Shown: one piece after another, positions 1 through 64,000 of the stretch | How positions within the stretch are numbered: position 1 is the stretch's first letter | Layout of the letters: the number at the start of each line of letters is the position of its first letter | Source: a virus | DNA length: 64,000 nt | Direction: 5' to 3' (one strand) | Virus record (IMG/VR): IMGVR_UViG_3300017991_000012 | Span: 16,108 to 80,107 of that record | Notes under the pieces: model-generated | Database searches by the model: none | The model's input: the letters and a program-made list of their open reading frames with translations, nothing else | Told to the model about the DNA's origin: nothing | Made by a program: the position numbers and the translations under genes

Positions 1-44
1 CCGCCTATGCTACCCACCTGCTGCTCTTCGTTTTCTGTCACCAT
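1..44 (-). CDS. Partial small gene cut by the window edge
   Basis: Only the first 14 codons are present, beginning MVTENEEQQVG. The start is supported by a GAGGAG ribosome site eight bases upstream of the ATG. The visible part is acidic and has no recognisable motif. It continues the leftward early operon, 10 bases after the preceding gene ends. Function unknown. Confidence 0.6.
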   Translation of the reverse strand, partial: MVTENEEQQVGSIG

Positions 45-54
45 CGTCGTCTCC

Positions 55-357
55 TCATTTCGCTGAACATTCTCCCCGCACCTCGTACTTATGAAAGCCC
101 CGTTTGCAATGGATGCACATCACGCATTGGTTGCCAGGAAACTCAGGATGCTCCACGCATGGACCGTGCGGCTTCTTCGCAGGCTTGCCCATGAATGAAA
201 ACGGAACTGAGCCGCCGCGCTCGTGCAGTTCATTCTCTATTTTCAGCCGCTTGTTCTCTGCACGCAATTCACGCAGCTCGCGCTCCTGATCCGTTTCGTG
301 CATCATCTCAAGAAATTCGTGGCTCATCAGCTCCTTCTCATTTGTGTAAAAAGTCAT
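55..357 (-). CDS. Hypothetical protein with coiled coil and C-terminal Cys cluster
   Basis: 100 residues. Residues about 10-45 are rich in Glu, Arg and Leu (ETDQERELRELRAENKRLK) and look like a coiled coil; the C-terminal part carries CVMCIHCKRG, a possible zinc knuckle, plus another Cys near the end. The ATG at 357 has a GGCGGG-like site and overlaps the preceding gene by 20 bases; a start 18 bases further up is possible. I do not recognise a family. Its place in a string of small zinc-ribbon and coiled-coil genes suggests an accessory early protein. Confidence 0.6.
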   Translation of the reverse strand: MTFYTNEKELMSHEFLEMMHETDQERELRELRAENKRLKIENELHERGGSVPFSFMGKPAKKPHGPCVEHPEFPGNQCVMCIHCKRGFHKYEVRGECSAK

Positions 358-541
358 CTGCCCGCCTGATCTCAATCTTGTTCTCGTGTCGGTTCTCGCA
401 CACGACAGTGCCTGGTCCGCTGCCTACTAGGATGTGTCCACAGCTGTTGCTGTGGCCCATCATGCAACAGAACTTGAACCGCATCTCATACTCGGTCAGG
501 AAGCCCCGGTATTCGCCATTGACATAGATCTTGTATCGCAT
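338..541 (-). CDS. Small hypothetical protein
   Basis: 67 residues starting MRYKIYVNGEYRGFL, preceded by AGGAGTGTCA. It contains a CCMMGHSNSCGH stretch with several Cys and His residues that could bind a metal, and ends with a charged tail. It overlaps the next gene by 20 bases. No family is recognised. Confidence 0.6.
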   Translation of the reverse strand: MRYKIYVNGEYRGFLTEYEMRFKFCCMMGHSNSCGHILVGSGPGTVVCENRHENKIEIRRADDFLHK

Positions 542-570
542 TGACACTCCTATTCTCAAACCCAACACTG

Positions 571-813
571 TCATCTACCAGGGCACCATATTGGCAGTGC
601 TCGTCCAACAACGCCCAGGTCTCCGTGCATCTGATAGTCGAACATCGACGTGAACTTCTCAGGACACGCAACCTGCCCATGCGCCCAAACTCCTTTCTTC
701 GATCCATACCAGTAGTCCCAGACTCCTGGGCATGCATATTCTTCACGCCTTGCGCCATGCCGCTGGATGCAGCGGAAGCACTGGCGTCTGTTCTTCAGTC
801 GTTTGGTGCTCAT
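571..813 (-). CDS. Small Cys-rich hypothetical protein
   Basis: 80 residues starting MSTKRLKNRRQ. A basic N-terminus is followed by CFRC and then single Cys residues in CPGVWDYWYG, ACPEKF and near the C-terminus (WCPGR), so metal binding is possible. The start has GAGGCG upstream. A competing frame at 486-758 was judged a shadow. Function unknown. Confidence 0.55.
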   Translation of the reverse strand: MSTKRLKNRRQCFRCIQRHGARREEYACPGVWDYWYGSKKGVWAHGQVACPEKFTSMFDYQMHGDLGVVGRALPIWCPGR

Positions 814-820
814 AGTCGCC

Positions 821-1111
821 TCAGTCCGTCGTATCGACAGTCCGGTATCCCATGCGTCCGTCCATTTCGATCCTGGCGCAGATTTCATCGAGAAGCTGTC
901 GCGTGGTCGCGCATCCAAGGTTTGGTTGTGTTCCTGTATCGATTCTCGCATTCCACGACCGCATTGCTGATTCTGGTCGGAGGAAATCCTGCGTCATCGC
1001 ACAACATTGGATCGCCATGCATTCAACCGCATGTACAACGCGCTCACTCACGACTCTCTCTACCACGTGCGCTTCGTTCCCGCAAAACGGGCATGGCTTC
1101 AGTTCTTCCAT
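821..1111 (-). CDS. Lar-like restriction-alleviation family zinc-ribbon protein
   Basis: 96 residues. The N-terminus MEELKPCPFCGNEAHV followed by a second Cys pair and then AMRSWNARI matches the general layout of the Lar restriction-alleviation domain (CPFCG at the start and a W-N-x-R motif about 50 residues later). Lar of the Rac prophage modulates type I restriction; many phage relatives are uncharacterised, so anti-restriction here is inference. A GGAGAGACGACG ribosome site fixes the ATG at 1111. It overlaps the upstream gene by 13 bases. Confidence 0.7.
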   Translation of the reverse strand: MEELKPCPFCGNEAHVVERVVSERVVHAVECMAIQCCAMTQDFLRPESAMRSWNARIDTGTQPNLGCATTRQLLDEICARIEMDGRMGYRTVDTTD

Positions 1112-1320
1112 CGTCGTCTCTCCTCCATCTTCTCCGTCATCTGCTCCATGCAATTCTCGTCCTCATCCACGTGCGAGATGGCCGTCACCAGCTTGCAGCT
1201 GAAGTCGGCCGGTACGTCCATGCTCGACAGCCGTACCTCCGTGGCGTCGAACACAACCACACGCCCGCCGCTCGCGTACAGCCTGACCTCGGCTCGCTTG
1301 ATGCCGTCAACTGGTCTCAT
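1099..1320 (-). CDS. Small hypothetical protein
   Basis: 73 residues; the first half is beta-rich (VRLYASGGRVVVFDATEVRLS) and the last 20 residues are highly charged (EKMEERRRWKN). An AAAGGACG site precedes the ATG. The end overlaps the Lar-like gene by 13 bases, so the two are probably translationally coupled. No family recognised. Confidence 0.6.
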   Translation of the reverse strand: MRPVDGIKRAEVRLYASGGRVVVFDATEVRLSSMDVPADFSCKLVTAISHVDEDENCMEQMTEKMEERRRWKN

Positions 1321-1331
1321 GCGTTCGTCCT

Positions 1332-1991
1332 TTACGCCTTATACGACTGCTGCTCCGCAACCTTGAAGTCAATCACCCAAACCCACGGGTTCCTATTCCA
1401 CTCGTAGCCACGCTTGGCGTTGATAGAATCCCAAAGCAACCTGAAATGCTCAATTGGATCATACCACTCGCCATCATTCGGCTCAGCGTAATCCACGCCT
1501 TCAGCCAAAGCATCCTTTGTTGAAATGCGCTGCACTCGCTCAACTCGGATTCCCTTCACCTTCAAGTCAAGACGACTAGCCCAACGCGGCATATGAATAG
1601 ATGGACGCTTGCGCCAGAATGGTCGATACGCCTGCCCCGGCCTTGCATCTTCACTCCCAAGCTCACATGTCGCGGCATACTTGACTTTCTTTGTCCCGCT
1701 CCAGGTGGCATCCTCGTCATCTGCACCATCCCAGGGCGGCATGGAATACCGACCAAGCTGATACCACGTTTCGCGCACCCACAACTGGTCAAATTCCCAC
1801 GGGCAGTTCACATCAAAGTCCAGACATTGCCAACACGGCTTGCCATTTGCTCGCTCTATCTCGTTCAGCAACTTCCATATGGCTGGCTTGCACACACGCC
1901 GCGTTTGCGTCTTGACCCCATCCAGAATCGCCCGCACCATCGAGCCAGAGAACAGAATGGGTTTTTCGTCTACAGCCTTCGCCTCATCCAT
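1332..1991 (-). CDS. ASCH-like phage protein
   Basis: 219 residues. The opening EKPILFSGSMVRAILDGVK followed by TQTRR is the signature of a widespread phage family annotated as ASCH-domain or ASCH-like proteins, with LWVRETW and the late WVWVIDF strand as further family features. ASCH domains bind RNA or act on modified nucleosides; the role in phages is not settled. The start at 1991 is preceded by GAGGGG eight bases away, inside a junction sequence that recurs at neighbouring gene starts. A start four codons later is not excluded. Confidence 0.7.
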   Translation of the reverse strand: MDEAKAVDEKPILFSGSMVRAILDGVKTQTRRVCKPAIWKLLNEIERANGKPCWQCLDFDVNCPWEFDQLWVRETWYQLGRYSMPPWDGADDEDATWSGTKKVKYAATCELGSEDARPGQAYRPFWRKRPSIHMPRWASRLDLKVKGIRVERVQRISTKDALAEGVDYAEPNDGEWYDPIEHFRLLWDSINAKRGYEWNRNPWVWVIDFKVAEQQSYKA

Positions 1992-2023
1992 TCGCTTATC
2001 CCCTCACGCCTTTTCGGAATAGT
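1986..2023 (-). repeat. Gene-junction repeat, copy a
   Basis: Reads on the minus strand as TATTCCGAAAAGGCGTGAGG followed by GGATAAGCGAATG. Closely similar sequences occur at 2219-2256 and 2982-3015, a weaker copy near 2541-2570, and a partial copy inside a gene near 2795-2815. Each junction copy supplies the Shine-Dalgarno site (GAGGGG) and start codon of the gene that follows. Confidence 0.75.
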
Positions 2024-2026
2024 CGA

Positions 2027-2221
2027 TCAAAAGCCCAAATCAAAACACTCAATAGCAAGCCTCAAAGCCTTTTCTGCTTGCGCCTTTGCCCCTCGTCCGT
2101 AGAAATTTATCTCGCCACGGTAGGCTTCTAAGATGCGCTGGCCTAGCGGGGTCAACGCTTGGACGAAATAGCATGTCGATTCGCCTCTTACCTGTTCACG
2201 CTGCACATGTAGATCATTCAT
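2027..2221 (-). CDS. Small hypothetical protein
   Basis: 64 residues, with a predicted helical C-terminal half (GAKAQAEKALRLAIECFDLGF). Its ATG at 2221 lies just after junction repeat copy b, which provides GAGGGG at somewhat long spacing. No family recognised. Confidence 0.6.
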   Translation of the reverse strand: MNDLHVQREQVRGESTCYFVQALTPLGQRILEAYRGEINFYGRGAKAQAEKALRLAIECFDLGF

Positions 2222-2256
2222 GCTATTCGCTTATCCCCTCTTTTCAGAATACTCCA
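2219..2256 (-). repeat. Gene-junction repeat, copy b
   Basis: Minus-strand reading: end of the upstream coding region (EYSEKRG), then GAGGGGATAAGCGAATAGC and the next ATG. It matches copy a closely; upstream and downstream genes are otherwise unrelated. Confidence 0.75.
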
Positions 2257-2548
2257 TGCCCTCAATCTTTTCCTCTAGTTCATTGATCTGATCCTGTAGC
2301 CGCTGCGTAAACTCATCCGCATCTTTTCGGTATCGCTCAAATTCATTAACGTTGTCCGCAAGCGCGTGGCTCAGCTTTTGGCATTCTTCTGCCAGCCGCT
2401 CATTCTCTGCGCCTAATTTTTCGGCCAAAGCGTGATCTTGTTCATGTAAAAACTTTTCGCGTTCCAATTGTTCAAAAACATCTGACTTCTCTGCGCGAAG
2501 CTGCCGCCTTTCTTCGTCTAATCTTTCATCTGTTGTAGGTGTCATCAT
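2231..2548 (-). CDS. Coiled-coil hypothetical protein
   Basis: 105 residues that are almost entirely heptad-like and rich in Glu, Arg, Gln and Leu (ERRQLRAEKSDVFEQLERE and similar), so a long coiled coil is likely. It ends in EYSEKRG, the same C-terminal peptide as the unrelated product of 2978-3406, because both ends lie in the junction repeat. An AGAAAGGCGA leader precedes the start. Function unknown. Confidence 0.65.
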   Translation of the reverse strand: MMTPTTDERLDEERRQLRAEKSDVFEQLEREKFLHEQDHALAEKLGAENERLAEECQKLSHALADNVNEFERYRKDADEFTQRLQDQINELEEKIEGMEYSEKRG

Positions 2549-2556
2549 TCGCCTTT

Positions 2557-2985
2557 CTATTCTGGATGCTTGGCGCGGTAGGCAGCGATAGCTTTAGACA
2601 CCTTCGTAAACGTCATCAGTCCATCTCGGTATTCTTCTGCGGCCCGTATTACTTCTTCCGCGTCTGCTTTCAGCCGCTCATTCTCTGCGCGAAGCTGGTC
2701 ATATGCTTCCATTAACGCAGGCCCATTGACGCCACACCTTGGGCATAGTGCCGTATCGTCTGGTCTGAACTGTCCATTTTCAATTCCCATACCATACGCC
2801 TTTTCGGAATGCTCGCGAATATACTTGCACACTCGCGCCTCAAACTGCGGTTCGGCCACGCGCAACTGTTGGATGCTTTCAACTGCGTCCTTCCTGTAAC
2901 GAAATACTGTTGCCCGATGACACCACTTCCCGTTAAGGCGTTGTTCAACTACCCACACATACGGCCTTGCAAACGAGTTAACCAT
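2557..2985 (-). CDS. Hypothetical protein, apparent fusion of two cassettes
   Basis: 142 residues. Residues 1-60 (VWVVEQRLNGKWCHRATVF) form one unit; then REHSEKAYG, encoded by a partial copy of the junction repeat, leads into MGIENGQFRP, a zinc-ribbon half (CPRCGVNG) and a coiled coil (AENERLKADAEE). The junction sequence normally ends one gene and starts the next, so this looks like two genes fused in frame. The start at 2985 has the GAGGGGAAAGACGA leader of copy e. Function unknown. Confidence 0.6.
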   Translation of the reverse strand: MVNSFARPYVWVVEQRLNGKWCHRATVFRYRKDAVESIQQLRVAEPQFEARVCKYIREHSEKAYGMGIENGQFRPDDTALCPRCGVNGPALMEAYDQLRAENERLKADAEEVIRAAEEYRDGLMTFTKVSKAIAAYRAKHPE

Positions 2986-3406
2986 TCGTCTTTCCCCTCT
3001 TCTCCGAATACTCTGGCTCTACAACCTTCGATGCCGCAAACCTCAATTCCTTAGGCGGCACCAACACCTCGCACCGATCAAAATGCACATTGCCGAGAAT
3101 CGTTATCTCTCCACAGCAACTCGCATCAAAATGCGCAGATGACATTATGGTCAAACTGGCAGCGCAAATCTTCTCCTGGTTCACCGTGACGTGATGGCAG
3201 AGCACAACATCATCATGCGGCCCTGGCACAGATCGCCGATCCCATGTACACGCATCGCTCCACAGGCCGGACTTGCGCGATGTGAATACCTTGCCGCCAT
3301 GCGTAGGCGCTGCCGTGATCTGGCTCGGTATGTACTGCCAGCCCTTCGGCATGAATAGCGCCACGGCAGAAAGGCTCGCGCCCTTCAGAAAGGTTCGCCT
3401 CAGCAT
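2978..3406 (-). CDS. Protein with twin-arginine-type signal peptide
   Basis: 142 residues. The N-terminus MLRRTFLKGASLSAVALF fits the Tat consensus (RRxFLK followed by a hydrophobic segment), implying export of a folded protein. The mature part has SRKSGLWSDACTWDRR and a P-G-P-H-D-D turn followed by alternating beta-type residues, resembling the start of the large beta-solenoid protein at 51875-55915 (W-x-D-A-x-N/T-W ... V-P-x-x-x-D). It ends in EYSEKRGKTNG. Export is inferred from the signal only; an early phage gene with a Tat signal is unusual. Confidence 0.6.
   Translation of the reverse strand: MLRRTFLKGASLSAVALFMPKGWQYIPSQITAAPTHGGKVFTSRKSGLWSDACTWDRRSVPGPHDDVVLCHHVTVNQEKICAASLTIMSSAHFDASCCGEITILGNVHFDRCEVLVPPKELRFAASKVVEPEYSEKRGKTNG
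2982..3015 (-). repeat. Gene-junction repeat, copy e
   Basis: Minus-strand reading GAGTATTCGGAGAAGAGG, then GGAAAGACGAATG. It encodes the EYSEKRG end of one gene and supplies the ribosome site and start of the next, as in the copies at 1986 and 2219. Confidence 0.7.
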
Positions 3407-3708
3407 TGCTTACCCTCCAGCAGTGCCTTTCGCTTATCGATCCTCTCCTTGCAGCCGTTGCACACCCGCCCCACGCACAGCATCGGACGCCTGCCGCCTG
3501 CCAGCATCCGCTGGACCTGGTCACCGCGGAAGCGTGTCTTCTGCTCATACCACGGGCTGCTCTTCTTCTTCGGCACGCGCTTCTCGCAGACCATGCAGAC
3601 GACGGTCTTCTTGCCCTTCCTCTCTAGCTTCTGGCGCTCGTACCGACGCACGCGCTCGTAGTACAGCTTGCGCTTCTGGCGCTCGGTCAACGGCTTGTCG
3701 CTATCCAT
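3400..3708 (-). CDS. Small basic zinc-binding-type protein
   Basis: 102 residues. Lys/Arg-rich N-terminus (ERQKRKLYYERVRRYER) followed by two Cys pairs, CMVC and CVGRVCNGC, which could form a zinc site. An AGGGAGAAATAAG leader precedes the ATG and the gene follows the resolvase gene by one base. A nucleic-acid-binding role is plausible but not shown. Confidence 0.6.
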   Translation of the reverse strand: MDSDKPLTERQKRKLYYERVRRYERQKLERKGKKTVVCMVCEKRVPKKKSSPWYEQKTRFRGDQVQRMLAGGRRPMLCVGRVCNGCKERIDKRKALLEGKQC

Positions 3709-3709
3709 C

Positions 3710-4219
3710 TTATTTCTCCCTGGCTCCCCTCGCCCTCTGCATCAAGACGTTTTTGACCGCAAAGTCTGCTAAAGAAATCGCGTCACTCATATCGCCCCCA
3801 CGGTCTTTGGCCGCCCATTTCGTATACTCCGGCCACAAGTGCGGCGCGATCAGCTTGCGCTCTTCCTTGCCCGTGCCGCGTGTCCACTCATTCACGCCCA
3901 CGCAGTCAACTGTATACCCATCCCAGATCGTGTAGCAGTGCCACCAGATCGCGCCCACGGCCATGCCATAGATACTCATGCCGCTGACCTTCTGTCTGTT
4001 CAGCCTGCCGTGGATCTTACCCTCCGGTATCTCAATCACGATCCTCTCCGGCAGTCTGGCTCGTACGATCTCACCTACCTTGCCGCACATGATTTCGATC
4101 CTGGCCAACGGCGGCAGACTTGCCTTCGGAATGATCAACCCGGCATCGACGATGTCAATGCCTTCGGCCCAGGCCCAGCCAGTTCTGAGACTGCTTGGAT
4201 CAAGCGCGAGGATCTTCAT
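3710..4219 (-). CDS. RuvC-like Holliday-junction resolvase / RNase H-fold nuclease
   Basis: 169 residues. The opening MKILALDPSSLRTGWAWA is the first beta strand and catalytic Asp of RuvC-type nucleases; IVIEIPEGK carries the second acidic position, and GGDMSDAISLADFA near the C-terminus gives the closing Asp motif with D-A residues typical of RuvC. These enzymes cut branched DNA during recombination or before packaging. The start with AAAGGGAGCTGG is preferred over an ATG five codons upstream. It overlaps the previous gene by 20 bases. Confidence 0.75.
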   Translation of the reverse strand: MKILALDPSSLRTGWAWAEGIDIVDAGLIIPKASLPPLARIEIMCGKVGEIVRARLPERIVIEIPEGKIHGRLNRQKVSGMSIYGMAVGAIWWHCYTIWDGYTVDCVGVNEWTRGTGKEERKLIAPHLWPEYTKWAAKDRGGDMSDAISLADFAVKNVLMQRARGAREK

Positions 4220-4553
4220 CCAGCTCCCTTTCAATGCGATATATCATGTCATCAATCTCTTGCCGCAGCTTCCCGCATACGTGTTTGTTCGCTGGCGACC
4301 CGCTTTCTGTCCATGCGCCTGAAACGAATTCGTCGACAGCCCGCTTCAGGTTCATGAACTTCTCGCCAGGAAAGTACACCTGCTCTGCTCCAGCCTCTGC
4401 GAAATTTTCATTCAGCAGACCGTTGCTCGTGCGGAAGTCCGACATTCCGGACGCCAGCTCGATCGAAAGCTCCGAAATGCCTGATAGTGCACTTCGCATG
4501 CGCCTCAGTTGTTCTTTCCTGTCTTTGAGCAGCAACCTCTCAATGTAGTTCAT
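4200..4553 (-). CDS. Hypothetical protein
   Basis: 117 residues, largely helical and charged, with an N-terminal segment LLLKDRKEQLRRMRSALS and a C-terminal helix EIDDMIYRIERELDEDPRA. It overlaps both neighbours, implying coupled translation with the resolvase. No family recognised. Confidence 0.6.
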   Translation of the reverse strand: MNYIERLLLKDRKEQLRRMRSALSGISELSIELASGMSDFRTSNGLLNENFAEAGAEQVYFPGEKFMNLKRAVDEFVSGAWTESGSPANKHVCGKLRQEIDDMIYRIERELDEDPRA

Positions 4554-4752
4554 GTCTCTTCTCTTTCATCTGGATGGTCTCGATCTTCCGATCCAGATCC
4601 ATGCAGGATCCGGACACGCACAGCAAAACGCTGGCCTTGCATTCCGGACACTCGTACTGATCGCCAGGATACACATGCGCCTCACCCCACCTGGCACCCA
4701 GGCCGTTCTTGATGCACTTCATCTCCACCTGGCATAGTGCGCAACAGATCAT
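4540..4752 (-). CDS. Small zinc-ribbon protein
   Basis: 70 residues starting MICCALCQVEMKC. Two Cys pairs (CALC and CPEC) separated by about 30 residues fit a zinc ribbon. AGGAGAAATCTG upstream sets the start at 4752, although the frame is open further up. Function unknown; one of many small zinc-ribbon genes here. Confidence 0.6.
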   Translation of the reverse strand: MICCALCQVEMKCIKNGLGARWGEAHVYPGDQYECPECKASVLLCVSGSCMDLDRKIETIQMKEKRHELH

Positions 4753-4762
4753 CAGATTTCTC

Positions 4763-5119
4763 CTACTCTTGGGTCGCGATCGATTCCCAGTACCGGATGT
4801 GCTTGCCGGTGCTCTTCGCATATTCGATCTCTCGCTTGGTCGAATATCCGACATAGCCACCGACATTCAAAACCAGGATTTCATCAGCCATGTCGATCTT
4901 GCGCAGGTGTAAGACATCCAATCTGATCTTGTCATCGTCCGTGTGCTCGATGCCATTGTGGTGCAGCCATCGCCCGTGAGATCCTACGCTCAGCACGATA
5001 TTGCCGGCCTTGGTCTCTTCATAGTTGGCCATGTCGTACGCTTCATCAAACCTGGTCGATCCACATAGGCAAACGACCTTTGGCCTGCCACTGAATATCA
5101 TGAAAGTATCGTCGCCCAT
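4763..5119 (-). CDS. Nucleoside 2-deoxyribosyltransferase-like protein
   Basis: 118 residues. KVVCLCGSTRF at the N-terminus, ADEILVLNVGGYVGYS in the middle and TKREIEYAKSTGKHIRYWE at the end match the phage and bacterial nucleoside 2-deoxyribosyltransferase-like/DUF4406-type Rossmann fold. The family exchanges bases on deoxynucleosides or is uncharacterised; catalysis is not proven here. GGAGGATAGATA precedes the ATG, which overlaps the stop of the preceding gene (TAATG). Confidence 0.7.
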   Translation of the reverse strand: MGDDTFMIFSGRPKVVCLCGSTRFDEAYDMANYEETKAGNIVLSVGSHGRWLHHNGIEHTDDDKIRLDVLHLRKIDMADEILVLNVGGYVGYSTKREIEYAKSTGKHIRYWESIATQE

Positions 5120-5508
5120 TATCTATCCTCCAAAACAAACTTCGCGTGGTTCGCCATATCCTTGATCGCTGCCTTCAGCCTGGCTACGTCCTCATCCCGC
5201 GCCTTCAACTCCAGGCCAACGCGGTTCAGCATAGGTCGCCGCTGCCAGTCGGCGATGAACATCTTGACCTGGTGAATTTCACACGACTGGTTGCTGCATC
5301 TCACGCGCCCGACATCCACTCGCTCTGCCGCATGGTCACAGAACGGACAGGCTAGGACTTGCTCAATATTCGGCATCACAGATCCTCCACATGAATCGCC
5401 ACCGTGCAGCAGGACAAACAGCTCTGTCATCACCCAGTATGCCCGGCTTGACTTGCTGCTTTCCTCGTATAGCTCGGTGAGCAAATCGCATTTCCGACAG
5501 GTAGTCAC
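5119..5508 (-). CDS. Two-part protein, probable in-frame fusion; second half Lar-like
   Basis: 129 residues from a GTG start. The first half has CRKCDLLTELYEE and WVMTELFVLLHGGDSC, a phage unit I do not know a function for. It is followed by MPNIEQVLACPFCDHAAERV with later CSNQSCE and DWQRRP, resembling a Lar-type zinc ribbon. The same GGAGGATCTGTGA leader stands before the GTG at 5508 and, in frame, before the ATG near 5373, so the second half may also be made separately from an internal start. The GTG overlaps the preceding stop (GTGA). Confidence 0.6.
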   Translation of the reverse strand: MTTCRKCDLLTELYEESSKSSRAYWVMTELFVLLHGGDSCGGSVMPNIEQVLACPFCDHAAERVDVGRVRCSNQSCEIHQVKMFIADWQRRPMLNRVGLELKARDEDVARLKAAIKDMANHAKFVLEDR

Positions 5509-5699
5509 AGATCCTCCACTCCGTCCTTGAACCCCATGAGCCACGCCTTCCGGAAACCCCAGCCGCCGGCCTTGCGCTTGTACTGGCAGTCAGCTGTTCC
5601 CTTGCCGGTCATCGCAGCATCGTATCCTTTCAGGTATCCAGCCTGGTGCGCCTTGCTCGTGATCTTGTCCACGCCCTTGAGAAACATGCGCCTGGTCAT
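5505..5699 (-). CDS. RMF/CrpP-like small protein
   Basis: 64 residues. AGYLKGYDAAMTGKG, a single Cys, and GFRKAWLMGFKDG reproduce the layout of ribosome modulation factor and of the related phage/plasmid CrpP-like proteins (AxxxGxxA...GK...C...W..G...G). RMF dimerises ribosomes; function in phages is uncertain. The N-terminus TRRMFLKG matches a twin-arginine consensus but lacks any hydrophobic segment after it, so export is not expected. The stop overlaps the next GTG start. Confidence 0.55.
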   Translation of the reverse strand: MTRRMFLKGVDKITSKAHQAGYLKGYDAAMTGKGTADCQYKRKAGGWGFRKAWLMGFKDGVEDL

Positions 5700-6295
5700 T
5701 TCATGCGCCTATCAACGTCAGGCAGCTTGATCTTCTGAAAAGACGCCAGCCTGGACGCTATCCGCGGCTGCCATCGATGGATCCGGTCCAGTCCCATCTC
5801 GGTCGTCACGATCGTCTCGCGCATACGGTTTATCCGGTTACTGAGGATCAGGTAGAAGGTGCTTACCGAATAGTCGCTGCGCTTCTCGGCGCCGAGATCG
5901 TCCAGCAGCAGCAGCGGAACCTTTGAGTATCGATCGACCACCTGCATTTCGCTTGTCTCTGACTTGGCGTCGAACGACGACCGGATCCTTAGCATCAACT
6001 CCGGCACCGAGATCCAAAGCCACTCCTGGTCCTTGATGCGATCGACGAGTATGGCTGTGGCCAGGTGCGTCTTTCCAATTCCAGTCGGCCCGCTCAAAAA
6101 GAATCCGCCCTTGTTCCAGTCCACCTTGATGCCGTCGAAATCAGCCAGCCTTGCCTGCCTGTACCTTTCCGGGATCCCTCTCAGGTCTGGGATGGACTTC
6201 TTGATCTGGTTCGACGTTGGCGAACTTATCTGGACGTTCTGCAGCACTCTGCGTGCCAGCTCGTTGATTGGACGAGCCTCTTTCTCCGCTGTCAT
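5696..6295 (-). CDS. DnaC-like helicase loader ATPase
   Basis: 199 residues. Walker A GPTGIGKTH at about residue 74, Walker B LLLLDDLG at about residue 130, and a DnaC/IstB-type core with later arginine-rich segment (RMRETIVTTE). These AAA+ proteins load the replicative helicase onto the origin. GGAGGTCCAGATA before the ATG at 6295 sets the start; a start five codons upstream has no site. It lies directly after the DnaD-like initiator gene, with which it overlaps by about 155 bases, the usual phage replication pair. No phage helicase or polymerase is seen in the window, so host enzymes are probably recruited. Confidence 0.8.
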   Translation of the reverse strand: MTAEKEARPINELARRVLQNVQISSPTSNQIKKSIPDLRGIPERYRQARLADFDGIKVDWNKGGFFLSGPTGIGKTHLATAILVDRIKDQEWLWISVPELMLRIRSSFDAKSETSEMQVVDRYSKVPLLLLDDLGAEKRSDYSVSTFYLILSNRINRMRETIVTTEMGLDRIHRWQPRIASRLASFQKIKLPDVDRRMK

Positions 6296-6968
6296 TATCT
6301 GGACCTCCATTCTTCATGTACCGCTGCAGCGTGCTATTCATCCAAGACATCGGGTTGTTTGGTTTGCGCCTCTCAGTGTTTGCCAGCGCCTCGTAGATCC
6401 AGTCTTCTGGATACATCTTCAGCCAGTTTCTCAGGTTCACCAGGCAGTCGCCAAGTACTCTGAAAGCATGCTGCTGTAGATCTTTCGATATATGAATTTG
6501 AGACTCCGACTCGTCCTCTCCCTCCTCTCCTTCCACTCCTTTCCCTCCCTCCCTCTTAGGCGCTACCTCAGGTTCTTGCGGTATACACGCGGTATCCTCC
6601 AAGTGCCTATCAGATGGATACTGGATGCGCACCCATCCAACTTCTTCGCTGGCGCAAACTTCCAGAGTATCGACTATCGTTTTCTCTGAAAACCTTGTCA
6701 TCATCGCGATCTCTTCTGGTGTCCACGCGGTACCATCTGGGTATCCGTCATGTGTCATCCAGCCGTCCCTCGGCTGCTCTTGACGAGAACACAGGAGAAC
6801 CATCGCGCACCAAGCACCGTACATAGCTTCACCGCTTGGCTTCGACAGCAGCTTGCAGTAGCCAAGACCATTCTGCTTGTTTGGAACGCTACACCAACTC
6901 TTCCTTGCGATCGTCCGAGACTTCGCATTCTCAAAGTGCTTACCCCAGTTGACGATCTGATATTTCAT
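6141..6968 (-). CDS. DnaD-like phage replication initiator
   Basis: 275 residues starting MKYQIVNWGKHFENA. Residues about 15-120 look like the N-terminal winged-helix region of phage replisome organisers (MYGAWCAMVLLCSR, WTPEEIAMMTRF), followed by an acidic, low-complexity linker (EGGKGVEGEEGEDESE) and a C-terminal DnaD-type segment with MSWMNSTLQRYMKNGG. It probably binds the origin and recruits the helicase loader encoded next. Its last 50 or so residues (Arg, Pro, Gly-rich) are encoded in the long overlap with the loader gene and may be a late extension. Confidence 0.7.
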   Translation of the reverse strand: MKYQIVNWGKHFENAKSRTIARKSWCSVPNKQNGLGYCKLLSKPSGEAMYGAWCAMVLLCSRQEQPRDGWMTHDGYPDGTAWTPEEIAMMTRFSEKTIVDTLEVCASEEVGWVRIQYPSDRHLEDTACIPQEPEVAPKREGGKGVEGEEGEDESESQIHISKDLQQHAFRVLGDCLVNLRNWLKMYPEDWIYEALANTERRKPNNPMSWMNSTLQRYMKNGGPDNDSGERGSSNQRAGTQSAAERPDKFANVEPDQEVHPRPERDPGKVQAGKAG

Positions 6969-7453
6969 TTTTGTTCCTCGACTTCCATGATGCGCTGCCC
7001 GTGGTCCCTGCAGCTGTCGGTCCATTCTCTTGCGACATCCATCATCATGCTTTTCATCGCGCTCATCTGATCAAGGTGACTCCGTATGGAAAAGAGAAGA
7101 GGAACCCATCGATCCAAGTCACAAGATCCTCGCGCCCCCACAATATCATCCTTGACGAAAAACGCGAATTCATGCATGGCTTCGTCGTTGAAAATGCATC
7201 CGAGTGCTTTCATCACATATTGCAGGTCATCGTCACCGTGATGTTTGCCGTGGCACTGGCTACACAGACAAACCAGATCGTTCACCGTTTCCGTTCCCCA
7301 TTCCTTTGGGTAACGGCGATGATGAACGTGCTTTGCCTTCCCTCCACACAGCACACACTCGCCGTTATCCATCGCCAACCGTTGCGCCCTGATCGTCTTC
7401 CACTTGTCGCTCTGCAGGTACTTCTGATAAGCGGCTTTTCCGTTCTTGGACAT
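6965..7453 (-). CDS. HNH endonuclease
   Basis: 162 residues. CVLCGGKAKHVHHRRYPKE, LVCLCSQCHGKHHGD give the HNH fold with two zinc-binding Cys pairs and the His-His-x motif. Such genes occur as homing nucleases or as packaging-associated nucleases; here it opens the replication cassette, far from the expected terminase, which favours a free-standing role. The ATG at 7453 has GGAG upstream. A structured leader and promoter lie immediately upstream. The C-terminal 60 residues have no recognised motif. Confidence 0.8.
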   Translation of the reverse strand: MSKNGKAAYQKYLQSDKWKTIRAQRLAMDNGECVLCGGKAKHVHHRRYPKEWGTETVNDLVCLCSQCHGKHHGDDDLQYVMKALGCIFNDEAMHEFAFFVKDDIVGARGSCDLDRWVPLLFSIRSHLDQMSAMKSMMMDVAREWTDSCRDHGQRIMEVEEQK

Positions 7454-7482
7454 GCCGATCTCCGCCAAAAGGCCCTCCCCAG

Positions 7483-7572
7483 CTGGACGGACCAACAGAG
7501 GATGCTGGTAGGAAGCTGGGTCAGGCCAGGAATAAGTCCGGTTGAATCCTTCCTCTGTTTTTTCCGTCCAGG
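7483..7572 (-). promoter_or_regulatory. Structured 5' leader hairpin of the HNH/replication operon
   Basis: The predicted transcript begins at about 7571 inside CTGGACGGA, which is complementary to TCCGTCCAG about 85 bases later (7483-7491). Inside these arms CAGAGGA (7550-7557) pairs with TCCTCTG (7496-7502), giving about 16 pairs with an A5/TTGG internal loop. The ribosome site of the HNH gene follows 20-30 bases downstream. The structure could protect the 5' end or control translation; that is inference. Confidence 0.55.
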
Positions 7573-7577
7573 TTCAA

Positions 7578-7605
7578 CTATACTCGGAAGCGCTCGTTTG
7601 TCAAG
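7578..7605 (-). promoter_or_regulatory. Early promoter P1 (CACTTGACAAA family)
   Basis: -35 TTGACA at 7600-7605 and -10 TATAGT at 7578-7583 with a 16-bp spacer, within the 11-base CACTTGACAAA shared by seven promoters. The TGA inside TTGACA is also the stop codon of the upstream gene. It should drive HNH, initiator and helicase loader. Confidence 0.8.
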
Positions 7606-7948
7606 TGCCCAACTCTGTTTTCCACTCAAAAATCGTAGAAATCGGAATCTTGATCCCGTGCACGCGCTCCATCTCGATCGCAGTCTGCTCCAGTGTCCTG
7701 CTTTCCAGCATCCGTAGTGCCTCGTCCATCACCCGATCCATATATCTTGCGCTGTCACGTGCGCCCGGCACTCCGGCATTGAAGTACTTGCGACACAGCC
7801 TGCAGTAGTGCTTGCTGTATCTAACCCTCCATGTTGTGTGCTGCAGGTCTTTCAGCGTGCGTCTGCCAACGCTGTGTTTTTTGCATGATGCCCCACATCT
7901 CGGACAGTCCGCGTACTTCTTCACCGCGTCGTGTTCTTTTATCTTCAT
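7601..7948 (-). CDS. ISL3-type zinc-finger and HTH protein
   Basis: 115 residues. CPRCGASCKKHSVGRRTLKDL followed by RYSKHYCRLCRKYFN is the zinc-finger layout of ISL3-family transposases and related phage proteins; residues 70-115 (ESRTLEQTAIEMERVHGIK) look like a helix-turn-helix. There is no DDE catalytic domain, so it is either a truncated transposase N-terminus or a DNA-binding regulator. It starts by TGATG overlap with the preceding gene and stops inside promoter P1. Confidence 0.6.
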   Translation of the reverse strand: MKIKEHDAVKKYADCPRCGASCKKHSVGRRTLKDLQHTTWRVRYSKHYCRLCRKYFNAGVPGARDSARYMDRVMDEALRMLESRTLEQTAIEMERVHGIKIPISTIFEWKTELGT

Positions 7949-8913
7949 CAGCAGACCTTCTTCAGCTGGTTCTCCTCGGCGTACTTCACAAGTTGTGCAA
8001 TCGCTTCTTCCTTGGTGTCGACAGGCGGCATGGCCGCCTTGTCGTACAGCTCATTTCCTGCGTTCTCACCCTTGCTTGTGTAACTGCAGAACTTGCTCCC
8101 AGTCTGACCATCGCTGACAAAGATCTGCCGGCCAAGTCCGTCCTCGTAGACCGGCCCTCGATCCTCACCGGAAGCGTTGGGAAGCTCTGTCTTATCTCCA
8201 TCTTGATCGCCTCCAGTATCTTCATCATCGGATGCACTGGCATCGCCGCTCTCGTCCACCTGCTCGCCCTCCTCGTTCTCCTTGAAGGGCAGCTCCTTCT
8301 GGCGATCGGCATCAGTGAACGGCCTGCTGCTGATAATCTCGCCCGTGTCAAGGCGCACCTGCTGCACTTCTTCCGCTTCCCAGTTCTTCCTCTCTTCCAC
8401 GTCGACATACTTCAGCACCTTTCCGATCTGAATCTCATTGTCGATCTTCTCGCGCCTGGCCATGAGTGCGCTGATCTCGGCCTCCAACGTCTTCTTCTCG
8501 GCCTTCAGCTGATCCTCGACCACTTTCAGATGCTCGGTCTTCTCACGCATCTCGGCCGTCAGCCCAGCGGCTTCCATCGCCTTCTCCCTGACCTCGGCAT
8601 CCGTCATGTCGAACCGGAACTGGCGCCTGTTCTTGCCCAGGACTTCAACCTTCAACTTCGCGCAAGCGCAAGGGCTGGTGCTACATACGCCGCAGACAAC
8701 GCATTTGCAGAAGCTGATTCCATTACCGCAGCCCACGCAGACCTCTTCATCTCCGCTCGCTTCTCCTTCTGCTTCTGCCGCTCCTTCTTCAGCCGCTTCT
8801 TCCTGTGTTTGCTGTTCACGATCATGCTCCTCTGCCATCTCCGCTTTTGCTCGCTCGTCCTCTGCGGCCAGCGCATCTGCCTTTGCCGCGGCCTGTTCCT
8901 GTTCTTCGTTCAT
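7948..8913 (-). CDS. Large acidic coiled-coil protein with Cys-rich segment
   Basis: 321 residues. An Ala/Glu-rich N-terminus (about 1-55), a dense Cys cluster (CVGCGNGISFCKCVVCGVC, then CAC) at about 60-85, a basic stretch, a coiled coil at about 110-160 (EMREKTEHLKVVEDQLKAE), a conserved-looking segment RLDTGEIISSRPFTDADRQ, and a very acidic linker (DASASDDEDTGGDQDGD). The middle resembles uncharacterised phage proteins of the coiled-coil plus TGE type. GGAGGGAGAGCTG sets the start at 8913. Possibly metal-binding; function unknown. Confidence 0.65.
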   Translation of the reverse strand: MNEEQEQAAAKADALAAEDERAKAEMAEEHDREQQTQEEAAEEGAAEAEGEASGDEEVCVGCGNGISFCKCVVCGVCSTSPCACAKLKVEVLGKNRRQFRFDMTDAEVREKAMEAAGLTAEMREKTEHLKVVEDQLKAEKKTLEAEISALMARREKIDNEIQIGKVLKYVDVEERKNWEAEEVQQVRLDTGEIISSRPFTDADRQKELPFKENEEGEQVDESGDASASDDEDTGGDQDGDKTELPNASGEDRGPVYEDGLGRQIFVSDGQTGSKFCSYTSKGENAGNELYDKAAMPPVDTKEEAIAQLVKYAEENQLKKVC

Positions 8914-8949
8914 CAGCTCTCCCTCCAAGATCAAAAGCAACCTGGTCCT

Positions 8950-9045
8950 CTATGGCTCAGGTCTCGACCTGGCCAACGCCCGTAAACGAACGCGGCTGTA
9001 ACCGCGCTCAAGATACTCCTCCACAATTTCCTCTGCCGTTCGCAT
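8950..9045 (-). CDS. 31-residue peptide gene
   Basis: MRTAEEIVEEYLERGYSRV followed by an Arg/Ala-rich end. GGAGACTGAG precedes the ATG, which overlaps the end of the sulfotransferase gene by a few bases. The amphipathic helix and the E-E-Y-x-x-x-G pattern recur in small phage proteins. Coding is likely but not certain because of the length. Confidence 0.5.
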   Translation of the reverse strand: MRTAEEIVEEYLERGYSRVRLRALARSRPEP

Positions 9046-9046
9046 C

Positions 9047-9667
9047 TCAGTCTCCAAACAGATACCCGAACATCTTGCAGTCCTTCTGTACCCACGGCCA
9101 CAGTGCTTCGAATATCTCGGCGTCGTAATACTCACGGTACGGACGCACGTTTCCAAGATCGTCCCTGCGGCTTGCGCTGACATTCAGGCACGGCAGCTGC
9201 GGCAGATTGTCCAGCTCCATCAGCCTGTACCAGCCGTCGCGCAGATCCTCGAACTTCAACACCGTGTCCATGATCAGCTTGCCGTCGTTATCGCACAGCC
9301 AGCGCCATTGCTGGAACCAGAACAGCATCCACGGCTTGCCATGCCTGATCTCGCCGACGCATTCGCAGCTGACAAAGATCTTCCAGATCCAGTCGCGGAA
9401 GCTCAGGTCCTCATCGCGATCGCGCTTGATACTTCCGTCCTTGGCCTCGTGCTGCCAGGTGTACAAGCTCACGATCCGGTCCCATGGGTTCCTGACTACA
9501 GCCAGCTTCTTGTAGCCGGCCCAGCGTACGGGATCGGCCTTCTGCAGCTCAAGTGCCGTATAGTGCCATTCGGCATGGCCCATCGGCCAGAGCGCCTTGC
9601 AGATACTGAAGCCCGCGCACTTGGGAATGTGCACATGCGCTATGCGGTACTGGTCGCTGAAGCCCAT
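9047..9667 (-). CDS. Sulfotransferase family protein
   Basis: 206 residues. HIPKCAGFSICKAL at about residue 12 is the 5'-phosphosulfate-binding loop and VVRNPWDRIVSLYTW at about residue 57 is the 3'-phosphate motif of PAPS-dependent sulfotransferases of the carbohydrate (family 2) type; later KFEDL also fits. Such enzymes move sulfate from PAPS to sugars or lipids. The substrate is unknown; the late glycan island suggests a carbohydrate. It is coupled to its neighbours (stop and start overlap at 9667). An early-region sulfotransferase is unusual for a phage. Confidence 0.75.
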   Translation of the reverse strand: MGFSDQYRIAHVHIPKCAGFSICKALWPMGHAEWHYTALELQKADPVRWAGYKKLAVVRNPWDRIVSLYTWQHEAKDGSIKRDRDEDLSFRDWIWKIFVSCECVGEIRHGKPWMLFWFQQWRWLCDNDGKLIMDTVLKFEDLRDGWYRLMELDNLPQLPCLNVSASRRDDLGNVRPYREYYDAEIFEALWPWVQKDCKMFGYLFGD

Positions 9668-9861
9668 CAGTCTACCTCCTCGCGAGGCCAGCCATAGCTG
9701 CCTCGATCTCCAGGCTCGATCAGCTCCACACTCTCTACCTTGATCACGCCAGGCCGCCGCTCGGCGATCTCCCTAGCCTCGACCTCGTGCAAAGCATGCA
9801 CTTCGATCGTCTCATCCACGGCCTTCAGGACCGTGACCAGGTACGGTACGTTTGCGCCCAT
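9667..9861 (-). CDS. Small hypothetical protein
   Basis: 64 residues. MGANVPYLVTVLKAVDET followed by VHALHEVEAREIAE reads like a short beta-alpha unit seen in small phage proteins. It starts at the stop of the previous gene and its own stop overlaps the sulfotransferase ATG. Function unknown. Confidence 0.6.
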   Translation of the reverse strand: MGANVPYLVTVLKAVDETIEVHALHEVEAREIAERRPGVIKVESVELIEPGDRGSYGWPREEVD

Positions 9862-10160
9862 CAGTTTTCCTCCGCGTATTTCTTGCGCCAGGCGTCAATG
9901 GCCTTGTGCGCCATCCTCGCATATACTGGATGCACTTCGTTTGGACCATCCGTGATCTCAAGGCTGGCTTCAAGCGCCTCTACCAGATCCCGCGCCTCAT
10001 CCCGCACACACTGCCTGATCGCCGCCACGCCTGCGGCCTTGATCTCTGCTGCCGTCATCTTGAATACAGGCACTCTGTCTGACATGATGGCGTGCATCGC
10101 CGCGTCCATGCGCCTCTGCTGCAGGTAGGCGAAAACGTCAAACGCTTCTTCTGGTGTCAT
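9861..10160 (-). CDS. Hypothetical helical protein
   Basis: 99 residues, mostly helical: TPEEAFDVFAYLQQRRMDA, then CVRDEARDLVEALEA and HKAIDAWRKKYAEEN. It abuts both neighbours with one-base overlaps. No family recognised. Confidence 0.6.
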   Translation of the reverse strand: MTPEEAFDVFAYLQQRRMDAAMHAIMSDRVPVFKMTAAEIKAAGVAAIRQCVRDEARDLVEALEASLEITDGPNEVHPVYARMAHKAIDAWRKKYAEEN

Positions 10161-10576
10161 CAGCTCTCCTTAGGTGGACTGATCTTAAACCTGCAGCCAA
10201 GTTTCAGATCCGGATGCGGCATGTAGATCGTGAACGACCACTCGTCTTTGAGCATTCCCAAGTGCGTCTCCGGATCACGGATGCAGCACTCTGGCACGTC
10301 CAGGATCTCAGACAGGATCGCCTTCAGCTTCTCAGGATGCCCTGGCTGCTTATCCCATCTGGCCAGCGTCCGGTTCACGCTTTCAAGCAGCTTCGCCTTG
10401 TACTCGGCCATGCCCTCCGGCGTGTCGTACAGCTCGATCCGGATCATCAGCTGCTCGCCGCACGACCAGCACTTGAACTTGAACGGACGGCCGTCGATCG
10501 CCTTCAGCCAGAATACCTCGCGGCATTTCCAGCAGCGGCGTCTGACATCGTGTACCTTGATCTCGTGCTCGATCAT
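10160..10576 (-). CDS. Zinc-ribbon hypothetical protein
   Basis: 138 residues starting MIEHEIKVHDVRRRC. CWKC and CWSC about 25 residues apart form a zinc ribbon, followed by a helical segment and an aromatic beta region (WSFTIYMPHPDLKLGC). AGGAAGAAAAG fixes the start. Function unknown. Confidence 0.6.
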   Translation of the reverse strand: MIEHEIKVHDVRRRCWKCREVFWLKAIDGRPFKFKCWSCGEQLMIRIELYDTPEGMAEYKAKLLESVNRTLARWDKQPGHPEKLKAILSEILDVPECCIRDPETHLGMLKDEWSFTIYMPHPDLKLGCRFKISPPKES

Positions 10577-10809
10577 CTTTTCTTCCTGAACCTGTCGGAT
10601 GCTGGGCAGTCCGCGAAGTGAGAAATGAACGCCTGGCTCACGGGGAACTTCTTGTGCTCGCCGTTCGGCTTCTTGTTCTTGGTCAGCACCCACCAGATGT
10701 CGGCACCGCAACCACGGCACTGACTGCGGTCTCCGATCTGATCCAACAGCTTCGCCATCCGCTCTTCCAGATCAACCAGTTCCTGCTTCGGTACGAATTC
10801 GCCTGCCAT
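10573..10809 (-). CDS. Small zinc-binding protein
   Basis: 78 residues. A short coiled coil (VDLEERMAKLLDQIG) precedes CRGCGADIWWVLTKNKK and later H-x-x-D-C, a layout common in uncharacterised phage proteins (CxxCGAxIxW). GAGGAGAAATG sets the ATG at 10809, overlapping the previous stop. Function unknown. Confidence 0.6.
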   Translation of the reverse strand: MAGEFVPKQELVDLEERMAKLLDQIGDRSQCRGCGADIWWVLTKNKKPNGEHKKFPVSQAFISHFADCPASDRFRKKR

Positions 10810-11171
10810 CATTTCTCCTCGTCTGATTGCCAACTCGTTCCGCCTATGCAGATCGCTCCAGGATCTTCTCGCCATTCTACGATGGTTTGATTGAATACAT
10901 TCTCGTCGCGTTCAGTCCACGTTCCTTTGGCCTTTTCGTATGCGCGAATCAGCCTGTACACCTCCAGGTAGTACGGTTCGTCACAGGCCACGACAATGAA
11001 CGGCTTGCCTTTTTTCAGCAGCTTTCCTGCCCTGCTATCAAGAAGGAACTCCATCTCTGCCACTCGCTTCTGTTCCTCGCGGCGAATCTGTGCTTGGATC
11101 TGCCGCTCCTCGCGGCGAATCTGTGCTTGGATCTGCCGCGCCTTTTGTGCCTTCGTCAGCTTCTTTGTCAT
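10809..11171 (-). CDS. Basic protein with duplicated N-terminal 11-residue unit
   Basis: 120 residues. RQIQAQIRREE occurs twice in a row near the N-terminus, encoded by a nearly perfect 33-bp tandem repeat at about 11075-11140. The rest has FIVVACDEPYYLEVYRLIR and a conserved-looking EWREDPGAICIGG end. No family recognised; the basic repeat could bind nucleic acid. Confidence 0.6.
   Translation of the reverse strand: MTKKLTKAQKARQIQAQIRREERQIQAQIRREEQKRVAEMEFLLDSRAGKLLKKGKPFIVVACDEPYYLEVYRLIRAYEKAKGTWTERDENVFNQTIVEWREDPGAICIGGTSWQSDEEK
11075..11140. repeat. 33-bp tandem duplication inside a gene
   Basis: Two adjacent copies containing GCGGCGAATCTGTGCTTGG (plus strand) that differ at very few positions; the length is a multiple of three, so the reading frame is kept. 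Confidence 0.75.
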
Positions 11172-11186
11172 CAGAACATCTCCTTC

Positions 11187-11474
11187 TCAAGGTCTTCGAT
11201 AACCGCCAGCCTTTGCCGAGAACAGGTTCTTCATCGAACTCCATAGAAGATCCCTGAACTCATACCAGGTCAGGAATGTCTTGGCATTACCCTTTCCCTT
11301 CTTGCCTAGCCACTTTCCGTCGCTCCTGACACGGTATCTGGCAGCCATATCCCTATGGAGACCATAACGCCAGCGTTCTATGAAGTCAGTAGCGCGGAAC
11401 AGCTCAACTTTGTGCGTTCTCTTGCCAGGAATCTTGAGCAAGAACGTCATCACCGGCTTTCGCTTCTCTCCCAT
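11187..11474 (-). CDS. Small basic hypothetical protein
   Basis: 95 residues with a high Lys/Arg content (KIPGKRTHKVELFRATDF, DGKWLGKKGKGNAKTF). AAAGGG upstream of the ATG is followed by TTTACA. No family recognised; a nucleic-acid-binding role is only suggested by charge. Confidence 0.6.
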   Translation of the reverse strand: MGEKRKPVMTFLLKIPGKRTHKVELFRATDFIERWRYGLHRDMAARYRVRSDGKWLGKKGKGNAKTFLTWYEFRDLLWSSMKNLFSAKAGGYRRP

Positions 11475-11572
11475 TGTAAACCCTTTACAAGATCACGGAT
11501 AGCGATCGCCTCCGAGGCCCGGATCCACCGCGAGGCCACGGCGACAGCCTCGGCGCAACGAGAGCTGCTCAT
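11450..11572 (-). CDS. Possible 40-residue protein in the 11.5 kb gap
   Basis: An open frame MSSSRCAEAVAVASRW ... ending ERSESR spans most of the only sizeable gap here and overlaps the start of the next gene. No ribosome site is visible. The same DNA can pair as CCGAGGC with either of two downstream partners (GCCTCG or GCCTCGG), so the gap may instead be a leader RNA. About 110 bases further up (11573-11684) I see nothing convincing. Confidence 0.25.
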   Translation of the reverse strand: MSSSRCAEAVAVASRWIRASEAIAIRDLVKGLQWERSESR

Positions 11573-11684
11573 GAACCAGTCGTGACAAGTACTAGTTTTT
11601 TGTGCTCGGAAATCACAGCAATCTTTCCTCGCAAGTCGTTCGCCGTCAACGAATCTTCCCGGCAGCCGTCGAGACGCTACGCAA

Positions 11685-12200
11685 TCAGAACAGCCTTCCT
11701 TCTACCTTCCGCGGCGCCATGCCCATCATCTCCTCGTAGTCGTACTTCTCGCCCAGCGCCTGGCGGATCGACAGCGGCTCGCCCTCAGAGAAGCCCAGGC
11801 AGTGCTTGTTGTAGACGAACGCATACTTCTCGATCGTGATCTTGCCCTCGACGAACTCCCGGCCCTTCTGCGTGATACGCCAGTCGCCGCTGCCGACCTT
11901 CTTGCCGCCGACCAGATCAAACCGCTGTTCGATCAAATCCCAATAGCGGCTCTTGGCAAAGTCGCCCGCGCCTCTGGTGATCTGCAAGATCCGGTCGCTG
12001 CTCGCAACGTGCAGCCAGCCGATTCCTTCCTCATCGACCTTGTACATCTCGACCAGGAACTTGGCCATCGTCCGGTTGAACTTGCGTCGGTATACTTTCA
12101 CGTTCTGCTTGCAAACGCAGCATATGCATCCATCTGGTTCACGTGCCTTCTCGCGGAGGATCTTCCTCGCCTCCGCGACTGTCATCAGATCCCAGTTCAT
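11685..12200 (-). CDS. Hypothetical protein with N-terminal zinc ribbon
   Basis: 171 residues. CICCVCKQNVKVYRRK near the N-terminus gives a Cys pair cluster; the middle (AKFLVEMYKVDEEGIGWLH, RGAGDFAKSRYWDLIEQ) looks like a winged-helix-type phage protein, with WRITQKGREFVEGKI as a possible wing. GGAGGCAGGGAG precedes the ATG. Similar zinc-ribbon plus winged-helix proteins are common and unassigned in phages. Confidence 0.65.
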   Translation of the reverse strand: MNWDLMTVAEARKILREKAREPDGCICCVCKQNVKVYRRKFNRTMAKFLVEMYKVDEEGIGWLHVASSDRILQITRGAGDFAKSRYWDLIEQRFDLVGGKKVGSGDWRITQKGREFVEGKITIEKYAFVYNKHCLGFSEGEPLSIRQALGEKYDYEEMMGMAPRKVEGRLF

Positions 12201-12402
12201 CTCCCTGCCTCCATAGCCTCCGAATGAAGTTGATGATCATGGTCAAAAAAAGCACCGGCCACAACACCCCCGTGATTATGGCCAGCGCGTCCTGTCTGAA
12301 CTTGTGCTCCTGGCACAGATCCTCGTCGCCTACAATCGCTCCTTGAGCTACGTGGATCATCCAGGCTGCTATCAGCAGATAGGCCACAACTACCAGGCTC
12401 AT
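12139..12402 (-). CDS. Small membrane protein, two predicted helices
   Basis: 87 residues. Two hydrophobic segments, SLVVVAYLLIAAWMIHVA and IITGVLWPVLFLTMIINFI, separated by a charged loop, then a polar C-terminus. It starts by ATGA overlap with the RecT-like gene and overlaps the next gene by about 60 bases. It could be a holin-like or host-envelope protein; position among early genes favours the latter. Confidence 0.6.
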   Translation of the reverse strand: MSLVVVAYLLIAAWMIHVAQGAIVGDEDLCQEHKFRQDALAIITGVLWPVLFLTMIINFIRRLWRQGDELGSDDSRGGEEDPPREGT

Positions 12403-13415
12403 TTCGCCGTCGCAGCCTCCTTCTCGTCGATCAGATTCAGGTACGTCGTGTAAACCGTTGACGCAGCAGCACTATCGCCAGGATGTAGCTCGTCCCAGCT
12501 ATCAAATCCGCACCTGTTCAGCGCCTCGATCACCATATCCGCGTTGTTCCTGCCGGCCTTTACCAGCCGCTGATAGGCCTCAGAAGGCTCCTGTGTGGCC
12601 TCGAACAGCGTGCCGTTGGATTCGGTATCCTCAGCCGCTTTCTTTGCAGTAGCGTCCTCTGGTGCGCCTCCTGTGGGCTTCTGGAAGGTATCCGGTCCCT
12701 TCGGTTGCGTGCCGCTGTCTGGCAACTGTGTCGTTTCGACAATCCTGGCCTCTCCCAGGTCCTCGATCTCACCATCCTGCTGTGGCATTCTGCCGTTGGT
12801 CACGATCTCCAGGATCTCGGCGCCCATCTTGCGCTTGGCCTTGGCTCTCACCGCGTCCGGACCCATCCTGCGGTTGACTACGATCTGGAACGTGCGCTCT
12901 ACCTTGCGCATCTCGCCATTGAATGAGAACTTGGCCCTGACCTGGACCGTCGCCTCGCGCTCGCCCGTGATCTTGTACGGCAAGACCTCCATCTCGTACG
13001 CGTCCATCTTCGGCAAGCGCTTCAGCTGGCTCTTCACCCCGTTCTTCGTCTTATACAGCTGCCCGCTGATGATATTGAAGTGGTTGCCGCAGATCGGCAA
13101 GCCCTGCATCGTGGCATCGATCAACACGTGCTTGACCACCGGCCACGGATACCCGCCCTCGTCGTCCTTGTCTGTCTTGAACCCCAGCGTGTGACCCTGC
13201 AGCCACATCACCGCATCCTTGATCTGAGGCGTGTCAATCAGCTCCGTCAGGGCCTTGATCGCCTCGCCCGTGCGTTGCATGTCGCTGAACGCGCCCACCA
13301 GATCCTCGCTAACCAAGCCGTTCAAGTAGTTCTCGCTGATCTCGGTCGCGATCTTGTCCAGCTCCATCAGCCGCTGCTCTCGCGTCATTACCTCCTGCTT
13401 TTCCTTTTTGGCCAT
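12399..13415 (-). CDS. RecT-like single-strand annealing protein
   Basis: 338 residues. The segment MQGLPICGNHFNIISGQLY followed by KTKNG, the central beta region and RAKAKRKMGAEILEIVTNG match the RecT-type phage annealing family that usually sits beside a PD-(D/E)XK nuclease, as it does here. The C-terminal third is an acidic, Pro/Thr-rich tail with a short helical domain (AYQRLVKAGRNNADMVIEA). It would pair complementary strands exposed by the nuclease. GGGAGGAGCCAACG sets the start; promoter P2 lies 50 bases upstream. Confidence 0.65.
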   Translation of the reverse strand: MAKKEKQEVMTREQRLMELDKIATEISENYLNGLVSEDLVGAFSDMQRTGEAIKALTELIDTPQIKDAVMWLQGHTLGFKTDKDDEGGYPWPVVKHVLIDATMQGLPICGNHFNIISGQLYKTKNGVKSQLKRLPKMDAYEMEVLPYKITGEREATVQVRAKFSFNGEMRKVERTFQIVVNRRMGPDAVRAKAKRKMGAEILEIVTNGRMPQQDGEIEDLGEARIVETTQLPDSGTQPKGPDTFQKPTGGAPEDATAKKAAEDTESNGTLFEATQEPSEAYQRLVKAGRNNADMVIEALNRCGFDSWDELHPGDSAAASTVYTTYLNLIDEKEAATAK

Positions 13416-13462
13416 CGTTGGCTCCTCCCTACACAAAAAAAGTCCTCTTGCCGGATATTGTG

Positions 13463-13491
13463 AGTCTATCAGATGTCCTTCTCTTTGTCAA
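13463..13491 (-). promoter_or_regulatory. Early promoter P2 (CACTTGACAAA family)
   Basis: -35 TTGACA at 13486-13491, -10 TAGACT at 13463-13468, 17-bp spacer. It lies between the nuclease and RecT-like genes, so the annealing protein and its downstream genes have their own promoter. The 5' leader contains a run of seven T but no strong hairpin. Confidence 0.75.
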
Positions 13492-13501
13492 GTGATTTCG
13501 T

Positions 13502-14464
13502 CTACTCCCAGACCAATTCTCTCCTCACCAGCGTTTCGTCCACCTCCTTCTGCGCATCCTCGCATTGTCCAGGCCAACAGATCGGCTCGAACGGACACGG
13601 CTCGTTGTACATCCCCTGGCATGCGGTCGGGTTCTTCGGCCACTCGCCCGCTTCTTCGTACGATCTGAACAGCCTCACGGCCTGGACGATGATCTCGAAG
13701 ATGTAGTCGAATCGGATCGGTCTGAACCTGACCTCACCCGCGTCCTTGGCCACGCCCTTGACCGTCAGCAGCTTCGGCAGCTGAAAGCAGCCGATGTCGT
13801 TCACATCATCCCCGCCCAACGCAGCCCACAGATATCGGTAGAACGACAGCTGCGTGTTGTACATCGTCATCTTGGCCTTGTTCGCATCTGCCTTGCCGGT
13901 CTTGATATCGCGCAGGCACAGATGCTCATCCTCGGCCCTGACCAGCAGATCCATCCTGCCTCTCATGCAGAAATTCAGATCGGCTATCTCCTGTTCGGAA
14001 ATCTCCAGCCTCTCCGGGTTCGGATTCTGCGGATCGGCCTTGAGCCTGAATTCGCACTCGATCACGCTCTCAGACGGATACCGCTTCTCCTGCCAGACCT
14101 CCATCTGCGCCTGTGCTATCCTCGGCAGCCTGTCCTTCTCCTTCTCCGGCACCTCGACCGGCTCCTGCTCGCCTGTCGCAGGATCGATCGTCGCCTCCGT
14201 CTCCACCATCTGCCTTACCTCAGCCACCGCCAGCGCCGGATCCACATCGCCTTCGGCCGGCACCTTGTTCCCGTCCTTGTCCCTCTTGCTGTACGGTCTT
14301 TCAGCATGCTTGTGGATGATCGATCCGAACGGGAAATAATGCGGCGTCTTGCGCTTGCGCCAGCCGTCCGCGTACAGCTTGCATTTCATCGGGCACTCGT
14401 GTACGTTCATCACACGGACTCCGCTCCCTCCAGTAGGACTCACATACAGCTTCTTCAACTCCAT
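13502..14464 (-). CDS. PD-(D/E)XK exonuclease, Cas4/RecB-like
   Basis: 320 residues. FCMRGRMDLLVRAEDEHLC and CLRDIKTGKADANKAKM supply the G-x-x-D ... D-x-K core of the PD-(D/E)XK fold; near the C-terminus CQGMYNEPCPF, CWPGQC give a Cys cluster like the Fe-S site of Cas4/AddB-type nucleases, with an N-terminal Cys pair (CPMKCKLYADGW) possibly completing it. It should resect DNA ends for the RecT-like protein. The start at 14464 has AAGGAGAAT upstream. Confidence 0.75.
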   Translation of the reverse strand: MELKKLYVSPTGGSGVRVMNVHECPMKCKLYADGWRKRKTPHYFPFGSIIHKHAERPYSKRDKDGNKVPAEGDVDPALAVAEVRQMVETEATIDPATGEQEPVEVPEKEKDRLPRIAQAQMEVWQEKRYPSESVIECEFRLKADPQNPNPERLEISEQEIADLNFCMRGRMDLLVRAEDEHLCLRDIKTGKADANKAKMTMYNTQLSFYRYLWAALGGDDVNDIGCFQLPKLLTVKGVAKDAGEVRFRPIRFDYIFEIIVQAVRLFRSYEEAGEWPKNPTACQGMYNEPCPFEPICWPGQCEDAQKEVDETLVRRELVWE

Positions 14465-14491
14465 CCGATTCTCCTTGAGAAATCATGAGAC

Positions 14492-14542
14492 AAAAAAAGG
14501 GCAGGTCTGATCAAGATGTTCGCCCGGTTGCCAGACCTGCCC
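14492..14542 (-). terminator. Rho-independent terminator
   Basis: GGGCAGGTCTG (minus, 14542-14532) pairs with CAGACCTGCCC (14509-14499), followed by seven T. It lies just after the gene ending at 14548, ending the transcript from P3. Confidence 0.85.
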
Positions 14543-14547
14543 AGCGG

Positions 14548-14748
14548 CTACCCCTCCACACCGCCCTTCGGTGGAGGACCCTTTTCTTCCGCGATCAATA
14601 CCAGCCTGCTCTTGCTTCCGCTGTCGCTGAACTCCTGCTCCAGCTTGGCCGATGCAATCGGCACGGCCTTGCCCCCGACAAGGACAAACATCTCAAGCCC
14701 GCCCGTCTCCTTGCCCCTTGCCAACGTTTTCAGCTGCTTGACCTGCAT
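14548..14748 (-). CDS. Small hypothetical protein
   Basis: 66 residues starting MQVKQLKTLARGKETGG. The central part is beta-rich (MFVLVGGKAVPIASAKL). GGAGGGCAAA upstream fixes the start inside the end of the HTH gene, so the two are coupled; a terminator follows 6 bases after the stop. It may work with the HTH regulator; no family recognised. Confidence 0.6.
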   Translation of the reverse strand: MQVKQLKTLARGKETGGLEMFVLVGGKAVPIASAKLEQEFSDSGSKSRLVLIAEEKGPPPKGGVEG

Positions 14749-15023
14749 TTTGCCCTCCATTCTTTGACGACATTGAAAAGCTCGATTCCCATACCAGCCT
14801 GGCACCCTCTTCTCGCCAGCCTCTTTGTCGCAAACACTGCGAACGCCTGCGGTACGAAATGCCTCACGCTCCGCAGTTCGCCAACCTCGATACTGCGTAC
14901 GACACCTGCCATGATGCCACTCACCAGCCAGTCGCTCATCGCCTGCCGGCTCACGCCAAGCATGCTGGAGAATTGGGACAGGCTGATGCAGTCCTGGCCT
15001 TCGATCTGTCGTGGATTTGTCAT
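14730..15023 (-). CDS. HTH DNA-binding protein, probably from a leaderless transcript
   Basis: 97 residues. CISLSQFSSMLGVSRQAMSDW is a helix-turn-helix of MerR/excisionase or phage regulator type, and the C-terminal part is basic. The frame is open upstream to 15245, but promoter P3 sits inside that extension and its predicted start site falls on or within a base or two of this ATG, so a leaderless message is likely. The following 66-residue gene is coupled. It is a candidate regulator of the early promoter family. Confidence 0.6.
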   Translation of the reverse strand: MTNPRQIEGQDCISLSQFSSMLGVSRQAMSDWLVSGIMAGVVRSIEVGELRSVRHFVPQAFAVFATKRLARRGCQAGMGIELFNVVKEWRAKCRSSS

Positions 15024-15031
15024 GAACACTA

Positions 15032-15060
15032 CCATACACCCCTGGTCCCCGTTTGTCAAG
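15032..15060 (-). promoter_or_regulatory. Early promoter P3 (CACTTGACAAA family)
   Basis: -35 TTGACA at about 15055-15060 and -10 TATGGT at about 15032-15037 with a 17-bp spacer. Only about 8 bases separate the -10 box from the ATG of the HTH gene. Confidence 0.7.
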
Positions 15061-15413
15061 TGAGTTGTGTTGACAAAGTCGGCCTCAACATATCGTCCCT
15101 GACCAAACCACTGCTGAAAGCGCCAGTCCATTACCCTTCGTGGCACACCTGCCGCGCCTGGTCCATCCAAGGCTCTGCAAAGCATCCTCATCCCGCCTGG
15201 CGCATCCCGTCGTGTCATACTATTCCACTGCGGGCCATGTCGCACTTAGCCACTGCGGATCACACCTGGCCTACCCAATCAAACAGCATCACCCCACTTC
15301 TTTCCTCGGTGGCATCTTTTCTCCTTTGCCGGAAAACAAAACAATCGAGTAGTACCACAGTCACCGCTCAATTCATTGGCCCTCCTTCCGAACGATGTTG
15401 CTACTCGTTCACA
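15061..15413 (-). other. Mostly non-coding stretch with a chain of tiny overlapping frames
   Basis: No normal-sized gene is supported between the small RNA and promoter P3. A good site (AAAGGAG) precedes a frame MPPRKEVG near 15315, whose stop overlaps MLFDWVGQV (TGATG), whose stop in turn overlaps further short frames (GTGA). Another site GGAAGGAGG near 15380 precedes an ATG with a stop two codons later. These may be decayed genes or leader peptides. Confidence 0.35.
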
Positions 15414-15547
15414 CAAAAAAGCCGGAGATGGTCTTGGTCACTCAGGAGACCCGCTATGTGTAGCAGGTTTTGATATGACTTCCGACCCTCGCGGGTTACG
15501 GCATCTCCGGCAAGATTCTCAGCGCTTCCTCCTGATCAGTGCAAGAC
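15414..15547 (-). ncRNA. Candidate structured small RNA ending in a terminator stem
   Basis: Promoter P4 should start a transcript of about 130 nt that contains no convincing reading frame. Its outer stem is ten pairs, GCCGGAGATG (15511-15502) with CATCTCCGGC (15430-15421), followed by TTTTTT. Enclosed are a hairpin ACCC-GCGA-GGGT (15496-15485) extended by CCG/CGG, and ACCTGCTA-CACA-TAGCGGGT (15468-15449). The segment TCTCCTGAG (15449-15441) is complementary to TCAGGAG near the 5' end and to Shine-Dalgarno sequences. Function is inference; it could act in trans on ribosome sites. Confidence 0.6.
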
Positions 15548-15553
15548 AACACT

Positions 15554-15582
15554 ATTCTACTCCGCAGTCTCCACTTTGTCAA
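15554..15582 (-). promoter_or_regulatory. Early promoter P4 (CACTTGACAAA family)
   Basis: -35 TTGACA at 15577-15582, -10 TAGAAT at 15554-15559, 17-bp spacer. Here the -35 region reads CACTTGACAAAGTG, an inverted repeat, which would suit a dimeric repressor. It lies just after the XRE-like gene and drives the candidate small RNA. Confidence 0.75.
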
Positions 15583-15589
15583 GTGAAAT

Positions 15590-15856
15590 TCACGCTAGAT
15601 CGTAGAAAGTCGAAACCCCGACCTTGAACACCGCGCACAGTCCAGCCAGCACATCGCCACGCGGCTGAACCCGCCTGCCGTTCAGTAACTCGCGGATCAC
15701 GTACGGCCCGCACATAACGCCCCTCATCCCCAGCTCCTTCGCCAGGTCATACGCATCCAGCTTGTGTCTGCGCATCAGCGCCTCCAGCTTCTGCCGCTTG
15801 AACGGCGTCACCTGCGCCATGCGCTTCATCGTGCCCTTTGTCGATTTCTTTGCCAT
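15590..15856 (-). CDS. XRE-like helix-turn-helix regulator
   Basis: 88 residues. KLDAYDLAKELGMRG ... YVIRELLNGRRVQP ... VLAGLCAVFKVGVSTFYDL reproduces the five-helix XRE/cro-C1 layout, with a basic N-terminus. AGGAGTGACG sets the ATG at 15856. It is followed directly by promoter P4 and is the best candidate for a repressor acting on the repeated CACTTGACAAA sites. Whether the phage is temperate cannot be decided. Confidence 0.7.
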   Translation of the reverse strand: MAKKSTKGTMKRMAQVTPFKRQKLEALMRRHKLDAYDLAKELGMRGVMCGPYVIRELLNGRRVQPRGDVLAGLCAVFKVGVSTFYDLA

Positions 15857-15929
15857 CGTCACTCCTCGCCTGCCGGTCCATACCATATCCAATCGGACCT
15901 GTCCTAGTCACTCCTTGACCCGCCTGCCG

Positions 15930-16217
15930 TTACTCTCTCTTCGACTTGCCGATCTCGATGTTCACGCCCTGTCTGGCTCTGATGCTTGTGGCGATCATCG
16001 ACTCATCGGCTTCTGTCGAGAACGCCGGGCAGTCGCCTTCCATCCACAGCGGATCAAACGACTGCGGAAAAGCGAACTGGCCCTGTACCTTTCCTCGTGC
16101 CGTGCTCTTTGGCATCTGGTGCTCGCTCTTGTCCCAGTCGTAGACACACGTGATGTTGATGTCGTTCTCGATCTCACGCCTGTACGCACACCTCGGACAC
16201 TTCGGGTTCTCCTGCAT
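15930..16217 (-). CDS. Hypothetical protein with Cys motifs
   Basis: 95 residues. CPRCAYRREIENDINITC at the N-terminus and a further Cys at DCPAF suggest a zinc site; the remainder includes FPQSFDPLWMEGDCPA. AAAGGCACCAG precedes the ATG. It follows the coiled-coil gene in the same transcript. Not recognised. Confidence 0.6.
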   Translation of the reverse strand: MQENPKCPRCAYRREIENDINITCVYDWDKSEHQMPKSTARGKVQGQFAFPQSFDPLWMEGDCPAFSTEADESMIATSIRARQGVNIEIGKSKRE

Positions 16218-16228
16218 CTGGTGCCTTT

Positions 16229-17260
16229 CTAGTCGTTCACCGCCCTCAAGATCAGCTCGTACTCGCGATCGTCCAATGCGAATTCAGACACCTGCTCCTT
16301 TCCAAACAGCTTGCAGACCATGTCCCAGTTGTGCCCGCCTTTGCCAGGCCTCATCGACAGTCCACGGCTTTGTTCCTCCTTCAGCTTCCGTTCGGCCTCG
16401 ATCCTGGCCTGCTTCTCTGCCACGGCCTTGGCCTCAGCCTCTTCCTTGGCCCTGGTCTCTGCCTCTGCCTTTCGACGTTCCTCGGCCTGCTTCTGCTCTA
16501 GCAACTCACGCTCAGCCGCTTCCTTCGCCTTGCGTTCGGCCTCGATCTTCGCCTCAGCCTCTTGGCGAATCTTGCGCTCAGCCTCCTCTTTCGCCCTGCG
16601 CTCGGCTTCGATCTTGGCCTCTGCCTCTTCCCTGGCCTTGCGCTCCTGCTCCAGCTTCTCCCGCGCAGCCGCAAGCTCAGCCTGCTCCTTCTCGCGATCG
16701 AAGACTCTCACCAGCGCCCGGCCGATCTTCTGTACCGCCTGCGCCTTGATCGCCTCCGCATGCTCGGTAAATTCCGCAAAGTGCTCCTTCGTCACCTCTC
16801 TGGCGGTTACCTCTTCCAGCACCTGGCGGATCTGCTCCGACTTCATATCCTCCAGATCCAACGCCGCGTCGTTCATCTCCTGGATCCTGGCCTTGATTCC
16901 TTCGACTCGCTCGCGTTCGATCCGCTCCTTTTCCGCCTTCTCAGCAGCCTTCCTGTCATCCACCTCCTTCTTCGTCGCCTTCAGCGGCTGCTCGATCGAC
17001 AGCAGCTCGGCCGTGATCCTCTTGGCCTCTGCATCAACTCTGCGGCCCCACTCCAGCGCATCGGCCTTCAGCGCCTTGCGCATCTTCTCCACGCCCGTCC
17101 TGAGCGTCACGACCTCGCCAATCGCCTTGCGCACGTGATCGTAGCCCTCCCTGTCGCTGATCGTCAGGCCCGTGTACCGCTCCTTCAGATCCGCGATCGT
17201 CGCGTCCGTCACATCGTACTTCACAACTGCCGTCATCTTCTCGCCCGTTACCTCACTCAT
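16229..17260 (-). CDS. Long coiled-coil phage protein, DUF1351-like
   Basis: 343 residues. The N-terminal 110 residues (DVTDATIADLKERYTGL, VEKMRKALKADALEWGRR, AKRITAELLSIEQPL) resemble the DUF1351-type phage proteins found near recombination genes. Residues about 115-300 are a nearly unbroken Ala/Glu/Lys/Arg coiled coil with repeats such as EAEAKIEAERRAKEEAE, and a short C-terminal domain follows. It is likely an elongated cytoplasmic protein. GGAGGAG sets the start; a structured 85-nt element lies upstream. Confidence 0.6.
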   Translation of the reverse strand: MSEVTGEKMTAVVKYDVTDATIADLKERYTGLTISDREGYDHVRKAIGEVVTLRTGVEKMRKALKADALEWGRRVDAEAKRITAELLSIEQPLKATKKEVDDRKAAEKAEKERIERERVEGIKARIQEMNDAALDLEDMKSEQIRQVLEEVTAREVTKEHFAEFTEHAEAIKAQAVQKIGRALVRVFDREKEQAELAAAREKLEQERKAREEAEAKIEAERRAKEEAERKIRQEAEAKIEAERKAKEAAERELLEQKQAEERRKAEAETRAKEEAEAKAVAEKQARIEAERKLKEEQSRGLSMRPGKGGHNWDMVCKLFGKEQVSEFALDDREYELILRAVND

Positions 17261-17285
17261 CATCTCCTCCTTTGCCGAAGGCTTG

Positions 17286-17370
17286 GGGCGCGGCCCGGAT
17301 TTCATCGCTACGGGACCGGCTGGTTACGGCGATTGCTCTATCCGTACGGCGCCCGAACGCCGCCGCGCCC
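17286..17370 (-). promoter_or_regulatory. Candidate structured RNA leader
   Basis: The 120-base gap upstream of the coiled-coil gene contains perfect nine-base arms GGGCGCGGC (minus, 17370-17362) and GCCGCGCCC (17294-17286). Between them are shorter hairpins (GGCG-TTCGGG-CGCC and ACGG ... CCGT). No T-run follows, so it is not a terminator; it ends about 15 bases before GGAGGAG. It may control translation of the coiled-coil gene. Confidence 0.45.
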
Positions 17371-17380
17371 TTGGCCAAAT

Positions 17381-18430
17381 CTATGCCTGGACCTCCTCGG
17401 CCGTCGCCAGCCTCTCGATCGTTCGCTGGTTCGCATACAGCAGTTGGCCACCCAACTTCTCCAGCTCATACCTGTTCTCAGCCTTCTCTTCCTTCTGGGC
17501 CGCGTTCGTCACGGCATTGACCATGCCGTAGAGGCTCAGTTCGCTCTCGGCACCAAAGGCGATGAACAGGTTGTCCTTCTGCGCCTCGCTCAGTTTGTAC
17601 TCGCGCACGAGGTTGTTGAGGAACACCCCCGCGTCCGGTATCTGGAAGTTGCCGCTCTGCTCGATCTTCTTCGCGATCTCGCCAAAGCTCTCGAACAGGC
17701 CCTTGACCGCCTGCTGCAGCGCGTTGTACAGATTCGCATCATCGCTGAGCGTGCCGCTGCCCATGTGGTATGCCTTCACCGCCTGCTGCTCGATCACAAG
17801 CCCGTTGCTGCATACCTGACGGTAGATCCTGGGCAGCACCTGCGTGCTGCTGTGGCCGGTCTCGCTATTCTTCAGCAGCATGCCGCCAAAGAAATCGTCG
17901 CCAACACGCATCCGGCCTTTCAGTTCATTGAACCTGCAGCTGACGAACATCTGTCGCTCTGTCAGATCCGCTCGCTCAAACACCAGGCCCTTGTCCTGGT
18001 GTCGATCCAGTTCGGCGCCGACGCAGTTGATCACGTCCAGGTTGTCGATCACGCGATAGCGATCGCTCAACAGCGCCCTGGCCTTGTCATCCATCGTTCG
18101 CAGCAAGTACTTCTTCTCCGGCTGCGCCGCGAACAGCGTATTGCACGTCGTCTGCCACAGATCCGGATGGTCGCCCAAGATCCTGTTGTAGAACTTGCGC
18201 GGAACATCAAGCCTGTCGGCTATCTGCTCGTGGCAGCCATCTCCGATCTCGTTCAAGATCGTCCCGCCATTCCACTCGTTCACTACTTTTCCGTCCTTGA
18301 CCTCCTCTCCTCGCGCAAATGAGATGCACGGCCCGTCCGAAGCATCCCTGACCATCATGCCGCTGGCCTTGTAGTCCACTTTCAACTCGTGTTGCCTCTG
18401 CAATTCACAAATCAGCCCTTGGAAATCCAT
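17381..18430 (-). CDS. DUF932 family phage/plasmid-like protein
   Basis: 349 residues. HEQIADRLDVPRKFYNRIL, LLRTMDDKARALLSDRYR, the central FVSCRFNELKGRMRVGDDF and CSNGLVIEQQAVKAYHMG are the hallmark segments of the DUF932/TIGR03299 family, common in phages and plasmids and biochemically undefined. The family length is about 300-400 residues, as here. GGAGGAAGCC gives the start at 18430. It is co-transcribed from P5 with the small zinc-finger gene upstream. Confidence 0.75.
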   Translation of the reverse strand: MDFQGLICELQRQHELKVDYKASGMMVRDASDGPCISFARGEEVKDGKVVNEWNGGTILNEIGDGCHEQIADRLDVPRKFYNRILGDHPDLWQTTCNTLFAAQPEKKYLLRTMDDKARALLSDRYRVIDNLDVINCVGAELDRHQDKGLVFERADLTERQMFVSCRFNELKGRMRVGDDFFGGMLLKNSETGHSSTQVLPRIYRQVCSNGLVIEQQAVKAYHMGSGTLSDDANLYNALQQAVKGLFESFGEIAKKIEQSGNFQIPDAGVFLNNLVREYKLSEAQKDNLFIAFGAESELSLYGMVNAVTNAAQKEEKAENRYELEKLGGQLLYANQRTIERLATAEEVQA

Positions 18431-18459
18431 GGCTTCCTCCTCCTGACTTTGCGTAATGT

Positions 18460-18651
18460 TCACGCGACCAAGACTTTCTGGGCATCTCCCTCGGATACCC
18501 TCACAATCTTCATGTGCTCGCGGCAGATGTGCCTGCGAATCGCCCGTTCGCCGCCAAGACGTACGGCCTGCGTCAGGTCCTGTTTGCACACCTCACAGCG
18601 TACTGTGATCGTGCTCATGTTCGGCCCACCAACCTCGACGCTGATCATCAT
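18460..18651 (-). CDS. Small C2H2-like zinc-finger protein
   Basis: 63 residues. CEVCKQDL followed about 15 residues later by RRHICREHMK matches a C-x2-C ... H-x4-H finger. GGAGGAGTG precedes the ATG at 18651; a GTG one codon earlier and an internal ATG near 18618 are alternatives. It is the first gene after promoter P5. Likely nucleic-acid binding. Confidence 0.6.
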   Translation of the reverse strand: MMISVEVGGPNMSTITVRCEVCKQDLTQAVRLGGERAIRRHICREHMKIVRVSEGDAQKVLVA

Positions 18652-18671
18652 CACTCCTCCGATCTGGTTGA

Positions 18672-18700
18672 ATCCTACCCCACCGCCTCCGGTTTGTCAA
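18672..18700 (-). promoter_or_regulatory. Early promoter P5 (CACTTGACAAA family)
   Basis: -35 TTGACA at 18695-18700, -10 TAGGAT at 18672-18677, 17-bp spacer. It drives the zinc-finger, DUF932 and coiled-coil genes. Confidence 0.75.
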
Positions 18701-18728
18701 GTGAAATTCGCCTCGTTTTGCGCGGAAT

Positions 18729-18998
18729 TTACGGTCCCGCTGGCCCAGCCCTGTATCCTATACTGTACACCTGCACGCTCTCCGTTCCTTCGCGCACAAC
18801 TCTAAGCTCAACCGCAGCATAGAATTCCACCGCCGCCTTGTACAGATCCAGCCTGTCCTTCGCCACGCACCTGTTGATCGGCGCCTTCCAATCCTCCGGA
18901 TCGCAGATCTCGTCAAACGCGCTCTGCAGCTCCACCAGGTCGAATCCCTTGTACGTGCCGGTCGTCATGATATCCAGCACCGTCTCTGCGCTGTTCAT
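18729..18998 (-). CDS. Hypothetical protein
   Basis: 89 residues starting MNSAETVLDIMTTG. Helical, with ELQSAFDEICDPEDWKAP and KDRLDLYKAAVEFYAA, a pattern of small phage proteins of unknown function. AGGAGGAGGACG precedes the ATG. It is the last gene of the P6 or P7 transcript before P5. Confidence 0.6.
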   Translation of the reverse strand: MNSAETVLDIMTTGTYKGFDLVELQSAFDEICDPEDWKAPINRCVAKDRLDLYKAAVEFYAAVELRVVREGTESVQVYSIGYRAGPAGP

Positions 18999-19369
18999 CG
19001 TCCTCCTCCTACCAGGTCCGGGAACCGCTCCGCGAACCAATCCTTGTACGGCTTCTGATTCTGTGCGATCGCCATCTCGATGCACAGATCGCCGTCGGCG
19101 TTCTTCCAGAACTCGTCGGCCTCGTACTTCGTCGCGCCGCAGAAAAACAGTACCTCTGCCTCTGGGTCCATGTCCTCGATCATCTTCTGCAGCTGTCCGA
19201 TGTTCATCACTCGTCCTCCTTCACACACGATTTTCGCCTCCGGATAAGCAGCGTTCGCCTCTGCCAACGATTCGAACTCTGCCTCCACGTCTTCAAACAT
19301 GCATATCGTTCCGCACCTGTCGATGTACAGCTTCTCGTCTCGCACATCGCGAATCACGAAATACGTCAT
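18995..19369 (-). CDS. Hypothetical protein, probable fusion of two cassettes
   Basis: 124 residues. The first 54 residues (MTYFVIRDVRDEKLYIDRC, then ESLAEANAAYPEAKIV) form one small unit. The coding sequence then passes through AAGGAGGACGAGTGATG, which is a normal gene-junction leader found also at 19719, and continues as MNIGQLQKMIEDMDPEAEV, a unit of a common small phage family. Either two genes have fused or the second half is also made from the internal start near 19207. Confidence 0.6.
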   Translation of the reverse strand: MTYFVIRDVRDEKLYIDRCGTICMFEDVEAEFESLAEANAAYPEAKIVCEGGRVMNIGQLQKMIEDMDPEAEVLFFCGATKYEADEFWKNADGDLCIEMAIAQNQKPYKDWFAERFPDLVGGGR

Positions 19370-19716
19370 TTCTCGTCCTCCGCCAGCTTGGCTCGAATCG
19401 CCTCATCGTACGCTCTGGCCTGGAACCCTCTGCCCAGGCACCCACGGGCCTCTGCGCCTACCACGCTGCATAGCGCACCAAGCACATCCAGGCCATAGAC
19501 GCCCATGCACTTCCAGATGATCTGGCCGTCGTTACCGAACAGCGTGCCCTTGGCCGATCCGTCAGATTCGACCACGTGCGCCACCTTCTTCACCGCCTCC
19601 TTCGGCCAGATTCGAAGAAACGCCTCTGGCTTCCAGACCGTGTGACCATCACCCTTGATCAGATCACACGCTGCCAAGATCTCGTCCCTCGTCAGCTTCT
19701 CCAACGGGTTACTCAT
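19366..19716 (-). CDS. Hypothetical protein
   Basis: 116 residues. N-terminal EKLTRDEILAACDLIKGDG and a central mixed region (SAKGTLFGNDGQIIWKC). Preceded by AAGGAGGACGAGTG and overlapping both neighbours. No family recognised. Confidence 0.6.
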   Translation of the reverse strand: MSNPLEKLTRDEILAACDLIKGDGHTVWKPEAFLRIWPKEAVKKVAHVVESDGSAKGTLFGNDGQIIWKCMGVYGLDVLGALCSVVGAEARGCLGRGFQARAYDEAIRAKLAEDEK

Positions 19717-19922
19717 CACTCGTCCTCCTTCACAAGATCACTCGGCCTTACCCAGCGCTCGGCCTGATCTCCAGGCCCGAACTCGACTATCCACTTCTCC
19801 CAGCCTTCGTAATGCGGAAACTCGTGCGTCGACAGCTTCTTGACCAATTTCGCCTGGCCTTCCAGCACGTCCTTGCCTCTGCAGTTCTGGTTCCAGATCT
19901 GGAACAGATCGCCCTTCTTCAT
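19716..19922 (-). CDS. Small hypothetical protein
   Basis: 68 residues. MKKGDLFQIWNQNC and WEKWIVEFGPGDQAERWV suggest a small SH3-like beta barrel typical of phage accessory proteins, but no family is certain. GGAGGGTAGACG precedes the ATG. Confidence 0.6.
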   Translation of the reverse strand: MKKGDLFQIWNQNCRGKDVLEGQAKLVKKLSTHEFPHYEGWEKWIVEFGPGDQAERWVRPSDLVKEDE

Positions 19923-19925
19923 CGT

Positions 19926-20123
19926 CTACCCTCCAAACGTCTCCCGCAACACGTCGACCGCGGCTTGCTTGCACACACACTCTTTCACCAATCCGCGGTT
20001 CGGTCCCAGCGCTCGGTAGGCCGTCTCCTTCGTGGCCCAGCCTCGCACTCCGTCTGCGCTGATCTGCGTGTACTCGAACTCCTCCACGTATCCGATCAGC
20101 TTGCCGTTCTCTCTCACGACCAT
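19926..20123 (-). CDS. Small hypothetical protein
   Basis: 65 residues starting MVVRENGKLIGYVEEFEY. AGGAGGACGAGG sets the start. The rest includes WATKETAYRALGPNRGL and a Cys pair CVCK. Longer open frames upstream in this phase overlap the previous gene and are not supported. Confidence 0.6.
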   Translation of the reverse strand: MVVRENGKLIGYVEEFEYTQISADGVRGWATKETAYRALGPNRGLVKECVCKQAAVDVLRETFGG

Positions 20124-20133
20124 CCTCGTCCTC

Positions 20134-20382
20134 CTATACAAGGTTATGCCCACGAACCGGATCATGCGCGTCCCGCTCGTACTCGGCCTCGTCAACCATC
20201 CAGTCATTTGCCGCCTGGAACCACTCTTGGTACAAGAACTCTCGCTCCTTGGTCGTGACCTCGACCTCGTTGCCATCCTCGTCCTGGATCGAATCGATCT
20301 CAGGCTCGTCGTCCCACGTGCCGAACACCCACAGTTCTGTTCCGTCTGGCATCTCAATTTGCGTGTCGAATTTGCGGCTCAT
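20134..20382 (-). CDS. Acidic hypothetical protein
   Basis: 82 residues starting MSRKFDTQIEMPDGTELWV. Strongly acidic (DDEPEIDSIQDEDGNEVEV). AAAGGAGAAGCT lies just before the ATG and promoter P6 about 30 bases further up, so this is the first gene of that transcript. Function unknown; small acidic early proteins sometimes mimic DNA, which is only a suggestion. Confidence 0.6.
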   Translation of the reverse strand: MSRKFDTQIEMPDGTELWVFGTWDDEPEIDSIQDEDGNEVEVTTKEREFLYQEWFQAANDWMVDEAEYERDAHDPVRGHNLV

Positions 20383-20410
20383 AGCTTCTCCTTTTAACCA
20401 AGACATATGG

Positions 20411-20438
20411 AGTATACCACACATGCCTGGTTTGTCAA
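20411..20438 (-). promoter_or_regulatory. Early promoter P6 (CACTTGACAAA family)
   Basis: -35 TTGACA at 20433-20438, -10 TATACT at 20411-20416, 16-bp spacer, one of the two best matches in the set. The sequence after the -10 box (TGTCTTGGTT) is shared with P7. Confidence 0.85.
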
Positions 20439-20467
20439 GTGAAAAAGCGTTTTTTTCGTCTTTCGTC

Positions 20468-20902
20468 CTACAGAATCCCCTCCTCCTGCATCGACAGATA
20501 GCCGTCGCCTACGATCACGCTGTCCAGTAACCTGATCCCCAGCAGCTCCGCGCACTCCTTCAGCCGCTTGATCAATACTCGATCCTCGTGGCTCGGCGTC
20601 GTGTCGCCACTCGGATGATTATGCACGAACGCGATCGCAGCCGCTCCGTCAACAATCGCCGGTCTGAATACCTCTCGTGGATGCACGAGACTCGCGGTCA
20701 GCGTTCCCAGGCTCACCAGGTGCTTGTCGATCAGCCGGTTCTTCTGGTTCAGCGTCACGACCAGGAACGCCTCCTGGCCCAGCTTTGCCGCGTCTTTCAC
20801 GGCCTTCACCAGGTCCCTGGCGTTCTTCACGTACGGTCCCTCGGTCTCGCGCACCTGCATCAGCTTCGCGTTCAAGCTCACTCCGAAGTAGCCTGCGCTC
20901 AT
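20468..20902 (-). CDS. RadC/JAB-domain protein
   Basis: 144 residues. EAFLVVTLNQKNRLIDKHL, the metal-binding motif FVHNHPSGDTTPSHED and LLDSVIVGDGYLSMQEEG define the RadC (MPN+/JAB) domain. The N-terminal HhH of bacterial RadC is absent, as in many phage and mobile-element versions. Role in DNA transactions is suggested by context only. GGAGGACG precedes the ATG; it is the last gene before P6. Confidence 0.8.
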   Translation of the reverse strand: MSAGYFGVSLNAKLMQVRETEGPYVKNARDLVKAVKDAAKLGQEAFLVVTLNQKNRLIDKHLVSLGTLTASLVHPREVFRPAIVDGAAAIAFVHNHPSGDTTPSHEDRVLIKRLKECAELLGIRLLDSVIVGDGYLSMQEEGIL

Positions 20903-20914
20903 CGTCCGTCCTCC

Positions 20915-21139
20915 TCACACGCGGATTGCGTCCAGTCCCAGCTCGTCAATCAGCGCACAATAGGCCTGGTACAGATCCTGGCTCGTGAAGCTCAGGCTCT
21001 TGTCCTGCGCTCCGAACCAGCAGTACAGGTACGAATGCACGATCGCCAGCTTGCCGGAATCAGCCAACACGTAGTAGTGATCGTCCCGTCGCGCCTTCTT
21101 CGCCAACTCCTTGATCTGCTCCTTGTTTGGTCCTGCCAT
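20915..21139 (-). CDS. Small hypothetical protein
   Basis: 74 residues starting MAGPNKEQIKELAKKARRD. HYYVLADSGKLAIVHSYLY suggests a beta hairpin. AGGAGGAAGGACG sets the start. No family recognised. Confidence 0.6.
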   Translation of the reverse strand: MAGPNKEQIKELAKKARRDDHYYVLADSGKLAIVHSYLYCWFGAQDKSLSFTSQDLYQAYCALIDELGLDAIRV

Positions 21140-21150
21140 CGTCCTTCCTC

Positions 21151-21345
21151 CTATGCAACCGCGGCTGTGGTGATCACCAGCCGACCGTCCCTGACCGCCT
21201 TCTCCAAGTGCTTGCACCACTTGGCGTCACGCCGGCTGAACTTCCAAGCCGGGCACGTGCAGTACACCACGTCGTCTGCTCCGCGCCTGATCTCGTACTT
21301 CTTGCCGGCCTTGCTCGCGCTTTCGACCTCGAATAGTACTGTCAT
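21151..21345 (-). CDS. SWIM-type zinc-finger protein
   Basis: 64 residues. CTCPAWKFSRRDAKWCKHL fits the SWIM pattern (C-x-C-x(n)-C-x-H), which binds DNA or proteins. The domain fills nearly the whole protein. GGAGGACGGACG precedes the ATG, the same leader as at 20902 and 21548. Confidence 0.75.
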   Translation of the reverse strand: MTVLFEVESASKAGKKYEIRRGADDVVYCTCPAWKFSRRDAKWCKHLEKAVRDGRLVITTAAVA

Positions 21346-21356
21346 CGTCCGTCCTC

Positions 21357-21548
21357 CTAGATCAGCCCGCAGATCTGACCCATGTATACGTTGTAGGCAC
21401 AGACCTCGTCGTCCGTCATCTCGGCCAAGACACTCATCTCGGCCTCTTCGTACTTATCCCACGTGCTCTCATCGTCATCATCCCAGCCACGCCTTCTGGC
21501 CTCGTCGAGCACGATCCTTCTGGTCTCTTGTCCGCTGATGCTCTTCAT
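21357..21548 (-). CDS. Small acidic hypothetical protein
   Basis: 63 residues with RRGWDDDDESTWDKYEEAE in the middle. GGAGGACGGACG precedes the ATG. It follows the zincin gene directly. Function unknown. Confidence 0.6.
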   Translation of the reverse strand: MKSISGQETRRIVLDEARRRGWDDDDESTWDKYEEAEMSVLAEMTDDEVCAYNVYMGQICGLI

Positions 21549-21559
21549 CGTCCGTCCTC

Positions 21560-21934
21560 CTATGCGTTGTCAATCGCTCGCGCCAGCCCAATAACCTCTT
21601 GTTCAATCTCGTAGTGCCTGATCTTCTCGGCGCCCTTGCCAACCACGTTCTTGCACGAAAAGCAGTATGTTTCTCCCTCAATGCACTGTTGCACCCAATG
21701 CGCTATCTCGTGTGCGATCGTTAGGTACGACGCTCCAATCTTCACCCTGATGATGTGCTCTGCGAGCAGGTTGTCCTTCGTGAAGCCCTTGGCTATGTAT
21801 TCGCCTTCTGCTCCGCGCACGCCACCGACCTCGATGGTTGGGTCGTTCTCGTCCGCTATGCCATAGAACCTTCTTGCGCGTTCGGCCCAGGCCTCTATTT
21901 TGAAGGCTTTGATTTCCTTTTTTCCACTCTTCAT
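21560..21934 (-). CDS. Zincin-like metallopeptidase-fold protein
   Basis: 124 residues starting MKSGKKEIKAFK. YLTIAHEIAHWVQQC contains the HExxH zinc site, followed by a Cys pair and by EIEQEVIGLARAID, which could give the third ligand. Small phage zincins of IrrE/SprT type are known, with unclear targets. AGGAGAGCGAC sets the ATG; it is the first early gene after promoter P7. Confidence 0.65.
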   Translation of the reverse strand: MKSGKKEIKAFKIEAWAERARRFYGIADENDPTIEVGGVRGAEGEYIAKGFTKDNLLAEHIIRVKIGASYLTIAHEIAHWVQQCIEGETYCFSCKNVVGKGAEKIRHYEIEQEVIGLARAIDNA

Positions 21935-21968
21935 GTCGCTCTCCTGAGTAGTGAACCAAGACAATAGT

Positions 21969-21996
21969 AGTATACACCACAGGCCACGTTTGTCAA
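21969..21996 (-). promoter_or_regulatory. Early promoter P7 (CACTTGACAAA family) with AT-rich upstream region
   Basis: -35 TTGACA at 21991-21996, -10 TATACT at 21969-21974, 16-bp spacer. The 40 bases upstream are A/T-rich (AAAAAACAGCAAAATAAATA), like an UP element, and the 37-bp repeat array begins about 50 bases upstream. It is the first promoter of the early region. Confidence 0.85.
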
Positions 21997-22044
21997 GTGG
22001 ATTTGTATTTATTTTGCTGTTTTTTCGTCGAGTTATTTTTGTGG

Positions 22045-22720
22045 ATTTTTGCCTGGAAAACTAATCGCTCTGAGGTGCGCTGGTTTTGCCTGCAAGTACT
22101 CGGTCTCGAAAGCGTACAGCTGTTGCCTGCAAAAGCAGCGTGTCGGATCGTGCGTGGTTTTGCCTGCGAAGCGGTGACCTCGCGTCGCGCCATGTTTTTT
22201 CTGGAAAAGCTGCGTCTCGTTTCGAATTGGATTTTGCCTGGGAAGTGCTCGTCTCCTTTCGTCGTGAGTTTTCCCTGCAAAATCTATCGCTCGGATCGTA
22301 TCACGTTTTACCTGGGAAAGTTTGGTCTCGAATCGCGACGGTTTTTGCCTGAAAATCGGATCGCTCGCTTCGTCACAGGTTTTGCCTGCAAAGCGTGTTC
22401 GTCTGTGCGTCACGTGTTTTTCCTGAAAAAGCTATCACTCGTTTCGGCGCAGGTTTTTCCTGGAAAAGTTCGACGTCAGATCGTGACGTTTTTTGCCTGA
22501 AAAAGCTGCCGCTCCATGCGTCGCAGTTTTTGCCTGAAAAAGCCGTGCGTCGAAGCACGTCAGGTTTTGCCTGGAAATTGTCCTGCTCGCTTCGTCACAG
22601 GTTTTGCAGCCTAGATCAGGCGCTCGGCGGGAGTCGTGTTTTGCCTGCGAAAGCTGCGCGTCACAGACGCGCCAGGTTTGCCTGCGAAGTGACGTGCTCT
22701 CAGAGCATGGTGCTGTTGCA
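22045..22720. repeat. Tandem array, about 18 units of exactly 37 bp
   Basis: The core GCCTG or a one-base variant recurs at 22051, 22088, 22125, 22162, 22199, 22236, 22273, 22310, 22347, 22384, 22421, 22458, 22495, 22532, 22569, 22606 (degenerate), 22643 and 22680, with no indel. Box A is TTTTGCCTGSAAAAG, near-palindromic; some units keep the dyad by paired changes (TTTTTCCTGAAAAA near 22421). Box B, about 18 bp away, is CGCTCGNTTCGTCAC, with TC invariant. The rest varies. Neither strand carries a supported gene. The period equals about 3.5 helical turns. It lies between the late terminator and P7. Confidence 0.9.
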
Positions 22721-22763
22721 GAATAAAAATGGAGGCCTATCGCCGGGCGAACGATAGGCCTCC
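22721..22763 (-). terminator. Strong rho-independent terminator of the late operon
   Basis: On the minus strand GGAGGCCTATCG pairs perfectly with CGATAGGCCTCC (12 bp) around a 9-base loop, followed by ATTTTTATT. It ends the 40-kb late transcription unit before the repeat array. Confidence 0.9.
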
Positions 22764-22798
22764 GGTGGGTAGCCGCTGGGCTGGCGGCTGGTATGGAA

Positions 22799-23122
22799 TT
22801 ACGGATCGCCCGGCGGATCCTCTTCCAGGACCTTGTTCTTGTTCGCTCTCGCCAGTCGATACAGCTTGCGGAAGGCAGCCGGGCTTAGGACGTAGAACTT
22901 GTCCAGGTCCTTCAGCTGCACCTCGGCCTGGTTGTAGTCGAAGATCTTGCCCTCACGGATCTGGTACGGCACCATGTCTGCCGGCACCACGTTGTTCGCA
23001 TGCGCCGGATTTCTGAACGGATTGCCGCAGCCATAAAAACCGAACAGCAGCGCCACGATCATCAATGCAGTCAGCATTTTGATGACAATGCCATCGGCAA
23101 GCCTGTTGCGGTTCTCATTCAT
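22799..23122 (-). CDS. Small protein with N-terminal membrane anchor
   Basis: 107 residues starting MNENRNRLADGIVIK. A hydrophobic segment MLTALMIVALLFGFYGC at about 16-32 is followed by a polar C-terminal domain. The FYGC at its end resembles but does not fit a strict lipobox, so it is a membrane-anchored or possible lipoprotein; a spanin-like role at the end of the late operon is conceivable. GTAGGTGAGCAG precedes the ATG. Confidence 0.6.
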   Translation of the reverse strand: MNENRNRLADGIVIKMLTALMIVALLFGFYGCGNPFRNPAHANNVVPADMVPYQIREGKIFDYNQAEVQLKDLDKFYVLSPAAFRKLYRLARANKNKVLEEDPPGDP

Positions 23123-23130
23123 CTGCTCAC

Positions 23131-23253
23131 CTACTTTCTCTTCGGGCATTTCTGTCCCGCAGCCCGCCTTCGTCCGACTCCCCCCTTCTTTCCCTGGTAG
23201 CTCCCCTTGTACGGCCCAGTGCCGTCACGCACGCCACGTGCTGTCTTACCCAT
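23131..23253 (-). CDS. 40-residue basic phage protein
   Basis: MGKTARGVRDGTGPYKGSY followed by a Lys/Arg/Gly-rich end with a final Cys-Pro. The phrase GVRDGTGPYKGS recurs in small phage proteins of unknown function. GAGAGGAGTCGATG precedes the ATG. It overlaps the upstream gene by 8 bases. Confidence 0.6.
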   Translation of the reverse strand: MGKTARGVRDGTGPYKGSYQGKKGGVGRRRAAGQKCPKRK

Positions 23254-23479
23254 CATCGACTCCTCTCGTTTCTGGCCGTGGATCATCCAGCTCATCCACC
23301 AGCCTGCCCATTTCTTTGAGGTCGCCATCCAGTATGGCGTCATCCATCGAGTCCAGATCCTCGGTCAACGCATCGTCCGCTGCCATGTTCCGCTTGTCGC
23401 GCCTGACCTCCCGGCGCCAGCCGATGAACTCCGTGGCCGCAGCCAGCAAGCCGCCCAGCATTTTCAGGATGGTCATCAT
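23246..23479 (-). CDS. Small protein with N-terminal hydrophobic helix
   Basis: 77 residues. MMTILKMLGGLLAAATEFI is a short hydrophobic helix, followed by a basic stretch (WRREVRRDKR) and a very acidic C-terminus. Membrane association is likely; a lysis role is possible but unsupported. Confidence 0.55.
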   Translation of the reverse strand: MMTILKMLGGLLAAATEFIGWRREVRRDKRNMAADDALTEDLDSMDDAILDGDLKEMGRLVDELDDPRPETRGVDDG

Positions 23480-23488
23480 ATCGGTCTC

Positions 23489-23770
23489 CTAGATCAGCGG
23501 CGGAGTTGCATCTATATCTGCGCCGCCGTACAACAGTCGGTTTGACATGATGAAAACGGCATAGATCGCTGCTAGATGCTTGGCACGCGCCTCCGTCACT
23601 TCTCCGTCAGCAACCTTCTTATCAAGATCATCGTTTCTGTAGCACAGCATTCTGCCGTCGAATATGAAACTCTCGTGCTCCTGCAGCGAGTGTCCGAATG
23701 CTTTATTCAACCGTTCGAGATGCCCAGGCGCCTCTTCGACAGTAGAACTCGTCAGTCCGAATTTGATCAC
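23489..23770 (-). CDS. Hypothetical protein
   Basis: 93 residues, mixed alpha/beta, with AKHLAAIYAVFIMSNRLLYGG as the most hydrophobic part. It overlaps the end of the LamG fibre gene by four bases (ATGA), so it may be a fibre-associated protein or chaperone. No family recognised. Confidence 0.6.
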   Translation of the reverse strand: MIKFGLTSSTVEEAPGHLERLNKAFGHSLQEHESFIFDGRMLCYRNDDLDKKVADGEVTEARAKHLAAIYAVFIMSNRLLYGGADIDATPPLI

Positions 23771-25929
23771 AGCACGTTCTCCCTGTACGCGAACTGGCCA
23801 AGCGGATTATCAGGATCGGTGAACGCATACGGCACGGTCAGCGTCAGATACGGCCCTCTGGTGCTTCCCTGCCTGGCGCAGATCGCGACGTAAACCTGCT
23901 GCTCCTGCGTGAACGGATAATCGTATTCACGCGGCGTCTCGGCCAGGACCGTCGCCGTCGGCTCGCCGCTGGTATTGACCGGACTCGTGGTGCTGATCCA
24001 GATCGCGAAGTCATCCGGCAGCAAGGTCCCGAACTGCTCTCGCCACACCCAGTACAGGACTGTCCTGCTTATCGTCTGGTCATAGGCCGGGCTGCACCAT
24101 TCCAATGCCGGAGGCCTGCTGCCCTCGACTTCGACAATTCCACCAGGGCTTCCCTCGATATGCACCCTCAGCGTCTGGCCCTGCAGCCAGTCCTGCCACT
24201 GATAGCCGGCCAGCCAAAAGCGCAGATCATACGTGCCTGGCGCGAGATTGATTCCGCTCAGCTCCAACGGACTCGCGCCGGCATCGATAAACCCCAGGTC
24301 GGTCACGGCCCCGGTCGCGACATTCACGGCCTCACATGTGTAGCCTGCTTTGGTCCACACCGGACTGTCGGCATCCAGCTGTACGCGCTTCAGGCCATAG
24401 ACCCTGTACTCTGGCGTGAACTGCAGACGCTTAAGCGTTCTGACATTAAACAGCTGGTCTTTTGCCAGTCTGCTTCGATTGCGGCTGACTATCCTTGCGT
24501 CAAGCTGCAATCTTGCTGCACCGCGGCCGTCTAGCGTTGCATCAAAACCAAGCCGCCTTGAGTACAGCAAACTCTTGAAATCCGGCGAGAAGTCCAGTCT
24601 GGCCATCGCCCTCGTATCGAGCACCGGATCGAATGCCAGGCGCTTGCTGTAGCTCACCGAGTACGGTGCCGTCGGCGGCGTGAAGTTGCTGGTCCACCTG
24701 GCCACGTCGCTGTATCTGAACTCGTCGACGTTGCCGTTCCAGTATCCGGCATTGCTTTCGCGCCTGGCCCCGATCTTTAATGTGTCATCAGAAATGCTCG
24801 TGCTGTCACTGCCGGTCGTGGCCTGCGCCACGCCATCGATGTACAGCGTACAGGTCCCGCTGGCTCTGACTGCAGCCATGTGATGCCAGGCATCGTCGTC
24901 AACAGCACTGTCGCTTGTCGCCCTCTGCGCACCTCCGACATAGAAGTCCAGTTTGCCATTCGAGGAATCGATGAGTATCTTTGCATTGTTCCCGCCATGA
25001 TCAAACAGCCTTCTGCTGTAGCCGCCCTGCGTGCTTCTGGTGGCGGTCTTGAACCAGCAGTCGATCGTGAAGTCGCTCGTGCCGACTCCGAAGTCGCCGT
25101 TACTGAACACGGCCGCAAACACCGAACTCCCATTCAGATTAAGGCTTGAAGTCCATTTCTTTGTAGTAACATCGAAAGCGCTATCATCGCGCAAATTGAT
25201 GCCGTGCGGACTCAGTTCAGCCGTTGCATTACAGTGCCAGAGGAAAACGGTATTCGCATCCGATTCATATTCCGCTGTTGCTGGCGTGAATCCGCTTGTC
25301 CATCGCGCCGTATTGCTGATTCTGTATTCGTCAAGATGCCCGTCTACATATTGGCTTGGGCTTGCCTTGCCTGAGCATGCGAATGTAACTTCGGACGATG
25401 CGTTGAAAAGACTGTCTGATCCTATCGATCCCGTTCCCTTCGCAACCCCATCATGGAAGAATCTTATCGTGCTTCCATCTCGCACAACCGACATATGATA
25501 CCAAGTATCGACGGATATAGTCAAACCATCCGAATACATCTGCGTTACGGTTCCCGATCCCCCATCCGTCGAATAAGTGAATTGCAGCTTATACGTTCCG
25601 GAATCATTGTAGAATCGAAATCCGAATGATCGCTGATTTGTTCCTGTCTCATACTTGGCGATCAGTGAAACGTTGCTTCCGCTTCCCGGAAGACTTGTGA
25701 ATCGAACCCAACATTCAAGCGTGAAATCTCCGCTTCCGAAGTCGAAATCAGAATGATCCGCGACCCATGCGAATTCGTTAGAGGCCGGATCGTAACTTGT
25801 CTCTCCGAACTTCTTGACGTCCTTGTCAAACTTGTTGGTGTTCTGTTCGAAGTTAAGCGTATGGCCGGTGTTGCCCACGTCGCCATAGAAGTGCAGCACA
25901 GTCAGCGCATTGGCATCGATGCCAGGCAT
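23767..25929 (-). CDS. Tail fibre/tip protein with two LamG-type lectin domains
   Basis: 720 residues. Two concanavalin-A/LamG jelly-roll domains at about 45-235 (DFTLECWVRFTSL, WYHMSVVRDGSTIRFFHDG, HLDEYRISNTARW) and 255-425 (DFTIDCWFKTATRS, WHHMAAVRASGTCTLYIDG, VDEFRYSDVARW). Then a repeat region of K/R-R-L-x-F-D units (KRLAFDPVLDTRAMARLDF), then a beta-rich C-terminus with an ALEWCSPAYDQTISR segment. LamG domains bind glycans, fitting a host-recognition protein. GGAGTAGCGA precedes the ATG. Confidence 0.75.
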   Translation of the reverse strand: MPGIDANALTVLHFYGDVGNTGHTLNFEQNTNKFDKDVKKFGETSYDPASNEFAWVADHSDFDFGSGDFTLECWVRFTSLPGSGSNVSLIAKYETGTNQRSFGFRFYNDSGTYKLQFTYSTDGGSGTVTQMYSDGLTISVDTWYHMSVVRDGSTIRFFHDGVAKGTGSIGSDSLFNASSEVTFACSGKASPSQYVDGHLDEYRISNTARWTSGFTPATAEYESDANTVFLWHCNATAELSPHGINLRDDSAFDVTTKKWTSSLNLNGSSVFAAVFSNGDFGVGTSDFTIDCWFKTATRSTQGGYSRRLFDHGGNNAKILIDSSNGKLDFYVGGAQRATSDSAVDDDAWHHMAAVRASGTCTLYIDGVAQATTGSDSTSISDDTLKIGARRESNAGYWNGNVDEFRYSDVARWTSNFTPPTAPYSVSYSKRLAFDPVLDTRAMARLDFSPDFKSLLYSRRLGFDATLDGRGAARLQLDARIVSRNRSRLAKDQLFNVRTLKRLQFTPEYRVYGLKRVQLDADSPVWTKAGYTCEAVNVATGAVTDLGFIDAGASPLELSGINLAPGTYDLRFWLAGYQWQDWLQGQTLRVHIEGSPGGIVEVEGSRPPALEWCSPAYDQTISRTVLYWVWREQFGTLLPDDFAIWISTTSPVNTSGEPTATVLAETPREYDYPFTQEQQVYVAICARQGSTRGPYLTLTVPYAFTDPDNPLGQFAYRENVL

Positions 25930-25932
25930 TCG

Positions 25933-27258
25933 CTACTCCGTGTCTACTTCAAAGTCCACATACATTCTGGCCAGCGCACTGGTCACCGGCTTCTGTCCTG
26001 CGGGAATGTAAAACCGCTCCCACACACAGTATACGTCTGATGCCGCCAGGTTGCCGATGCTCAGCGCATCGGTCGTGTTCATCGGCGTCGTAAATGTCAC
26101 GCCGCTCGGCGCCGTGCTTTCGGTAGCCGGATCCTCGAACAGCTGCAGGTCCGGGCTGCCCATGTTCAGCGGCGCGTCCAGGCCAATATCCATCCACGGG
26201 CATGGAATGATATTGTCGCCTGCATTCCAGGCCGCAGCCGTGTACCCACGCATTCCGCCTGCTGGGTTCATCACGCTGTATTCGTTGCCGCTCTTGTTGT
26301 AGCAGTACCTGATGTCTTGCACCGTACCAGCGCCATCGATCTTCGCAATCCAACCGCTGTCCGGCCAGTTCGTGGCGTCCGTCACCTCCAACGTATCTGC
26401 ACCCGTCCCGATTCCGCCAGGACTACCGCTTGCCACGGTGCTGGCAACCGCGCCGTCGTCAGCATACGGATTCGGCAGGTAGCACTTGAGATCGTACAGG
26501 CTGCCACTTGCATGAACGTTGATCAGGCCAACTGGCCTGTAGATCGTGATCCCGCTCTCGGCCTCGGTGCCGGTTATCGGGCTGACGAACACGCCCAATG
26601 GCCTGGTCAGAACAATCGTGTCGCTCTGATCGCTGCCAGGGAAGGCACTGGCGTTGCGCTTCATCACGCAGTACTTGCTGGTGTTCGACTGTCCGGTGCC
26701 GCCGCCGACAAGCGTGAACTCCTCGTCCGTACTCAGGTTCGTTATGTCTACTCGCGCACCCTCGGTGCCGCCAGGTGGCGTCCATGTAGCTTCGATCGTG
26801 GCCGGACTACCTGAGCCGACATAGATCTTCAGCGTTCCGCTGCCTTCGTCGTTGATCATGTTGATGTTGATGAACTCGATGCCGGTGCAGTTCGTCGGCG
26901 TCAGATCCCAATCGTTCGGCACCATGCCGGGAATGCGCTGGTCGCCGATGAACTTGCCGCCGCGTAAGAGCGTGAACTTATCGCCGGCCACCACATCATT
27001 CGGCAACGCATCATCTACCGTGATCGTGGTCGTGCCGTCTGTGTAGCTGTTGACCCAGCTCCATTGATTGGCGTCTGCATTGTCGCCAACGTCCCAGCGC
27101 ATGAGACCGCCTTCCATGTTGGTCTTGCCGCTGAGCGCAGCGCAGATAGCCGTCCTCGCACTTCCACCGCTGCACGTGTATTGCGTTGGTGTGCCGCCGC
27201 TTTCGGTCAGGTCCTTGTCCAGGTAGCGGAGCACAAGGTCAGATACTGTCGCTCCCAT
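25933..27258 (-). CDS. Virion/tail-tip structural protein
   Basis: 441 residues, rich in Gly, Thr, Ser, Asp and predicted beta structure throughout (VDITNLSTDEEFTLVGGG, ADTLEVTDATNWPDSGW). Its length, composition and position between other tail-fibre genes indicate an exposed tail component. No domain is recognised with certainty. GTAAGGAGAAGAAA sets the start. Confidence 0.65.
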   Translation of the reverse strand: MGATVSDLVLRYLDKDLTESGGTPTQYTCSGGSARTAICAALSGKTNMEGGLMRWDVGDNADANQWSWVNSYTDGTTTITVDDALPNDVVAGDKFTLLRGGKFIGDQRIPGMVPNDWDLTPTNCTGIEFININMINDEGSGTLKIYVGSGSPATIEATWTPPGGTEGARVDITNLSTDEEFTLVGGGTGQSNTSKYCVMKRNASAFPGSDQSDTIVLTRPLGVFVSPITGTEAESGITIYRPVGLINVHASGSLYDLKCYLPNPYADDGAVASTVASGSPGGIGTGADTLEVTDATNWPDSGWIAKIDGAGTVQDIRYCYNKSGNEYSVMNPAGGMRGYTAAAWNAGDNIIPCPWMDIGLDAPLNMGSPDLQLFEDPATESTAPSGVTFTTPMNTTDALSIGNLAASDVYCVWERFYIPAGQKPVTSALARMYVDFEVDTE

Positions 27259-27268
27259 TTTCTTCTCC

Positions 27269-27841
27269 TTACGTTGTCAACGTCAGCTTCAGGCTCGCAC
27301 CGTCAAGCTCCATAACCGCATTCGCTACCAGGCTTGGAAGCCCGGTCAGCAGCCTCGGCCATGGATCCTTGGTGCTTTGCGCCCCACTATCCTTCCTGGC
27401 CTCGACCTTGAACCAGTAATAGATGCCGCCCCATCTCTCGACATCTCTTCCCATGATCCTGCTGTAGTACGTCGTCAGCGGCTCGTTCTCGACCGTCAGC
27501 AGCCTGGTGTACACTGTCTCGCCGGCCTGGCGATAGTAGATCCTGTACCTGTCTGCGTCCGAGACCGGCGCCCAGTAGATGAACGGCTTATCTTCATGCG
27601 GATCCTCAACTGCCTCGACGGTCACGCCGCTATCGACCTCATGCAGTTCTATGTGCGTTACGTCATCACCGGCAATAGGCACGTCCATTGTCTTGCTCGT
27701 GCTCGTGTGCGTAACCGGCCCGGCATAGTAAGTGCCATCGATGAACACCCACGCCAGCTTGTCCACATCGCCAGTCCAGGCAATCCGGATCAAGCTCGCG
27801 CTGATGTACGTGTACGTGATATTGCTTCGCAGGATTCTCAC
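27269..27841 (-). CDS. Fibronectin-III-like tail protein
   Basis: 190 residues from a GTG start that overlaps the preceding stop (GTGA). FIYWAPVSDADRYRIYYRQ and the final strands YYWFKVEARKD resemble an FnIII domain; the first 85 residues are another beta domain. Such modules decorate phage tails and help adhesion. Confidence 0.6.
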   Translation of the reverse strand: MRILRSNITYTYISASLIRIAWTGDVDKLAWVFIDGTYYAGPVTHTSTSKTMDVPIAGDDVTHIELHEVDSGVTVEAVEDPHEDKPFIYWAPVSDADRYRIYYRQAGETVYTRLLTVENEPLTTYYSRIMGRDVERWGGIYYWFKVEARKDSGAQSTKDPWPRLLTGLPSLVANAVMELDGASLKLTLTT

Positions 27842-28203
27842 TTCTGCTTTCTCTTTTCCGCCAGCACGGCCGCAAGTCGTTTTGCTTCCGCGACCATTGC
27901 CTTGTTCGGGTTCTTGCCAAGGAACTCCTTGCTCAGCTCGATGAAGCGTTTGCAGAACAGATCCATCTTATGGCAGGCCCTGGCATGGGCCGGGTCCTTC
28001 TTGCCCTTACCGTAATTATCCGGCACCGTCTTTTCAACCCAGCTGAATGACTGCAGCGCATACGGCAGGAACTTCGCAAAGCGCTTCTTGGTCTTGTCGC
28101 ATGCGAACGCCTGCAGCAGTGCCTTGAGAATCAGAATCAGGCACAGCAGAATCACCGCGCCAGCGCTCAGTCCTTCCGGCGTCAGTAGTTGTTCAAATTC
28201 CAT
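27838..28203 (-). CDS. Single-helix membrane protein, holin-like candidate
   Basis: 121 residues starting MEFEQLLTPEGLSAG. One hydrophobic helix (AVILLCLILILKALLQAF) is followed by a long basic cytoplasmic-type region. AAGGAGAACGAG fixes the ATG. Position in the tail-fibre region and shape allow a holin or anchor; no family is recognised and no endolysin is seen nearby. Confidence 0.55.
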   Translation of the reverse strand: MEFEQLLTPEGLSAGAVILLCLILILKALLQAFACDKTKKRFAKFLPYALQSFSWVEKTVPDNYGKGKKDPAHARACHKMDLFCKRFIELSKEFLGKNPNKAMVAEAKRLAAVLAEKRKQK

Positions 28204-28213
28204 CTCGTTCTCC

Positions 28214-29758
28214 TTAGCTTGGCGTGTAACCTTCCCACGGCCACCAATGCGGAATGTTCGACTGATAGACAAATGGGCATGCGATATCAGCATGAAAATA
28301 CCAGCTGCTGCCATCGCCGTTCTTGTCCCACATGCGAGCGTCAACCCCTGCTGGCAAATCTGGACGGACCTGAATGATGCGGTCCATCTGGTCTGCAAAC
28401 AGCGTGCGTTTGTTTCCAGTCATTCCGCTGTTTGTCCATTTCACAGTCCAGCTCAAGCCAGCATCATCGCTGTATTGTAGCTGCGCGGAATTCGATGCAT
28501 TATATACGGAAATCCACACCCTGTCCTTCAGGGCAAGCGGTCCACCGATCCATCCGTATGAGCCCCAGTCACTTGTCTTGTCTGCGATACTACTGTTTGT
28601 GACGAAGTATCTCCCGGCAGCACCACCGACTACGGCTGTCGTCCTCAGATAGGCATATACAGTGCTATCCGCCTGCGGCCAATGTGATTTCCATTGAATG
28701 ATACGAACTCCTGTTTGCGTTGTCGGATTGCCATCTTCATCCTCGTCAGCTTCGCCGATTGTAGTCAGCGACCAGCTGCTGCCGCCATTGCTGCTCTGCA
28801 GAATGCCGTAGATAAGTTTGTCAAGATCGGTTCCCGCATTTGATCCATGCCACCATAGCGTCACGCCTGCCGTTAACACCTGTCCGCTTTTGCTCACGCC
28901 CCAACCATGGATGTTGTACCTTTCATTTTGTCCATAGTCACCATACCAGTCCGGCCTATTACTGCTCAGCTCAGACAAGATCGCACTGTGAGCCAGGCTC
29001 GTCCACGTCCCATCAGGCGTATCTGCGCTTATGATGTCGACGGAGTAATTGCAGTTCGCTCCGTAATCGCTTGAATAGTATCTGACCAGCACGCTTGCAT
29101 AGTACTTCAGATCAGACCCTCGCATATCCACGCCACAGTAGTCAGAGATTGTTCCATAGAAGTACGTGTTGTACCCTGATTCAGGCAGTCCGCTTATGCT
29201 GTGTTCCGTCCAGGTCTGCCCCTTATCGCTTGTGAACCTCACGCTTGGATGCGTGCTCAGGTAGTCATATAGCGTAGGGGTCTCATCGAAAGGACTGCTT
29301 CCAACAAGACAGAAATTTGCGGCCGAGTCACTTACACCATCAGACCATGGCGTGCTGTTTCCTATCTTGTTCGTTCCTCCATTGCTTCTTCTTAAATCGT
29401 CAATGCAGTTGTACAGCGTTCCAGGGTGACTCGACAGATCATTTATCACAAAGTCATAATTAGGCGCCCAATTGACTCTGAACGGCGCCTTGTCGATCGG
29501 ATAGGTCTCTGTCGGAATCACTTTGGCCTCGACAATGTACTGACTGTCTGCTTCGGTCGCATCTAAAAATACATTCATGAATCCAAGCAGATCGGACTCT
29601 TCAACCTTGACAGCGATTCCTTTTGTCCCTCCATATCCTATGGCTGGATAGAGCCTGTACAGCGTTGTCACGTCCCCGACCTTGACCGGGATCGCAAGAT
29701 CGTCCTCGATCAGCGTCGGCAGCCGCACAGTATTTTCCCAGTCGGTATAATATCCCAT
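28214..29758 (-). CDS. Sialidase-like beta-propeller tail protein with Asp boxes
   Basis: 514 residues. At least three Asp-box repeats (S-x-D/N-x-G-x-S/T-W) are visible: TSDKGQTWTEHS, SSNGGSSWSLTT and SDDAGLSWTVKW, typical of sialidase/BNR propellers. The N-terminal 110 residues form a separate beta domain that probably anchors it to the tail. Catalytic residues of true sialidases cannot be assigned, so binding rather than hydrolysis is the safer reading. It starts by TGATG overlap with the hub gene. Confidence 0.7.
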   Translation of the reverse strand: MGYYTDWENTVRLPTLIEDDLAIPVKVGDVTTLYRLYPAIGYGGTKGIAVKVEESDLLGFMNVFLDATEADSQYIVEAKVIPTETYPIDKAPFRVNWAPNYDFVINDLSSHPGTLYNCIDDLRRSNGGTNKIGNSTPWSDGVSDSAANFCLVGSSPFDETPTLYDYLSTHPSVRFTSDKGQTWTEHSISGLPESGYNTYFYGTISDYCGVDMRGSDLKYYASVLVRYYSSDYGANCNYSVDIISADTPDGTWTSLAHSAILSELSSNRPDWYGDYGQNERYNIHGWGVSKSGQVLTAGVTLWWHGSNAGTDLDKLIYGILQSSNGGSSWSLTTIGEADEDEDGNPTTQTGVRIIQWKSHWPQADSTVYAYLRTTAVVGGAAGRYFVTNSSIADKTSDWGSYGWIGGPLALKDRVWISVYNASNSAQLQYSDDAGLSWTVKWTNSGMTGNKRTLFADQMDRIIQVRPDLPAGVDARMWDKNGDGSSWYFHADIACPFVYQSNIPHWWPWEGYTPS

Positions 29759-32223
29759 CACGTGACTCTCACGAATTGAACCAGGTCGCCACTTGCAGTT
29801 CCATCGGCTTTTGATTTGTATGCATAGACATACTGGCTCGTCGTGTAGCTGATCACATACAGTTGCGGAACTCCGCCTCCGGCCGTCCGGATGATCATCG
29901 CAATGTGATCACTGTCCTTATCCGTTCCCATGTACGCGAGAACTGTGAAGCCAGTCTTGTCCTTGACGTACAGGTCCTCACCATCTTCGGTTCCGACCGT
30001 ATCTCCAGGCTCGACCGCTGCGCTTACCTTGGCAATGAACGGATCATAGCTAAAGTCCAGCATTCCAGGCTGGCTGTCCTCGTCCGCGCTTCCTATGCCT
30101 TGATATGGAACATTGAACGCAAGTTCGCTGTTGTCCTCGTTCGGCTTCCTGGCCTGGACAACACCGTCTTTGACTCCACTGCTTTCCGCGCTCGTATCCA
30201 CGACAAGTGGCTTGCCGCCAGTGATAACAGAGTTCTTCTCGGAAGCCTGGCTCAGTTGTGCCGTCACTCCCTGCTCGGCCTGTGCGCTTGTCTTGCGATC
30301 CTCGCCGCTGCTCATGGCCGTGCTCGCGCCAGCGCCTGTGCCTTTCTTGTTGTCGCTGTTCAGGCTCGCCGGCTTGCTGATGTTCTGGTTCCACTGATTA
30401 TCCTGCGCACCGAAATGGTGGCTTTCCATCGTCACCTCAACCGTGTGATCGGTCAGGACCTTTGCCAGATCGATGCTCTTCACCGCGCCGTCTGCCACGC
30501 CCACGTTCCATCCCAGCCAGAACGGCAATCGCCTCGTCCAGCTCGTCTGCATCCATTCGAAGCTGCCGCTGACCTTCGCCCGACAGTAGAAGTCGCGGTA
30601 CATCTGCGCCAGGACTTCCATGTCCTCCGTATCGTCCCAGATCAGCGCCTCTTCGCCGTCTTCATTCAATCCGTAATACTTCACGTAATTGACGAAGATT
30701 TCCTTCGTGCCAGTACCTTTTCCGTCCTTGGCCTCCAGCTCATACTCAAGCTCACTTGTGATCGCAGGATATGTCACGCGGAGAACATCGTCGCTGTCAG
30801 TCGGATCTGCGCTGCCGCCTTTTTCGTGGCCAATCTCCCGATACAGCGTCAGCTTGTAGTTGCGCCTTGTGCGGTTTGGCTCGATCACCTGCCTGACAGC
30901 CATCGGCTGCTTGGTCCAGAATACGCAGTACTGATCGTCGTCGATCTCGACGTTCGTGAACTTGCTGGCCTCGCCGTAGTCTACGATCACGTTCTGCGTC
31001 TTGGTCTGGCCTTCGTTATCCGGGTCGGGCACGGTCTCCAGCTTCGGCCTCAGAACTTTCGTGGCGTCAATGTAGTGCGGCGTGCTATTATCGACCTCCT
31101 TGTCTTCATCCCATTCCGTGTTGTACGCACGCTGATGAAAGTCGGCTCGGTAGAACTCATACGCCGGCCCGCGGATGACCAGCACCTTCCCCATGTCGCC
31201 AATGATGTCGACCTTGCCATCGTCGTTCAGCTCGATGTCATCCGGATCATCGTCGGTCGTATCGCGCTCGCCGATCTTGCGCAGCAGGTGCGGGAAGATC
31301 CTGTACTGCAGTTTGTACTTCGCATACCGCTCGGCCTGCGTCTGGGGATCGTACGCAACTCCCGGATCTTCGTTATCGATCAACCCCGGCCTTTTGTCCA
31401 GCCCAAGGTCCGCAGACGGATAGTCGCCTGCATCGACGTCAGTCTGGCGCACGACCTGTCGCCAGATCTTTTCCGGACTCTCAGTACGTTCGTGCACCTC
31501 GCCCCAGGCCTTGATCTTGACCTTGTTGTATTTCTGACTGCTGTCGGTCGTGATCTGCACGCTCTTGTTATCGGCATAGCCTCTGAAGTCTACCTCGAAA
31601 GTCGTGTTGCTGAACTCGGCTGCATTCAGGATCTTGATCACCTTGTCACCGCTGTTGCTCACATGCCCGTAGAATACCAGCGCCGGGTTGAACGCCAGGA
31701 CCTCGCGCACGACCTGCAGCTGGTTCTTGCCGCCCGGCTTGTAGTTCGGAGGCTGGAATTCGTACGGATACTTGCCTTCGACCTGGTTCAGCTCATCCCA
31801 GTCAAACGTGAAGTCAGCATCCGCGAACTCGCGCTCCAGAATCTGCCTGATGTTTCGCTTCTGCGTGCTCTTGTCGATGACATTCGCCGCCGGCACGTTG
31901 TAGGCATCAATCTGCCGATCGTGATTCTCTCGCTCAAGCTCGTGCAGGAAGTCGTATGCGGTGTACGTCACCTGCTCGCCGCCAAGATTTTCCGGAATGA
32001 TGTAGATCTTGCCCCTGAATGTGCGCTTGCATACCGTGCATTCGATCTCTTCCTCCAGCTCGAACATGTGCGGATTGTCTTCAACCTGTCCCTCTTCGTC
32101 CAGTAGCGTTCCGTCAAACGTGTCGTACGCCGCCTGGAAGGTGAAGACCGCCTTCTGGTTATAGGTCCAGCGCATGGTCTGGATCGTGATATGGTTCGCG
32201 CTCGGATAGATTCTTGTCGCCAT
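29758..32223 (-). CDS. Tail hub / tail-associated structural protein
   Basis: 821 residues. The N-terminal region (ANHITIQTMRWTYNQKAVFTF ends in a Cys pair, CTVC) and the succession of beta-rich segments after a short distal-tail gene fit the baseplate hub (gp27/gpD-like) of long-tailed phages. Residues about 640-720 are Ser/Gly/Ala-rich and low in complexity, a likely linker to the C-terminal exposed domain (DLYVKDKTGFTVLAYMGTD). No peptidase motif was recognised. Confidence 0.65.
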   Translation of the reverse strand: MATRIYPSANHITIQTMRWTYNQKAVFTFQAAYDTFDGTLLDEEGQVEDNPHMFELEEEIECTVCKRTFRGKIYIIPENLGGEQVTYTAYDFLHELERENHDRQIDAYNVPAANVIDKSTQKRNIRQILEREFADADFTFDWDELNQVEGKYPYEFQPPNYKPGGKNQLQVVREVLAFNPALVFYGHVSNSGDKVIKILNAAEFSNTTFEVDFRGYADNKSVQITTDSSQKYNKVKIKAWGEVHERTESPEKIWRQVVRQTDVDAGDYPSADLGLDKRPGLIDNEDPGVAYDPQTQAERYAKYKLQYRIFPHLLRKIGERDTTDDDPDDIELNDDGKVDIIGDMGKVLVIRGPAYEFYRADFHQRAYNTEWDEDKEVDNSTPHYIDATKVLRPKLETVPDPDNEGQTKTQNVIVDYGEASKFTNVEIDDDQYCVFWTKQPMAVRQVIEPNRTRRNYKLTLYREIGHEKGGSADPTDSDDVLRVTYPAITSELEYELEAKDGKGTGTKEIFVNYVKYYGLNEDGEEALIWDDTEDMEVLAQMYRDFYCRAKVSGSFEWMQTSWTRRLPFWLGWNVGVADGAVKSIDLAKVLTDHTVEVTMESHHFGAQDNQWNQNISKPASLNSDNKKGTGAGASTAMSSGEDRKTSAQAEQGVTAQLSQASEKNSVITGGKPLVVDTSAESSGVKDGVVQARKPNEDNSELAFNVPYQGIGSADEDSQPGMLDFSYDPFIAKVSAAVEPGDTVGTEDGEDLYVKDKTGFTVLAYMGTDKDSDHIAMIIRTAGGGVPQLYVISYTTSQYVYAYKSKADGTASGDLVQFVRVT

Positions 32224-32600
32224 CAGGTCAGTGCCTTCACAAACGTCACCGTCGCCATAGCGCTTTTCCCATCCCCACCGACATTGACATCTATCGACTC
32301 AGGATAGACCGTCGTCAGCGTATCGGTCTCGGTCGTCAAGTTCCCCTGGCTTCCGTTGGGCACGATGTACTTGCGTCCGAAATTCGTGGTCTTGACCACC
32401 ATCGGCCTGAAGCGCAAGTTGGTCAGCAGGTTCTCTATCTGCGCCTCGTACCCGCCCCTGCTCGGTTTGGCCAGGATCAAGTCTATCGACCACCGTCTCA
32501 GGCCATCGCTATCAATCGGATTCGCGAAGCCCTTCTGGTCCACATGTCCGATGTTCACCTGGCTGCCGCCGATCCTTTGCCACTTGACTGTATGCGCCAT
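32223..32600 (-). CDS. Distal tail-type protein
   Basis: 125 residues, beta-rich (HTVKWQRIGGSQVNIGHV, RRWSIDLILAKPSRGGYE). Its place between tape measure and hub is that of the distal tail protein or a small baseplate component. GTAGGGAGCGGCA precedes the ATG. It overlaps the hub start by one base. Confidence 0.55.
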   Translation of the reverse strand: MAHTVKWQRIGGSQVNIGHVDQKGFANPIDSDGLRRWSIDLILAKPSRGGYEAQIENLLTNLRFRPMVVKTTNFGRKYIVPNGSQGNLTTETDTLTTVYPESIDVNVGGDGKSAMATVTFVKALT

Positions 32601-32609
32601 TGCCGCTCC

Positions 32610-35408
32610 CTACTGGCTCCGAGTCTCCGTTGCGATAGTCTCAACCGTGTTGCTCAGATTGCCTACGTCTCCCTTCAGCCTCGTAACGTATTCGCGCATC
32701 TGATTCATTCCTTCTACATTCAGCTGCGCTACCTGGCTTGTCAGATCAATGGCCTCGATCGTTGTCCTTACTACGTCGGCTTCTGCGGCAGTCGGACCTG
32801 CAGGTGAAACTGCACCAGACGCACGTACGTATGCTGCGGTTTTTTCTGCCTCTGCCTGCGCTTCCCCAGCTTTTGCCGCGCTTACTCCAGCCTGCACCAC
32901 ACGTGCAGCAGCTTGTGTCGCAGCCGGAACCGCTGTTCCGGCCTGTACTGCCTTCGCCTGATCTTCCGTCAATTTCGGAAATGCGAAGCCTGCGCCCACT
33001 TGCTTCAGTCCTCCACGCGCCGTGACTAGAGTCTTTTCCAATTCCTTCGCAGGACACACTTCTTTAAGGGCATTCGCCATCACTCTAGTCGTCGCTTCGG
33101 CTTTTTTGAAGTCCTTATCTACCTGCTTGCCGCCAGCAGTGAGATTCTTTTTCGACTTATCGGTTGCTTTTGCAGCTTCCTCAGCCTGGCGCCGCTGTTC
33201 TTTTGACGCATCCAGTGCCGCCTGGTACTGGCCCTTGGCAAGATTCGTCTCTGCCTCGATCTCACGCAACCGCGCCAGATGTTCAGCCCTTCTGCCTGTG
33301 CCACCTTCTGTGCCGCGTAGTGCGGCGATCGTAGCAACCCGTTCTTTTTCCAGCCGATCCAGCGTGTCCTTGTGCTCTGCCGCTCGTGCCTGCTGCCTGG
33401 CCACAGCTTCCTTTTCGATCGCATCCAGCCTGGCTTGCTTGTCTGATTCAAGAAATCTCTGGCTCTGCTCCTGCGCAGACCTCAGCTTCTGTAGGTCACG
33501 CTGGTACTCATCGGTGTCAATCAGATGCAGCGCATATTGAACATCGAGGAATTCTTCCTGAATTCCCTGCCAGATATTCAGAATGAACTTGGCCACCGCA
33601 CCCATCGCCCTCTCCCATATGCTCTGGAAGCTGGCCGCGATGTCGATCCATACGTCTTCTACCGAATTGCCCACATCCTGCCAGATGCCAAGGAAGGATG
33701 CCTTCAAATCTATCAGCAGCCCCGCAACATCCTCCACGGCAGTTCTGAACAGCTCAGAGCACTGAAAGGTGAAGATCTCCCACTGGCTTTTCAGGTAAGC
33801 AATGGCCTTGGCCCAGACCAGCCTCAGGCCGCTTGTGGCCACCTGAAACGCCAGTTCCAAATCGCCGGCAACAAACGCATCTGCAATCCCTCCAAACGCC
33901 TCCTTGATCGCGTCACCCATGGTCTTGAACGCACCGCTGACGGTATCGGTTACAGCAGGAATCCTTGCCAGCAGCGTGCCCGCCGCCACCAGGCCCGCGA
34001 CCATGATCCCAAGCGGACTGATGACAAGCGCGATCGCGCCTCCAATCGCTGCAATCGCTGTCGAGAATCCGCTTAGTGCCACGCCAAGGACAAAGAGCGT
34101 TGTCCCGACGCCGACCAGTGCAGCTCCAAGAGCACCGACTGCGGTCACGATAATTCCGATGCTTTTCGCCGCACCTTCGTTCTCTTTGACCCACTTCTCG
34201 ATTCCGGTCAGAAACTGATTTATTTGCTTCACGCCTGGCGCAAGCATCTCTCCCATAGCCAGGCTTATCCTGTCAATGATGTTGCCGACCTTCTGCATCG
34301 CAAGCTGAACCTGCGGGCCGAACATCTCGTCCATGATCTTCGCCATCTCTTCTGCAGTTTTGATTCCATCCTCTCTTGCCTTGATAAGTGACTTCTCTCC
34401 GCTTGTCACCGCATCCAACTGCGTACGCAGGATGTCGAATACCTTTCTTCCTTTGACGCCAAACAACTCGGTCAGCAGAATCAGCTCTGCCTGATCGCCT
34501 TTAGCGCCGGCATAACCTTCTCTTGCGGCTTTTACAGCCTTCTCAACCTCACCAATCAGAGCCGGCATTTCTTTGATCCTGCCACCTTCGCCAACAAACG
34601 TCAGACCTGCAAAGGCCTTGTTCGTCTTTGCCAGCTGTTTGAATTTCTTTTCGACATTACCTGCCTGCAAGTCGAGAGTACGCAGCGCAGTACCAGCTTC
34701 AGCTCCGCCGATCTGCTGTCCAAGCACGCCAGCGATTGCAATGACTTCCTCAAACCTTCTTCCTACTCCAAACGCCGTCGCTCCGGCGTTTTCCCAAAAA
34801 GCCTGGATCTTCGGACCATCCAGCTTGAACTGCTTTACTCCCTGCGCGATGACGCCAGCAAACTGATCGCCGAATTCCTGCGCATCTATGCCGCGTCCAA
34901 AGGTAGCCTGAACCGTAGTATAGAGATCTGCGATCTGGTCAGAGCTTGCCTTTGTCGCCTTGGCCACGGTCGCGCTCATCTTTGCCAGGTCGGCGACCGC
35001 AGTCGAGCTTAGGTCTGACATTGCCGATCTGATCGAATACGCGCCGTCGATGATCTCTTTCGCGCCAACACCGGCAAAGGTGCTGCTCATTTCCAACGCC
35101 GCTTCTTGAATTTCTTTCGCCGCCGCTCTCGCGCCTTCCTGTCCAAGATCTATGTACAGGCTTTTCAGCTGTCCCAGACTGCGCTGTATATCGAAGCTGC
35201 TCCTGGCTACCAGCGTTGCCGCGCCAGCCATTGCTCCGCCGATCAGGCCAATGCTTCTTCCAATCTGCTTCAGCGAGTTCGCCGCAGCCGTCATCCGCCG
35301 CGTCATTCCGGTCGTGAATTGCTTTGCAGCATTGGACACCGTTCGCATGGCATTCAATGCCGGTGCTGGATTCAGCGTGATTTCGCCCGCAAGACTTTCT
35401 TCAGTCAT
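32610..35408 (-). CDS. Tape measure protein, TP901-type
   Basis: 932 residues. The N-terminal helical region (ARSSFDIQRSLGQLKSLY, DLSSTAVADLAKMSATVAK) and the ALRTLDLQAGN and LTELFGVKGRKVFDIL segments match TP901-type tape measures. Hydrophobic helices lie at about 420-490 (VGALGAALVGVGTTLFVLG). The C-terminal 250 residues are coiled coil and Ala-rich. By the usual 0.15 nm per residue, a tail near 140 nm is expected. AGGAGGTAAG precedes the ATG. Confidence 0.85.
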   Translation of the reverse strand: MTEESLAGEITLNPAPALNAMRTVSNAAKQFTTGMTRRMTAAANSLKQIGRSIGLIGGAMAGAATLVARSSFDIQRSLGQLKSLYIDLGQEGARAAAKEIQEAALEMSSTFAGVGAKEIIDGAYSIRSAMSDLSSTAVADLAKMSATVAKATKASSDQIADLYTTVQATFGRGIDAQEFGDQFAGVIAQGVKQFKLDGPKIQAFWENAGATAFGVGRRFEEVIAIAGVLGQQIGGAEAGTALRTLDLQAGNVEKKFKQLAKTNKAFAGLTFVGEGGRIKEMPALIGEVEKAVKAAREGYAGAKGDQAELILLTELFGVKGRKVFDILRTQLDAVTSGEKSLIKAREDGIKTAEEMAKIMDEMFGPQVQLAMQKVGNIIDRISLAMGEMLAPGVKQINQFLTGIEKWVKENEGAAKSIGIIVTAVGALGAALVGVGTTLFVLGVALSGFSTAIAAIGGAIALVISPLGIMVAGLVAAGTLLARIPAVTDTVSGAFKTMGDAIKEAFGGIADAFVAGDLELAFQVATSGLRLVWAKAIAYLKSQWEIFTFQCSELFRTAVEDVAGLLIDLKASFLGIWQDVGNSVEDVWIDIAASFQSIWERAMGAVAKFILNIWQGIQEEFLDVQYALHLIDTDEYQRDLQKLRSAQEQSQRFLESDKQARLDAIEKEAVARQQARAAEHKDTLDRLEKERVATIAALRGTEGGTGRRAEHLARLREIEAETNLAKGQYQAALDASKEQRRQAEEAAKATDKSKKNLTAGGKQVDKDFKKAEATTRVMANALKEVCPAKELEKTLVTARGGLKQVGAGFAFPKLTEDQAKAVQAGTAVPAATQAAARVVQAGVSAAKAGEAQAEAEKTAAYVRASGAVSPAGPTAAEADVVRTTIEAIDLTSQVAQLNVEGMNQMREYVTRLKGDVGNLSNTVETIATETRSQ

Positions 35409-35409
35409 C

Positions 35410-35781
35410 TTACCTCCTGTTGATCAAGCTCGCGAACCGCATGACCTTATCTTCCGGATCGTCAGCCGACCATCTGTGCTCGCCGGTCTCCGCGCCACGC
35501 TTACTTCCCTTGCGAGCCTTCTTCATGGCCTTGATCGTCATGTACCTGTCCCAGTTGATTTCGTGCAGCAGCGAGACAAGTGTGCCAAGGCGCATCCAGC
35601 TGATCTCTTCTACTGACCAGCTGTATTCTTTGCAGAAGGTGTGGCAGAATCTTGACCATTCGATTCCTTCGTCTTCGTCTTCGACGGGTTCTTGTCCTCC
35701 GTCGGCCCATCCGCCACCACCAGTCCCACTGCTTTGATAAAACCCCGCAGCTGTTCCGGCGTGGCCTCCACCTGGAAGCAC
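35410..35781 (-). CDS. Tail assembly chaperone, downstream (T-like) part made by -1 frameshift
   Basis: This frame lacks a convincing start and overlaps the end of the upstream chaperone gene by 170 bases in the -1 phase. Ribosomes slipping at 35745-35739 would enter it at TATCAAAGC, giving 109 further residues (WSRFCHTFCKEYSWSVEE, MRLGTLVSLLHEINWDRY) and a fusion of about 245 residues. This is the gpG/gpGT arrangement of lambda, directly before the tape measure. The fusion should help load tail-tube subunits onto the tape measure. Confidence 0.8.
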   Translation of the reverse strand: MLPGGGHAGTAAGFYQSSGTGGGGWADGGQEPVEDEDEGIEWSRFCHTFCKEYSWSVEEISWMRLGTLVSLLHEINWDRYMTIKAMKKARKGSKRGAETGEHRWSADDPEDKVMRFASLINRR

Positions 35782-36146
35782 GCCATGAGCATCGCCAGGT
35801 ATCGACGCAGCAGGTTGGGCTTCATCACATCCATCAGTTCGGATCGTACGCTGTTCAGCCTCTTGTTGAGCACCTTCGGATCCATGTACGTCTGTTGCGC
35901 TTCCTTCGAATCGTGCTGGATTACCAGCGCCGCCAGTATCCGCTGGACCTCGGCGAACTTGATGTCCGGAAATCCACCGTCTTTTGTTGCTTGCTCCATC
36001 TCCGTGCTCATCGTCAAGAAGCTCTTTCCCGTGACGTGCTCGACGTACATGATGCCGCGCATGGTGATTGGCGACACGTACAGCTCCACGTCTTCAGCTA
36101 TGGGGATTTTCTCGTTGCCCAGAAACTCACACAGCCGCTTGTCCAT
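35610..36146 (-). CDS. Tail assembly chaperone, G-like
   Basis: 178 residues. It has the gpG position between major tail protein and tape measure, a structured N-terminal 135 residues (VELYVSPITMRGIMYVEH, RRYLAMLMACFQVEATPEQ) and a polar tail (DKNPSKTKTKESNGQDSAT) that is replaced when the ribosome shifts frame. AAAGGGTAGCC precedes the ATG. Confidence 0.8.
   Translation of the reverse strand: MDKRLCEFLGNEKIPIAEDVELYVSPITMRGIMYVEHVTGKSFLTMSTEMEQATKDGGFPDIKFAEVQRILAALVIQHDSKEAQQTYMDPKVLNKRLNSVRSELMDVMKPNLLRRYLAMLMACFQVEATPEQLRGFIKAVGLVVADGPTEDKNPSKTKTKESNGQDSATPSAKNTAGQ
35739..35745 (-). other. -1 frameshift slippery heptamer GGGTTTT
   Basis: In the G-like frame the codons read CGG GGT TTT, so the heptamer is G GGT TTT (X XXY YYZ), which allows both tRNAs to re-pair one base back as GGG TTT. 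The shifted frame continues without a stop to 35410. Lambda uses GGGAAAG at the same functional place. Confidence 0.8.
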
Positions 36147-36174
36147 GGCTACCCTTTCTTACAACTCCGCCCGG

Positions 36175-36216
36175 TAGGCCTCAGGGCAGGAGGCACGCAC
36201 CCCCTGCCCCGGCCTT
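36175..36216 (-). promoter_or_regulatory. Intergenic hairpin between major tail protein and chaperone genes
   Basis: GGGCAGG pairs with CCTGCCC, extended outside by AGGCC/GGCCT, with no T-run after it. Such a stem may stabilise the major tail protein message or damp read-through so that the tube protein is made in excess. Confidence 0.5.
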
Positions 36217-36242
36217 ATTTGCTACGCTTGTCGCGTTTGGCA

Positions 36243-36782
36243 TCACGTCCAAGCACTGACCTCGATCTTGATCTTGCCAAACTCATTGCCGCTGTTCGCC
36301 GTGTACTCAAGCGCCGTGACCTCGATGTCGGTATCGCTGAAGTCATCGTTCGGGATTTCAGCGTCACCAGTCGGAGACACGCGGCCTTTCCACACGAACG
36401 CATGCCAGTACTTCCCGTCAGGCCGCTCGTGCTCCAGCCCGACCGTGTAGTACTTGAACACCAGCGAAGAGCCAATGTTCACATCACCATCGGCAGTAGC
36501 CGGCTCGTCCACCTGCAGCAGCACCGACAGGTTCTTCTGCGTCTTCTCGCCGACCGAACACCGCAGGCCGAATTCCTTCGTGATGATCCGCTCCTCAATG
36601 ATGTTCGCGCCTTCCTTGTACTGGATGGTCTCGATGTTGATCGTCACCGCCGCACCACGGGCAGGACCAAGATCGCGACCGCCATTGGCCGTTGTCGGCG
36701 CAGCAACTGCGGTCACCGGAGACCCGCTCAGCTCTGCAACCCACATTCGGCACTTCCCAACAAACATACTTTCTGTTCCCAT
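36243..36782 (-). CDS. Major tail protein
   Basis: 179 residues, beta-rich with alternating strands (GAAVTINIETIQYKEGANI, KYWHAFVWKGRVSPTGD, DTDIEVTALEYTANSG) in the classic tube-protein position before the G/GT chaperones. About 180 residues is usual for a siphovirus tube protein. The 95-base gap downstream holds a hairpin. AGGAGAGAGTT-type site precedes the ATG. Confidence 0.75.
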   Translation of the reverse strand: MGTESMFVGKCRMWVAELSGSPVTAVAAPTTANGGRDLGPARGAAVTINIETIQYKEGANIIEERIITKEFGLRCSVGEKTQKNLSVLLQVDEPATADGDVNIGSSLVFKYYTVGLEHERPDGKYWHAFVWKGRVSPTGDAEIPNDDFSDTDIEVTALEYTANSGNEFGKIKIEVSAWT

Positions 36783-36793
36783 AACTCTCTCCT

Positions 36794-37189
36794 TTATCTT
36801 GCTGCGAGCAGCCTGTAGTCAAGATGAACCGCGAACTCCGTGTCGCTGTCCACCGAAATCCTGTTCACCAACCTCATCAGGTACGTCACTCCATCGTCGG
36901 CAGAAGGCTTCTGTCCTCTAAGCGCGTCGTAGACCAAATCCGCCACCTGCTCTGCCTCCAGCGAAGTCGCCCTGCTGAATGCGCTGATCTGCAGCCGGTC
37001 GTCATTGATGTCTTTGCTGTCCAGCTCATAGTCGAGCGTCTGAATTCCCTGGCTGATCATCACCCGCGGATAGGTCCTCAGCCTGGTATTGTTCCCCGCA
37101 CGGTTGACGATGGCCTTCGCAGGCACGACAGCCGTCAGCGCCACGTCAGCTTTCAGAATCACGAGCGTGCCTTCGATCGTGTGCAGCAT
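36794..37189 (-). CDS. Tail terminator / tail completion protein
   Basis: 131 residues. LVILKADVALTAVVPAK at the N-terminus, the beta pair with YPRVMISQGIQTLDYEL, and LEAEQVADLVYDALRGQ resemble DUF3168-type tail completion proteins. Position after the gp10-like gene and before the major tail protein agrees. The start overlaps the previous stop (TAATG). Confidence 0.7.
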   Translation of the reverse strand: MLHTIEGTLVILKADVALTAVVPAKAIVNRAGNNTRLRTYPRVMISQGIQTLDYELDSKDINDDRLQISAFSRATSLEAEQVADLVYDALRGQKPSADDGVTYLMRLVNRISVDSDTEFAVHLDYRLLAAR

Positions 37190-37569
37190 TACTCGATCCT
37201 CCGCACGCGACTACGCGCCCATGGTGCCTCGATCCTGATCGCCTCGCGCAGGAACGGCCTGCCAGGCACCTCGCTCGTACCGAACTCTACGTACGCCGCG
37301 TATTCCTTGCCCAGCAGAATGACCATCGTAAAATAGGCCAGCCTCGTGGCGTCCACGCGCACGCTCTGGCGCAGATGGCCATGATCGACAGGTGCCTTGC
37401 CTTCTCTCCATCCACCGGTATCGACTCCCATTCTGGTAATACCGCTGTATCCTTCGCGTACCCTTGCCGCGATGTCGTCCGCGGCCTCCAGCAGCATTGC
37501 CATGTACGCCCTCTGGCGCCTGGCCCAGAAGTCTGTCATCTGCCTATCCAGGTTGTTTCGCATCTTGGC
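37189..37569 (-). CDS. HK97 gp10-like neck protein
   Basis: 126 residues starting MAKMRNNLDRQMTDFW. A helical first half, then VDHGHLRQSVRVDATRL and YAAYVEFGTSEVPGRPFLREA, the latter a hallmark of HK97 gp10-type proteins. These sit at the head-tail interface. The ATG overlaps the previous stop (TGATG) and GGAGACAGGCAG lies upstream. Confidence 0.75.
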   Translation of the reverse strand, partial: AKMRNNLDRQMTDFWARRQRAYMAMLLEAADDIAARVREGYSGITRMGVDTGGWREGKAPVDHGHLRQSVRVDATRLAYFTMVILLGKEYAAYVEFGTSEVPGRPFLREAIRIEAPWARSRVRRIE

Positions 37570-37571
37570 CA

Positions 37572-38264
37572 TCAGCTCTGCCTGTCTCCAGCAGCCATCA
37601 AAAACCAATGCCATCTTGTCTCGGCTGCTTCGAAAATCGGCAAGCACTCCGTCACTCTATATCGCATGCTGTTGATCGTGATCTCATCCGGATACGGTGC
37701 GCTCAGCTGGTACAGGGTCTTGAACACCGCATCCACGTACTCGACTCTACCCTGATTTCCAGCACGTCTGAGGCTGACGTTCTGCGTGTCCAACAATCCG
37801 CTCACCTCAATATAGGTCTCGACGAACTCCTCTTCTCCTACGTCATTGAAGCTAGGCGGACTCGCGCTTTCCAGCAATGTCACCGCAGCCAGGTCTCGTC
37901 CAAGAACGCCGCCATAGATATACCTCGTTCCGCTGGCAGTGACCTTGAACCATGCCAGGCCCACTGCCGTCTCGCTGTTCTTTGTGCTGGTGACAATCCC
38001 CCAGTAGGTTCCGTTTGACAGCGCCGCATCCAGCGAGACGTTCTTCGTGATACTGGTCTCTGAACTGTATTCCTCCGTCGCGGTATTGAATGACTTGAAT
38101 GTATTCGTGCTGCCGCTTTCGCAATCGGTCAGCAGTACAGTTGCGCCAGTTCCGTCCTTCTGGTCCGTGACCATAAATACGGGCGTGCTGATGCCAGATG
38201 GCGATCCGCTTTCTTCTGTTACTGGACCGAAGCCAGTCAGCATGCCATATGATGCGCTCATCAT
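37572..38264 (-). CDS. Hypothetical virion protein
   Basis: 230 residues. The first two thirds are beta-rich and Ser/Thr-rich (DGTGATVLLTDCESGSTN, KNVSLDAALSNGTYWGIV), the last third more globular (ETRWHWFLMAAGDRQS). It lies between a fibre-like gene and the neck gene and could be a head-tail joining or decoration protein. It overlaps both neighbours by a few bases. Confidence 0.5.
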   Translation of the reverse strand: MMSASYGMLTGFGPVTEESGSPSGISTPVFMVTDQKDGTGATVLLTDCESGSTNTFKSFNTATEEYSSETSITKNVSLDAALSNGTYWGIVTSTKNSETAVGLAWFKVTASGTRYIYGGVLGRDLAAVTLLESASPPSFNDVGEEEFVETYIEVSGLLDTQNVSLRRAGNQGRVEYVDAVFKTLYQLSAPYPDEITINSMRYRVTECLPIFEAAETRWHWFLMAAGDRQS

Positions 38265-39322
38265 GGTCCTCTGTAGCCGCCAATCCTATGCGTCTCGGCC
38301 GTCACATTGCTTCCATCTGGCTGCGTCAGATCTTTTCTGAACAGCTCCACATCCGTTCCGCGTTCGTAATACACAGCCTGCCATGGTGTCTGCGTTCTAT
38401 CCACGGCAATATCCATCTCCGTCCGTTTCTGGATTGTGGTCTGATTCGCGGCCGTCGCGTAGGAGGCAGCTACCAATGTCCTTGCCTCCATCTCGGCATT
38501 TGTCGGCCCGTCGTACGTATTCAAAGCTGACGAGCACTGCGCCAGCACATCTGCGGAGGATACGTTGTTCAATGCCGCGATCAGCCCAGGAACAGTCGTT
38601 CCCGTGTCCTCAAGAATGGCCGCGACATTCGTTCCAACCGTGCCTGCCACAACCGCAGAATTGACCGCACTTGCGATCGCTGCCAGCGTTGCAGTCGCAT
38701 CTCCCTCATTGATCAGGAACTCTTCAACCTTGGCCGAAATCGCAGCGAGCAACGCCGTGGCATCACCCTCGTCCAGCATCATCGCTTCCAGCTTTGTTCC
38801 AATGGCCGTGAGCGCCGTGTTGTTCGGCGCATTGACCAAGTCCATCTGTGCGCCTGCAGCTGCCGCCGTCTTGGCCGCGTCGTAGTCGCTGTGCAGCGTG
38901 ATTGACCCGTCGGATAGGGATGCTTCTAGCGCTGCCGTGGCCGCAAGAGCCGCGCTATTCGTGCCGCGCATGTATCGGTTCTCAATGGAGAATGAACCTA
39001 TCCACGCATTGACGGTCTGCCCGTTAATCGTCACGCCTTCGATTCGGACAGCATAATTTGATCCAGTAACCCAAAAATCGGCAACTGTATCATCAGAGGT
39101 ATCAATTACGACTAGGTGATTCCCGGTAATGCCATCATAATCAATAGACACAGTTACTCCGGCTGCGTTATTTCTCTGCGTCAAACCGCCATCTTTATGG
39201 ATGTGAACGTCCGTATTTGCGAAATCCGTAATCGTACAGGATGCACCATCAGAATCGAAGGTGTTAAATGGGACTTCGATTGTGTCATTTTCGTTTATGT
39301 TGCCAAGATATGGAACTGGCAT
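38261..39322 (-). CDS. Fibre-like virion protein with Ala-rich helical repeats
   Basis: 353 residues. An N-terminal beta domain of about 120 residues (MPVPYLGNINENDTIEVPF) is followed by Ala-rich near-repeats (LEAMMLDEGDATALLAAIS, VEEFLINEGDATATLAAIA), likely a trimeric helical shaft, and a beta C-terminus with FRKDLTQPDGSN. The shape recalls baseplate upper-protein or fibre proteins. GACAGGAGCAAGACG precedes the ATG. Confidence 0.6.
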   Translation of the reverse strand: MPVPYLGNINENDTIEVPFNTFDSDGASCTITDFANTDVHIHKDGGLTQRNNAAGVTVSIDYDGITGNHLVVIDTSDDTVADFWVTGSNYAVRIEGVTINGQTVNAWIGSFSIENRYMRGTNSAALAATAALEASLSDGSITLHSDYDAAKTAAAAGAQMDLVNAPNNTALTAIGTKLEAMMLDEGDATALLAAISAKVEEFLINEGDATATLAAIASAVNSAVVAGTVGTNVAAILEDTGTTVPGLIAALNNVSSADVLAQCSSALNTYDGPTNAEMEARTLVAASYATAANQTTIQKRTEMDIAVDRTQTPWQAVYYERGTDVELFRKDLTQPDGSNVTAETHRIGGYRGP

Positions 39323-39337
39323 CGTCTTGCTCCTGTC

Positions 39338-40492
39338 CTATCCAAATGGCCCAACTAATGGACCAGATCCGCCGCCGGTATCTATTAGGTTGCTGCCTTC
39401 TACCGCGCCGATACTCGGCGTGGTTGCGTGGCGTGGCTTGCCAAAGTAATCGTAATCACAGCTTGCGTCCATGCCCGCGTGGTACAGGCTGCTGTCTTCG
39501 GTGATCCCGAAAATGGGATAGTAGTTGCCGTTCGCGTTATCGCGGTGCCAGGACAAATCGTCGCGCGTCTGACTTGGCAAATTACCAGATCCGGTCGACC
39601 AGTTGCCGTTAGTGCAAGACGTATCATCGGCTGCGTTGTTGTAGCCGGTTGCGTTGCCGTGATTGACCCAGGCGTCGCTGCCGCCGCTGAAAGCTACGCA
39701 GTTCCTGAACGTCGCAGTTTCGTTTCCCACGTTGATGTTTTGCGGGTTCGCCCTGGCAAAGGTGCAGTGATCGAATTGCGCATTTGCTCCGCCGTCAACC
39801 CGTAGGTTGTAGCTCTTCGTGTTGCACAAAACCGTGTTGCGAACCGTGAGTGATCCGGTCGTGTTTACATACAGGCAGTAATTCCCGCCCTGGAAGTAAC
39901 ACATATCCACAACAAGCGTCCCGTTGGAGAAGGTGAGTTGTGTCGGCGCCCCAGCGTCATTTGTGCCGACAATACCCACGCCTTTGATTTCCAAACTGGC
40001 GCCGTCAAGATCGCCACGGCAGTCCACCATACCGTATGAATCATCCTGCATGGTGACGTCCATGGCCATGCCGTACAAATTGCACTTCGGGCCGGCGTCC
40101 GCGCCGATGTCGTTCATTTTCTCGTTTAGCCAATCGGTTGACCGGCTCTGGTCTGAATACCACAGCAAAATGCTATCGCCTGCGCTGCATCCTGCTTTCG
40201 CCAACGTCGGCGTGTTGTACTGATAGATTGTACTCTGGCGTTGGGGCGTGCATTCGTCGTCCGTGCTCCAGCCGCTGGCGTCGGATACCGTAATCTCGAA
40301 AGACCCGTCCGACTGCTCGCCGCCGATGGCTGTAATCTGCTGGCTGGACGAATCGGTCACGTTGGCGACATAATCGCCAACCTCGAAAAGCTCCTCCCAG
40401 ACACCGCGCCGCCAATCGCCCTCGGCCCAGGAAATCACGTTCCCGGTTACCGTGACGGCTGCTGGGTTGCCTGCGATACGGTCGTCTGCCAT
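39338..40492 (-). CDS. Right-handed beta-helix virion protein
   Basis: 384 residues. After a beta N-terminus, residues about 170-290 show short repeated rungs with Asn and Cys (NTVLCNTKSYNLRVDGGAN, FDHCTFARANPQNINV, FRNCVAFSGGSD), the pattern of pectate-lyase-like parallel beta-helices; DYFGKPRHATTPSIGAVE near the end is a motif common at the C-terminus of such proteins. It may bind or cut surface polysaccharide. The ribosome site is weak. Confidence 0.65.
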   Translation of the reverse strand: MADDRIAGNPAAVTVTGNVISWAEGDWRRGVWEELFEVGDYVANVTDSSSQQITAIGGEQSDGSFEITVSDASGWSTDDECTPQRQSTIYQYNTPTLAKAGCSAGDSILLWYSDQSRSTDWLNEKMNDIGADAGPKCNLYGMAMDVTMQDDSYGMVDCRGDLDGASLEIKGVGIVGTNDAGAPTQLTFSNGTLVVDMCYFQGGNYCLYVNTTGSLTVRNTVLCNTKSYNLRVDGGANAQFDHCTFARANPQNINVGNETATFRNCVAFSGGSDAWVNHGNATGYNNAADDTSCTNGNWSTGSGNLPSQTRDDLSWHRDNANGNYYPIFGITEDSSLYHAGMDASCDYDYFGKPRHATTPSIGAVEGSNLIDTGGGSGPLVGPFG

Positions 40493-40495
40493 TGT

Positions 40496-40786
40496 TTACG
40501 GTTCCAGTTGTTCCTGAATCAGTCCGCGCCTGCGGGCTTCTTTTTCCAGTGCGGCCTCGCCCACGTCCTGCAGGTCAAGCGCTTCCGTGTCCGTGACCAG
40601 GGCGCGGTTGATTGCGCTGGCCTGCACAACGTAGCGCCCCACATGGACCTGACGGTCGTCCTCTTCCGGCTGCAGGTCCTCGGTCGTGACGATCTCGAAA
40701 TCTGCAAGGACGCCCGGCATCCACTTGATACCGTGCGGCTTGGCTTGGATGAATTTGCCGTCCCGAAAGCAGGCGTCGTATTTCAT
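40496..40786 (-). CDS. Small hypothetical protein
   Basis: 96 residues starting MKYDACFRDGKFIQAKPHG. Acidic centre (TTEDLQPEEDDRQVHVGRY) and a helical charged end. GAAAGGCGAGGC precedes the ATG. It lies between the receiver-like and beta-helix genes. No family recognised. Confidence 0.55.
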   Translation of the reverse strand: MKYDACFRDGKFIQAKPHGIKWMPGVLADFEIVTTEDLQPEEDDRQVHVGRYVVQASAINRALVTDTEALDLQDVGEAALEKEARRRGLIQEQLEP

Positions 40787-40820
40787 GCCTCGCCTTTCAT
40801 CTTCCCTGCCTTGCGAATCG

Positions 40821-41294
40821 CTATGCCATTGCCACGTTTCCATTCAAGGCCAGGTTGCCCATGATCTCACGGATCTTCTTCGGCCTGTTCGAGTTGAACC
40901 AGAAGTCCAGAGTCCCGGTGTCATTTGCCGCCTTCTCCCGCTGTTCCTCTTCGCGCACGTAGAAAAAGAACGGCACGTTCGACAGCTCGCTGTGGATCCA
41001 CTCGCGAAAGCTCCGTGCGCCGTTGCCGACGGTGCTCATTTCGACCAGGATGCAGCTGACGTCCTTCGGATCTGTTACCTGCAAGTACTTCATCGCATCG
41101 GCCATACCGGGAAAGCTCATTACGCGCCGGCCGGCACTCAGGACCACGACTTGTAGAAAATCACGAAATTCCTGATTGCTGTCTATAATCAGGAAAATCC
41201 CACTCGGCCTTGCCGCGATTCTCAGCGTCCTGCTCGTCTTGATGTAGGCCTGTGCCGCATCCATTTCCCTCTGCTGCATCTCTTTGAGATTCAT
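40821..41294 (-). CDS. Degenerate response-regulator receiver domain protein
   Basis: 157 residues. After a 35-residue helical N-terminus, GIFLIIDSNQEFRDFLQVV, VLSAGRRVMSFPGMADAM and CILVEMSTVGNGARSFREW follow the beta-alpha order of CheY-like receivers. The usual second acidic residue after strand 1, the phospho-accepting Asp (Glu in LVEMS) and the strand-5 Lys appear altered, so it probably cannot be phosphorylated and may imitate an active state. AAAGGACAGG precedes the ATG; the gene follows a small membrane protein. Confidence 0.6.
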   Translation of the reverse strand: MNLKEMQQREMDAAQAYIKTSRTLRIAARPSGIFLIIDSNQEFRDFLQVVVLSAGRRVMSFPGMADAMKYLQVTDPKDVSCILVEMSTVGNGARSFREWIHSELSNVPFFFYVREEEQREKAANDTGTLDFWFNSNRPKKIREIMGNLALNGNVAMA

Positions 41295-41569
41295 GGTCGG
41301 CCTGTCCTTTCGCAAATCTCTACAGCCTTCTCTACCCTCGTCAGAAGCGGCTCGACCCGCTGCTGTATATCGAGATTCGATTGCTGCAATTTGAGGTTTT
41401 CGCTCAGGATGTCGATGAACTGATTGTGCCTGTTTTCCAGCAGATTCGACACGTCCTTCATGTATTGCTTCTTGTCGCGCCAAAGCCAGTAGATTACCAA
41501 CATGAGAATTGCAGACAGCCCCCATCCGCCGTTTGAAGCCAGGAAATCAGTCAAGGTCTGCAGGTCCAT
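41291..41569 (-). CDS. Small membrane protein with coiled coil, holin-like candidate
   Basis: 92 residues. One hydrophobic helix at about 15-30 (WGLSAILMLVIYWLW) is followed by a basic turn and a coiled coil (LLENRHNQFIDILSENLKL). This resembles small single-span phage membrane proteins often labelled holins. The end overlaps the receiver-like gene by four bases, so the two may act together. Confidence 0.55.
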   Translation of the reverse strand: MDLQTLTDFLASNGGWGLSAILMLVIYWLWRDKKQYMKDVSNLLENRHNQFIDILSENLKLQQSNLDIQQRVEPLLTRVEKAVEICERTGRP

Positions 41570-41628
41570 GGTGTCTCCTTCGCTATAGCCGTATTGTATT
41601 TTTCACCAGGACCGTTTTCAACAAGCAC

Positions 41629-42201
41629 TTACCAGAACCATTCCCGGCTGTAGTGATGATAGACGTACAACCCGTCCAGTCTGAGCATTTTGAAGCCGTG
41701 GTTGCGGATCCGCACATGATAGTCGTTATCCACACCCAGGAAGCCATCCTTGAACCCGCCGACCTTGCGCCAGACCATCTTATTCGTCAGCATGAAGAAC
41801 CCGCTGCCCAGATCCTTCCCCATATCCGTGATGTCCGTCACCTGCACGCCGTTCTCGTCCCACAGCTTCTTCGCGAACTGCCGGTGTTCTTCGATGTCAT
41901 TCGACTCAGGCGCATCCGGATGCTTCTGCTCTGTGCGTCCGATCCTATTCGTCCAGCACGTTATCCATCCAGCCTCGTTGCCATGGAACCTTATTGCGTC
42001 CAGGCAGATCTCGTACCAATTCGGATTGCAGAGAAATACATCCTGATCCAGGAACAGCACCCAATCGTCTGCGTTCTCCATGTATCGATTGTATGCCTGG
42101 CCGACCTCGCCTCCAGGCTCGTATGGGATGTTGGTGTCGATGAACAGACCGTCGTCTATCTTGTGCTCGGCCAGCTTCTGCAGGTTGTCTTTGTGGTTCA
42201 T
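41629..42201 (-). CDS. GT-A fold glycosyltransferase
   Basis: 190 residues. DDWVLFLDQDVFLCNPNWY carries the DxD metal/nucleotide-sugar motif of GT-A enzymes, and SGFFMLTNKMVWRKVGGF followed by GVDNDYHVRI is the acceptor-side motif of GT2-like families. The protein is short and seems to lack the first nucleotide-binding strand, so it may be truncated at the N-terminus or act with a partner. GAGGATACT precedes the ATG. Last gene of the glycan island. Confidence 0.7.
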   Translation of the reverse strand: MNHKDNLQKLAEHKIDDGLFIDTNIPYEPGGEVGQAYNRYMENADDWVLFLDQDVFLCNPNWYEICLDAIRFHGNEAGWITCWTNRIGRTEQKHPDAPESNDIEEHRQFAKKLWDENGVQVTDITDMGKDLGSGFFMLTNKMVWRKVGGFKDGFLGVDNDYHVRIRNHGFKMLRLDGLYVYHHYSREWFW

Positions 42202-42806
42202 AGTATCCTCGCTTTGATTTCGAATTCACCAGCCAGCGGCGGTAGAAACTCACCATCTTGCTTCGGCCCATTCGCCGGATCGTGGAACACGGTATCGATC
42301 GGCGCATCCTCGAATACGACCTCCGCATGTGCTGTGTTCATGATCGGCTTCAGCTTGCTGATTTCGACCTTGTGCTGAACCCCGCTCTTTTTCATCGCAC
42401 GCAGTACGTCATCGACCAATACCGGCGCCGTGTGTCCGGTCCATTTCGTCCAGGCGAACCGCAGCCCGAACTCCACCAGCCGCAGCTCGTCATCGCTGAA
42501 GTTCGGTATCCTGATCCAGACCATGTTCGTCGACGCACGCATCATGTTCTCGACAATCTGTCTTGCGTCATCGACGCTCGGAACATGCTCCAGAAAATGG
42601 AACGCCAGGTACGTGCTGGCTTCGATCAGATCCGTCTGTCCATCCACCGGGCAGCAGAGAAAATGATAGCCCTTGTGCTGAATGGTCTGCTCGTACTCAC
42701 GCTTGCAGTCTATTGCCAGACAGGCCTCAGGCGAGTAGCCAAACTGCTTGCACGCCATATCCATCGCGTTGCCGTTTTTGCATCCAAGATCCACTGCGCT
42801 CAGCAT
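42198..42806 (-). CDS. SAM-dependent methyltransferase-like protein
   Basis: 202 residues. MLSAVDLGCKNGNAMD is the SAM-binding motif I of a class I methyltransferase, with CLAIDCKREYE as motif II and LAFHFLEHVP as the post-strand-4 motif. The C-terminal half lacks further recognisable motifs. It overlaps the previous and next genes by a few bases. Substrate unknown, probably a sugar in this setting. Confidence 0.65.
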   Translation of the reverse strand: MLSAVDLGCKNGNAMDMACKQFGYSPEACLAIDCKREYEQTIQHKGYHFLCCPVDGQTDLIEASTYLAFHFLEHVPSVDDARQIVENMMRASTNMVWIRIPNFSDDELRLVEFGLRFAWTKWTGHTAPVLVDDVLRAMKKSGVQHKVEISKLKPIMNTAHAEVVFEDAPIDTVFHDPANGPKQDGEFLPPLAGEFEIKARIL

Positions 42807-43378
42807 TGCACGACCTCCGGATTGACAATCACCTCATCGTGTCCAAAGTCTGCGAGACCGAATCTCGCATCCTGCTTACCCTTCCACGCGATCACGCCAA
42901 GACTGATTGGTTCTACATCCGTTGGATAGCCGTGCTCGAACACCTCGACCTTGAACCACGGCTGAATCTCCATCAGATTCCTGAGCTTGGTCGCGTCGTA
43001 CAGCGCCTTGTGTAGCTGCTGATCTGAGTAGCGCATGTGCTTCTTGGCCAGCCCGTGCGTGGCCAGGAATACGTTCTGTAGTGGCATCATGCCGCCGAGA
43101 TATAGCGCTGCCACGTGCTTGAAGTTCGGAATTCCGGCAAGCACCAGTCTCCCACACGCGCCCAGAGCCTGATAGCAGCTGCCGACAAAACCAACGGCTT
43201 TGCTGTCCGTCAGGTGTTCCAGGAAAGCATAGCCGAAGATCGCGCTCGCACTGCCCTTCTGTACAAATCCCAGCACATCACTGCAGTCAGCCACCAGATC
43301 AGCTGCGTCGGTCGGTCTGATGTCGACGTTCATAAAGCCAGCAATCGGCCTGTTTCCGCATCCGACGTTGATCTTCAT
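42800..43378 (-). CDS. SAM-dependent methyltransferase, type 11-like
   Basis: 192 residues. MKINVGCGNRPIAGFMNVD is the motif I plus N-V-D of glycan-associated methyltransferases; FGYAFLEHL and GRLVLAGIPNFKH complete the fold. The same family is common in O-antigen and capsule clusters. GGAGAGCAAGG precedes the ATG, which overlaps the preceding stop (ATGA). Confidence 0.75.
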   Translation of the reverse strand: MKINVGCGNRPIAGFMNVDIRPTDAADLVADCSDVLGFVQKGSASAIFGYAFLEHLTDSKAVGFVGSCYQALGACGRLVLAGIPNFKHVAALYLGGMMPLQNVFLATHGLAKKHMRYSDQQLHKALYDATKLRNLMEIQPWFKVEVFEHGYPTDVEPISLGVIAWKGKQDARFGLADFGHDEVIVNPEVVQC

Positions 43379-44076
43379 CCTTGCTCTCCGAACATGTTGA
43401 CCAGCTTCAGCTTATCCCAATCCATATTGGGATCGCGGAACATGCCCCGGCTTTTGAATCCTGCGTAGCCGTCCCACATGCTGCCGCAGTCGATCATCGT
43501 GATCTTGTCACCAATCAGCGGCCACAGCCTGTGCTGCAGGACATTGGTCATCATGCTGCTGCTGAACAGGATCACCTCGCACCACTTGCACGCATCCAGT
43601 ACTCGCTTGAACACGCCATCGACCTTCTTGAAGCAGTCGACCTTCGGCACGTCAATCAGCTGCTCGAACTCCAGGCTGCTGGTTCCAAGATGCATCGGCC
43701 CGACCACGAGCACGCGCTTGGTTTTCAGCGCCTTGACGAACGGCCACAGCCTGCCCTTGATATTCGCCTTATGCAGGCAGTCGCTGTCGTACCACGCCCT
43801 GTCGATCTTGTTCACTGCAAGGTAATCCATCAGTGCAACATTCAGATCCTTCACGGCCTTGCGCTGCATGCCCCAGATCACGCCATCGTCGCTGCATACA
43901 GCCTCTTCAAGCGCCAGCTTCAACTCCGGCATGTACTGGTGGCCATCACAGTTCTTTCCGCCGTATCCAAGAATGCACCGCCACTCGCCGTCTCCGTACC
44001 GGACAAACGTAAACGGCTTCCCTTTCTCCAGCTTTTTCACCAGCTCCAGCACATTCAAACTGTTCACCTGTACCAT
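43375..44076 (-). CDS. GT-D type glycosyltransferase (DUF1792-like)
   Basis: 233 residues. PFTFVRYGDGEWRCILG near the N-terminus is the R-x-G-D-G-E signature of the GT-D fold, and VLVVGPMHLG with later EVILFSSSM and ITMIDCGSMWDGY follow the Rossmann-like order. GT-D enzymes add glucose in serine-rich adhesin glycosylation in streptococci; the donor here is unknown. AAAAGGACTGACG precedes the ATG. Confidence 0.7.
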   Translation of the reverse strand: MVQVNSLNVLELVKKLEKGKPFTFVRYGDGEWRCILGYGGKNCDGHQYMPELKLALEEAVCSDDGVIWGMQRKAVKDLNVALMDYLAVNKIDRAWYDSDCLHKANIKGRLWPFVKALKTKRVLVVGPMHLGTSSLEFEQLIDVPKVDCFKKVDGVFKRVLDACKWCEVILFSSSMMTNVLQHRLWPLIGDKITMIDCGSMWDGYAGFKSRGMFRDPNMDWDKLKLVNMFGEQG

Positions 44077-44078
44077 CG

Positions 44079-44582
44079 TCAGTCCTTTTTATACCAAGGC
44101 TTGAACGCCAGCATCTTTTCAATTTCTGGAAATTGACCAGTGAACATCTGGCAGCGATCATCCAGTGAGTAGAAAGCTGGTGGTTTCGCACGCGGGAATT
44201 GGATCTTGTCCACGATCAGCCTTGCAGCATACCGAACCTCATCCGTCCACTGATCGGCAAAGGCCGTCTCGGCGATGATGCTACGCCACCACTCTGGCGT
44301 CTCGTCGTATTCACACGCATAGTCGCAGTACCACTTGAGCAACCAGGTCCTCATGGCCCAGCGCCCAAACAAGAACTTGCTTCTGCTGCTATAGATCGCT
44401 GGCTGCACATATGGCGATCTTGCAAGCATAGCAAGCCATTCGAGTGCGCCAGCAACCGGAATATCTGGTATCGTCCGCGGTCCCTGCCATCCGCTGGTGT
44501 AGCTATGGATCACGCCGTCGAAGTCAATGCAAATGATCGGCGTGAACTTGGGCACCTCCTGTCCTTTGTTTTCGTTCACCAT
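44079..44582 (-). CDS. HAD-superfamily phosphatase-like protein
   Basis: 167 residues. ICIDFDGVIHSYTSGW is HAD motif I (DxD), IYSSRS supplies the motif II Ser, and FYSLDDRC the motif IV Asp pair. Length and lack of a cap domain suggest a small phosphatase or nucleotidase; in a glycan cluster it may process sugar phosphates. GGAGGCCGGGCG precedes the ATG. Confidence 0.7.
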   Translation of the reverse strand: MVNENKGQEVPKFTPIICIDFDGVIHSYTSGWQGPRTIPDIPVAGALEWLAMLARSPYVQPAIYSSRSKFLFGRWAMRTWLLKWYCDYACEYDETPEWWRSIIAETAFADQWTDEVRYAARLIVDKIQFPRAKPPAFYSLDDRCQMFTGQFPEIEKMLAFKPWYKKD

Positions 44583-44594
44583 CGCCCGGCCTCC

Positions 44595-45437
44595 TCAGTC
44601 CTCGATCAGTATGTCCAAGATGTTTGCACGCTCCTCAATCTTGATAGCGTCCACGACCTCAAGCGTGTCGCAGCTGATCTTGAATATCGCAATCTGCCTG
44701 GGCCAACTACGCTCGTTGCGCTTCCCCCTGTGGCTCCCCCCAACATAGAAATGGTCCTTGTACTCGACCAGTCCGCGAAGGTATCGTCCCTCCAGATCTA
44801 TCTTGCGATATACCTCACCTGTATCCCTCTTCTGACACACCATTTGACCAGTTCCACTGCTGAGCGAAAACATATCGTTTCCGCGCACAAGAACGTTATG
44901 CCCGCGATCTCCAACGTCGCGATATATTCGCCAGATCTTGATCTCTCCAGCAAGCAGTCTTGGTAAATCGAGTACGGCAATGAAGCTCGGCCCGTGGTTG
45001 TGGCAGTACACATACAGCCCTTCCTCCCAAATGCACATGCTGTTGATGTGGTTCACGTCCTGTGCTTTGCCGCCTGGAATTCCGAAGTCGATCTTGATCT
45101 TCTCGTGCTTTCCATTCTGAACGTCGGTCAACACAATCTCATTGCTGACGCTGGCGGTAGTCAGAATGTACGGCCCATAGCTGATGATCTGGTGCGCTCC
45201 CTGGCAGGCAGCTATCGTCAACTTGTTGCACAGCGCCATGGTCTTGTCCAGGAACAGCAGCAGCGTCGGGTCTTCCGGATTCTCACCCTGGCGCTTGGCA
45301 AATACGTACATCCCCTCGTACCTGGCAATGCCATAGATGCAATCTTCATTCGGCACCTGGCCTTTGTCGATCACAAAGTCTCGATCGTCCTCGCGAACAT
45401 AGCAGTCAGTCAGCGTGCTGTACAACAGTCTCATCAT
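44595..45437 (-). CDS. Beta-propeller-like protein
   Basis: 280 residues. Recurrent strands of the type GIARYEGMYVFAKRQG, HINSMCIWEEGLYVYCHNHG and LRGLVEYKDHFYVGGSHRG at roughly regular spacing indicate a propeller resembling DUF4915/NHL-type proteins of glycan clusters. No enzyme motif is assured. The start overlaps the preceding methyltransferase by 32 bases. Confidence 0.55.
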   Translation of the reverse strand: MMRLLYSTLTDCYVREDDRDFVIDKGQVPNEDCIYGIARYEGMYVFAKRQGENPEDPTLLLFLDKTMALCNKLTIAACQGAHQIISYGPYILTTASVSNEIVLTDVQNGKHEKIKIDFGIPGGKAQDVNHINSMCIWEEGLYVYCHNHGPSFIAVLDLPRLLAGEIKIWRIYRDVGDRGHNVLVRGNDMFSLSSGTGQMVCQKRDTGEVYRKIDLEGRYLRGLVEYKDHFYVGGSHRGKRNERSWPRQIAIFKISCDTLEVVDAIKIEERANILDILIED

Positions 45438-46053
45438 CGGCCTTCCATATCATCCAGCTTGGATTCGTCCACCCGCGTACAGGATCTTCCGTCACGTGAA
45501 AGCAGTCATGCAGGCCGTGCCTGTCTACAAACTCATTAACGGCCTGGATCACGCCGCACGTGCCCTTGACTTTGTAGTCATGGCCGGCGAGTATGCCGCC
45601 TTTCTTCACCAGTGGCCAGTACAGCGCAATGTCCTTCTTGATGCCATCGTACCTGTGATCGGCATCGATGTAGATGAAGTCAAACGACAGGCTTTCAAAC
45701 TCCATCCACGCCTGGTCGCTCCTGGCCTTGATCAACCGCGCATGCGTTGTCTCTTTCATCTTGGCAATTACATCGCAGCACATCTTCCACCTCTCGTCTC
45801 CGCTGCTGTAATGCAGGTCTTCGAAGATGTCGATTCCGATCAGTTCATCAGCCTCAGCCGCGCCAAGCAACGCCAGGCCCTCGCCCTTCCATACCCCGAC
45901 TTCCATCAACCTGCCATTCAATCCGGCCTCGCGCAGTAACTGCGGAATGTCCTTCCGATACTTGCAGGCCTTCATCAACTGCACTACTCGCGGCTGCCCC
46001 TCATCGGTCTTGGCGCGACGATCGACTTCGGCAGCTTTCTCCTGCTGTGCCAT
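45406..46053 (-). CDS. Class I SAM methyltransferase (Methyltransf_24-like)
   Basis: 215 residues starting MAQQEKAAEVDRRAK. LMEVGVWKGEGLALLG is motif I, LIGIDIFEDLHYSS motif II and FDFIYIDADHRYDGIKKDI the catalytic-region motif of the O-methyltransferase group often found with glycan genes. AAGGATCAAAGT sets the start at 46053. It overlaps the preceding glycosyltransferase by 70 bases. Confidence 0.75.
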   Translation of the reverse strand: MAQQEKAAEVDRRAKTDEGQPRVVQLMKACKYRKDIPQLLREAGLNGRLMEVGVWKGEGLALLGAAEADELIGIDIFEDLHYSSGDERWKMCCDVIAKMKETTHARLIKARSDQAWMEFESLSFDFIYIDADHRYDGIKKDIALYWPLVKKGGILAGHDYKVKGTCGVIQAVNEFVDRHGLHDCFHVTEDPVRGWTNPSWMIWKADDETVVQHAD

Positions 46054-46640
46054 ACTTTGATCCTTCCATGCCAATACTGCCATTTGTCCCTGAAATTCCA
46101 GCTCGCAGGCAGGACGAACGGATTGAACTCCATCTCGAATATCGCCCTCGACAGGTGCGGCTGGTCATTGGTCTCGCCACCAACGTGCTCCTCGCACAGT
46201 TCCTTCCATCTATTGAACACGCACTCGCTGTACTTGTGGTCGAAGAAGATCACGCCCGTATTGTACTGAATCCAGTCCTGGTGATCCTGCCATCCAGGCA
46301 CGCTCGCCAGGTCATAGAACGGTGCGATCGTCAGCGCCATCCCATGCAGTTCGGCCATTTTGAATCCGAAGCACAGTTCGTCACAGACAATCGTGTCGCT
46401 GTCGAGAAAGCACGTCAGATCAAACGGCGCCAGTCGGTAGATGTTGCTTGCCTTGTTCAGATGCACGCGCTGGCGATCGATCATCGTATAATGCACGACA
46501 TCGAATTCCGGCCAGCTCACTTCCTCATCAGTCAGCAGCACCGTCTGGTAGCCGTATTTCTTCGCGCTTGCCGCCGATCGCCTGGCCTCAGCCAGCGACT
46601 TCTCGCCCCAGGCGTTGTAGACTATTCCTCTTGTGGGCAT
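45984..46640 (-). CDS. GT-A glycosyltransferase, GT8-like
   Basis: 218 residues. GIVYNAWGEKSLAEARRSA at the N-terminus, YRLAPFDLTCFLDSDTIVC with the DxD motif, and QYNTGVIFFDHKYSE with an N-T-G acceptor motif match the GT8/GT77 type layout. KVWHSRRKL near the end may provide the H-x-x-x donor-binding position. GAGGTACATCT precedes the ATG. Confidence 0.7.
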   Translation of the reverse strand: MPTRGIVYNAWGEKSLAEARRSAASAKKYGYQTVLLTDEEVSWPEFDVVHYTMIDRQRVHLNKASNIYRLAPFDLTCFLDSDTIVCDELCFGFKMAELHGMALTIAPFYDLASVPGWQDHQDWIQYNTGVIFFDHKYSECVFNRWKELCEEHVGGETNDQPHLSRAIFEMEFNPFVLPASWNFRDKWQYWHGRIKVWHSRRKLPKSIVAPRPMRGSRE

Positions 46641-47401
46641 AGATGTACCTCGCTCACATGCAAGCGCTTCAGCTCATCGCGCCTGGCCGCGTACGTATTC
46701 AAATCAAGCCTGCGCCGTTCAAGGTACAGCGCCTGCGCCCGTTCTTCCGTCAGATGGTCCTTGAACGTCACCGCCCTATGGCTGTCGACAAAGACGTTCA
46801 GCATCGGCGCCCGCTCAAAGCAGGCCATGCGCGTGACCTGGTCTTTGAACATCCGCATTCCAGCGACCTCGATCTGGTTCGGCGTCCTGGCCATCGGGCA
46901 GTGGTTCAGGACCTGGATGATCGTGCTCATGCGATAGACCGTGCTGCTTACCTCCCAGCAGTACCCCCAGCTGTGACGATGGTCGAACAGGCTTGGGTTG
47001 TAACGGATGATCCCGCTCTCGTTTTCGAGTACCTGGCCGCGGATGCCGTTCTGCAGCCGGAGGCTGAAGCCAAAGGTCTCATGCTCTTTGATGCAGCTGC
47101 GCACGACCCATTCGTCCACATCCCGCGTGCACAGGTTATCGTCCACAGACAGAATCCCGACATCGCCATTGATATGCGCCCAGGTGCGCACGTGGTCGAC
47201 AAGACTCTTGACCGGCTGGTCCCGGTCCTGATCGATGAATAGTGCCTGCTTGTACTTCTGCTCCAGCTCCCGGTAGCTGTCCACGTATTCGTCCGATGCC
47301 GAATACAGGACCATGACGTCAAACGGCTGCCCTCTCAGGCTCTCCAGGTAATTCCAAACCCAAAACGGACGGTTCTTGCTGAACATCAGCATCGGTATCA
47401 T
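46622..47401 (-). CDS. GT2-like glycosyltransferase
   Basis: 259 residues starting MIPMLMFSKNRPFWVWNYL. FDVMVLYSASDEY and VGILSVDDNLCTRDVDEWV supply the nucleotide-binding and DxD-like (VDDN) motifs. No membrane anchor. The ATG overlaps the stop of the methyltransferase gene before it (ATGA). Substrate unknown. Confidence 0.6.
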   Translation of the reverse strand: MIPMLMFSKNRPFWVWNYLESLRGQPFDVMVLYSASDEYVDSYRELEQKYKQALFIDQDRDQPVKSLVDHVRTWAHINGDVGILSVDDNLCTRDVDEWVVRSCIKEHETFGFSLRLQNGIRGQVLENESGIIRYNPSLFDHRHSWGYCWEVSSTVYRMSTIIQVLNHCPMARTPNQIEVAGMRMFKDQVTRMACFERAPMLNVFVDSHRAVTFKDHLTEERAQALYLERRRLDLNTYAARRDELKRLHVSEVHLCPQEE

Positions 47402-47970
47402 CTGACAGCCCTCACGCCTATCGTCGGATACTGGTGCTCGATACCTTCCCATTTGTCGATCTGGCTGAAGCCAATCGCCTTCAGCACTTCTTCCATCATC
47501 TCGAACGTCCAGCCCCACTTGTGCACCGAGTATTGATCGCGTCCGCTGCAGTAGACATAGCGCATCGCCAGTTCATCCTTGCCTTCCTCAATCATCTTTG
47601 CGCTTGCCAGCACGTCCGGAAAGTCCAGAAGCAGCTGCCCCTTCTCGATCAGGTTCTCCCAGCAGCGCTTCAGGATGTCGATCGCCTCGTGCCTGAAGAA
47701 ATGCTCGATGCCCTGAACCATGACAATCTGCTCGTACGGTCCATCCTCGGTCGGGAAGAACAGCCTCAGATCCATCGGTCGATCCACAAGTCTCAGCTGA
47801 CGCATCGGCACGTTGCCGAACTCGAACTTGTAGTAATTGCCTAGCGTGGTCTTCATCTGCTCCACCAGTTCCGGATTGTGACATGCGTACTTTGTCTTGC
47901 CATCGATGTAGATGTCGACGTTCACATACCCATCCAGGTAGACGTTCCCGCAGCACAGGTGCAGCTTCAT
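47398..47970 (-). CDS. SAM-dependent methyltransferase, type 11-like
   Basis: 190 residues. MKLHLCCGNVYLDGYVNVD is the same motif I variant as the gene at 42800 (G-x-x-x-N-V-D), with IVMVQGIEHFFRHEA and GQLLLDFPDVLASA further on. GGAGATAGG precedes the ATG. The two copies in one island point to methylation of more than one sugar position or substrate. Confidence 0.75.
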   Translation of the reverse strand: MKLHLCCGNVYLDGYVNVDIYIDGKTKYACHNPELVEQMKTTLGNYYKFEFGNVPMRQLRLVDRPMDLRLFFPTEDGPYEQIVMVQGIEHFFRHEAIDILKRCWENLIEKGQLLLDFPDVLASAKMIEEGKDELAMRYVYCSGRDQYSVHKWGWTFEMMEEVLKAIGFSQIDKWEGIEHQYPTIGVRAVR

Positions 47971-47971
47971 C

Positions 47972-48655
47972 CTATCTCCTTGTCGCGACGATCAGATGCC
48001 GCTTGATGTCGAATATCCTTTGCAGAAAATACTCCTGAATCTCGACATACTTCAGCCTCTGTTTCCAGGCCACGTAGTTGAACGACAGCTGATCGCGTAT
48101 GCTGCCGTTCTCGATTTCTTTCCACCAGCCTTCCATCGCCTTCTTTACGTCCGGCTCATTGTGCCTGCGCACGAGCACGCCCGTCATCGACAGTCCGATT
48201 CCTTCCGGATAGCCGTCGGCCCGGTATCGTTTGATCTGCTGCTCCATGGTCTTGAGATCGTCTTTCTTCAGCCGCTTGCACGCCTTGTATTCCTGGTAGA
48301 TGCACTTGCGGCCTTCCGGATGCGCGAACATCGCCATATTCGCATACCTCAGCCAGCGCTTAATCAGAGGCTTGATCTGCACCCTGATGTCGATATTGCC
48401 ATCGATCCAGACGCTGACCTCGTACTCCGGCAATATCTTGTGCGGATGCAGCTTATGCCACCTCGCCTCGCGGCTCATCGTCCTCTGCACCTCGACTTTG
48501 CGCCAGGCCTGGAAGTCGCTTATCCCACCACAGTCTCGATCGCTGAAAATGAAGTAGTCGATGCCGTCCTCGTAACTGCTCAGCGGCTGGACCTCGTCCT
48601 TGCCGCCGGTCACGCACGTATAGACCGCGATCTTAGGCGAACTTGATTTTCGGGA
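47972..48655 (-). CDS. DUF616-type glycosyltransferase
   Basis: 227 residues from a GTG start with GGAGAAACAGCG upstream, overlapping the preceding gene by 22 bases. IAVYTCVTGGKDEVQPL, RWHKLHPHKILPEYEVSVW and IDGNIDIRV are the conserved blocks of the DUF616 family (TOD1-like glycosyltransferases), with DGN in place of DxD. AMFAHPEGRKCIYQE also fits. An enzymatic role in glycan building is likely. Confidence 0.7.
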   Translation of the reverse strand, partial: SRKSSSPKIAVYTCVTGGKDEVQPLSSYEDGIDYFIFSDRDCGGISDFQAWRKVEVQRTMSREARWHKLHPHKILPEYEVSVWIDGNIDIRVQIKPLIKRWLRYANMAMFAHPEGRKCIYQEYKACKRLKKDDLKTMEQQIKRYRADGYPEGIGLSMTGVLVRRHNEPDVKKAMEGWWKEIENGSIRDQLSFNYVAWKQRLKYVEIQEYFLQRIFDIKRHLIVATRR

Positions 48656-51600
48656 CACCGCTGTTTCTCCGTCGCATCTGATTGTGGCAGATTTCAAACT
48701 CGGCCTTGTCCGCATCGCTGTCCATCGGCCTGTCTGCCACGTACACGATCTCATTGATCATGCGCCCGACTTCTCCAGCATCGATCATGCTTTTCACCCA
48801 TTGCCACTCCGCGAACCTCGCCACATTTTCAAACTCGACAAAGCACCCGCTCTTGACCAGAAACACTTCGCCGATGTGATTCAAGCGCATTGTCCATTCC
48901 GGATCCATCTCGGTCGTGAACACAACACGATTGGCAAGAACATGATGACCGTAGGCAAACGCCACGTCCTTGTTGTCTCTCAGTTTGTCACGCAAGGCTC
49001 TCACGCCCCCGCGGTCGAGCCTGACATCGCCTGGGCAGAAGAGCACGTATTTGCCTCTCGTAGCCTGGAATCCATCGTTCCATGCCACGCCCTTCCTGCA
49101 GCCAACCGGGACCTCCACCCGCTTCAGCCTGGGAAACAGGTCGTGGCCAATATCCGTCCCCTCCTCCACCACCAGCACAAGCTCCTGAATATCGTGCGGC
49201 ACCGTTGCCGCTATCATGTTCGCCTGCTGCGCATCGCGAATCGGGCCGGCAACGACACTCACGCTTCCCTGCAGCAGATCGCTGCACATTTCCCAGACCT
49301 TCGGCAGCGTCTCCTCCAAAATGTTCTCGTGGAACTTCGGCCGTTGTCTCTGTATCAGCCTCCGCCTCTCCTCATTGTCCGGCAGATAGCGTTCGATCAA
49401 GACCTTCAGCGCTTTCGGACAGTCGAATACCGGCATGTCCGGGAACCAGCGCTTCAGTTCCGCCCTCGTGTTGTCCACCAGCTGAAAGGCCCTGCAGGCC
49501 ACCAGTTCAAAGCAGCGTGGATTTACGTGGGATCCCACGTGGTCGGTCTTGTTGAACCTGCTTTTTTGTACAGTGCAATCATCCCGGTGGATGTTGATGT
49601 TGATCTTCGCCCCGCAGTAGTACTTGATCGCTTCCTCGTTTGGAATCCTGCCCGGTATGATCTTCGCATGCTCGTACCCAAGCCTGCGGAAATCCCAGCC
49701 TATGAGCGTCGTCCCAGGCTTGTCCAGGAACTCTCGCAGCTCCGTAAAGTACTCGATTCTGCGCTTGAATCCCGTCGGGTCCATGCCGCCGATGAAGCAC
49801 ACGTCGCTTGCGTATTCCTTCCCGACCTGCAGCTTCTTGTGCTTCTCGCTATTGGCCGTCAGAGGATAGTAGATGGTGTTCGGAAACCTGCTCACGCAGT
49901 TCTTCTCGTTCGTCAGCCGCAACGTAGCCCTTGCTGCCACAGCGTCGTACCATCCCGTCTCGTACGGCTCATCGGCCAAGACCATGACCGTCGCGCATCC
50001 GCTGGCATGGATGCTGTCGAACACCTCCTGCGTCGGATGCTCCATGTCGAATTTCTGATACCTCGTCTGCGGGCAGAAGAACGCGGCGTCGAAATTCCCA
50101 AGTTGATCCTCTCGTCCAGTGAGGCCCTGGTCACCATCAAATGCCACGACCTCCACACCGTTCTTCTGAAGTCCGATTCTGATTCCGTCAAACGCATGCT
50201 GCACCGCACACTCTCTGTTCGGCCCGAACAGCGCCACGCGTTTCTGTTCGTCATTCACGCGCTCGACCCTTTCCCTCCTTTGCTTTTTGCTCAGCTTCCC
50301 GCCGATATAGCTTGCTGGCTTCCTGGGCCTGATGATCTTGTGCTCAGGCAGCGGCTGGCCTTCCCAGTATTTCTTGATCTCCGGCAGCTTCAGCTCCTGC
50401 GGGCTGACGTCTGCCGTCGACGTACCCGCTATCTTCGACCAGTACGGGCTGTACAGATCGATGTCCGCAGTGCGGCAATACTGCTCCAGCTTCTTCCTCT
50501 TGTGCTGCAGTATTTCGGCCACCGCCTGCTGATTGCCCCTGCCGACAGGCCTGTCGTCTCCAACTGCCTGTTTGCCATTTGCAAACAGCTCGAAGTCGAA
50601 TCCGACCAGCAACGCACTCCTGAATCCCATCCATCTCGCGACTTGCAAGGCCAAGATCGCGCTCCCGCTATCCGTGTGGAAGCCCTGTCTCGGATCGTGT
50701 CCCTTGGCCTTGATCGATGCCCCGCTTGCGAACAGGCAGAACCCGCCGTATTTCTTTGCCCCATCGAATTGATCGACCCCGACACCCTTTGGCGCAATCA
50801 CATATCCGCCGCTTTTGCCGAACTCGATCACGCGTTTCAGCAGTGGCCTGCTCCGGCTGATATGTCGCTTGCGGCTTATGATGCAGTAATCGGCATCACC
50901 GTGGAAAATCGCGCTGTTGACAGCAAACACAGGTCCGATCTTCCACAGCTCCTGCTTGTCCACCTTGCACCCGCCAGGTCCTGGGCCGAGAATCACGCAG
51001 GTGCCGTTTTCCACCTGCCGCAGGCTGTCTGTTGATACCGCCCCCACGGGTCCAGAATCGGCCTGTACGGGCTTTTCATCCTGCGCCTGTTGTCTGGGTA
51101 TCTTTTGTGCCTTTGCGGCCTGTACGGGCGCCTGTGGCGTGCGAGACTGCCGTTTATCGATCATTCTCGGACCCTTGAACACAACCTCGCTTTCCGTCAC
51201 CTTCTCCAGGTCTCGAAGCTGGCCGAACCGGCTCAGGTCGTAGACCTCGCATCCTGCGTCCCTGAGTGCCACAAATGCCAGGCTAAACCAGCTCAGCGTC
51301 TGGACATAGCGATTGTTGCCGCTGTCCAAATACCAACTGTCACCGCTTTGCTCCGGCCTGCTTCCCGCGTACTTCTTTCCATTTGGCGCCAGGCAGAAGT
51401 CAATGCCAACGAGGTAGATCCTTGTCGCGCCAAGCACATACGCCATATGCAGCGCTCCGAACGGGCTGCAATAGCCTACCGCGCACTTGTTGTCGTACGC
51501 CTCTCGCGTCATCGGAAACACGCCCTTGGCATTCAGGTCCAGATCCACCCACCAATCGGCATTGACTTGATTCTGGTTGAATGAAGCTGTAACCCATGGT

Positions 51601-51866
51601 ATGCCAAGCTGATCTGGGTCCTTTACGGCATCCCCCCACCTGAACGGCTTGCGTTCGATGTTGTACATCAAGCTCGGCCTGAAGCACTGCGCGACGGTGT
51701 TCACGCCAACGCTCAGCGGGAATCGTTCATAGAACTTGGCAGGATAGTTGTCGATCGACGGCCCGTTACCGGCCACCAGAGCCGTGCAGCCCATGCACGA
51801 CCCTACGAGGCCGCTGTCTTTGAATTGTTGCACAGTCTCCCCCCCATCGGCTACCCACTGTCGCAC
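48633..51866 (-). CDS. Giant multidomain glycosyltransferase
   Basis: 1077 residues. Four parts can be seen: a DUF115-like (MptE-like) domain at about 25-225 (ALVAGNGPSIDNY, ATRIYLVGIDFCL); a second such domain at about 288-480 (CVILGPGPGGCKV, FRSALLVGFDFEL); a CgeB-like GT-B domain at about 545-860 (RVALFGPNRECAV, INIHRDD, NPRCFELVACRAFQLV); and a GT2-like domain at about 865-1060 (SVVAGPIRDAQQANM, GKYVLFCPGDVRLD). Linkers are Gln/Pro/Ala-rich. The start is a GTG with a weak site; the next good ATG is at residue 25. Likely builds a glycan on a virion or host target. Confidence 0.75.
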   Translation of the reverse strand: MRQWVADGGETVQQFKDSGLVGSCMGCTALVAGNGPSIDNYPAKFYERFPLSVGVNTVAQCFRPSLMYNIERKPFRWGDAVKDPDQLGIPWVTASFNQNQVNADWWVDLDLNAKGVFPMTREAYDNKCAVGYCSPFGALHMAYVLGATRIYLVGIDFCLAPNGKKYAGSRPEQSGDSWYLDSGNNRYVQTLSWFSLAFVALRDAGCEVYDLSRFGQLRDLEKVTESEVVFKGPRMIDKRQSRTPQAPVQAAKAQKIPRQQAQDEKPVQADSGPVGAVSTDSLRQVENGTCVILGPGPGGCKVDKQELWKIGPVFAVNSAIFHGDADYCIISRKRHISRSRPLLKRVIEFGKSGGYVIAPKGVGVDQFDGAKKYGGFCLFASGASIKAKGHDPRQGFHTDSGSAILALQVARWMGFRSALLVGFDFELFANGKQAVGDDRPVGRGNQQAVAEILQHKRKKLEQYCRTADIDLYSPYWSKIAGTSTADVSPQELKLPEIKKYWEGQPLPEHKIIRPRKPASYIGGKLSKKQRRERVERVNDEQKRVALFGPNRECAVQHAFDGIRIGLQKNGVEVVAFDGDQGLTGREDQLGNFDAAFFCPQTRYQKFDMEHPTQEVFDSIHASGCATVMVLADEPYETGWYDAVAARATLRLTNEKNCVSRFPNTIYYPLTANSEKHKKLQVGKEYASDVCFIGGMDPTGFKRRIEYFTELREFLDKPGTTLIGWDFRRLGYEHAKIIPGRIPNEEAIKYYCGAKININIHRDDCTVQKSRFNKTDHVGSHVNPRCFELVACRAFQLVDNTRAELKRWFPDMPVFDCPKALKVLIERYLPDNEERRRLIQRQRPKFHENILEETLPKVWEMCSDLLQGSVSVVAGPIRDAQQANMIAATVPHDIQELVLVVEEGTDIGHDLFPRLKRVEVPVGCRKGVAWNDGFQATRGKYVLFCPGDVRLDRGGVRALRDKLRDNKDVAFAYGHHVLANRVVFTTEMDPEWTMRLNHIGEVFLVKSGCFVEFENVARFAEWQWVKSMIDAGEVGRMINEIVYVADRPMDSDADKAEFEICHNQMRRRNSGVPKIKFA

Positions 51867-51874
51867 TTCGCCCG

Positions 51875-54800
51875 TCAGGCTATCGCAGGCTGCAAGACTT
51901 CCTGCAGTATTGCATCCTGGAACACGTCCTCCATGATCAGAGTCTCGCTCGCGCCCTCGAAATTCCAGTTGATATTGCCGCCCTCGTCCACCGAGTTTGT
52001 GGCCTGAACTTGACTCGCACTCCCACTCGCGTCACTGTTCTTTGCAGTGACATAGTTGGCCGTGTTTGTTCCCGCCACATCCCAATACCAGACTCCGCTT
52101 GGATTGATCGGCAGCAGGTTGCCCACCTGGCCGTTCAGCGCACCGTTGCCGCCGACCGTGAATCTCGTGCCCACGAGACCAGTCAGTCCAAGACGGCCGC
52201 CGTCTTCCACGGAAAATCCTGCGGCCGTGATCACGTCCTGGCCGTTCGTATCAAGCGTGCCGCCATTCACGGTCATCCCTACGCAGTTTAGATCATCCTG
52301 AAGCTGCTTCGTGGCTCCTGAGTCATCGATCGTCGTGTGCTCGATCGTCTGACCGTCGGTCGTGATCGACTGCGTACCACTGCCCGCCCCAGATGCCTTC
52401 CATGATCCAGAACCATTCGTGTAGTTCACGTTTCCATGAATGTAGAAATCATCGGCAAACGTTACGATGCCATCAGGACCGACCACATTCAGAGTTGCGG
52501 TGGCCCCAGCCCTGAGCCTGATATTTCCGCCAACGGTCCAGTTTCCTGATCCGAAAGTGAAGTTGACTGTCACACTCGCGGCAGTGAGCACGTCCAGAAT
52601 ACCGGTCAACGTCACGTCTGGATTGTTCGTATCAAAGTCGACATCACCCCTGACAACATCGAGGTACGCTGATGTGAACCCGTTCGCGTCGAATACCTTT
52701 GTCGCGCCATCGTCATCTACCTGGATGCCCTCGACGCTCTTGCCAAGCAGCGCGATGGTCTGACTCCCACTTCCTGCTCCGGACAGCTTTATGTATCCGC
52801 TGCCCTTTGTCCACGTCAGCGTGCCACCACCACTTTCTGTAATGGTTACATTATCCTGGAAAACATAGTCAGGATTGTATGTCGCGTTTTCGATCGTGTA
52901 CGCGCCACTGGCAGTGTCATGGTCAAAGGTCACGGGACCACTGAACGTGAACGTCTGGCTTGCCGCTGTGCCCATGGTCACTGTGTTCGTGCTCGTATTA
53001 TCCTGCTCGAACAGCCATGTTCCGCCGTAAGTCGCACCAATGAGTTGCGCCCCACGTTGTACATAGGTATTCGTAACGCTCCACGTACCGTCTTGTTTGT
53101 CGATACTGGCCCCATCTTTGATCGTGATAGATCCAGCACCCGTCAATGTGCCAGTGTTTTCGATTTCGACCGCACCCGCCGCCGTGTCGAAAGTCCAAGA
53201 ACCTGTCATGGTCAATGTTCCGGTCACGTTCAACGTTCCCTTGTTCACGCCGCTTCCGGTCTTTTCGATCGTGCCTGTGATATTTACGTTGGCAATCGCG
53301 TTCGATTCTGCGGAAGGAAGCGCAAGAGTCTTACTTGTGCCTGACATGGTCAATGTCGAATTCCCGCGGGTCAACGTATCCACACCCGACAGATCGACAT
53401 CACCAGCACAATTGTATGTGGACGAACCAGCCACAAAGGTCAAAGCACCGGCCCCGCTTGACTGCATGGTCAGATTGCCGTTGAAGTTCAGCGTCGGGTT
53501 GTTCGTTGCCGCCGTGACGATGTACGCTCCTGCGCCCGTCGTGTCGATGGTCACATTGCCGCTGAACGTGTAGGTTCCTGCCGCCCAAGTGAATGTCTTT
53601 GGAGAACCTCCCGTGTTCCTGATCGTCACAGTTGCAGAGCCATACGTTGCCGGAACAATATCCGCGTTGTGATCTTCTTGCAGATCCAATGATGCAATAT
53701 CAAGAGTCCCGTCCTGCTGACTGATACTGGCACTTGTGCCAATGAGTAGCGAACCGTCACCTGTGAGAGATGCGCCGGTATTGATCTGCAAATCTGCGCT
53801 CGCGCCTGTGACTCTTATTGCTCTACCAGATGCGGCAGTAAATGTCTTGTTGGCATTGACAATCAGATTTCCGTTGACGATCAAAGCCGATTCGCCGTTG
53901 GCAACGGAAATCGTGCCGTCAATCGTCAGGTTGTTGAAGCCCTCATCCCAATATGTTTCTTTTACGGTCTTGCCCGTACCGTTCAAAACAACCGTGCTTG
54001 CGTCTGCGCTCCAACCCCCGCTGATTCCGTCATGACTCCAATTGCCGCTGCAAGTCCAAGTGCCATTGCCAAGCGACAAATCAATATCGCCTGTCCCGTC
54101 CGTGAAAGTCACATCAGACGCGAGATTGACAGTCGGGTTGTTGGCTGAGAAATCAACAGTCCAGGTAAAGGCTGTGTCCGTAGTGAACGTGACCGCACCA
54201 GAGAAAGCAATTGTGCCAGCCGCCGCCGTCAATGTGTCAATGCCGCCCCTACTGTTTTTCAGTGTGACCGAAGCGCTTGCAATCGTACCCGCCGCCAGCG
54301 TGTGCGCAGTCAGATAGTAGGCAATCGTCAACGGACTCACACTGACTGTGCCACCAGAGGCAACAGTCAATGGTGTAGTCACATATCCGTTCAGATTCCA
54401 TGTGCCTGAACCATTGATTGTTCCAGTTGCCCCAACATCCCAATCGCACCGCGTGGTCAATGTCTGGTTGATCGTCAGCGTTCCATTGATTGTCATGACC
54501 GCCGCGCTTGTATCCCATTCTAATGTCCCGTTTCCGGAATCAAGTGTCAGACTTCCAGAGGCTTCAATGGTCAGGTTGTTTTTCATCTGAATGCGCTTAG
54601 ATGCATCTGCGCTTGACCATGTAACCGAAGCGGTTGACTTGATCGTAAGATTGTAGATTGGTTGTGCGTCTGGCGTTTTGAGCGCCTTGCTTGCGCCTGA
54701 CATTTCGATTGTGCTTGTATCGTCATTGAAAGTTGTCACATCTTCGCAATCAAAATCACCCGAACAAGTCCAGGTTCCAGACCCCATATCAACCCGTGTG

Positions 54801-55915
54801 CAATCCATCGTGCAATTGCCGTTGATCGTCAAAGACGGATTGTTTGTTGCGCAATCCCATGTACCCGCCGTGAGCGTCAGGCTGTCGGTCGTGAATCCGC
54901 TTGCATCAATTGTTTTCGTCGCGCCCGAATCATTCATTGTCAGATCTTCGATCGTCTTGCCATCGAAGTCGATCGTTTGTGTTCCAGATCCCGCGCCCGA
55001 AAGCGTGATTGATCCCGTTCCTTTCGTCCAGGTGAGCGTACCCGCGCCAGCATCCGAAAACGTTACATTGCCTTCGAAAATGTAATTCGTGTTATTTACC
55101 GAATTATCAATCGTAAAATTTCCGCTGCTTTCAAGCGAAAAGGTAAACGTACCACCAATCCGATATGTTCCAGCCTGCATAGTATTAGTAAAATTCGATC
55201 CGCTTGTGCTTCTTACTCGAACCGCACAGTCATAATATGCCGGTACGCAATCATCAAAATAATAGTCTGCAAACAGCGTCCCGCTAGGATTCCATGTTCC
55301 ATCCATTTGGGAAATTGATCCACCAGAACCCATGATAATACCGCCGCTGCCATTCCATGTACCTGTGCCGGTTACTTGAATATCACCAGCCGTTTGAATT
55401 GTAATGTTTGAGTTGTTCGTGAATGTACCACTTACAACTAATGGCCCCCTCACTCCGGCAGTTGAGCTACCTCTAGTAATCGTCCCACTAATCGTCAAGC
55501 CATATAAATCTTTTCCCTGCGTTATCGTCTTAGTTGTGCCATCCATAACCAAAGTTGATGTAGCGTATGTGAATGTGGTTTGGTCATAGTTATCAAAGTT
55601 ACCGCTTACGGTAAACGTGCAGTCGCCCATGTCGATTTCACCACTGCCATCGAAGTCAACGTCCCCAGCGCATTGGTGGGCGTATGCTGAATCACCGAAG
55701 TCCAACTTGCCATCGTAGGTACTCTGCACATCTATGCTGGCCACGTCGATCGCCACGTCACAGGTGCAGTTCTGCGTGGTGTACTGATCATCAAAGATCA
55801 CGGCGTCAGATGAAGTTGGGACGCCCGCGCCGCCCGCGCCGCCAGAACTTGACGCCCAATTGCTTGCATCATTCCAATCGCCGTCGGTATCGCCGACCCA
55901 ATAGCGGTCTGCCAT
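51875..55915 (-). CDS. Very large beta-solenoid virion protein
   Basis: 1346 residues, the largest gene. The N-terminus RYWVGDTDGDWNDASNWAS followed by V-P-T-S-S-D is the opening of a repeat-rich extracellular beta family. Nearly all the rest is Thr/Ser/Gly/Asn-rich beta rungs with long internal repeats: WTKGTGSITLSGAGSGTQT near residue 300, WTKGSGYIKLSGAGSGSQT near 1050 and a shorter version near 1200. No membrane or signal segment. It is expected to be a long surface fibre or decoration, and its many Thr/Ser residues could be glycan acceptors for the island next to it. Confidence 0.7.
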   Translation of the reverse strand: MADRYWVGDTDGDWNDASNWASSSGGAGGAGVPTSSDAVIFDDQYTTQNCTCDVAIDVASIDVQSTYDGKLDFGDSAYAHQCAGDVDFDGSGEIDMGDCTFTVSGNFDNYDQTTFTYATSTLVMDGTTKTITQGKDLYGLTISGTITRGSSTAGVRGPLVVSGTFTNNSNITIQTAGDIQVTGTGTWNGSGGIIMGSGGSISQMDGTWNPSGTLFADYYFDDCVPAYYDCAVRVRSTSGSNFTNTMQAGTYRIGGTFTFSLESSGNFTIDNSVNNTNYIFEGNVTFSDAGAGTLTWTKGTGSITLSGAGSGTQTIDFDGKTIEDLTMNDSGATKTIDASGFTTDSLTLTAGTWDCATNNPSLTINGNCTMDCTRVDMGSGTWTCSGDFDCEDVTTFNDDTSTIEMSGASKALKTPDAQPIYNLTIKSTASVTWSSADASKRIQMKNNLTIEASGSLTLDSGNGTLEWDTSAAVMTINGTLTINQTLTTRCDWDVGATGTINGSGTWNLNGYVTTPLTVASGGTVSVSPLTIAYYLTAHTLAAGTIASASVTLKNSRGGIDTLTAAAGTIAFSGAVTFTTDTAFTWTVDFSANNPTVNLASDVTFTDGTGDIDLSLGNGTWTCSGNWSHDGISGGWSADASTVVLNGTGKTVKETYWDEGFNNLTIDGTISVANGESALIVNGNLIVNANKTFTAASGRAIRVTGASADLQINTGASLTGDGSLLIGTSASISQQDGTLDIASLDLQEDHNADIVPATYGSATVTIRNTGGSPKTFTWAAGTYTFSGNVTIDTTGAGAYIVTAATNNPTLNFNGNLTMQSSGAGALTFVAGSSTYNCAGDVDLSGVDTLTRGNSTLTMSGTSKTLALPSAESNAIANVNITGTIEKTGSGVNKGTLNVTGTLTMTGSWTFDTAAGAVEIENTGTLTGAGSITIKDGASIDKQDGTWSVTNTYVQRGAQLIGATYGGTWLFEQDNTSTNTVTMGTAASQTFTFSGPVTFDHDTASGAYTIENATYNPDYVFQDNVTITESGGGTLTWTKGSGYIKLSGAGSGSQTIALLGKSVEGIQVDDDGATKVFDANGFTSAYLDVVRGDVDFDTNNPDVTLTGILDVLTAASVTVNFTFGSGNWTVGGNIRLRAGATATLNVVGPDGIVTFADDFYIHGNVNYTNGSGSWKASGAGSGTQSITTDGQTIEHTTIDDSGATKQLQDDLNCVGMTVNGGTLDTNGQDVITAAGFSVEDGGRLGLTGLVGTRFTVGGNGALNGQVGNLLPINPSGVWYWDVAGTNTANYVTAKNSDASGSASQVQATNSVDEGGNINWNFEGASETLIMEDVFQDAILQEVLQPAIA

Positions 55916-55929
55916 TTATTTGCCCTCTG

Positions 55930-56220
55930 TTAGTTGCTCAGGACACCAACGATCGAGCCACTGCCAAAGCCACCGTCCTTCACGCCAAACCGGACGAGAA
56001 TCTGGCTTTCCTTGCCGATGTTGCCGACCTTCGCCGTGTTGGCTGTGTAGCTGTCGATGTCGGCCCACGTGGTTCCCTGATCGAAAGACCACTGGACAAA
56101 GACCGTTCCCGTCCAGCTACCGCTGAGGCTGAAGTTGAACTTGTCTCTGGCGCTCAGCGGATCAGACCAGGTCCTGTGAGCCGTGATCGTAGCAGTGACG
56201 ATCGTATTCTGAACGGTCAT
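55930..56220 (-). CDS. Small beta-sandwich virion protein
   Basis: 96 residues starting MTVQNTIVTATITAHRTW. FNFSLSGSWTGTVFVQWSF and DQGTTWADIDSYTAN resemble a small jelly-roll or Ig-like unit found in phage head decoration proteins. GGAGGACTGAG precedes the ATG. It follows the connector gene directly. Exact role unknown. Confidence 0.6.
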   Translation of the reverse strand: MTVQNTIVTATITAHRTWSDPLSARDKFNFSLSGSWTGTVFVQWSFDQGTTWADIDSYTANTAKVGNIGKESQILVRFGVKDGGFGSGSIVGVLSN

Positions 56221-56221
56221 C

Positions 56222-56737
56222 TCAGTCCTCCATCTCATAGCTTCCAATGCACAGCCATCCGCTCTCCAGCAGCAGGTTGTACGCGACATTGCTCTGCAGA
56301 ATCACGTCTGGATTCTTGGTCGTCTTTATGCCCTTCGTCTGCTCGTGGCTTACCACGCGCTCGATGTTCCAGTTCTGTCTATGTGCACAGGCGATCGCCT
56401 CTTCGCATTGGGCCACCTTGATCTGCCATACGTCGTCGACAGTTACCTCGTAGTCGTCCGCTTCTTCGTACGCATCTCGGAAGCCGCTTTTGGCCGTGGC
56501 CATTCTCGGCCACTCCATCGCCTGATCGGTTTCATATTTGCTGCCCGCAAACTTGACCTGCTCGATATGAGAGGCCGCCAGCACCAGCAGCGCCGCCTTT
56601 TGTCCATCGGTCATCGCATCCCACTCGGTTGTGGCTGGGAAGAAATTCGGACTGCGTTCATCAGCAATGTAGGCATCGACCTCCGCCACAGTGACGTAGC
56701 TGTTCGTGCCTACGGTTACAGATGGCATGAGACTCAT
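56222..56737 (-). CDS. Head-tail connector-type protein (DnaT-like domain)
   Basis: 171 residues starting MSLMPSVTVGTNSYVTVAE. VDAYIADERSPNFFP, GQKAALLVLAASHIEQ and AMEWPRMATAKSG match the phage adaptor family often labelled DnaT-like ssDNA-binding, found just after the capsid gene. GAGGAGGTGTGGCG sets the ATG at 56737. Confidence 0.7.
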   Translation of the reverse strand: MSLMPSVTVGTNSYVTVAEVDAYIADERSPNFFPATTEWDAMTDGQKAALLVLAASHIEQVKFAGSKYETDQAMEWPRMATAKSGFRDAYEEADDYEVTVDDVWQIKVAQCEEAIACAHRQNWNIERVVSHEQTKGIKTTKNPDVILQSNVAYNLLLESGWLCIGSYEMED

Positions 56738-56751
56738 CGCCACACCTCCTC

Positions 56752-56786
56752 AAAAGAAGCAGGGAGGGAGGTTGCCCCTCCCTCCC
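56752..56786 (-). terminator. Terminator-like hairpin after the capsid gene
   Basis: GGGAGGGAGG and CCTCCCTCCC form a 10-bp stem with a 5-base loop, followed by TGCTTCTTTT. The T-run is imperfect, so partial termination is likely, which would favour capsid over connector expression. Confidence 0.65.
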
Positions 56787-56828
56787 CGACTTCCATCCGG
56801 CAAAGGACCTCCGTGGGGAGGATATGGC

Positions 56829-58148
56829 TTAGTAATCGACCGCGATTCCCAGCCGGCCATAGGTCTGGCCATCCGCGTACACCTGGCGGAATGCCGTGCG
56901 CTGCGTTGCCACCAGCTTGATCTGATCGGTCTCGATGTCCTCATCGGACTTGATCGTCACATTGCGCCGGTTGCCGCGCAGCCACGTGCGGCGGTTGATC
57001 AAGGCAATGCTGGTCTTGGTCGACGCCGGGCTGGACGTGTCGTACACGCCTGCGGTATCCTGGTTGCTGGCCATCTTGCCCGTAACCACAACCTTTCCAC
57101 CGAAGAGCATGCCGACCTCGCCCTTCTCGATCGTCGCCCCAGCACCGTACTTGTCGACCGTCAGGAACTCGGTCAGGGTGCGGATCTTGTGCAGGCCCTT
57201 GGCATTGCACAGCCAGATCAGATCCTCTGGCATCGAGCCGTAGGCGCCGCACTCGGCGATCATCCGGCTGAGGTTCGCAGCACTGAACGTCGCAAGCGAC
57301 GTTGTCAGGCTGTTCGCCAGCAGCTCCTTGCGGATGCCGTCATACGCATACCGCGCATCGGACACACCGCCTGAACTCGGCCAGGTCTCACCAGGATCGA
57401 CGTCCGCACCGCTATGCGGCGAGGTCGTGTCTCCGTTGACCATCGCGTTCTCGTCGGCCTCTGCCAGCGCACGAGCGATCTCGGACCTTGCTCTTGCGAG
57501 CACGTCGATCACCGTGTCCTCTGTCAGCTCGGTCGACATGATGATCCTCGCGCCAAGCTTCCTGGCCGTCAGCGTTGCCTTGCCGTCGGTCAGGACCGTG
57601 GCAGTAGGCTTCGTGCCACTGTCATCGGTCGACTCGTCGACCAAATAACCGGTCGCGCTTCCAGCCAGCACTGGAGGATCGTAGACCTTCGTCGGCATGT
57701 TCATCTCTTCGAAGAGAGCGCCGACAAGCAGGTTGTACCTGATCATGTCGATCAGGGTGCCGCTCATCTCCGTCGGAACCCAGTTCGACGTGTCGGTCGT
57801 GTCCATCGCGGCCTTGCGCACTTTGTCCCACGACTTCCGTGCAACGAACCGGCGCAACATCTCCGGCCCCTTGATGACGCGCAACAGATATGCCGCGTCA
57901 TTGAAGTCATGGCACTTGCGGATGAAGTGCAGGCGGTTTTCACTCTCGCCGCCGTAACCTTCAACCGGGTCCTTCAGGCTCTTAACGATCTGGACCCTTG
58001 CCAGATCATCGCCGACAACGACCGTGCCATCGTTCATCCCGCCACGCTTCCCCGCCTCTTCTTCGCGCACTTCCTTGCGGATCTTTTCACGCTCAACCTT
58101 CTTGCGGGCTGAGCCAAGCGCTGCCTGCAGCTCTTCAACCTTACCCAT
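56829..58148 (-). CDS. Major capsid protein, HK97 fold
   Basis: 439 residues. A charged coiled-coil N-terminus of about 45 residues, then NWVPTEMSGTLIDMIRYN, a variable region, DEMVNGD-like ENAMVNGDTTSPHSGAD, WLCNAKGLHKIRTL and VGMLFGGKVVVTGKM, and the RTWLRGNRRNVTIKSDEDI C-terminal strands characterise the HK97 family. The first residues may be a scaffold-like delta domain removed by the protease. AAGGAGATAGCG precedes the ATG. Confidence 0.85.
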   Translation of the reverse strand: MGKVEELQAALGSARKKVEREKIRKEVREEEAGKRGGMNDGTVVVGDDLARVQIVKSLKDPVEGYGGESENRLHFIRKCHDFNDAAYLLRVIKGPEMLRRFVARKSWDKVRKAAMDTTDTSNWVPTEMSGTLIDMIRYNLLVGALFEEMNMPTKVYDPPVLAGSATGYLVDESTDDSGTKPTATVLTDGKATLTARKLGARIIMSTELTEDTVIDVLARARSEIARALAEADENAMVNGDTTSPHSGADVDPGETWPSSGGVSDARYAYDGIRKELLANSLTTSLATFSAANLSRMIAECGAYGSMPEDLIWLCNAKGLHKIRTLTEFLTVDKYGAGATIEKGEVGMLFGGKVVVTGKMASNQDTAGVYDTSSPASTKTSIALINRRTWLRGNRRNVTIKSDEDIETDQIKLVATQRTAFRQVYADGQTYGRLGIAVDY

Positions 58149-58372
58149 CGCTATCTCCTTACGGTAAAAAACCAGAACGGGCTACAGCCCACAATGTCAA
58201 AAAATAGGCCGGAAACGAAATGCCGCGCAGAGGTGCAGCCCTGCACGGCTTCACGCTTCCGGCCTTACCTACGGCAGGCGGCCAACCCGCCGCTGGGATA
58301 ATGACCTAATCAGTTGCTGATCGATATTTCCTTGCAGTCAAAAACCAGAACAAGCTACTGCCCACAGAACGA
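58149..58372 (-). promoter_or_regulatory. Structured intergenic region between scaffold and capsid genes
   Basis: 224 bases with no gene. It holds a terminator-like structure, GGCCGGAA (58264-58257) pairing with TTCCGGCC (58214-58207) and followed by TATTTTTTG, with an inner GTGCAG/CTGCAC and GCCG/CGGC. A second hairpin GGCGG-GTTGG-CCGCC lies upstream. Two direct repeats, TGTGGGCWGTAGC then YYGTTCTGGTTTTT, flank the structure (58340-58366 and 58166-58193). A TTGACA near 58195-58200 has no good -10 box. Confidence 0.6.
58201..58264 (-). terminator. Terminator-like stem upstream of the capsid gene
   Basis: Eight-base arms GGCCGGAA and TTCCGGCC enclose a branched insert and are followed by a T-rich tract (TATTTTTT). 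It may reduce read-through from the scaffold gene, or act as a processing site that frees a capsid message. Confidence 0.55.
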
Positions 58373-58966
58373 TCAGTCTTTCGTCTCCCCGCCGCCGAAG
58401 GCTTCTGCAGCATCGTTTGCAAGCTCGATCGAATCCGTTGCCAGCTCCTCCAGCTTGCCGTTCTCTTCCTTGATGCCTTTCAGCGCCTCCTCCAGCTCCT
58501 TGATGCGAGTATCCTTTTCTGCAAGCTGGCTTTCAAGACCCTTCTTCTCTTCTTTGAGGCCGGCGTTCTCCTCCTGCAGTTTCGCCAGATTTTCGAGAAT
58601 GCCCTGCGTAGCGGAATTCTTTTCCTCCTCTGCCTTCTTCTTCGCCTCTTCCTCCGCCTTCTTCTTAGCCTCTTCTTCGGCCTTCTTCTTCGCCTCGTCG
58701 TCTGGCTCTTCCTTTTCGACCTTGATCACCTCTCCGCAACTGCACGTCACGTCCAAGCCTTTCAGCTGCTCTGCTGCTTTTCTGATCGCCTCCGCGCTGT
58801 GTGTCGCACCGCAGTTCTCGCACAGCACCGTCGCGTCATCGCCTTTGAGGATCGTGAATCGTCTTAGGTTCGCCGGCTTCTCGACCAGATCCACCCGCGG
58901 GATATCCAGCTCCAGCAGTTCCTTCGCCTCGACCTTGCCCTCGCCCGGAACCCATTTGTCAGCCAT
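58373..58966 (-). CDS. Scaffold-like coiled-coil protein with zinc ribbon
   Basis: 197 residues. An N-terminal segment with DIPRVDLVEKPANLRRFT, a four-Cys ribbon (CENCGATHS ... CSCGEVI) at about 48-80, three tandem AKKKAEEE repeats at about 90-115 and a coiled coil to the end (LQEENAGLKEEKKGLES). Position between protease and capsid is that of a scaffold; the zinc ribbon is unusual for one. AAAGGAGAGAGAG precedes the ATG. Confidence 0.6.
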   Translation of the reverse strand: MADKWVPGEGKVEAKELLELDIPRVDLVEKPANLRRFTILKGDDATVLCENCGATHSAEAIRKAAEQLKGLDVTCSCGEVIKVEKEEPDDEAKKKAEEEAKKKAEEEAKKKAEEEKNSATQGILENLAKLQEENAGLKEEKKGLESQLAEKDTRIKELEEALKGIKEENGKLEELATDSIELANDAAEAFGGGETKD

Positions 58967-58977
58967 CTCTCTCTCCT

Positions 58978-59721
58978 TTAGGCCTTAGCCCATGCTTCTC
59001 CGTGCATGCTGAAGCCGTTGATTTTGCCCGCCTCAACCTGCGCCCATTCCTCATCGTCAAAGATCTTCACGCCCATAACCCAACTGCCTGCGCGGATCTT
59101 CTCGCTTCCGAAATGCATATCGACCGGCGCGATGTAGTTCTCAACCACCATTCTCTTCGCGCTCTTTCGGATCTGCTCATTCGATATGCTCTCATCATGG
59201 CCAACCCCGGCCACGCCGTTGTGCATCATGAACCGGTGGCACGCACGCTCGATCGTGTCCGCACTCGCATAGTGACCCTGCGGATCCACCACGTTCGGCT
59301 CGTAGACCACGCCCACGACTACCCTGCTCAGCTTGTTGCGCTTCAAGATCCTGATCTTCGCCAGACCCTTCTGGACGTTTTCTTTGTCCAGGCCCAAAGC
59401 ACGCCTGTGCTGTTGCAGATGGTCGATCACAGCCTGCGGCGCTTTCTTTCCCGTCCTCGATCCCTGCGCAGCCGCCCACGCAAAACCTAGCCCACCTTCG
59501 TGCAGATACATGTCGCCCTCAGTCCACCTGCCCTTGTCATCGGGTTTGCTGCCGTTCACTACCCAATGATGCGGATAGCTCCAGGTGCTCACCGACTGCG
59601 GATCAGTGCCAGTCCGCTGCCATACGTAGGCCCTCAGCGGCAACTTGTTTCTGTTCGTCTTCAGATACGGACCCCAGGTCGGCTCACCCTCGCGGACGGT
59701 GCTGTTGTGGGTCAGCGCCAT
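58978..59721 (-). CDS. XkdF-like prohead protease
   Basis: 247 residues. VVVGVVYEPNVVDPQGHYA, DTIERACHRFMMHNG and SWVMGVKIFDDEEWAQVEAG followed by KINGFSMHGEA are the diagnostic blocks of the XkdF/peptidase S78-type phage protein; the His of RACHRFM and a downstream Ser are candidates for catalysis. The first 130 residues form an extra N-terminal part (PHHWVVNGSKPDDKGRW). GGAGGACATAAC precedes the ATG. It would mature the capsid. Confidence 0.75.
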   Translation of the reverse strand: MALTHNSTVREGEPTWGPYLKTNRNKLPLRAYVWQRTGTDPQSVSTWSYPHHWVVNGSKPDDKGRWTEGDMYLHEGGLGFAWAAAQGSRTGKKAPQAVIDHLQQHRRALGLDKENVQKGLAKIRILKRNKLSRVVVGVVYEPNVVDPQGHYASADTIERACHRFMMHNGVAGVGHDESISNEQIRKSAKRMVVENYIAPVDMHFGSEKIRAGSWVMGVKIFDDEEWAQVEAGKINGFSMHGEAWAKA

Positions 59722-59784
59722 GTTATGTCCTCCAAACCCTTACACTTTTTGTAGTGATTCAAAACCGGGCGTTCAACAACTTTT

Positions 59785-60696
59785 TCAGATTCCTACACTT
59801 GCCGACTCTGCAGCGAACTCGTCAGACTTCTGATCGCCCTGCATCAGTCCCGCTCTCTCCATCCTTCCTCTGATCGTCTGCTTGCTCGTCGCGTTCTCGG
59901 TCGTCGGCTCATTGAACAACGCCTGGCTCTCACTGGTGAAGATGACGTTCGCTACTTTGCCGGCCTCGAAGTCCTGCGGAACGCCAGTGACCAGCCACGG
60001 CACGTCGTTCTTCGTATATGCCTCAGGATAGCCGACCGTCCTTCCCTCCTGTCTGTGCAGCGTAAGATTGGCCGTCACCGCGCCAGGGAACGCAAACTGG
60101 CTGTCGTAATACGTCGCGTTCGCTCCCTTTGTCACCACGCTCTCGATCCCGAACTTCCTGAGCTGCTTGTCAATGACGTCCGCAAACTTGTCAGATTCAT
60201 CCTGCCCTACCTTGAACGCCAAGAGCCTCAGCGGCCCTCCTCGGCGCAGGTTATTCAGCCGCTGTTCTGTTCCTACTTTGCTTTGGTCGATGCCTTCCTT
60301 AGCCAGCACGTCTGTCACAAACCACTGATACATATCCGGCAGCCGTCCTTCGTTTTCCTGCATGCCGCTGCGCACCATCTCCAGTCGCGATTCTGGCGTC
60401 ATGTCCATCCACGCCGGGTGCATGTCCTTCAGCGTCAACACCGCCTCTATCACATCGCCTTCGGTCATCGTCGGGCCGGCTTTAACGCTATCGCCACCAA
60501 TCACGAACTCCGCCGGCCCATCGCGCCTGCCGTACAACAGCCCGCGCAGTCCTACCGGCTGAGGCAAGTGCATCGTCCCTCCTTCGTAGAAGTCCATGCT
60601 CTGCGCATAGTCCACCATCATGCGCCTGTCACCGGCATAGGTGTAGCTGAACGTGCCTGTCGGCACCGCGATCTCGAACTCAAGCCCGTTTGCCAT
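59785..60696 (-). CDS. Head-cluster protein of unknown function
   Basis: 303 residues. LEFEIAVPTGTFSYTYAGD, then GGPLRLLAFKVGQDESDKF and VIDKQLRKFGIESVVTKG; mixed alpha/beta with a short proline-rich N-terminal part. It sits between minor head protein and protease and overlaps neither. No family recognised. TAGGAGGACGGGCG precedes the ATG. A 60-base AT-rich gap follows, with a small CACT/AGTG hairpin. Confidence 0.6.
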   Translation of the reverse strand: MANGLEFEIAVPTGTFSYTYAGDRRMMVDYAQSMDFYEGGTMHLPQPVGLRGLLYGRRDGPAEFVIGGDSVKAGPTMTEGDVIEAVLTLKDMHPAWMDMTPESRLEMVRSGMQENEGRLPDMYQWFVTDVLAKEGIDQSKVGTEQRLNNLRRGGPLRLLAFKVGQDESDKFADVIDKQLRKFGIESVVTKGANATYYDSQFAFPGAVTANLTLHRQEGRTVGYPEAYTKNDVPWLVTGVPQDFEAGKVANVIFTSESQALFNEPTTENATSKQTIRGRMERAGLMQGDQKSDEFAAESASVGI

Positions 60697-60707
60697 CGCC
60701 CGTCCTC

Positions 60708-61745
60708 CTAGACTGCTCCGATCAATTGCAAAACATTAGGCGCTATTTCTGTCTGGAAAACGCTTCGCCCACTACTCAGTCCAACCGGTCTCTTTGCATT
60801 GAACTCAGGCACCCGATTGCCGTGCGCGAAGTGCTCGTTAGGCGGAAGCATGGCAGCGTTCACTGGTCTGTGCAATCCATCCCGCGGATACGGCCTACCC
60901 GCACGCTTGTATGCCTTTTTGATCTGCTTCGGATCCTTGACGCTGTTCGATAAACAGCGGCAATTGCACTCGGACGGAAACAACTGCTGTCCGTGTCCTG
61001 GCACATCGTAGTACTCATCCAGCAACCTGATCTGTCCATGCACGCCCATTGGTTGCGACCTGTGCCATCTGCGCGTGAACTTGTCCAACGTCGCCACCCA
61101 GCGCTTGGCGCCGATCAGCGGGTTTGCGTCATAGCCTGCCAGCAGGCCGGCGTTTTGATAGCGTGTTGTCTCGCTCCGGATGATCAGATTCGCCTTCCAT
61201 CCCTTGACCTTTGCGAACTCGCTCCTGATCGTGCTTCGGATCTTGCCCAGTGGCAGTCCATCACGCACACCCGCCTGTACCAGCGTATCGATCCTGTTGC
61301 TCGTATGCGCATCCAGCCCCTTGTATCTGTTGATCCATGCCGTTCGTCTGAAAGCCTCCTGGCCAATATCAAATCCAGCTCCGAAGACAACGCCCTTGAT
61401 CGGTGCCTCGGCATAGCCGCGTCTCATTGCAGCAGCGGCCACGCCATCCAAGACGCTGTTGAATGCCGCGATGTTCTGCTGCGCCTCGTCTGTCGCTCCG
61501 ATCGGGACCTTGCTGCCAATCCAGACGCGCTGCGGCTCTTTCTGTTTTCTTACCGGAATTCCCCTGGCCGTATACAGTTCGCGGATGATCTTCGTATACT
61601 CGCGCAGGTAGTATCGCTCTATGGCATCGAAGTATCGTATCAGGTGTGGACGCAGCAGGCTCTCGCTGTGTCTGACGATGTTGTGGTACTTGACGGTATT
61701 CCGCCTGTCAGCAGAACGCTGCAGACGTTCCGCTGTAGCAGTCAT
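60708..61745 (-). CDS. Minor head protein, Mu F / SPP1 gp7-like
   Basis: 345 residues. Helical N-terminus (YFDAIERYYLREYTKII), central LVQAGVRDGLPLGKIRSTI and AKVKGWKANLIIRSETTRYQ, then KRWVATLDKFTRRWHRS and the Cys signature FPSECNCRCL, which define the phage Mu F-like minor head family. It binds the portal and helps DNA ejection or assembly. It follows the portal gene by four bases. Confidence 0.85.
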   Translation of the reverse strand: MTATAERLQRSADRRNTVKYHNIVRHSESLLRPHLIRYFDAIERYYLREYTKIIRELYTARGIPVRKQKEPQRVWIGSKVPIGATDEAQQNIAAFNSVLDGVAAAAMRRGYAEAPIKGVVFGAGFDIGQEAFRRTAWINRYKGLDAHTSNRIDTLVQAGVRDGLPLGKIRSTIRSEFAKVKGWKANLIIRSETTRYQNAGLLAGYDANPLIGAKRWVATLDKFTRRWHRSQPMGVHGQIRLLDEYYDVPGHGQQLFPSECNCRCLSNSVKDPKQIKKAYKRAGRPYPRDGLHRPVNAAMLPPNEHFAHGNRVPEFNAKRPVGLSSGRSVFQTEIAPNVLQLIGAV

Positions 61746-61749
61746 CTAG

Positions 61750-63180
61750 CTATTCCACCTCCTGCTTGACCGGCTCCTCCGTCGTCTCCTTCGTATCTTG
61801 CTCTCCGGCCACTCGCTTCTGTTCGCTGCCTGTCGAACTCTGGGCCTCTTCCATTTCCACCTCATCAGACTCGACATCGACCTCGCTCATTGGACTGGCC
61901 TCGATCGTGCTGATCGGCACCAGCTGGCTGTTGACGAAGTACATATCCATCTCCGGAATGTCTTCCTCGCGCTTCATCCCAAGCGCAATGCGCATTTGAT
62001 TCCTTGTCATCGCTCCGCGATCGACCGCGTCATTCAGCTGCTTGCCGACAAGTTGCGGGTCCTGATACTGCTTCTTGACATACTCTTCGTCGTACCAGAT
62101 TTCCCTCCCAGGATCGATTCCCATTTTCGGAAGCACGTCTACGGTCAGGAAATGACACTGCTCATCCAACAGCGATTCGCCCTGCCCGGTCCAGAAACGT
62201 TTTAGCTGCAGGCTGGCGTTGTGGTACGTCATCTCCTTACTCATGCCGATCATAATCGGAGTCACGCCCGTCACAGCCATGATTTCGTCGCGTAGGTCCT
62301 CGCTCAGCCCGCGGTATGCTACTTCTGCCACGTTCGCATCAGCCAGCTGCCCGCCTGTCTCCAGCTTCGCACCCGGCGCATCCAGGATCAACCACCTGCC
62401 AGGATAGTTCGCCATGTTCGTCAAGAAGTAGTTGAGCCTCTTGTACTGCTTGTCCCTCAGCGGATTGTCGAATTTGATCACCCCGCCCGGTCTCGGCCCG
62501 TTCTTGAACACGCCCTGGTTGTACTTGCTCGCCTGGATGTAGAGGCTCATTGTCGTCGCCAGACTCTCGATCGGACTGTGTACATCAGTATCGCTGTCCG
62601 GACTTTCGATCTTCAGCTCAGTTACCTCGTCCAGGCTGTAGCTCTTCGTCCACTCGCCGATCGTCAGCTCATAGCCAAGGATCTCACCCGTGTCGTCGTC
62701 CTTGACCTCCAACATATTGTCCGGCCTCTTCAGGGCGTGCACGCCAACGTACCTGTTCTGCTGCTCGCCAAGCAGGTATTGGAAGTAGCTCGCGCCGAAC
62801 ACGTACCTGTTGATCAACCAGCGCGTCATGTACCTCGACCAGTAGATTGGCTTGCCCTGCATCTTGCCCGGCGCACGCAGAAAGTCATTCAAGAACTCAT
62901 CGTCCTTGATCTGCTCCTTGGTCTTGCAATCGCGTACGATCATCGGGACCTTGACCAGGTTCATGGTGATCGCATGTACGCATGCGTAGTAGTAGGCGCT
63001 GACCTTGTACGCCAGCAGCGGATCGATGTCGGCAATGGATTTCTCGGCATCAGTCGCGGTATCGCCCTTGATCACGTCCTCGATCTGGTTCGTGTCTTTC
63101 TCGCCCTGGCCTGGAATGCGCTTGATTCCGACCGCGCATGAGCTTGCGGCTTTGCGTATTTTGGTCAAGATTCCCGGCAT
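61750..63180 (-). CDS. Portal protein
   Basis: 476 residues. LAYKVSAYYYACVHAITMN, the wing region FLRAPGKMQGKPIYWSRYM, LLGEQQNRYVGVHALKRP, and AVTGVTPIMIGMSKEMTYHN with LKRFWTGQGESLLDEQCHF match phage portals of the HK97/SPP1 superfamily; the acidic C-terminus is typical. It forms the dodecameric DNA gate. AGGAGGACAGAAG precedes the ATG. The large terminase should lie upstream, outside the window. Confidence 0.85.
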   Translation of the reverse strand: MPGILTKIRKAASSCAVGIKRIPGQGEKDTNQIEDVIKGDTATDAEKSIADIDPLLAYKVSAYYYACVHAITMNLVKVPMIVRDCKTKEQIKDDEFLNDFLRAPGKMQGKPIYWSRYMTRWLINRYVFGASYFQYLLGEQQNRYVGVHALKRPDNMLEVKDDDTGEILGYELTIGEWTKSYSLDEVTELKIESPDSDTDVHSPIESLATTMSLYIQASKYNQGVFKNGPRPGGVIKFDNPLRDKQYKRLNYFLTNMANYPGRWLILDAPGAKLETGGQLADANVAEVAYRGLSEDLRDEIMAVTGVTPIMIGMSKEMTYHNASLQLKRFWTGQGESLLDEQCHFLTVDVLPKMGIDPGREIWYDEEYVKKQYQDPQLVGKQLNDAVDRGAMTRNQMRIALGMKREEDIPEMDMYFVNSQLVPISTIEASPMSEVDVESDEVEMEEAQSSTGSEQKRVAGEQDTKETTEEPVKQEVE

Positions 63181-63240
63181 CTTCTGTCCTCCTAATGGTC
63201 TGTCCCAATTCTACAAATCACCATCTGGCAGGACAAGCGC

Positions 63241-63624
63241 TTATGTGCAGAGCGTCTTCAGCACGTCGTTTGCCACGTCCTTCCCTTCCCACAGCCAAAC
63301 GTGCTTCGCTTCGTAAAAGACGTGCACAACCGACTGGCGCTCGATAATCCTTGCGCACTCTATCTGCGTGAAGCTGATCTTGACCGTGTTCCAGTACTGC
63401 AGGTTGTTGTGGTCGTAATGCTCTTCCAGCAAACACGCCTGTTCTTTGAATACCCACAGGCCGACGTTCTCTGCCTTGCCGTCTTCGTCCTCGACTATCG
63501 CCCACAGCACGACATCTGTCCCGCGACTGCCGATGGACAGCATCTGGCGCAGGCCACGGATTCTCATCACGACCTTCGGACACTTGCGCGGAAACGGAAC
63601 GGTATGGCGTTCGATTCTCAGCAT
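63241..63624 (-). CDS. Small hypothetical protein
   Basis: 127 residues starting MLRIERHTVPFPRKCPKVV. VVLWAIVEDEDGKAENVGL resembles a small family of phage proteins with an L-W-A-x-V-x strand (DUF7352-like), but the match is by eye only. GGAAGGCAG precedes the ATG, which overlaps the previous gene. Confidence 0.5.
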   Translation of the reverse strand: MLRIERHTVPFPRKCPKVVMRIRGLRQMLSIGSRGTDVVLWAIVEDEDGKAENVGLWVFKEQACLLEEHYDHNNLQYWNTVKISFTQIECARIIERQSVVHVFYEAKHVWLWEGKDVANDVLKTLCT

Positions 63625-63992
63625 CTGCCTTCCAGCTTCTCTATGATGCTCGTGATTCTGACAGTAACCTTTTCGACAGATTGCTGCACCTGGTCTTTTG
63701 TTATCCATCGATCCCATGCCGCTGCATACAGCGGATCGACAAGCAGATGGCAGACCTCGTGCAGTGCTGTAAATCGCGGATGCCTATCATGGATGCCACG
63801 TACAGTTCTGCTATACCAGAAGCTGACGATCGCCGCCTCGCTGTCAGCATCGGTCGTGGCTATGACCGCCTTATCATCATAGTCCTGGTGATAGAATCTG
63901 AACTCCCAATCGAGCAGACCGAATTTCTTTCTGTAGTACAGCGCCCATTTCTTGAATTGCAAAAACTCCGACCTCGATGTGGTCTTCGCCAT
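63618..63992 (-). CDS. Zincin-like protein with HEVCH motif
   Basis: 124 residues. RFTALHEVCHLLVDPLY supplies HExxH with a nearby Asp and the rest is helical. It resembles small phage metallopeptidase-fold proteins near the terminase-portal region. Activity is unproven. A second, unrelated-looking zincin is at 21560. The start lies 8 bases from the window edge, so an earlier start cannot be excluded. Confidence 0.6.
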   Translation of the reverse strand: MAKTTSRSEFLQFKKWALYYRKKFGLLDWEFRFYHQDYDDKAVIATTDADSEAAIVSFWYSRTVRGIHDRHPRFTALHEVCHLLVDPLYAAAWDRWITKDQVQQSVEKVTVRITSIIEKLEGRC

Positions 63993-64000
63993 GCTCAGCC

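Follow-up and report, generated by a model that had tools for sequence, protein, structure and literature searches.

What is a long run of glycan-modifying genes doing among the structural genes of a phage? The question arises in the window, by which we mean the whole 64,000-nucleotide stretch analysed here, bases 16108-80107 of the 80,107-base record of an uncultured tailed phage. Nearly all genes of the window are carried on the minus strand, with a head block (portal, head morphogenesis, protease and HK97-type capsid) at its high end and the tail genes at lower coordinates. The island, at 41629-51866, sits between the two on the same strand (Table 1). Our results suggest that it is probably a virion-glycosylation cassette which uses host donors and whose sugars are capped by methyl groups. 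From position only, we infer that the island is expressed late. A terminator-like hairpin of 12 pairs (56788-56760) separates the capsid gene from the connector gene and, if real, would reduce expression of the island relative to the capsid; a consensus scan found no internal promoters on the coding strand of the island and one promoter-like site just past it (41621-41593). Neither the hairpin nor this site is evidence of function. In the tail region, a 720-aa protein (23767-25929) has two laminin-G/concanavalin-like lectin domains and is a candidate glycan-binding receptor protein.

Table 1. Features of the window that are discussed in the text
Feature	Coordinates	Strand	Basis or remark
Portal	61750-63180		window high end, among head genes
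HK97-type major capsid protein (MCP)	56829-58148	minus	Pfam 3e-16, PHROG 4e-21
Head-tail connector-like gene	56222-56743	minus	56% orthologue in L089
1346-aa Ser/Thr-rich protein, adjoins island	51875-55915	minus	absent at site in L089
g1, 1077-aa multi-domain glycosyltransferase	48633-51866	minus	Pfam, PHROG, L089 orthologue
g2, DUF616 / TOD1_MUCI70 glycosyltransferase-like	47972-48658	minus	Pfam above cut-off, PHROG, L089 orthologue
g3, class I SAM methyltransferase	47398-47970	minus	LCCGN..NVDIY motif, 58% L089 orthologue
g4, putative GT-A/GT2-like, 259 aa	46622-47401	minus	motif reading only
g5, putative GT8-like GT-A	45984-46640	minus	FLDSDT, YNTGV motifs and relatives elsewhere
g6, Methyltransf_24-type SAM methyltransferase	45406-45984	minus	Pfam 3e-16, above cut-off
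g7, beta-propeller protein	44595-45434	minus	AlphaFold2, Foldseek
g8, putative HAD-like phosphatase fold protein	44079-44582	minus	DFDGV motif only
g9, GT-D-like glycosyltransferase	43375-44076	minus	RYGDGEW, DxE motif; weak profiles
g10, SAM methyltransferase	42800-43378	minus	NVGCGN..NVDI motif, PHROG methyltransferase 0.002
g11, SAM methyltransferase	42198-42806	minus	motif, fused relatives
g12, GT-A glycosyltransferase (FLDQD)	41629-42201	minus	PHROG, alignment
Tape measure	32610-35408		tail genes occupy lower coordinates
Sulfotransferase (Sulfotransfer_2), outside island	9047-9667	minus	Pfam 2e-9, above cut-off

The island consists of 12 co-directional long open reading frames, which cover 99.9% of its length. 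An earlier, sequence-only reading had recognised the consecutive run but counted eleven genes, although its own list sums to 12. It had also described the genes as all coupled by start/stop overlaps; some junctions do overlap but not all, the extremes being an overlap of 29 nt and a gap of 12 nt. Two starts were revised, that of g4 to 47401 (not 47518), which overlaps g3 by 4 bases, and that of g2 to near 48658, picked by alignment; g1 may start at a GTG (51866) or an ATG (51794), and g6 likewise at 45984 (GTG) or 45975 (ATG). The longest frame, of 1077 aa, is far longer than any open frame in 50 shuffled copies of these bases, where the maximum was 285 aa. Third-position GC of the island genes (0.64-0.78) is inside the range of the structural genes, and a recent foreign origin of the island is therefore unsupported. 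Six glycosyltransferase proteins, with approximately nine glycosyltransferase domains between them, and four SAM methyltransferases are found in this one contiguous co-directional run, together with a putative HAD-like protein and a beta-propeller.

Several of these family labels rest on weak profiles or motifs and should be regarded as predictions. Among the families named from sequence, those of g2, g6 and the CgeB-like part of g1 exceed the Pfam cut-offs, while the MptE/DUF115 and GT2 parts of g1, as well as g9 and g12, are below the cut-offs but consistent with the proposed families. The methyltransferase labels of g3, g10 and g11 come from a motif plus relatives, that of g5 from a motif plus distant relatives, and those of g4 and g8 from a motif only. 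The g1 protein has two putative MptE/DUF115-like domains (27.7 bits, below the Pfam cut-off of 34.6) followed by a CgeB/GT-B domain (residues 722-846; Glyco_trans_1_2, 4e-13, above the curated cut-off) and a GT2-like domain (about 890-1000); its PHROG match is sialyltransferase-like (1e-5), and an AlphaFold2 model of the tandem N-terminal DUF115 part reached a pLDDT of only 32. Antisense to g1 there is a 783-aa open frame on the plus strand (48684-51035), which most likely reflects GC bias at third positions and not a gene. The g2 protein matches TOD1_MUCI70/DUF616 in Pfam (3e-16; 60.3 bits against a cut-off of 21.4) and a glycosyltransferase in PHROG (1e-24), and g3 is weakly related by BLAST to the g10-type methyltransferase.

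For g12, there were PHROG glycosyltransferase matches of 6e-16 and 4e-12, with the Pfam GT2 families below cut-off. The g9 protein matched the Pfam GT-D-like family at 2e-4 (below cut-off) and, in a profile search of the PDB, DUF1792 and GalT1 structures at 0.0035-0.01; its DxE motif is present and the G-D/N-G-E-W residues are invariant. Similar PDB profile searches with g1, g3, g7, g8 and g12 returned nothing useful, and direct tblastn searches of named phages with g9 and g5 gave no match. The assignments of g4, g5 and g8 are weak. There was no match for g4 in Pfam, PHROG or NCBIfam nor for g5 in the family libraries; distant relatives of g5 sit in other glycan cassettes (L067, L076, L147 and L155). 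The g8 protein lacks Pfam and PDB matches, and its PHROG match (8e-19) is to a family of unknown function; in other phages its relatives are not part of glycan clusters, and a role in glycan metabolism is unproven. For g7, the propeller label comes from structure: the AlphaFold2 model (pLDDT 79.5) matched propellers in Foldseek, and relatives occur in phage S-SCSM1 and eight viral contigs, within cyanophage-type sugar clusters and with a DUF616 gene nearby in seven of the eight contigs.

Members of the island families recur together in unrelated phages and are at times fused. A g2 relative was present in 32 of 66 loci found with g9 and in 7 of 8 found with g7; another island family was present in 41 of the 66 g9-seeded loci and 21 of the 40 seeded with g12. 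Fusions join g2 to g12 (phi12:1 and L014), g11 to g9 (L014 and L073), g2 to g6 (L067) and DUF616 to GT2 (L030), which suggests that these families share one pathway. The sole non-island protein of the window phage to be matched in the g7-, g9- and g12-seeded loci was a sulfotransferase (9047-9667), overlooked in the earlier reading, which could add sulfate to the same glycan. Two huge uncultured phages also carry relatives of this enzyme, and further relatives adjoin some DUF616 loci.

Where do such cassettes lie relative to the capsid genes? Cassettes are found inside the structural block of the window phage, of L089, L030 and L076. The clearest example of an MCP-adjacent arrangement is L030, where the MCP gene is followed by GT2, GT2, GT2::DUF616, a methyltransferase, a TupA-like ATP-grasp enzyme, a further gene and then the next head-tail genes. 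The presence of the TupA-like enzyme (L030 11176-12030) inside this cassette suggests amino-acid conjugation of the glycan. We searched 131 records with a relative of g2, g7, g9 or g12 for an HK97-type capsid (PF05065) and found one in 16, two pairs of capsid-bearing records being near-duplicates. In all 16 a cassette gene shares its strand with the capsid gene at a distance of 1.9-6.6 kb, downstream in 13 and upstream in 3, and by capsid comparison these records and phi12:1 fall into at least five capsid groups. Closeness to the MCP is trivial in short contigs, and the informative records are the six of 27-100 kb, in all of which the gene was within 26% of the record length, counted both ways; a post hoc Fisher combination of the single capsid distances in these six gave 0.09, which is not significant. 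Adjacency to the capsid is thus a consistent pattern and not proof. In records with T4-type capsids, the DUF616 gene was at least 14 kb from the capsid gene in 8 of 8 cases, and the same families may have another job when far from the capsid in T4-like phages.

The phage particle is not the only conceivable target. Phage glycosyltransferases for O-antigen seroconversion are established. The existence of these enzymes (PMC12619734) gives some weight to the view that the island alters host surface glycans late in infection, for superinfection exclusion or easier release, and soluble glycosyltransferases could act on cytoplasmic lipid-linked precursors. We nevertheless consider late remodelling of the host surface, which the earlier reading had offered as an option, to be unlikely. 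A hydropathy scan detected no membrane segment in any of the 12 island proteins, the highest 19-residue values being 0.53-1.45; as no stretch has the strength of a membrane segment, the products should act in the cytoplasm. The hallmark of gtrABC-type seroconversion, a membrane flippase with a lipid-linked membrane glycosyltransferase, is thus absent from these proteins, nor was any partner of flippase-like or lipid-carrier-linked type seen. Remodelling shortly before lysis would, moreover, bring little benefit, and the place beside the capsid gene recurs. Glycosylation of the virion remains the likeliest reading because of this recurrent place beside HK97-type capsid genes and because of the Corndog precedent discussed below.

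A second alternative concerns which protein is modified. The island was previously linked to the adjoining 1346-residue protein as a fibre, and it is conceivable that this protein is a dedicated substrate, either a glycosylated fibre or a head decoration. Its gene is separated from g1 by 8 nt, and the protein has a Ser+Thr content of 24.7% and 33 N-X-S/T sequons. The one close relative found for the window phage, IMGVR_UViG_3300035698_005710 (L009/L089), recovered by a DUF616 profile search, argues against this proposal. The two phages share the order MCP, connector, g1, g2, g3, with identities of 65% for the capsid, 56% for the connector, 42% for g1 (aligned over its full length), 55% for g2, 58% for g3 and 55% for the portal. 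In L089 the connector directly precedes g1, with neither the 1346-residue protein nor the small gene that precedes it between the two. Since L089 keeps g1-g3 without this protein at the site, the front of the island is conserved independently of it, and a protein that is missing there is not an evident substrate; the L089 contig stops after g3, and its phage may carry a copy elsewhere. Synteny in a related phage, which the earlier reading had named as a check, therefore bears out the order of g1-g3 and speaks against the 1346-residue protein. In addition, 50,697 phage records yielded no relative of the protein, so the label of fibre is unproven. We regard a dedicated-substrate role as quite improbable, and capsid-proximal proteins are likelier to be modified. 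Compared with L089, the 1346-aa gene and its small neighbour form an extra block (51875-56220) exactly between connector and g1, which was either inserted here or lost in L089. A gene with a radical-SAM-like CxxxCxxC motif (RGCPNTCWLC) is present in L089 (688-1506), between the left end and the portal, and was not seen at the corresponding place in the window phage. Searches of viral contigs with g1 or the portal as single proteins found no relatives; with a two-sequence capsid profile and with a g1 profile, L089 was the sole match.

The remainder of the genome was scanned with Pfam, covering about 50 proteins outside the island though not every small ORF. In agreement with the earlier reading, there were no nucleotide-sugar enzymes among these ~50 proteins, and the view of the island as a glycan-modifying module within the structural block, without donor synthesis of its own, is supported. 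Outside the window (G000:C1:8616-10064, locus L002), a protein with phage DAM-like and phage GNAT-like domains adjoins a ParB-like gene; the two domains are likely to be a DNA-modification (Mom-like) pair. Although this DNA-modification-type protein and known DNA-glycosylating viral glycosyltransferases (work cited in PMC12619734; Thanatos, PMC12838424) lend something to the idea that the island enzymes decorate phage DNA as hypermodified bases, this is very improbable, as no base-hypermodification family (thymidylate synthase-like, hydroxymethylase or TET-like) was found by Pfam in the ~50 non-island proteins, and the set of methyltransferases and glycosyltransferases and their position in the head operon misfit early DNA modification. 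The same locus encodes a DNA polymerase III beta-clamp-like protein with a cysteine-rich C-terminus (G000:C1:2689-3846); none of the proteins read was recognisable as a DNA polymerase. A portal profile had no match in bacterial and archaeal genomes, and hence we propose no provirus and no host assignment.

How might a virion-glycosylation cassette of this kind work? Bacterial DUF115/Maf proteins glycosylate flagellin in the cytoplasm. Because of this activity, and because g1 heads the conserved part of the island, g1, with two DUF115/Maf-like domains plus GT-B and GT2, would be the natural candidate for the start and first extension of the chain. Expressed from the block of structural genes, the glycosyltransferases would work in the cytoplasm with nucleotide-sugars drawn from the host and would assemble a short glycan on at least one particle protein before lysis, the capsid-proximal ones being likeliest. 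The four methyltransferases would then cap or diversify the sugars. In this scheme we infer enzyme activity, late expression, the substrate protein, the structure of the glycan and its benefit, which may be shielding, adsorption or particle stability.

A broader and more tentative possibility is that, in several capsid lineages, HK97-type tailed phages maintain an exchangeable glycan-modification slot adjacent to the MCP, of which the window phage would be an extreme filling. The slot would draw on a shared set of families (DUF616, GT-D, GT-A, Methyltransf_24 and GT8-like), and its product here might be a long, multiply methylated and perhaps sulfated capsid glycan with DUF115/Maf-like initiation. 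If true, phage particle glycans would be commoner and more complex outside the mycobacteriophages than the few proven cases suggest, and a run of glycosyltransferases and methyltransferases beside an HK97-type capsid gene would be a genomic rule for predicting glycosylated virions. The island would also supply cytoplasmic enzymes of protein glycosylation that are open to test, phage DUF616 proteins among them.

Comparison with known systems places the island among virion-modifying cassettes. The sugar cluster of Synechococcus phage S-SCSM1 resembles it in having, in one run, a DUF616 gene, a relative of the g7 propeller and several glycosyltransferases and methyltransferases. That cluster, however, includes nucleotide-sugar epimerases and an asparagine synthase, and in this T4-like phage it is not beside the capsid gene within the stretch read. 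In chlorovirus PBCV-1, the major capsid protein carries a methylated glycan that viral cytoplasmic glycosyltransferases and a methyltransferase (A064R and others) produce (PMC7019647), but this is a eukaryotic virus with unrelated genes at dispersed loci and with some donor sugars made by the virus. Cellulophaga phage phi12:1 is closer: gp39-gp40, a Methyltransf_24 gene followed by a DUF616::GT-A fusion, represent the families of g6, g2 and g12 and lie in the head genes, between head morphogenesis and protease. Unlike the island, this is no more than a gene pair, it lies upstream of both protease and capsid, and its function is predicted.

The closest precedent in organisation is the cluster O mycobacteriophage Corndog, in which an O-methyltransferase, two glycosyltransferases and a putative N-acetylglucosaminyltransferase are encoded between portal and protease (PMC4351075). 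Infected cells contained the proteins of this cassette but virions did not, and the yield of capsid peptides was surprisingly low (PMC4351075). According to two later papers, capsid and tail tube are modified by Corndog-type enzymes (PMC11600133, PMC12363180, citing Freeman et al. 2023). JangDynasty, of the same cluster, has the gene order of Corndog, portal-cassette-protease-capsid. As in these phages, the island is a co-directional run of methyltransferase and glycosyltransferase genes within the structural block, and overlapping genes are found there too. In contrast, there are four genes in the Corndog type and twelve here, and the cassette occupies the portal-protease interval there and the head-tail interval here. 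The Corndog-type cassette showed no DUF115, DUF616, GT-D, propeller or HAD-like gene, and neither BLAST nor phmmer matched the island genes to JangDynasty genes 33-36. The island therefore shares the logic and place of the Corndog type with different genes. As smaller cassettes are known or visible in other phages, the island is best read as a virion-glycosylation cassette of unusual size, and not as a new system.
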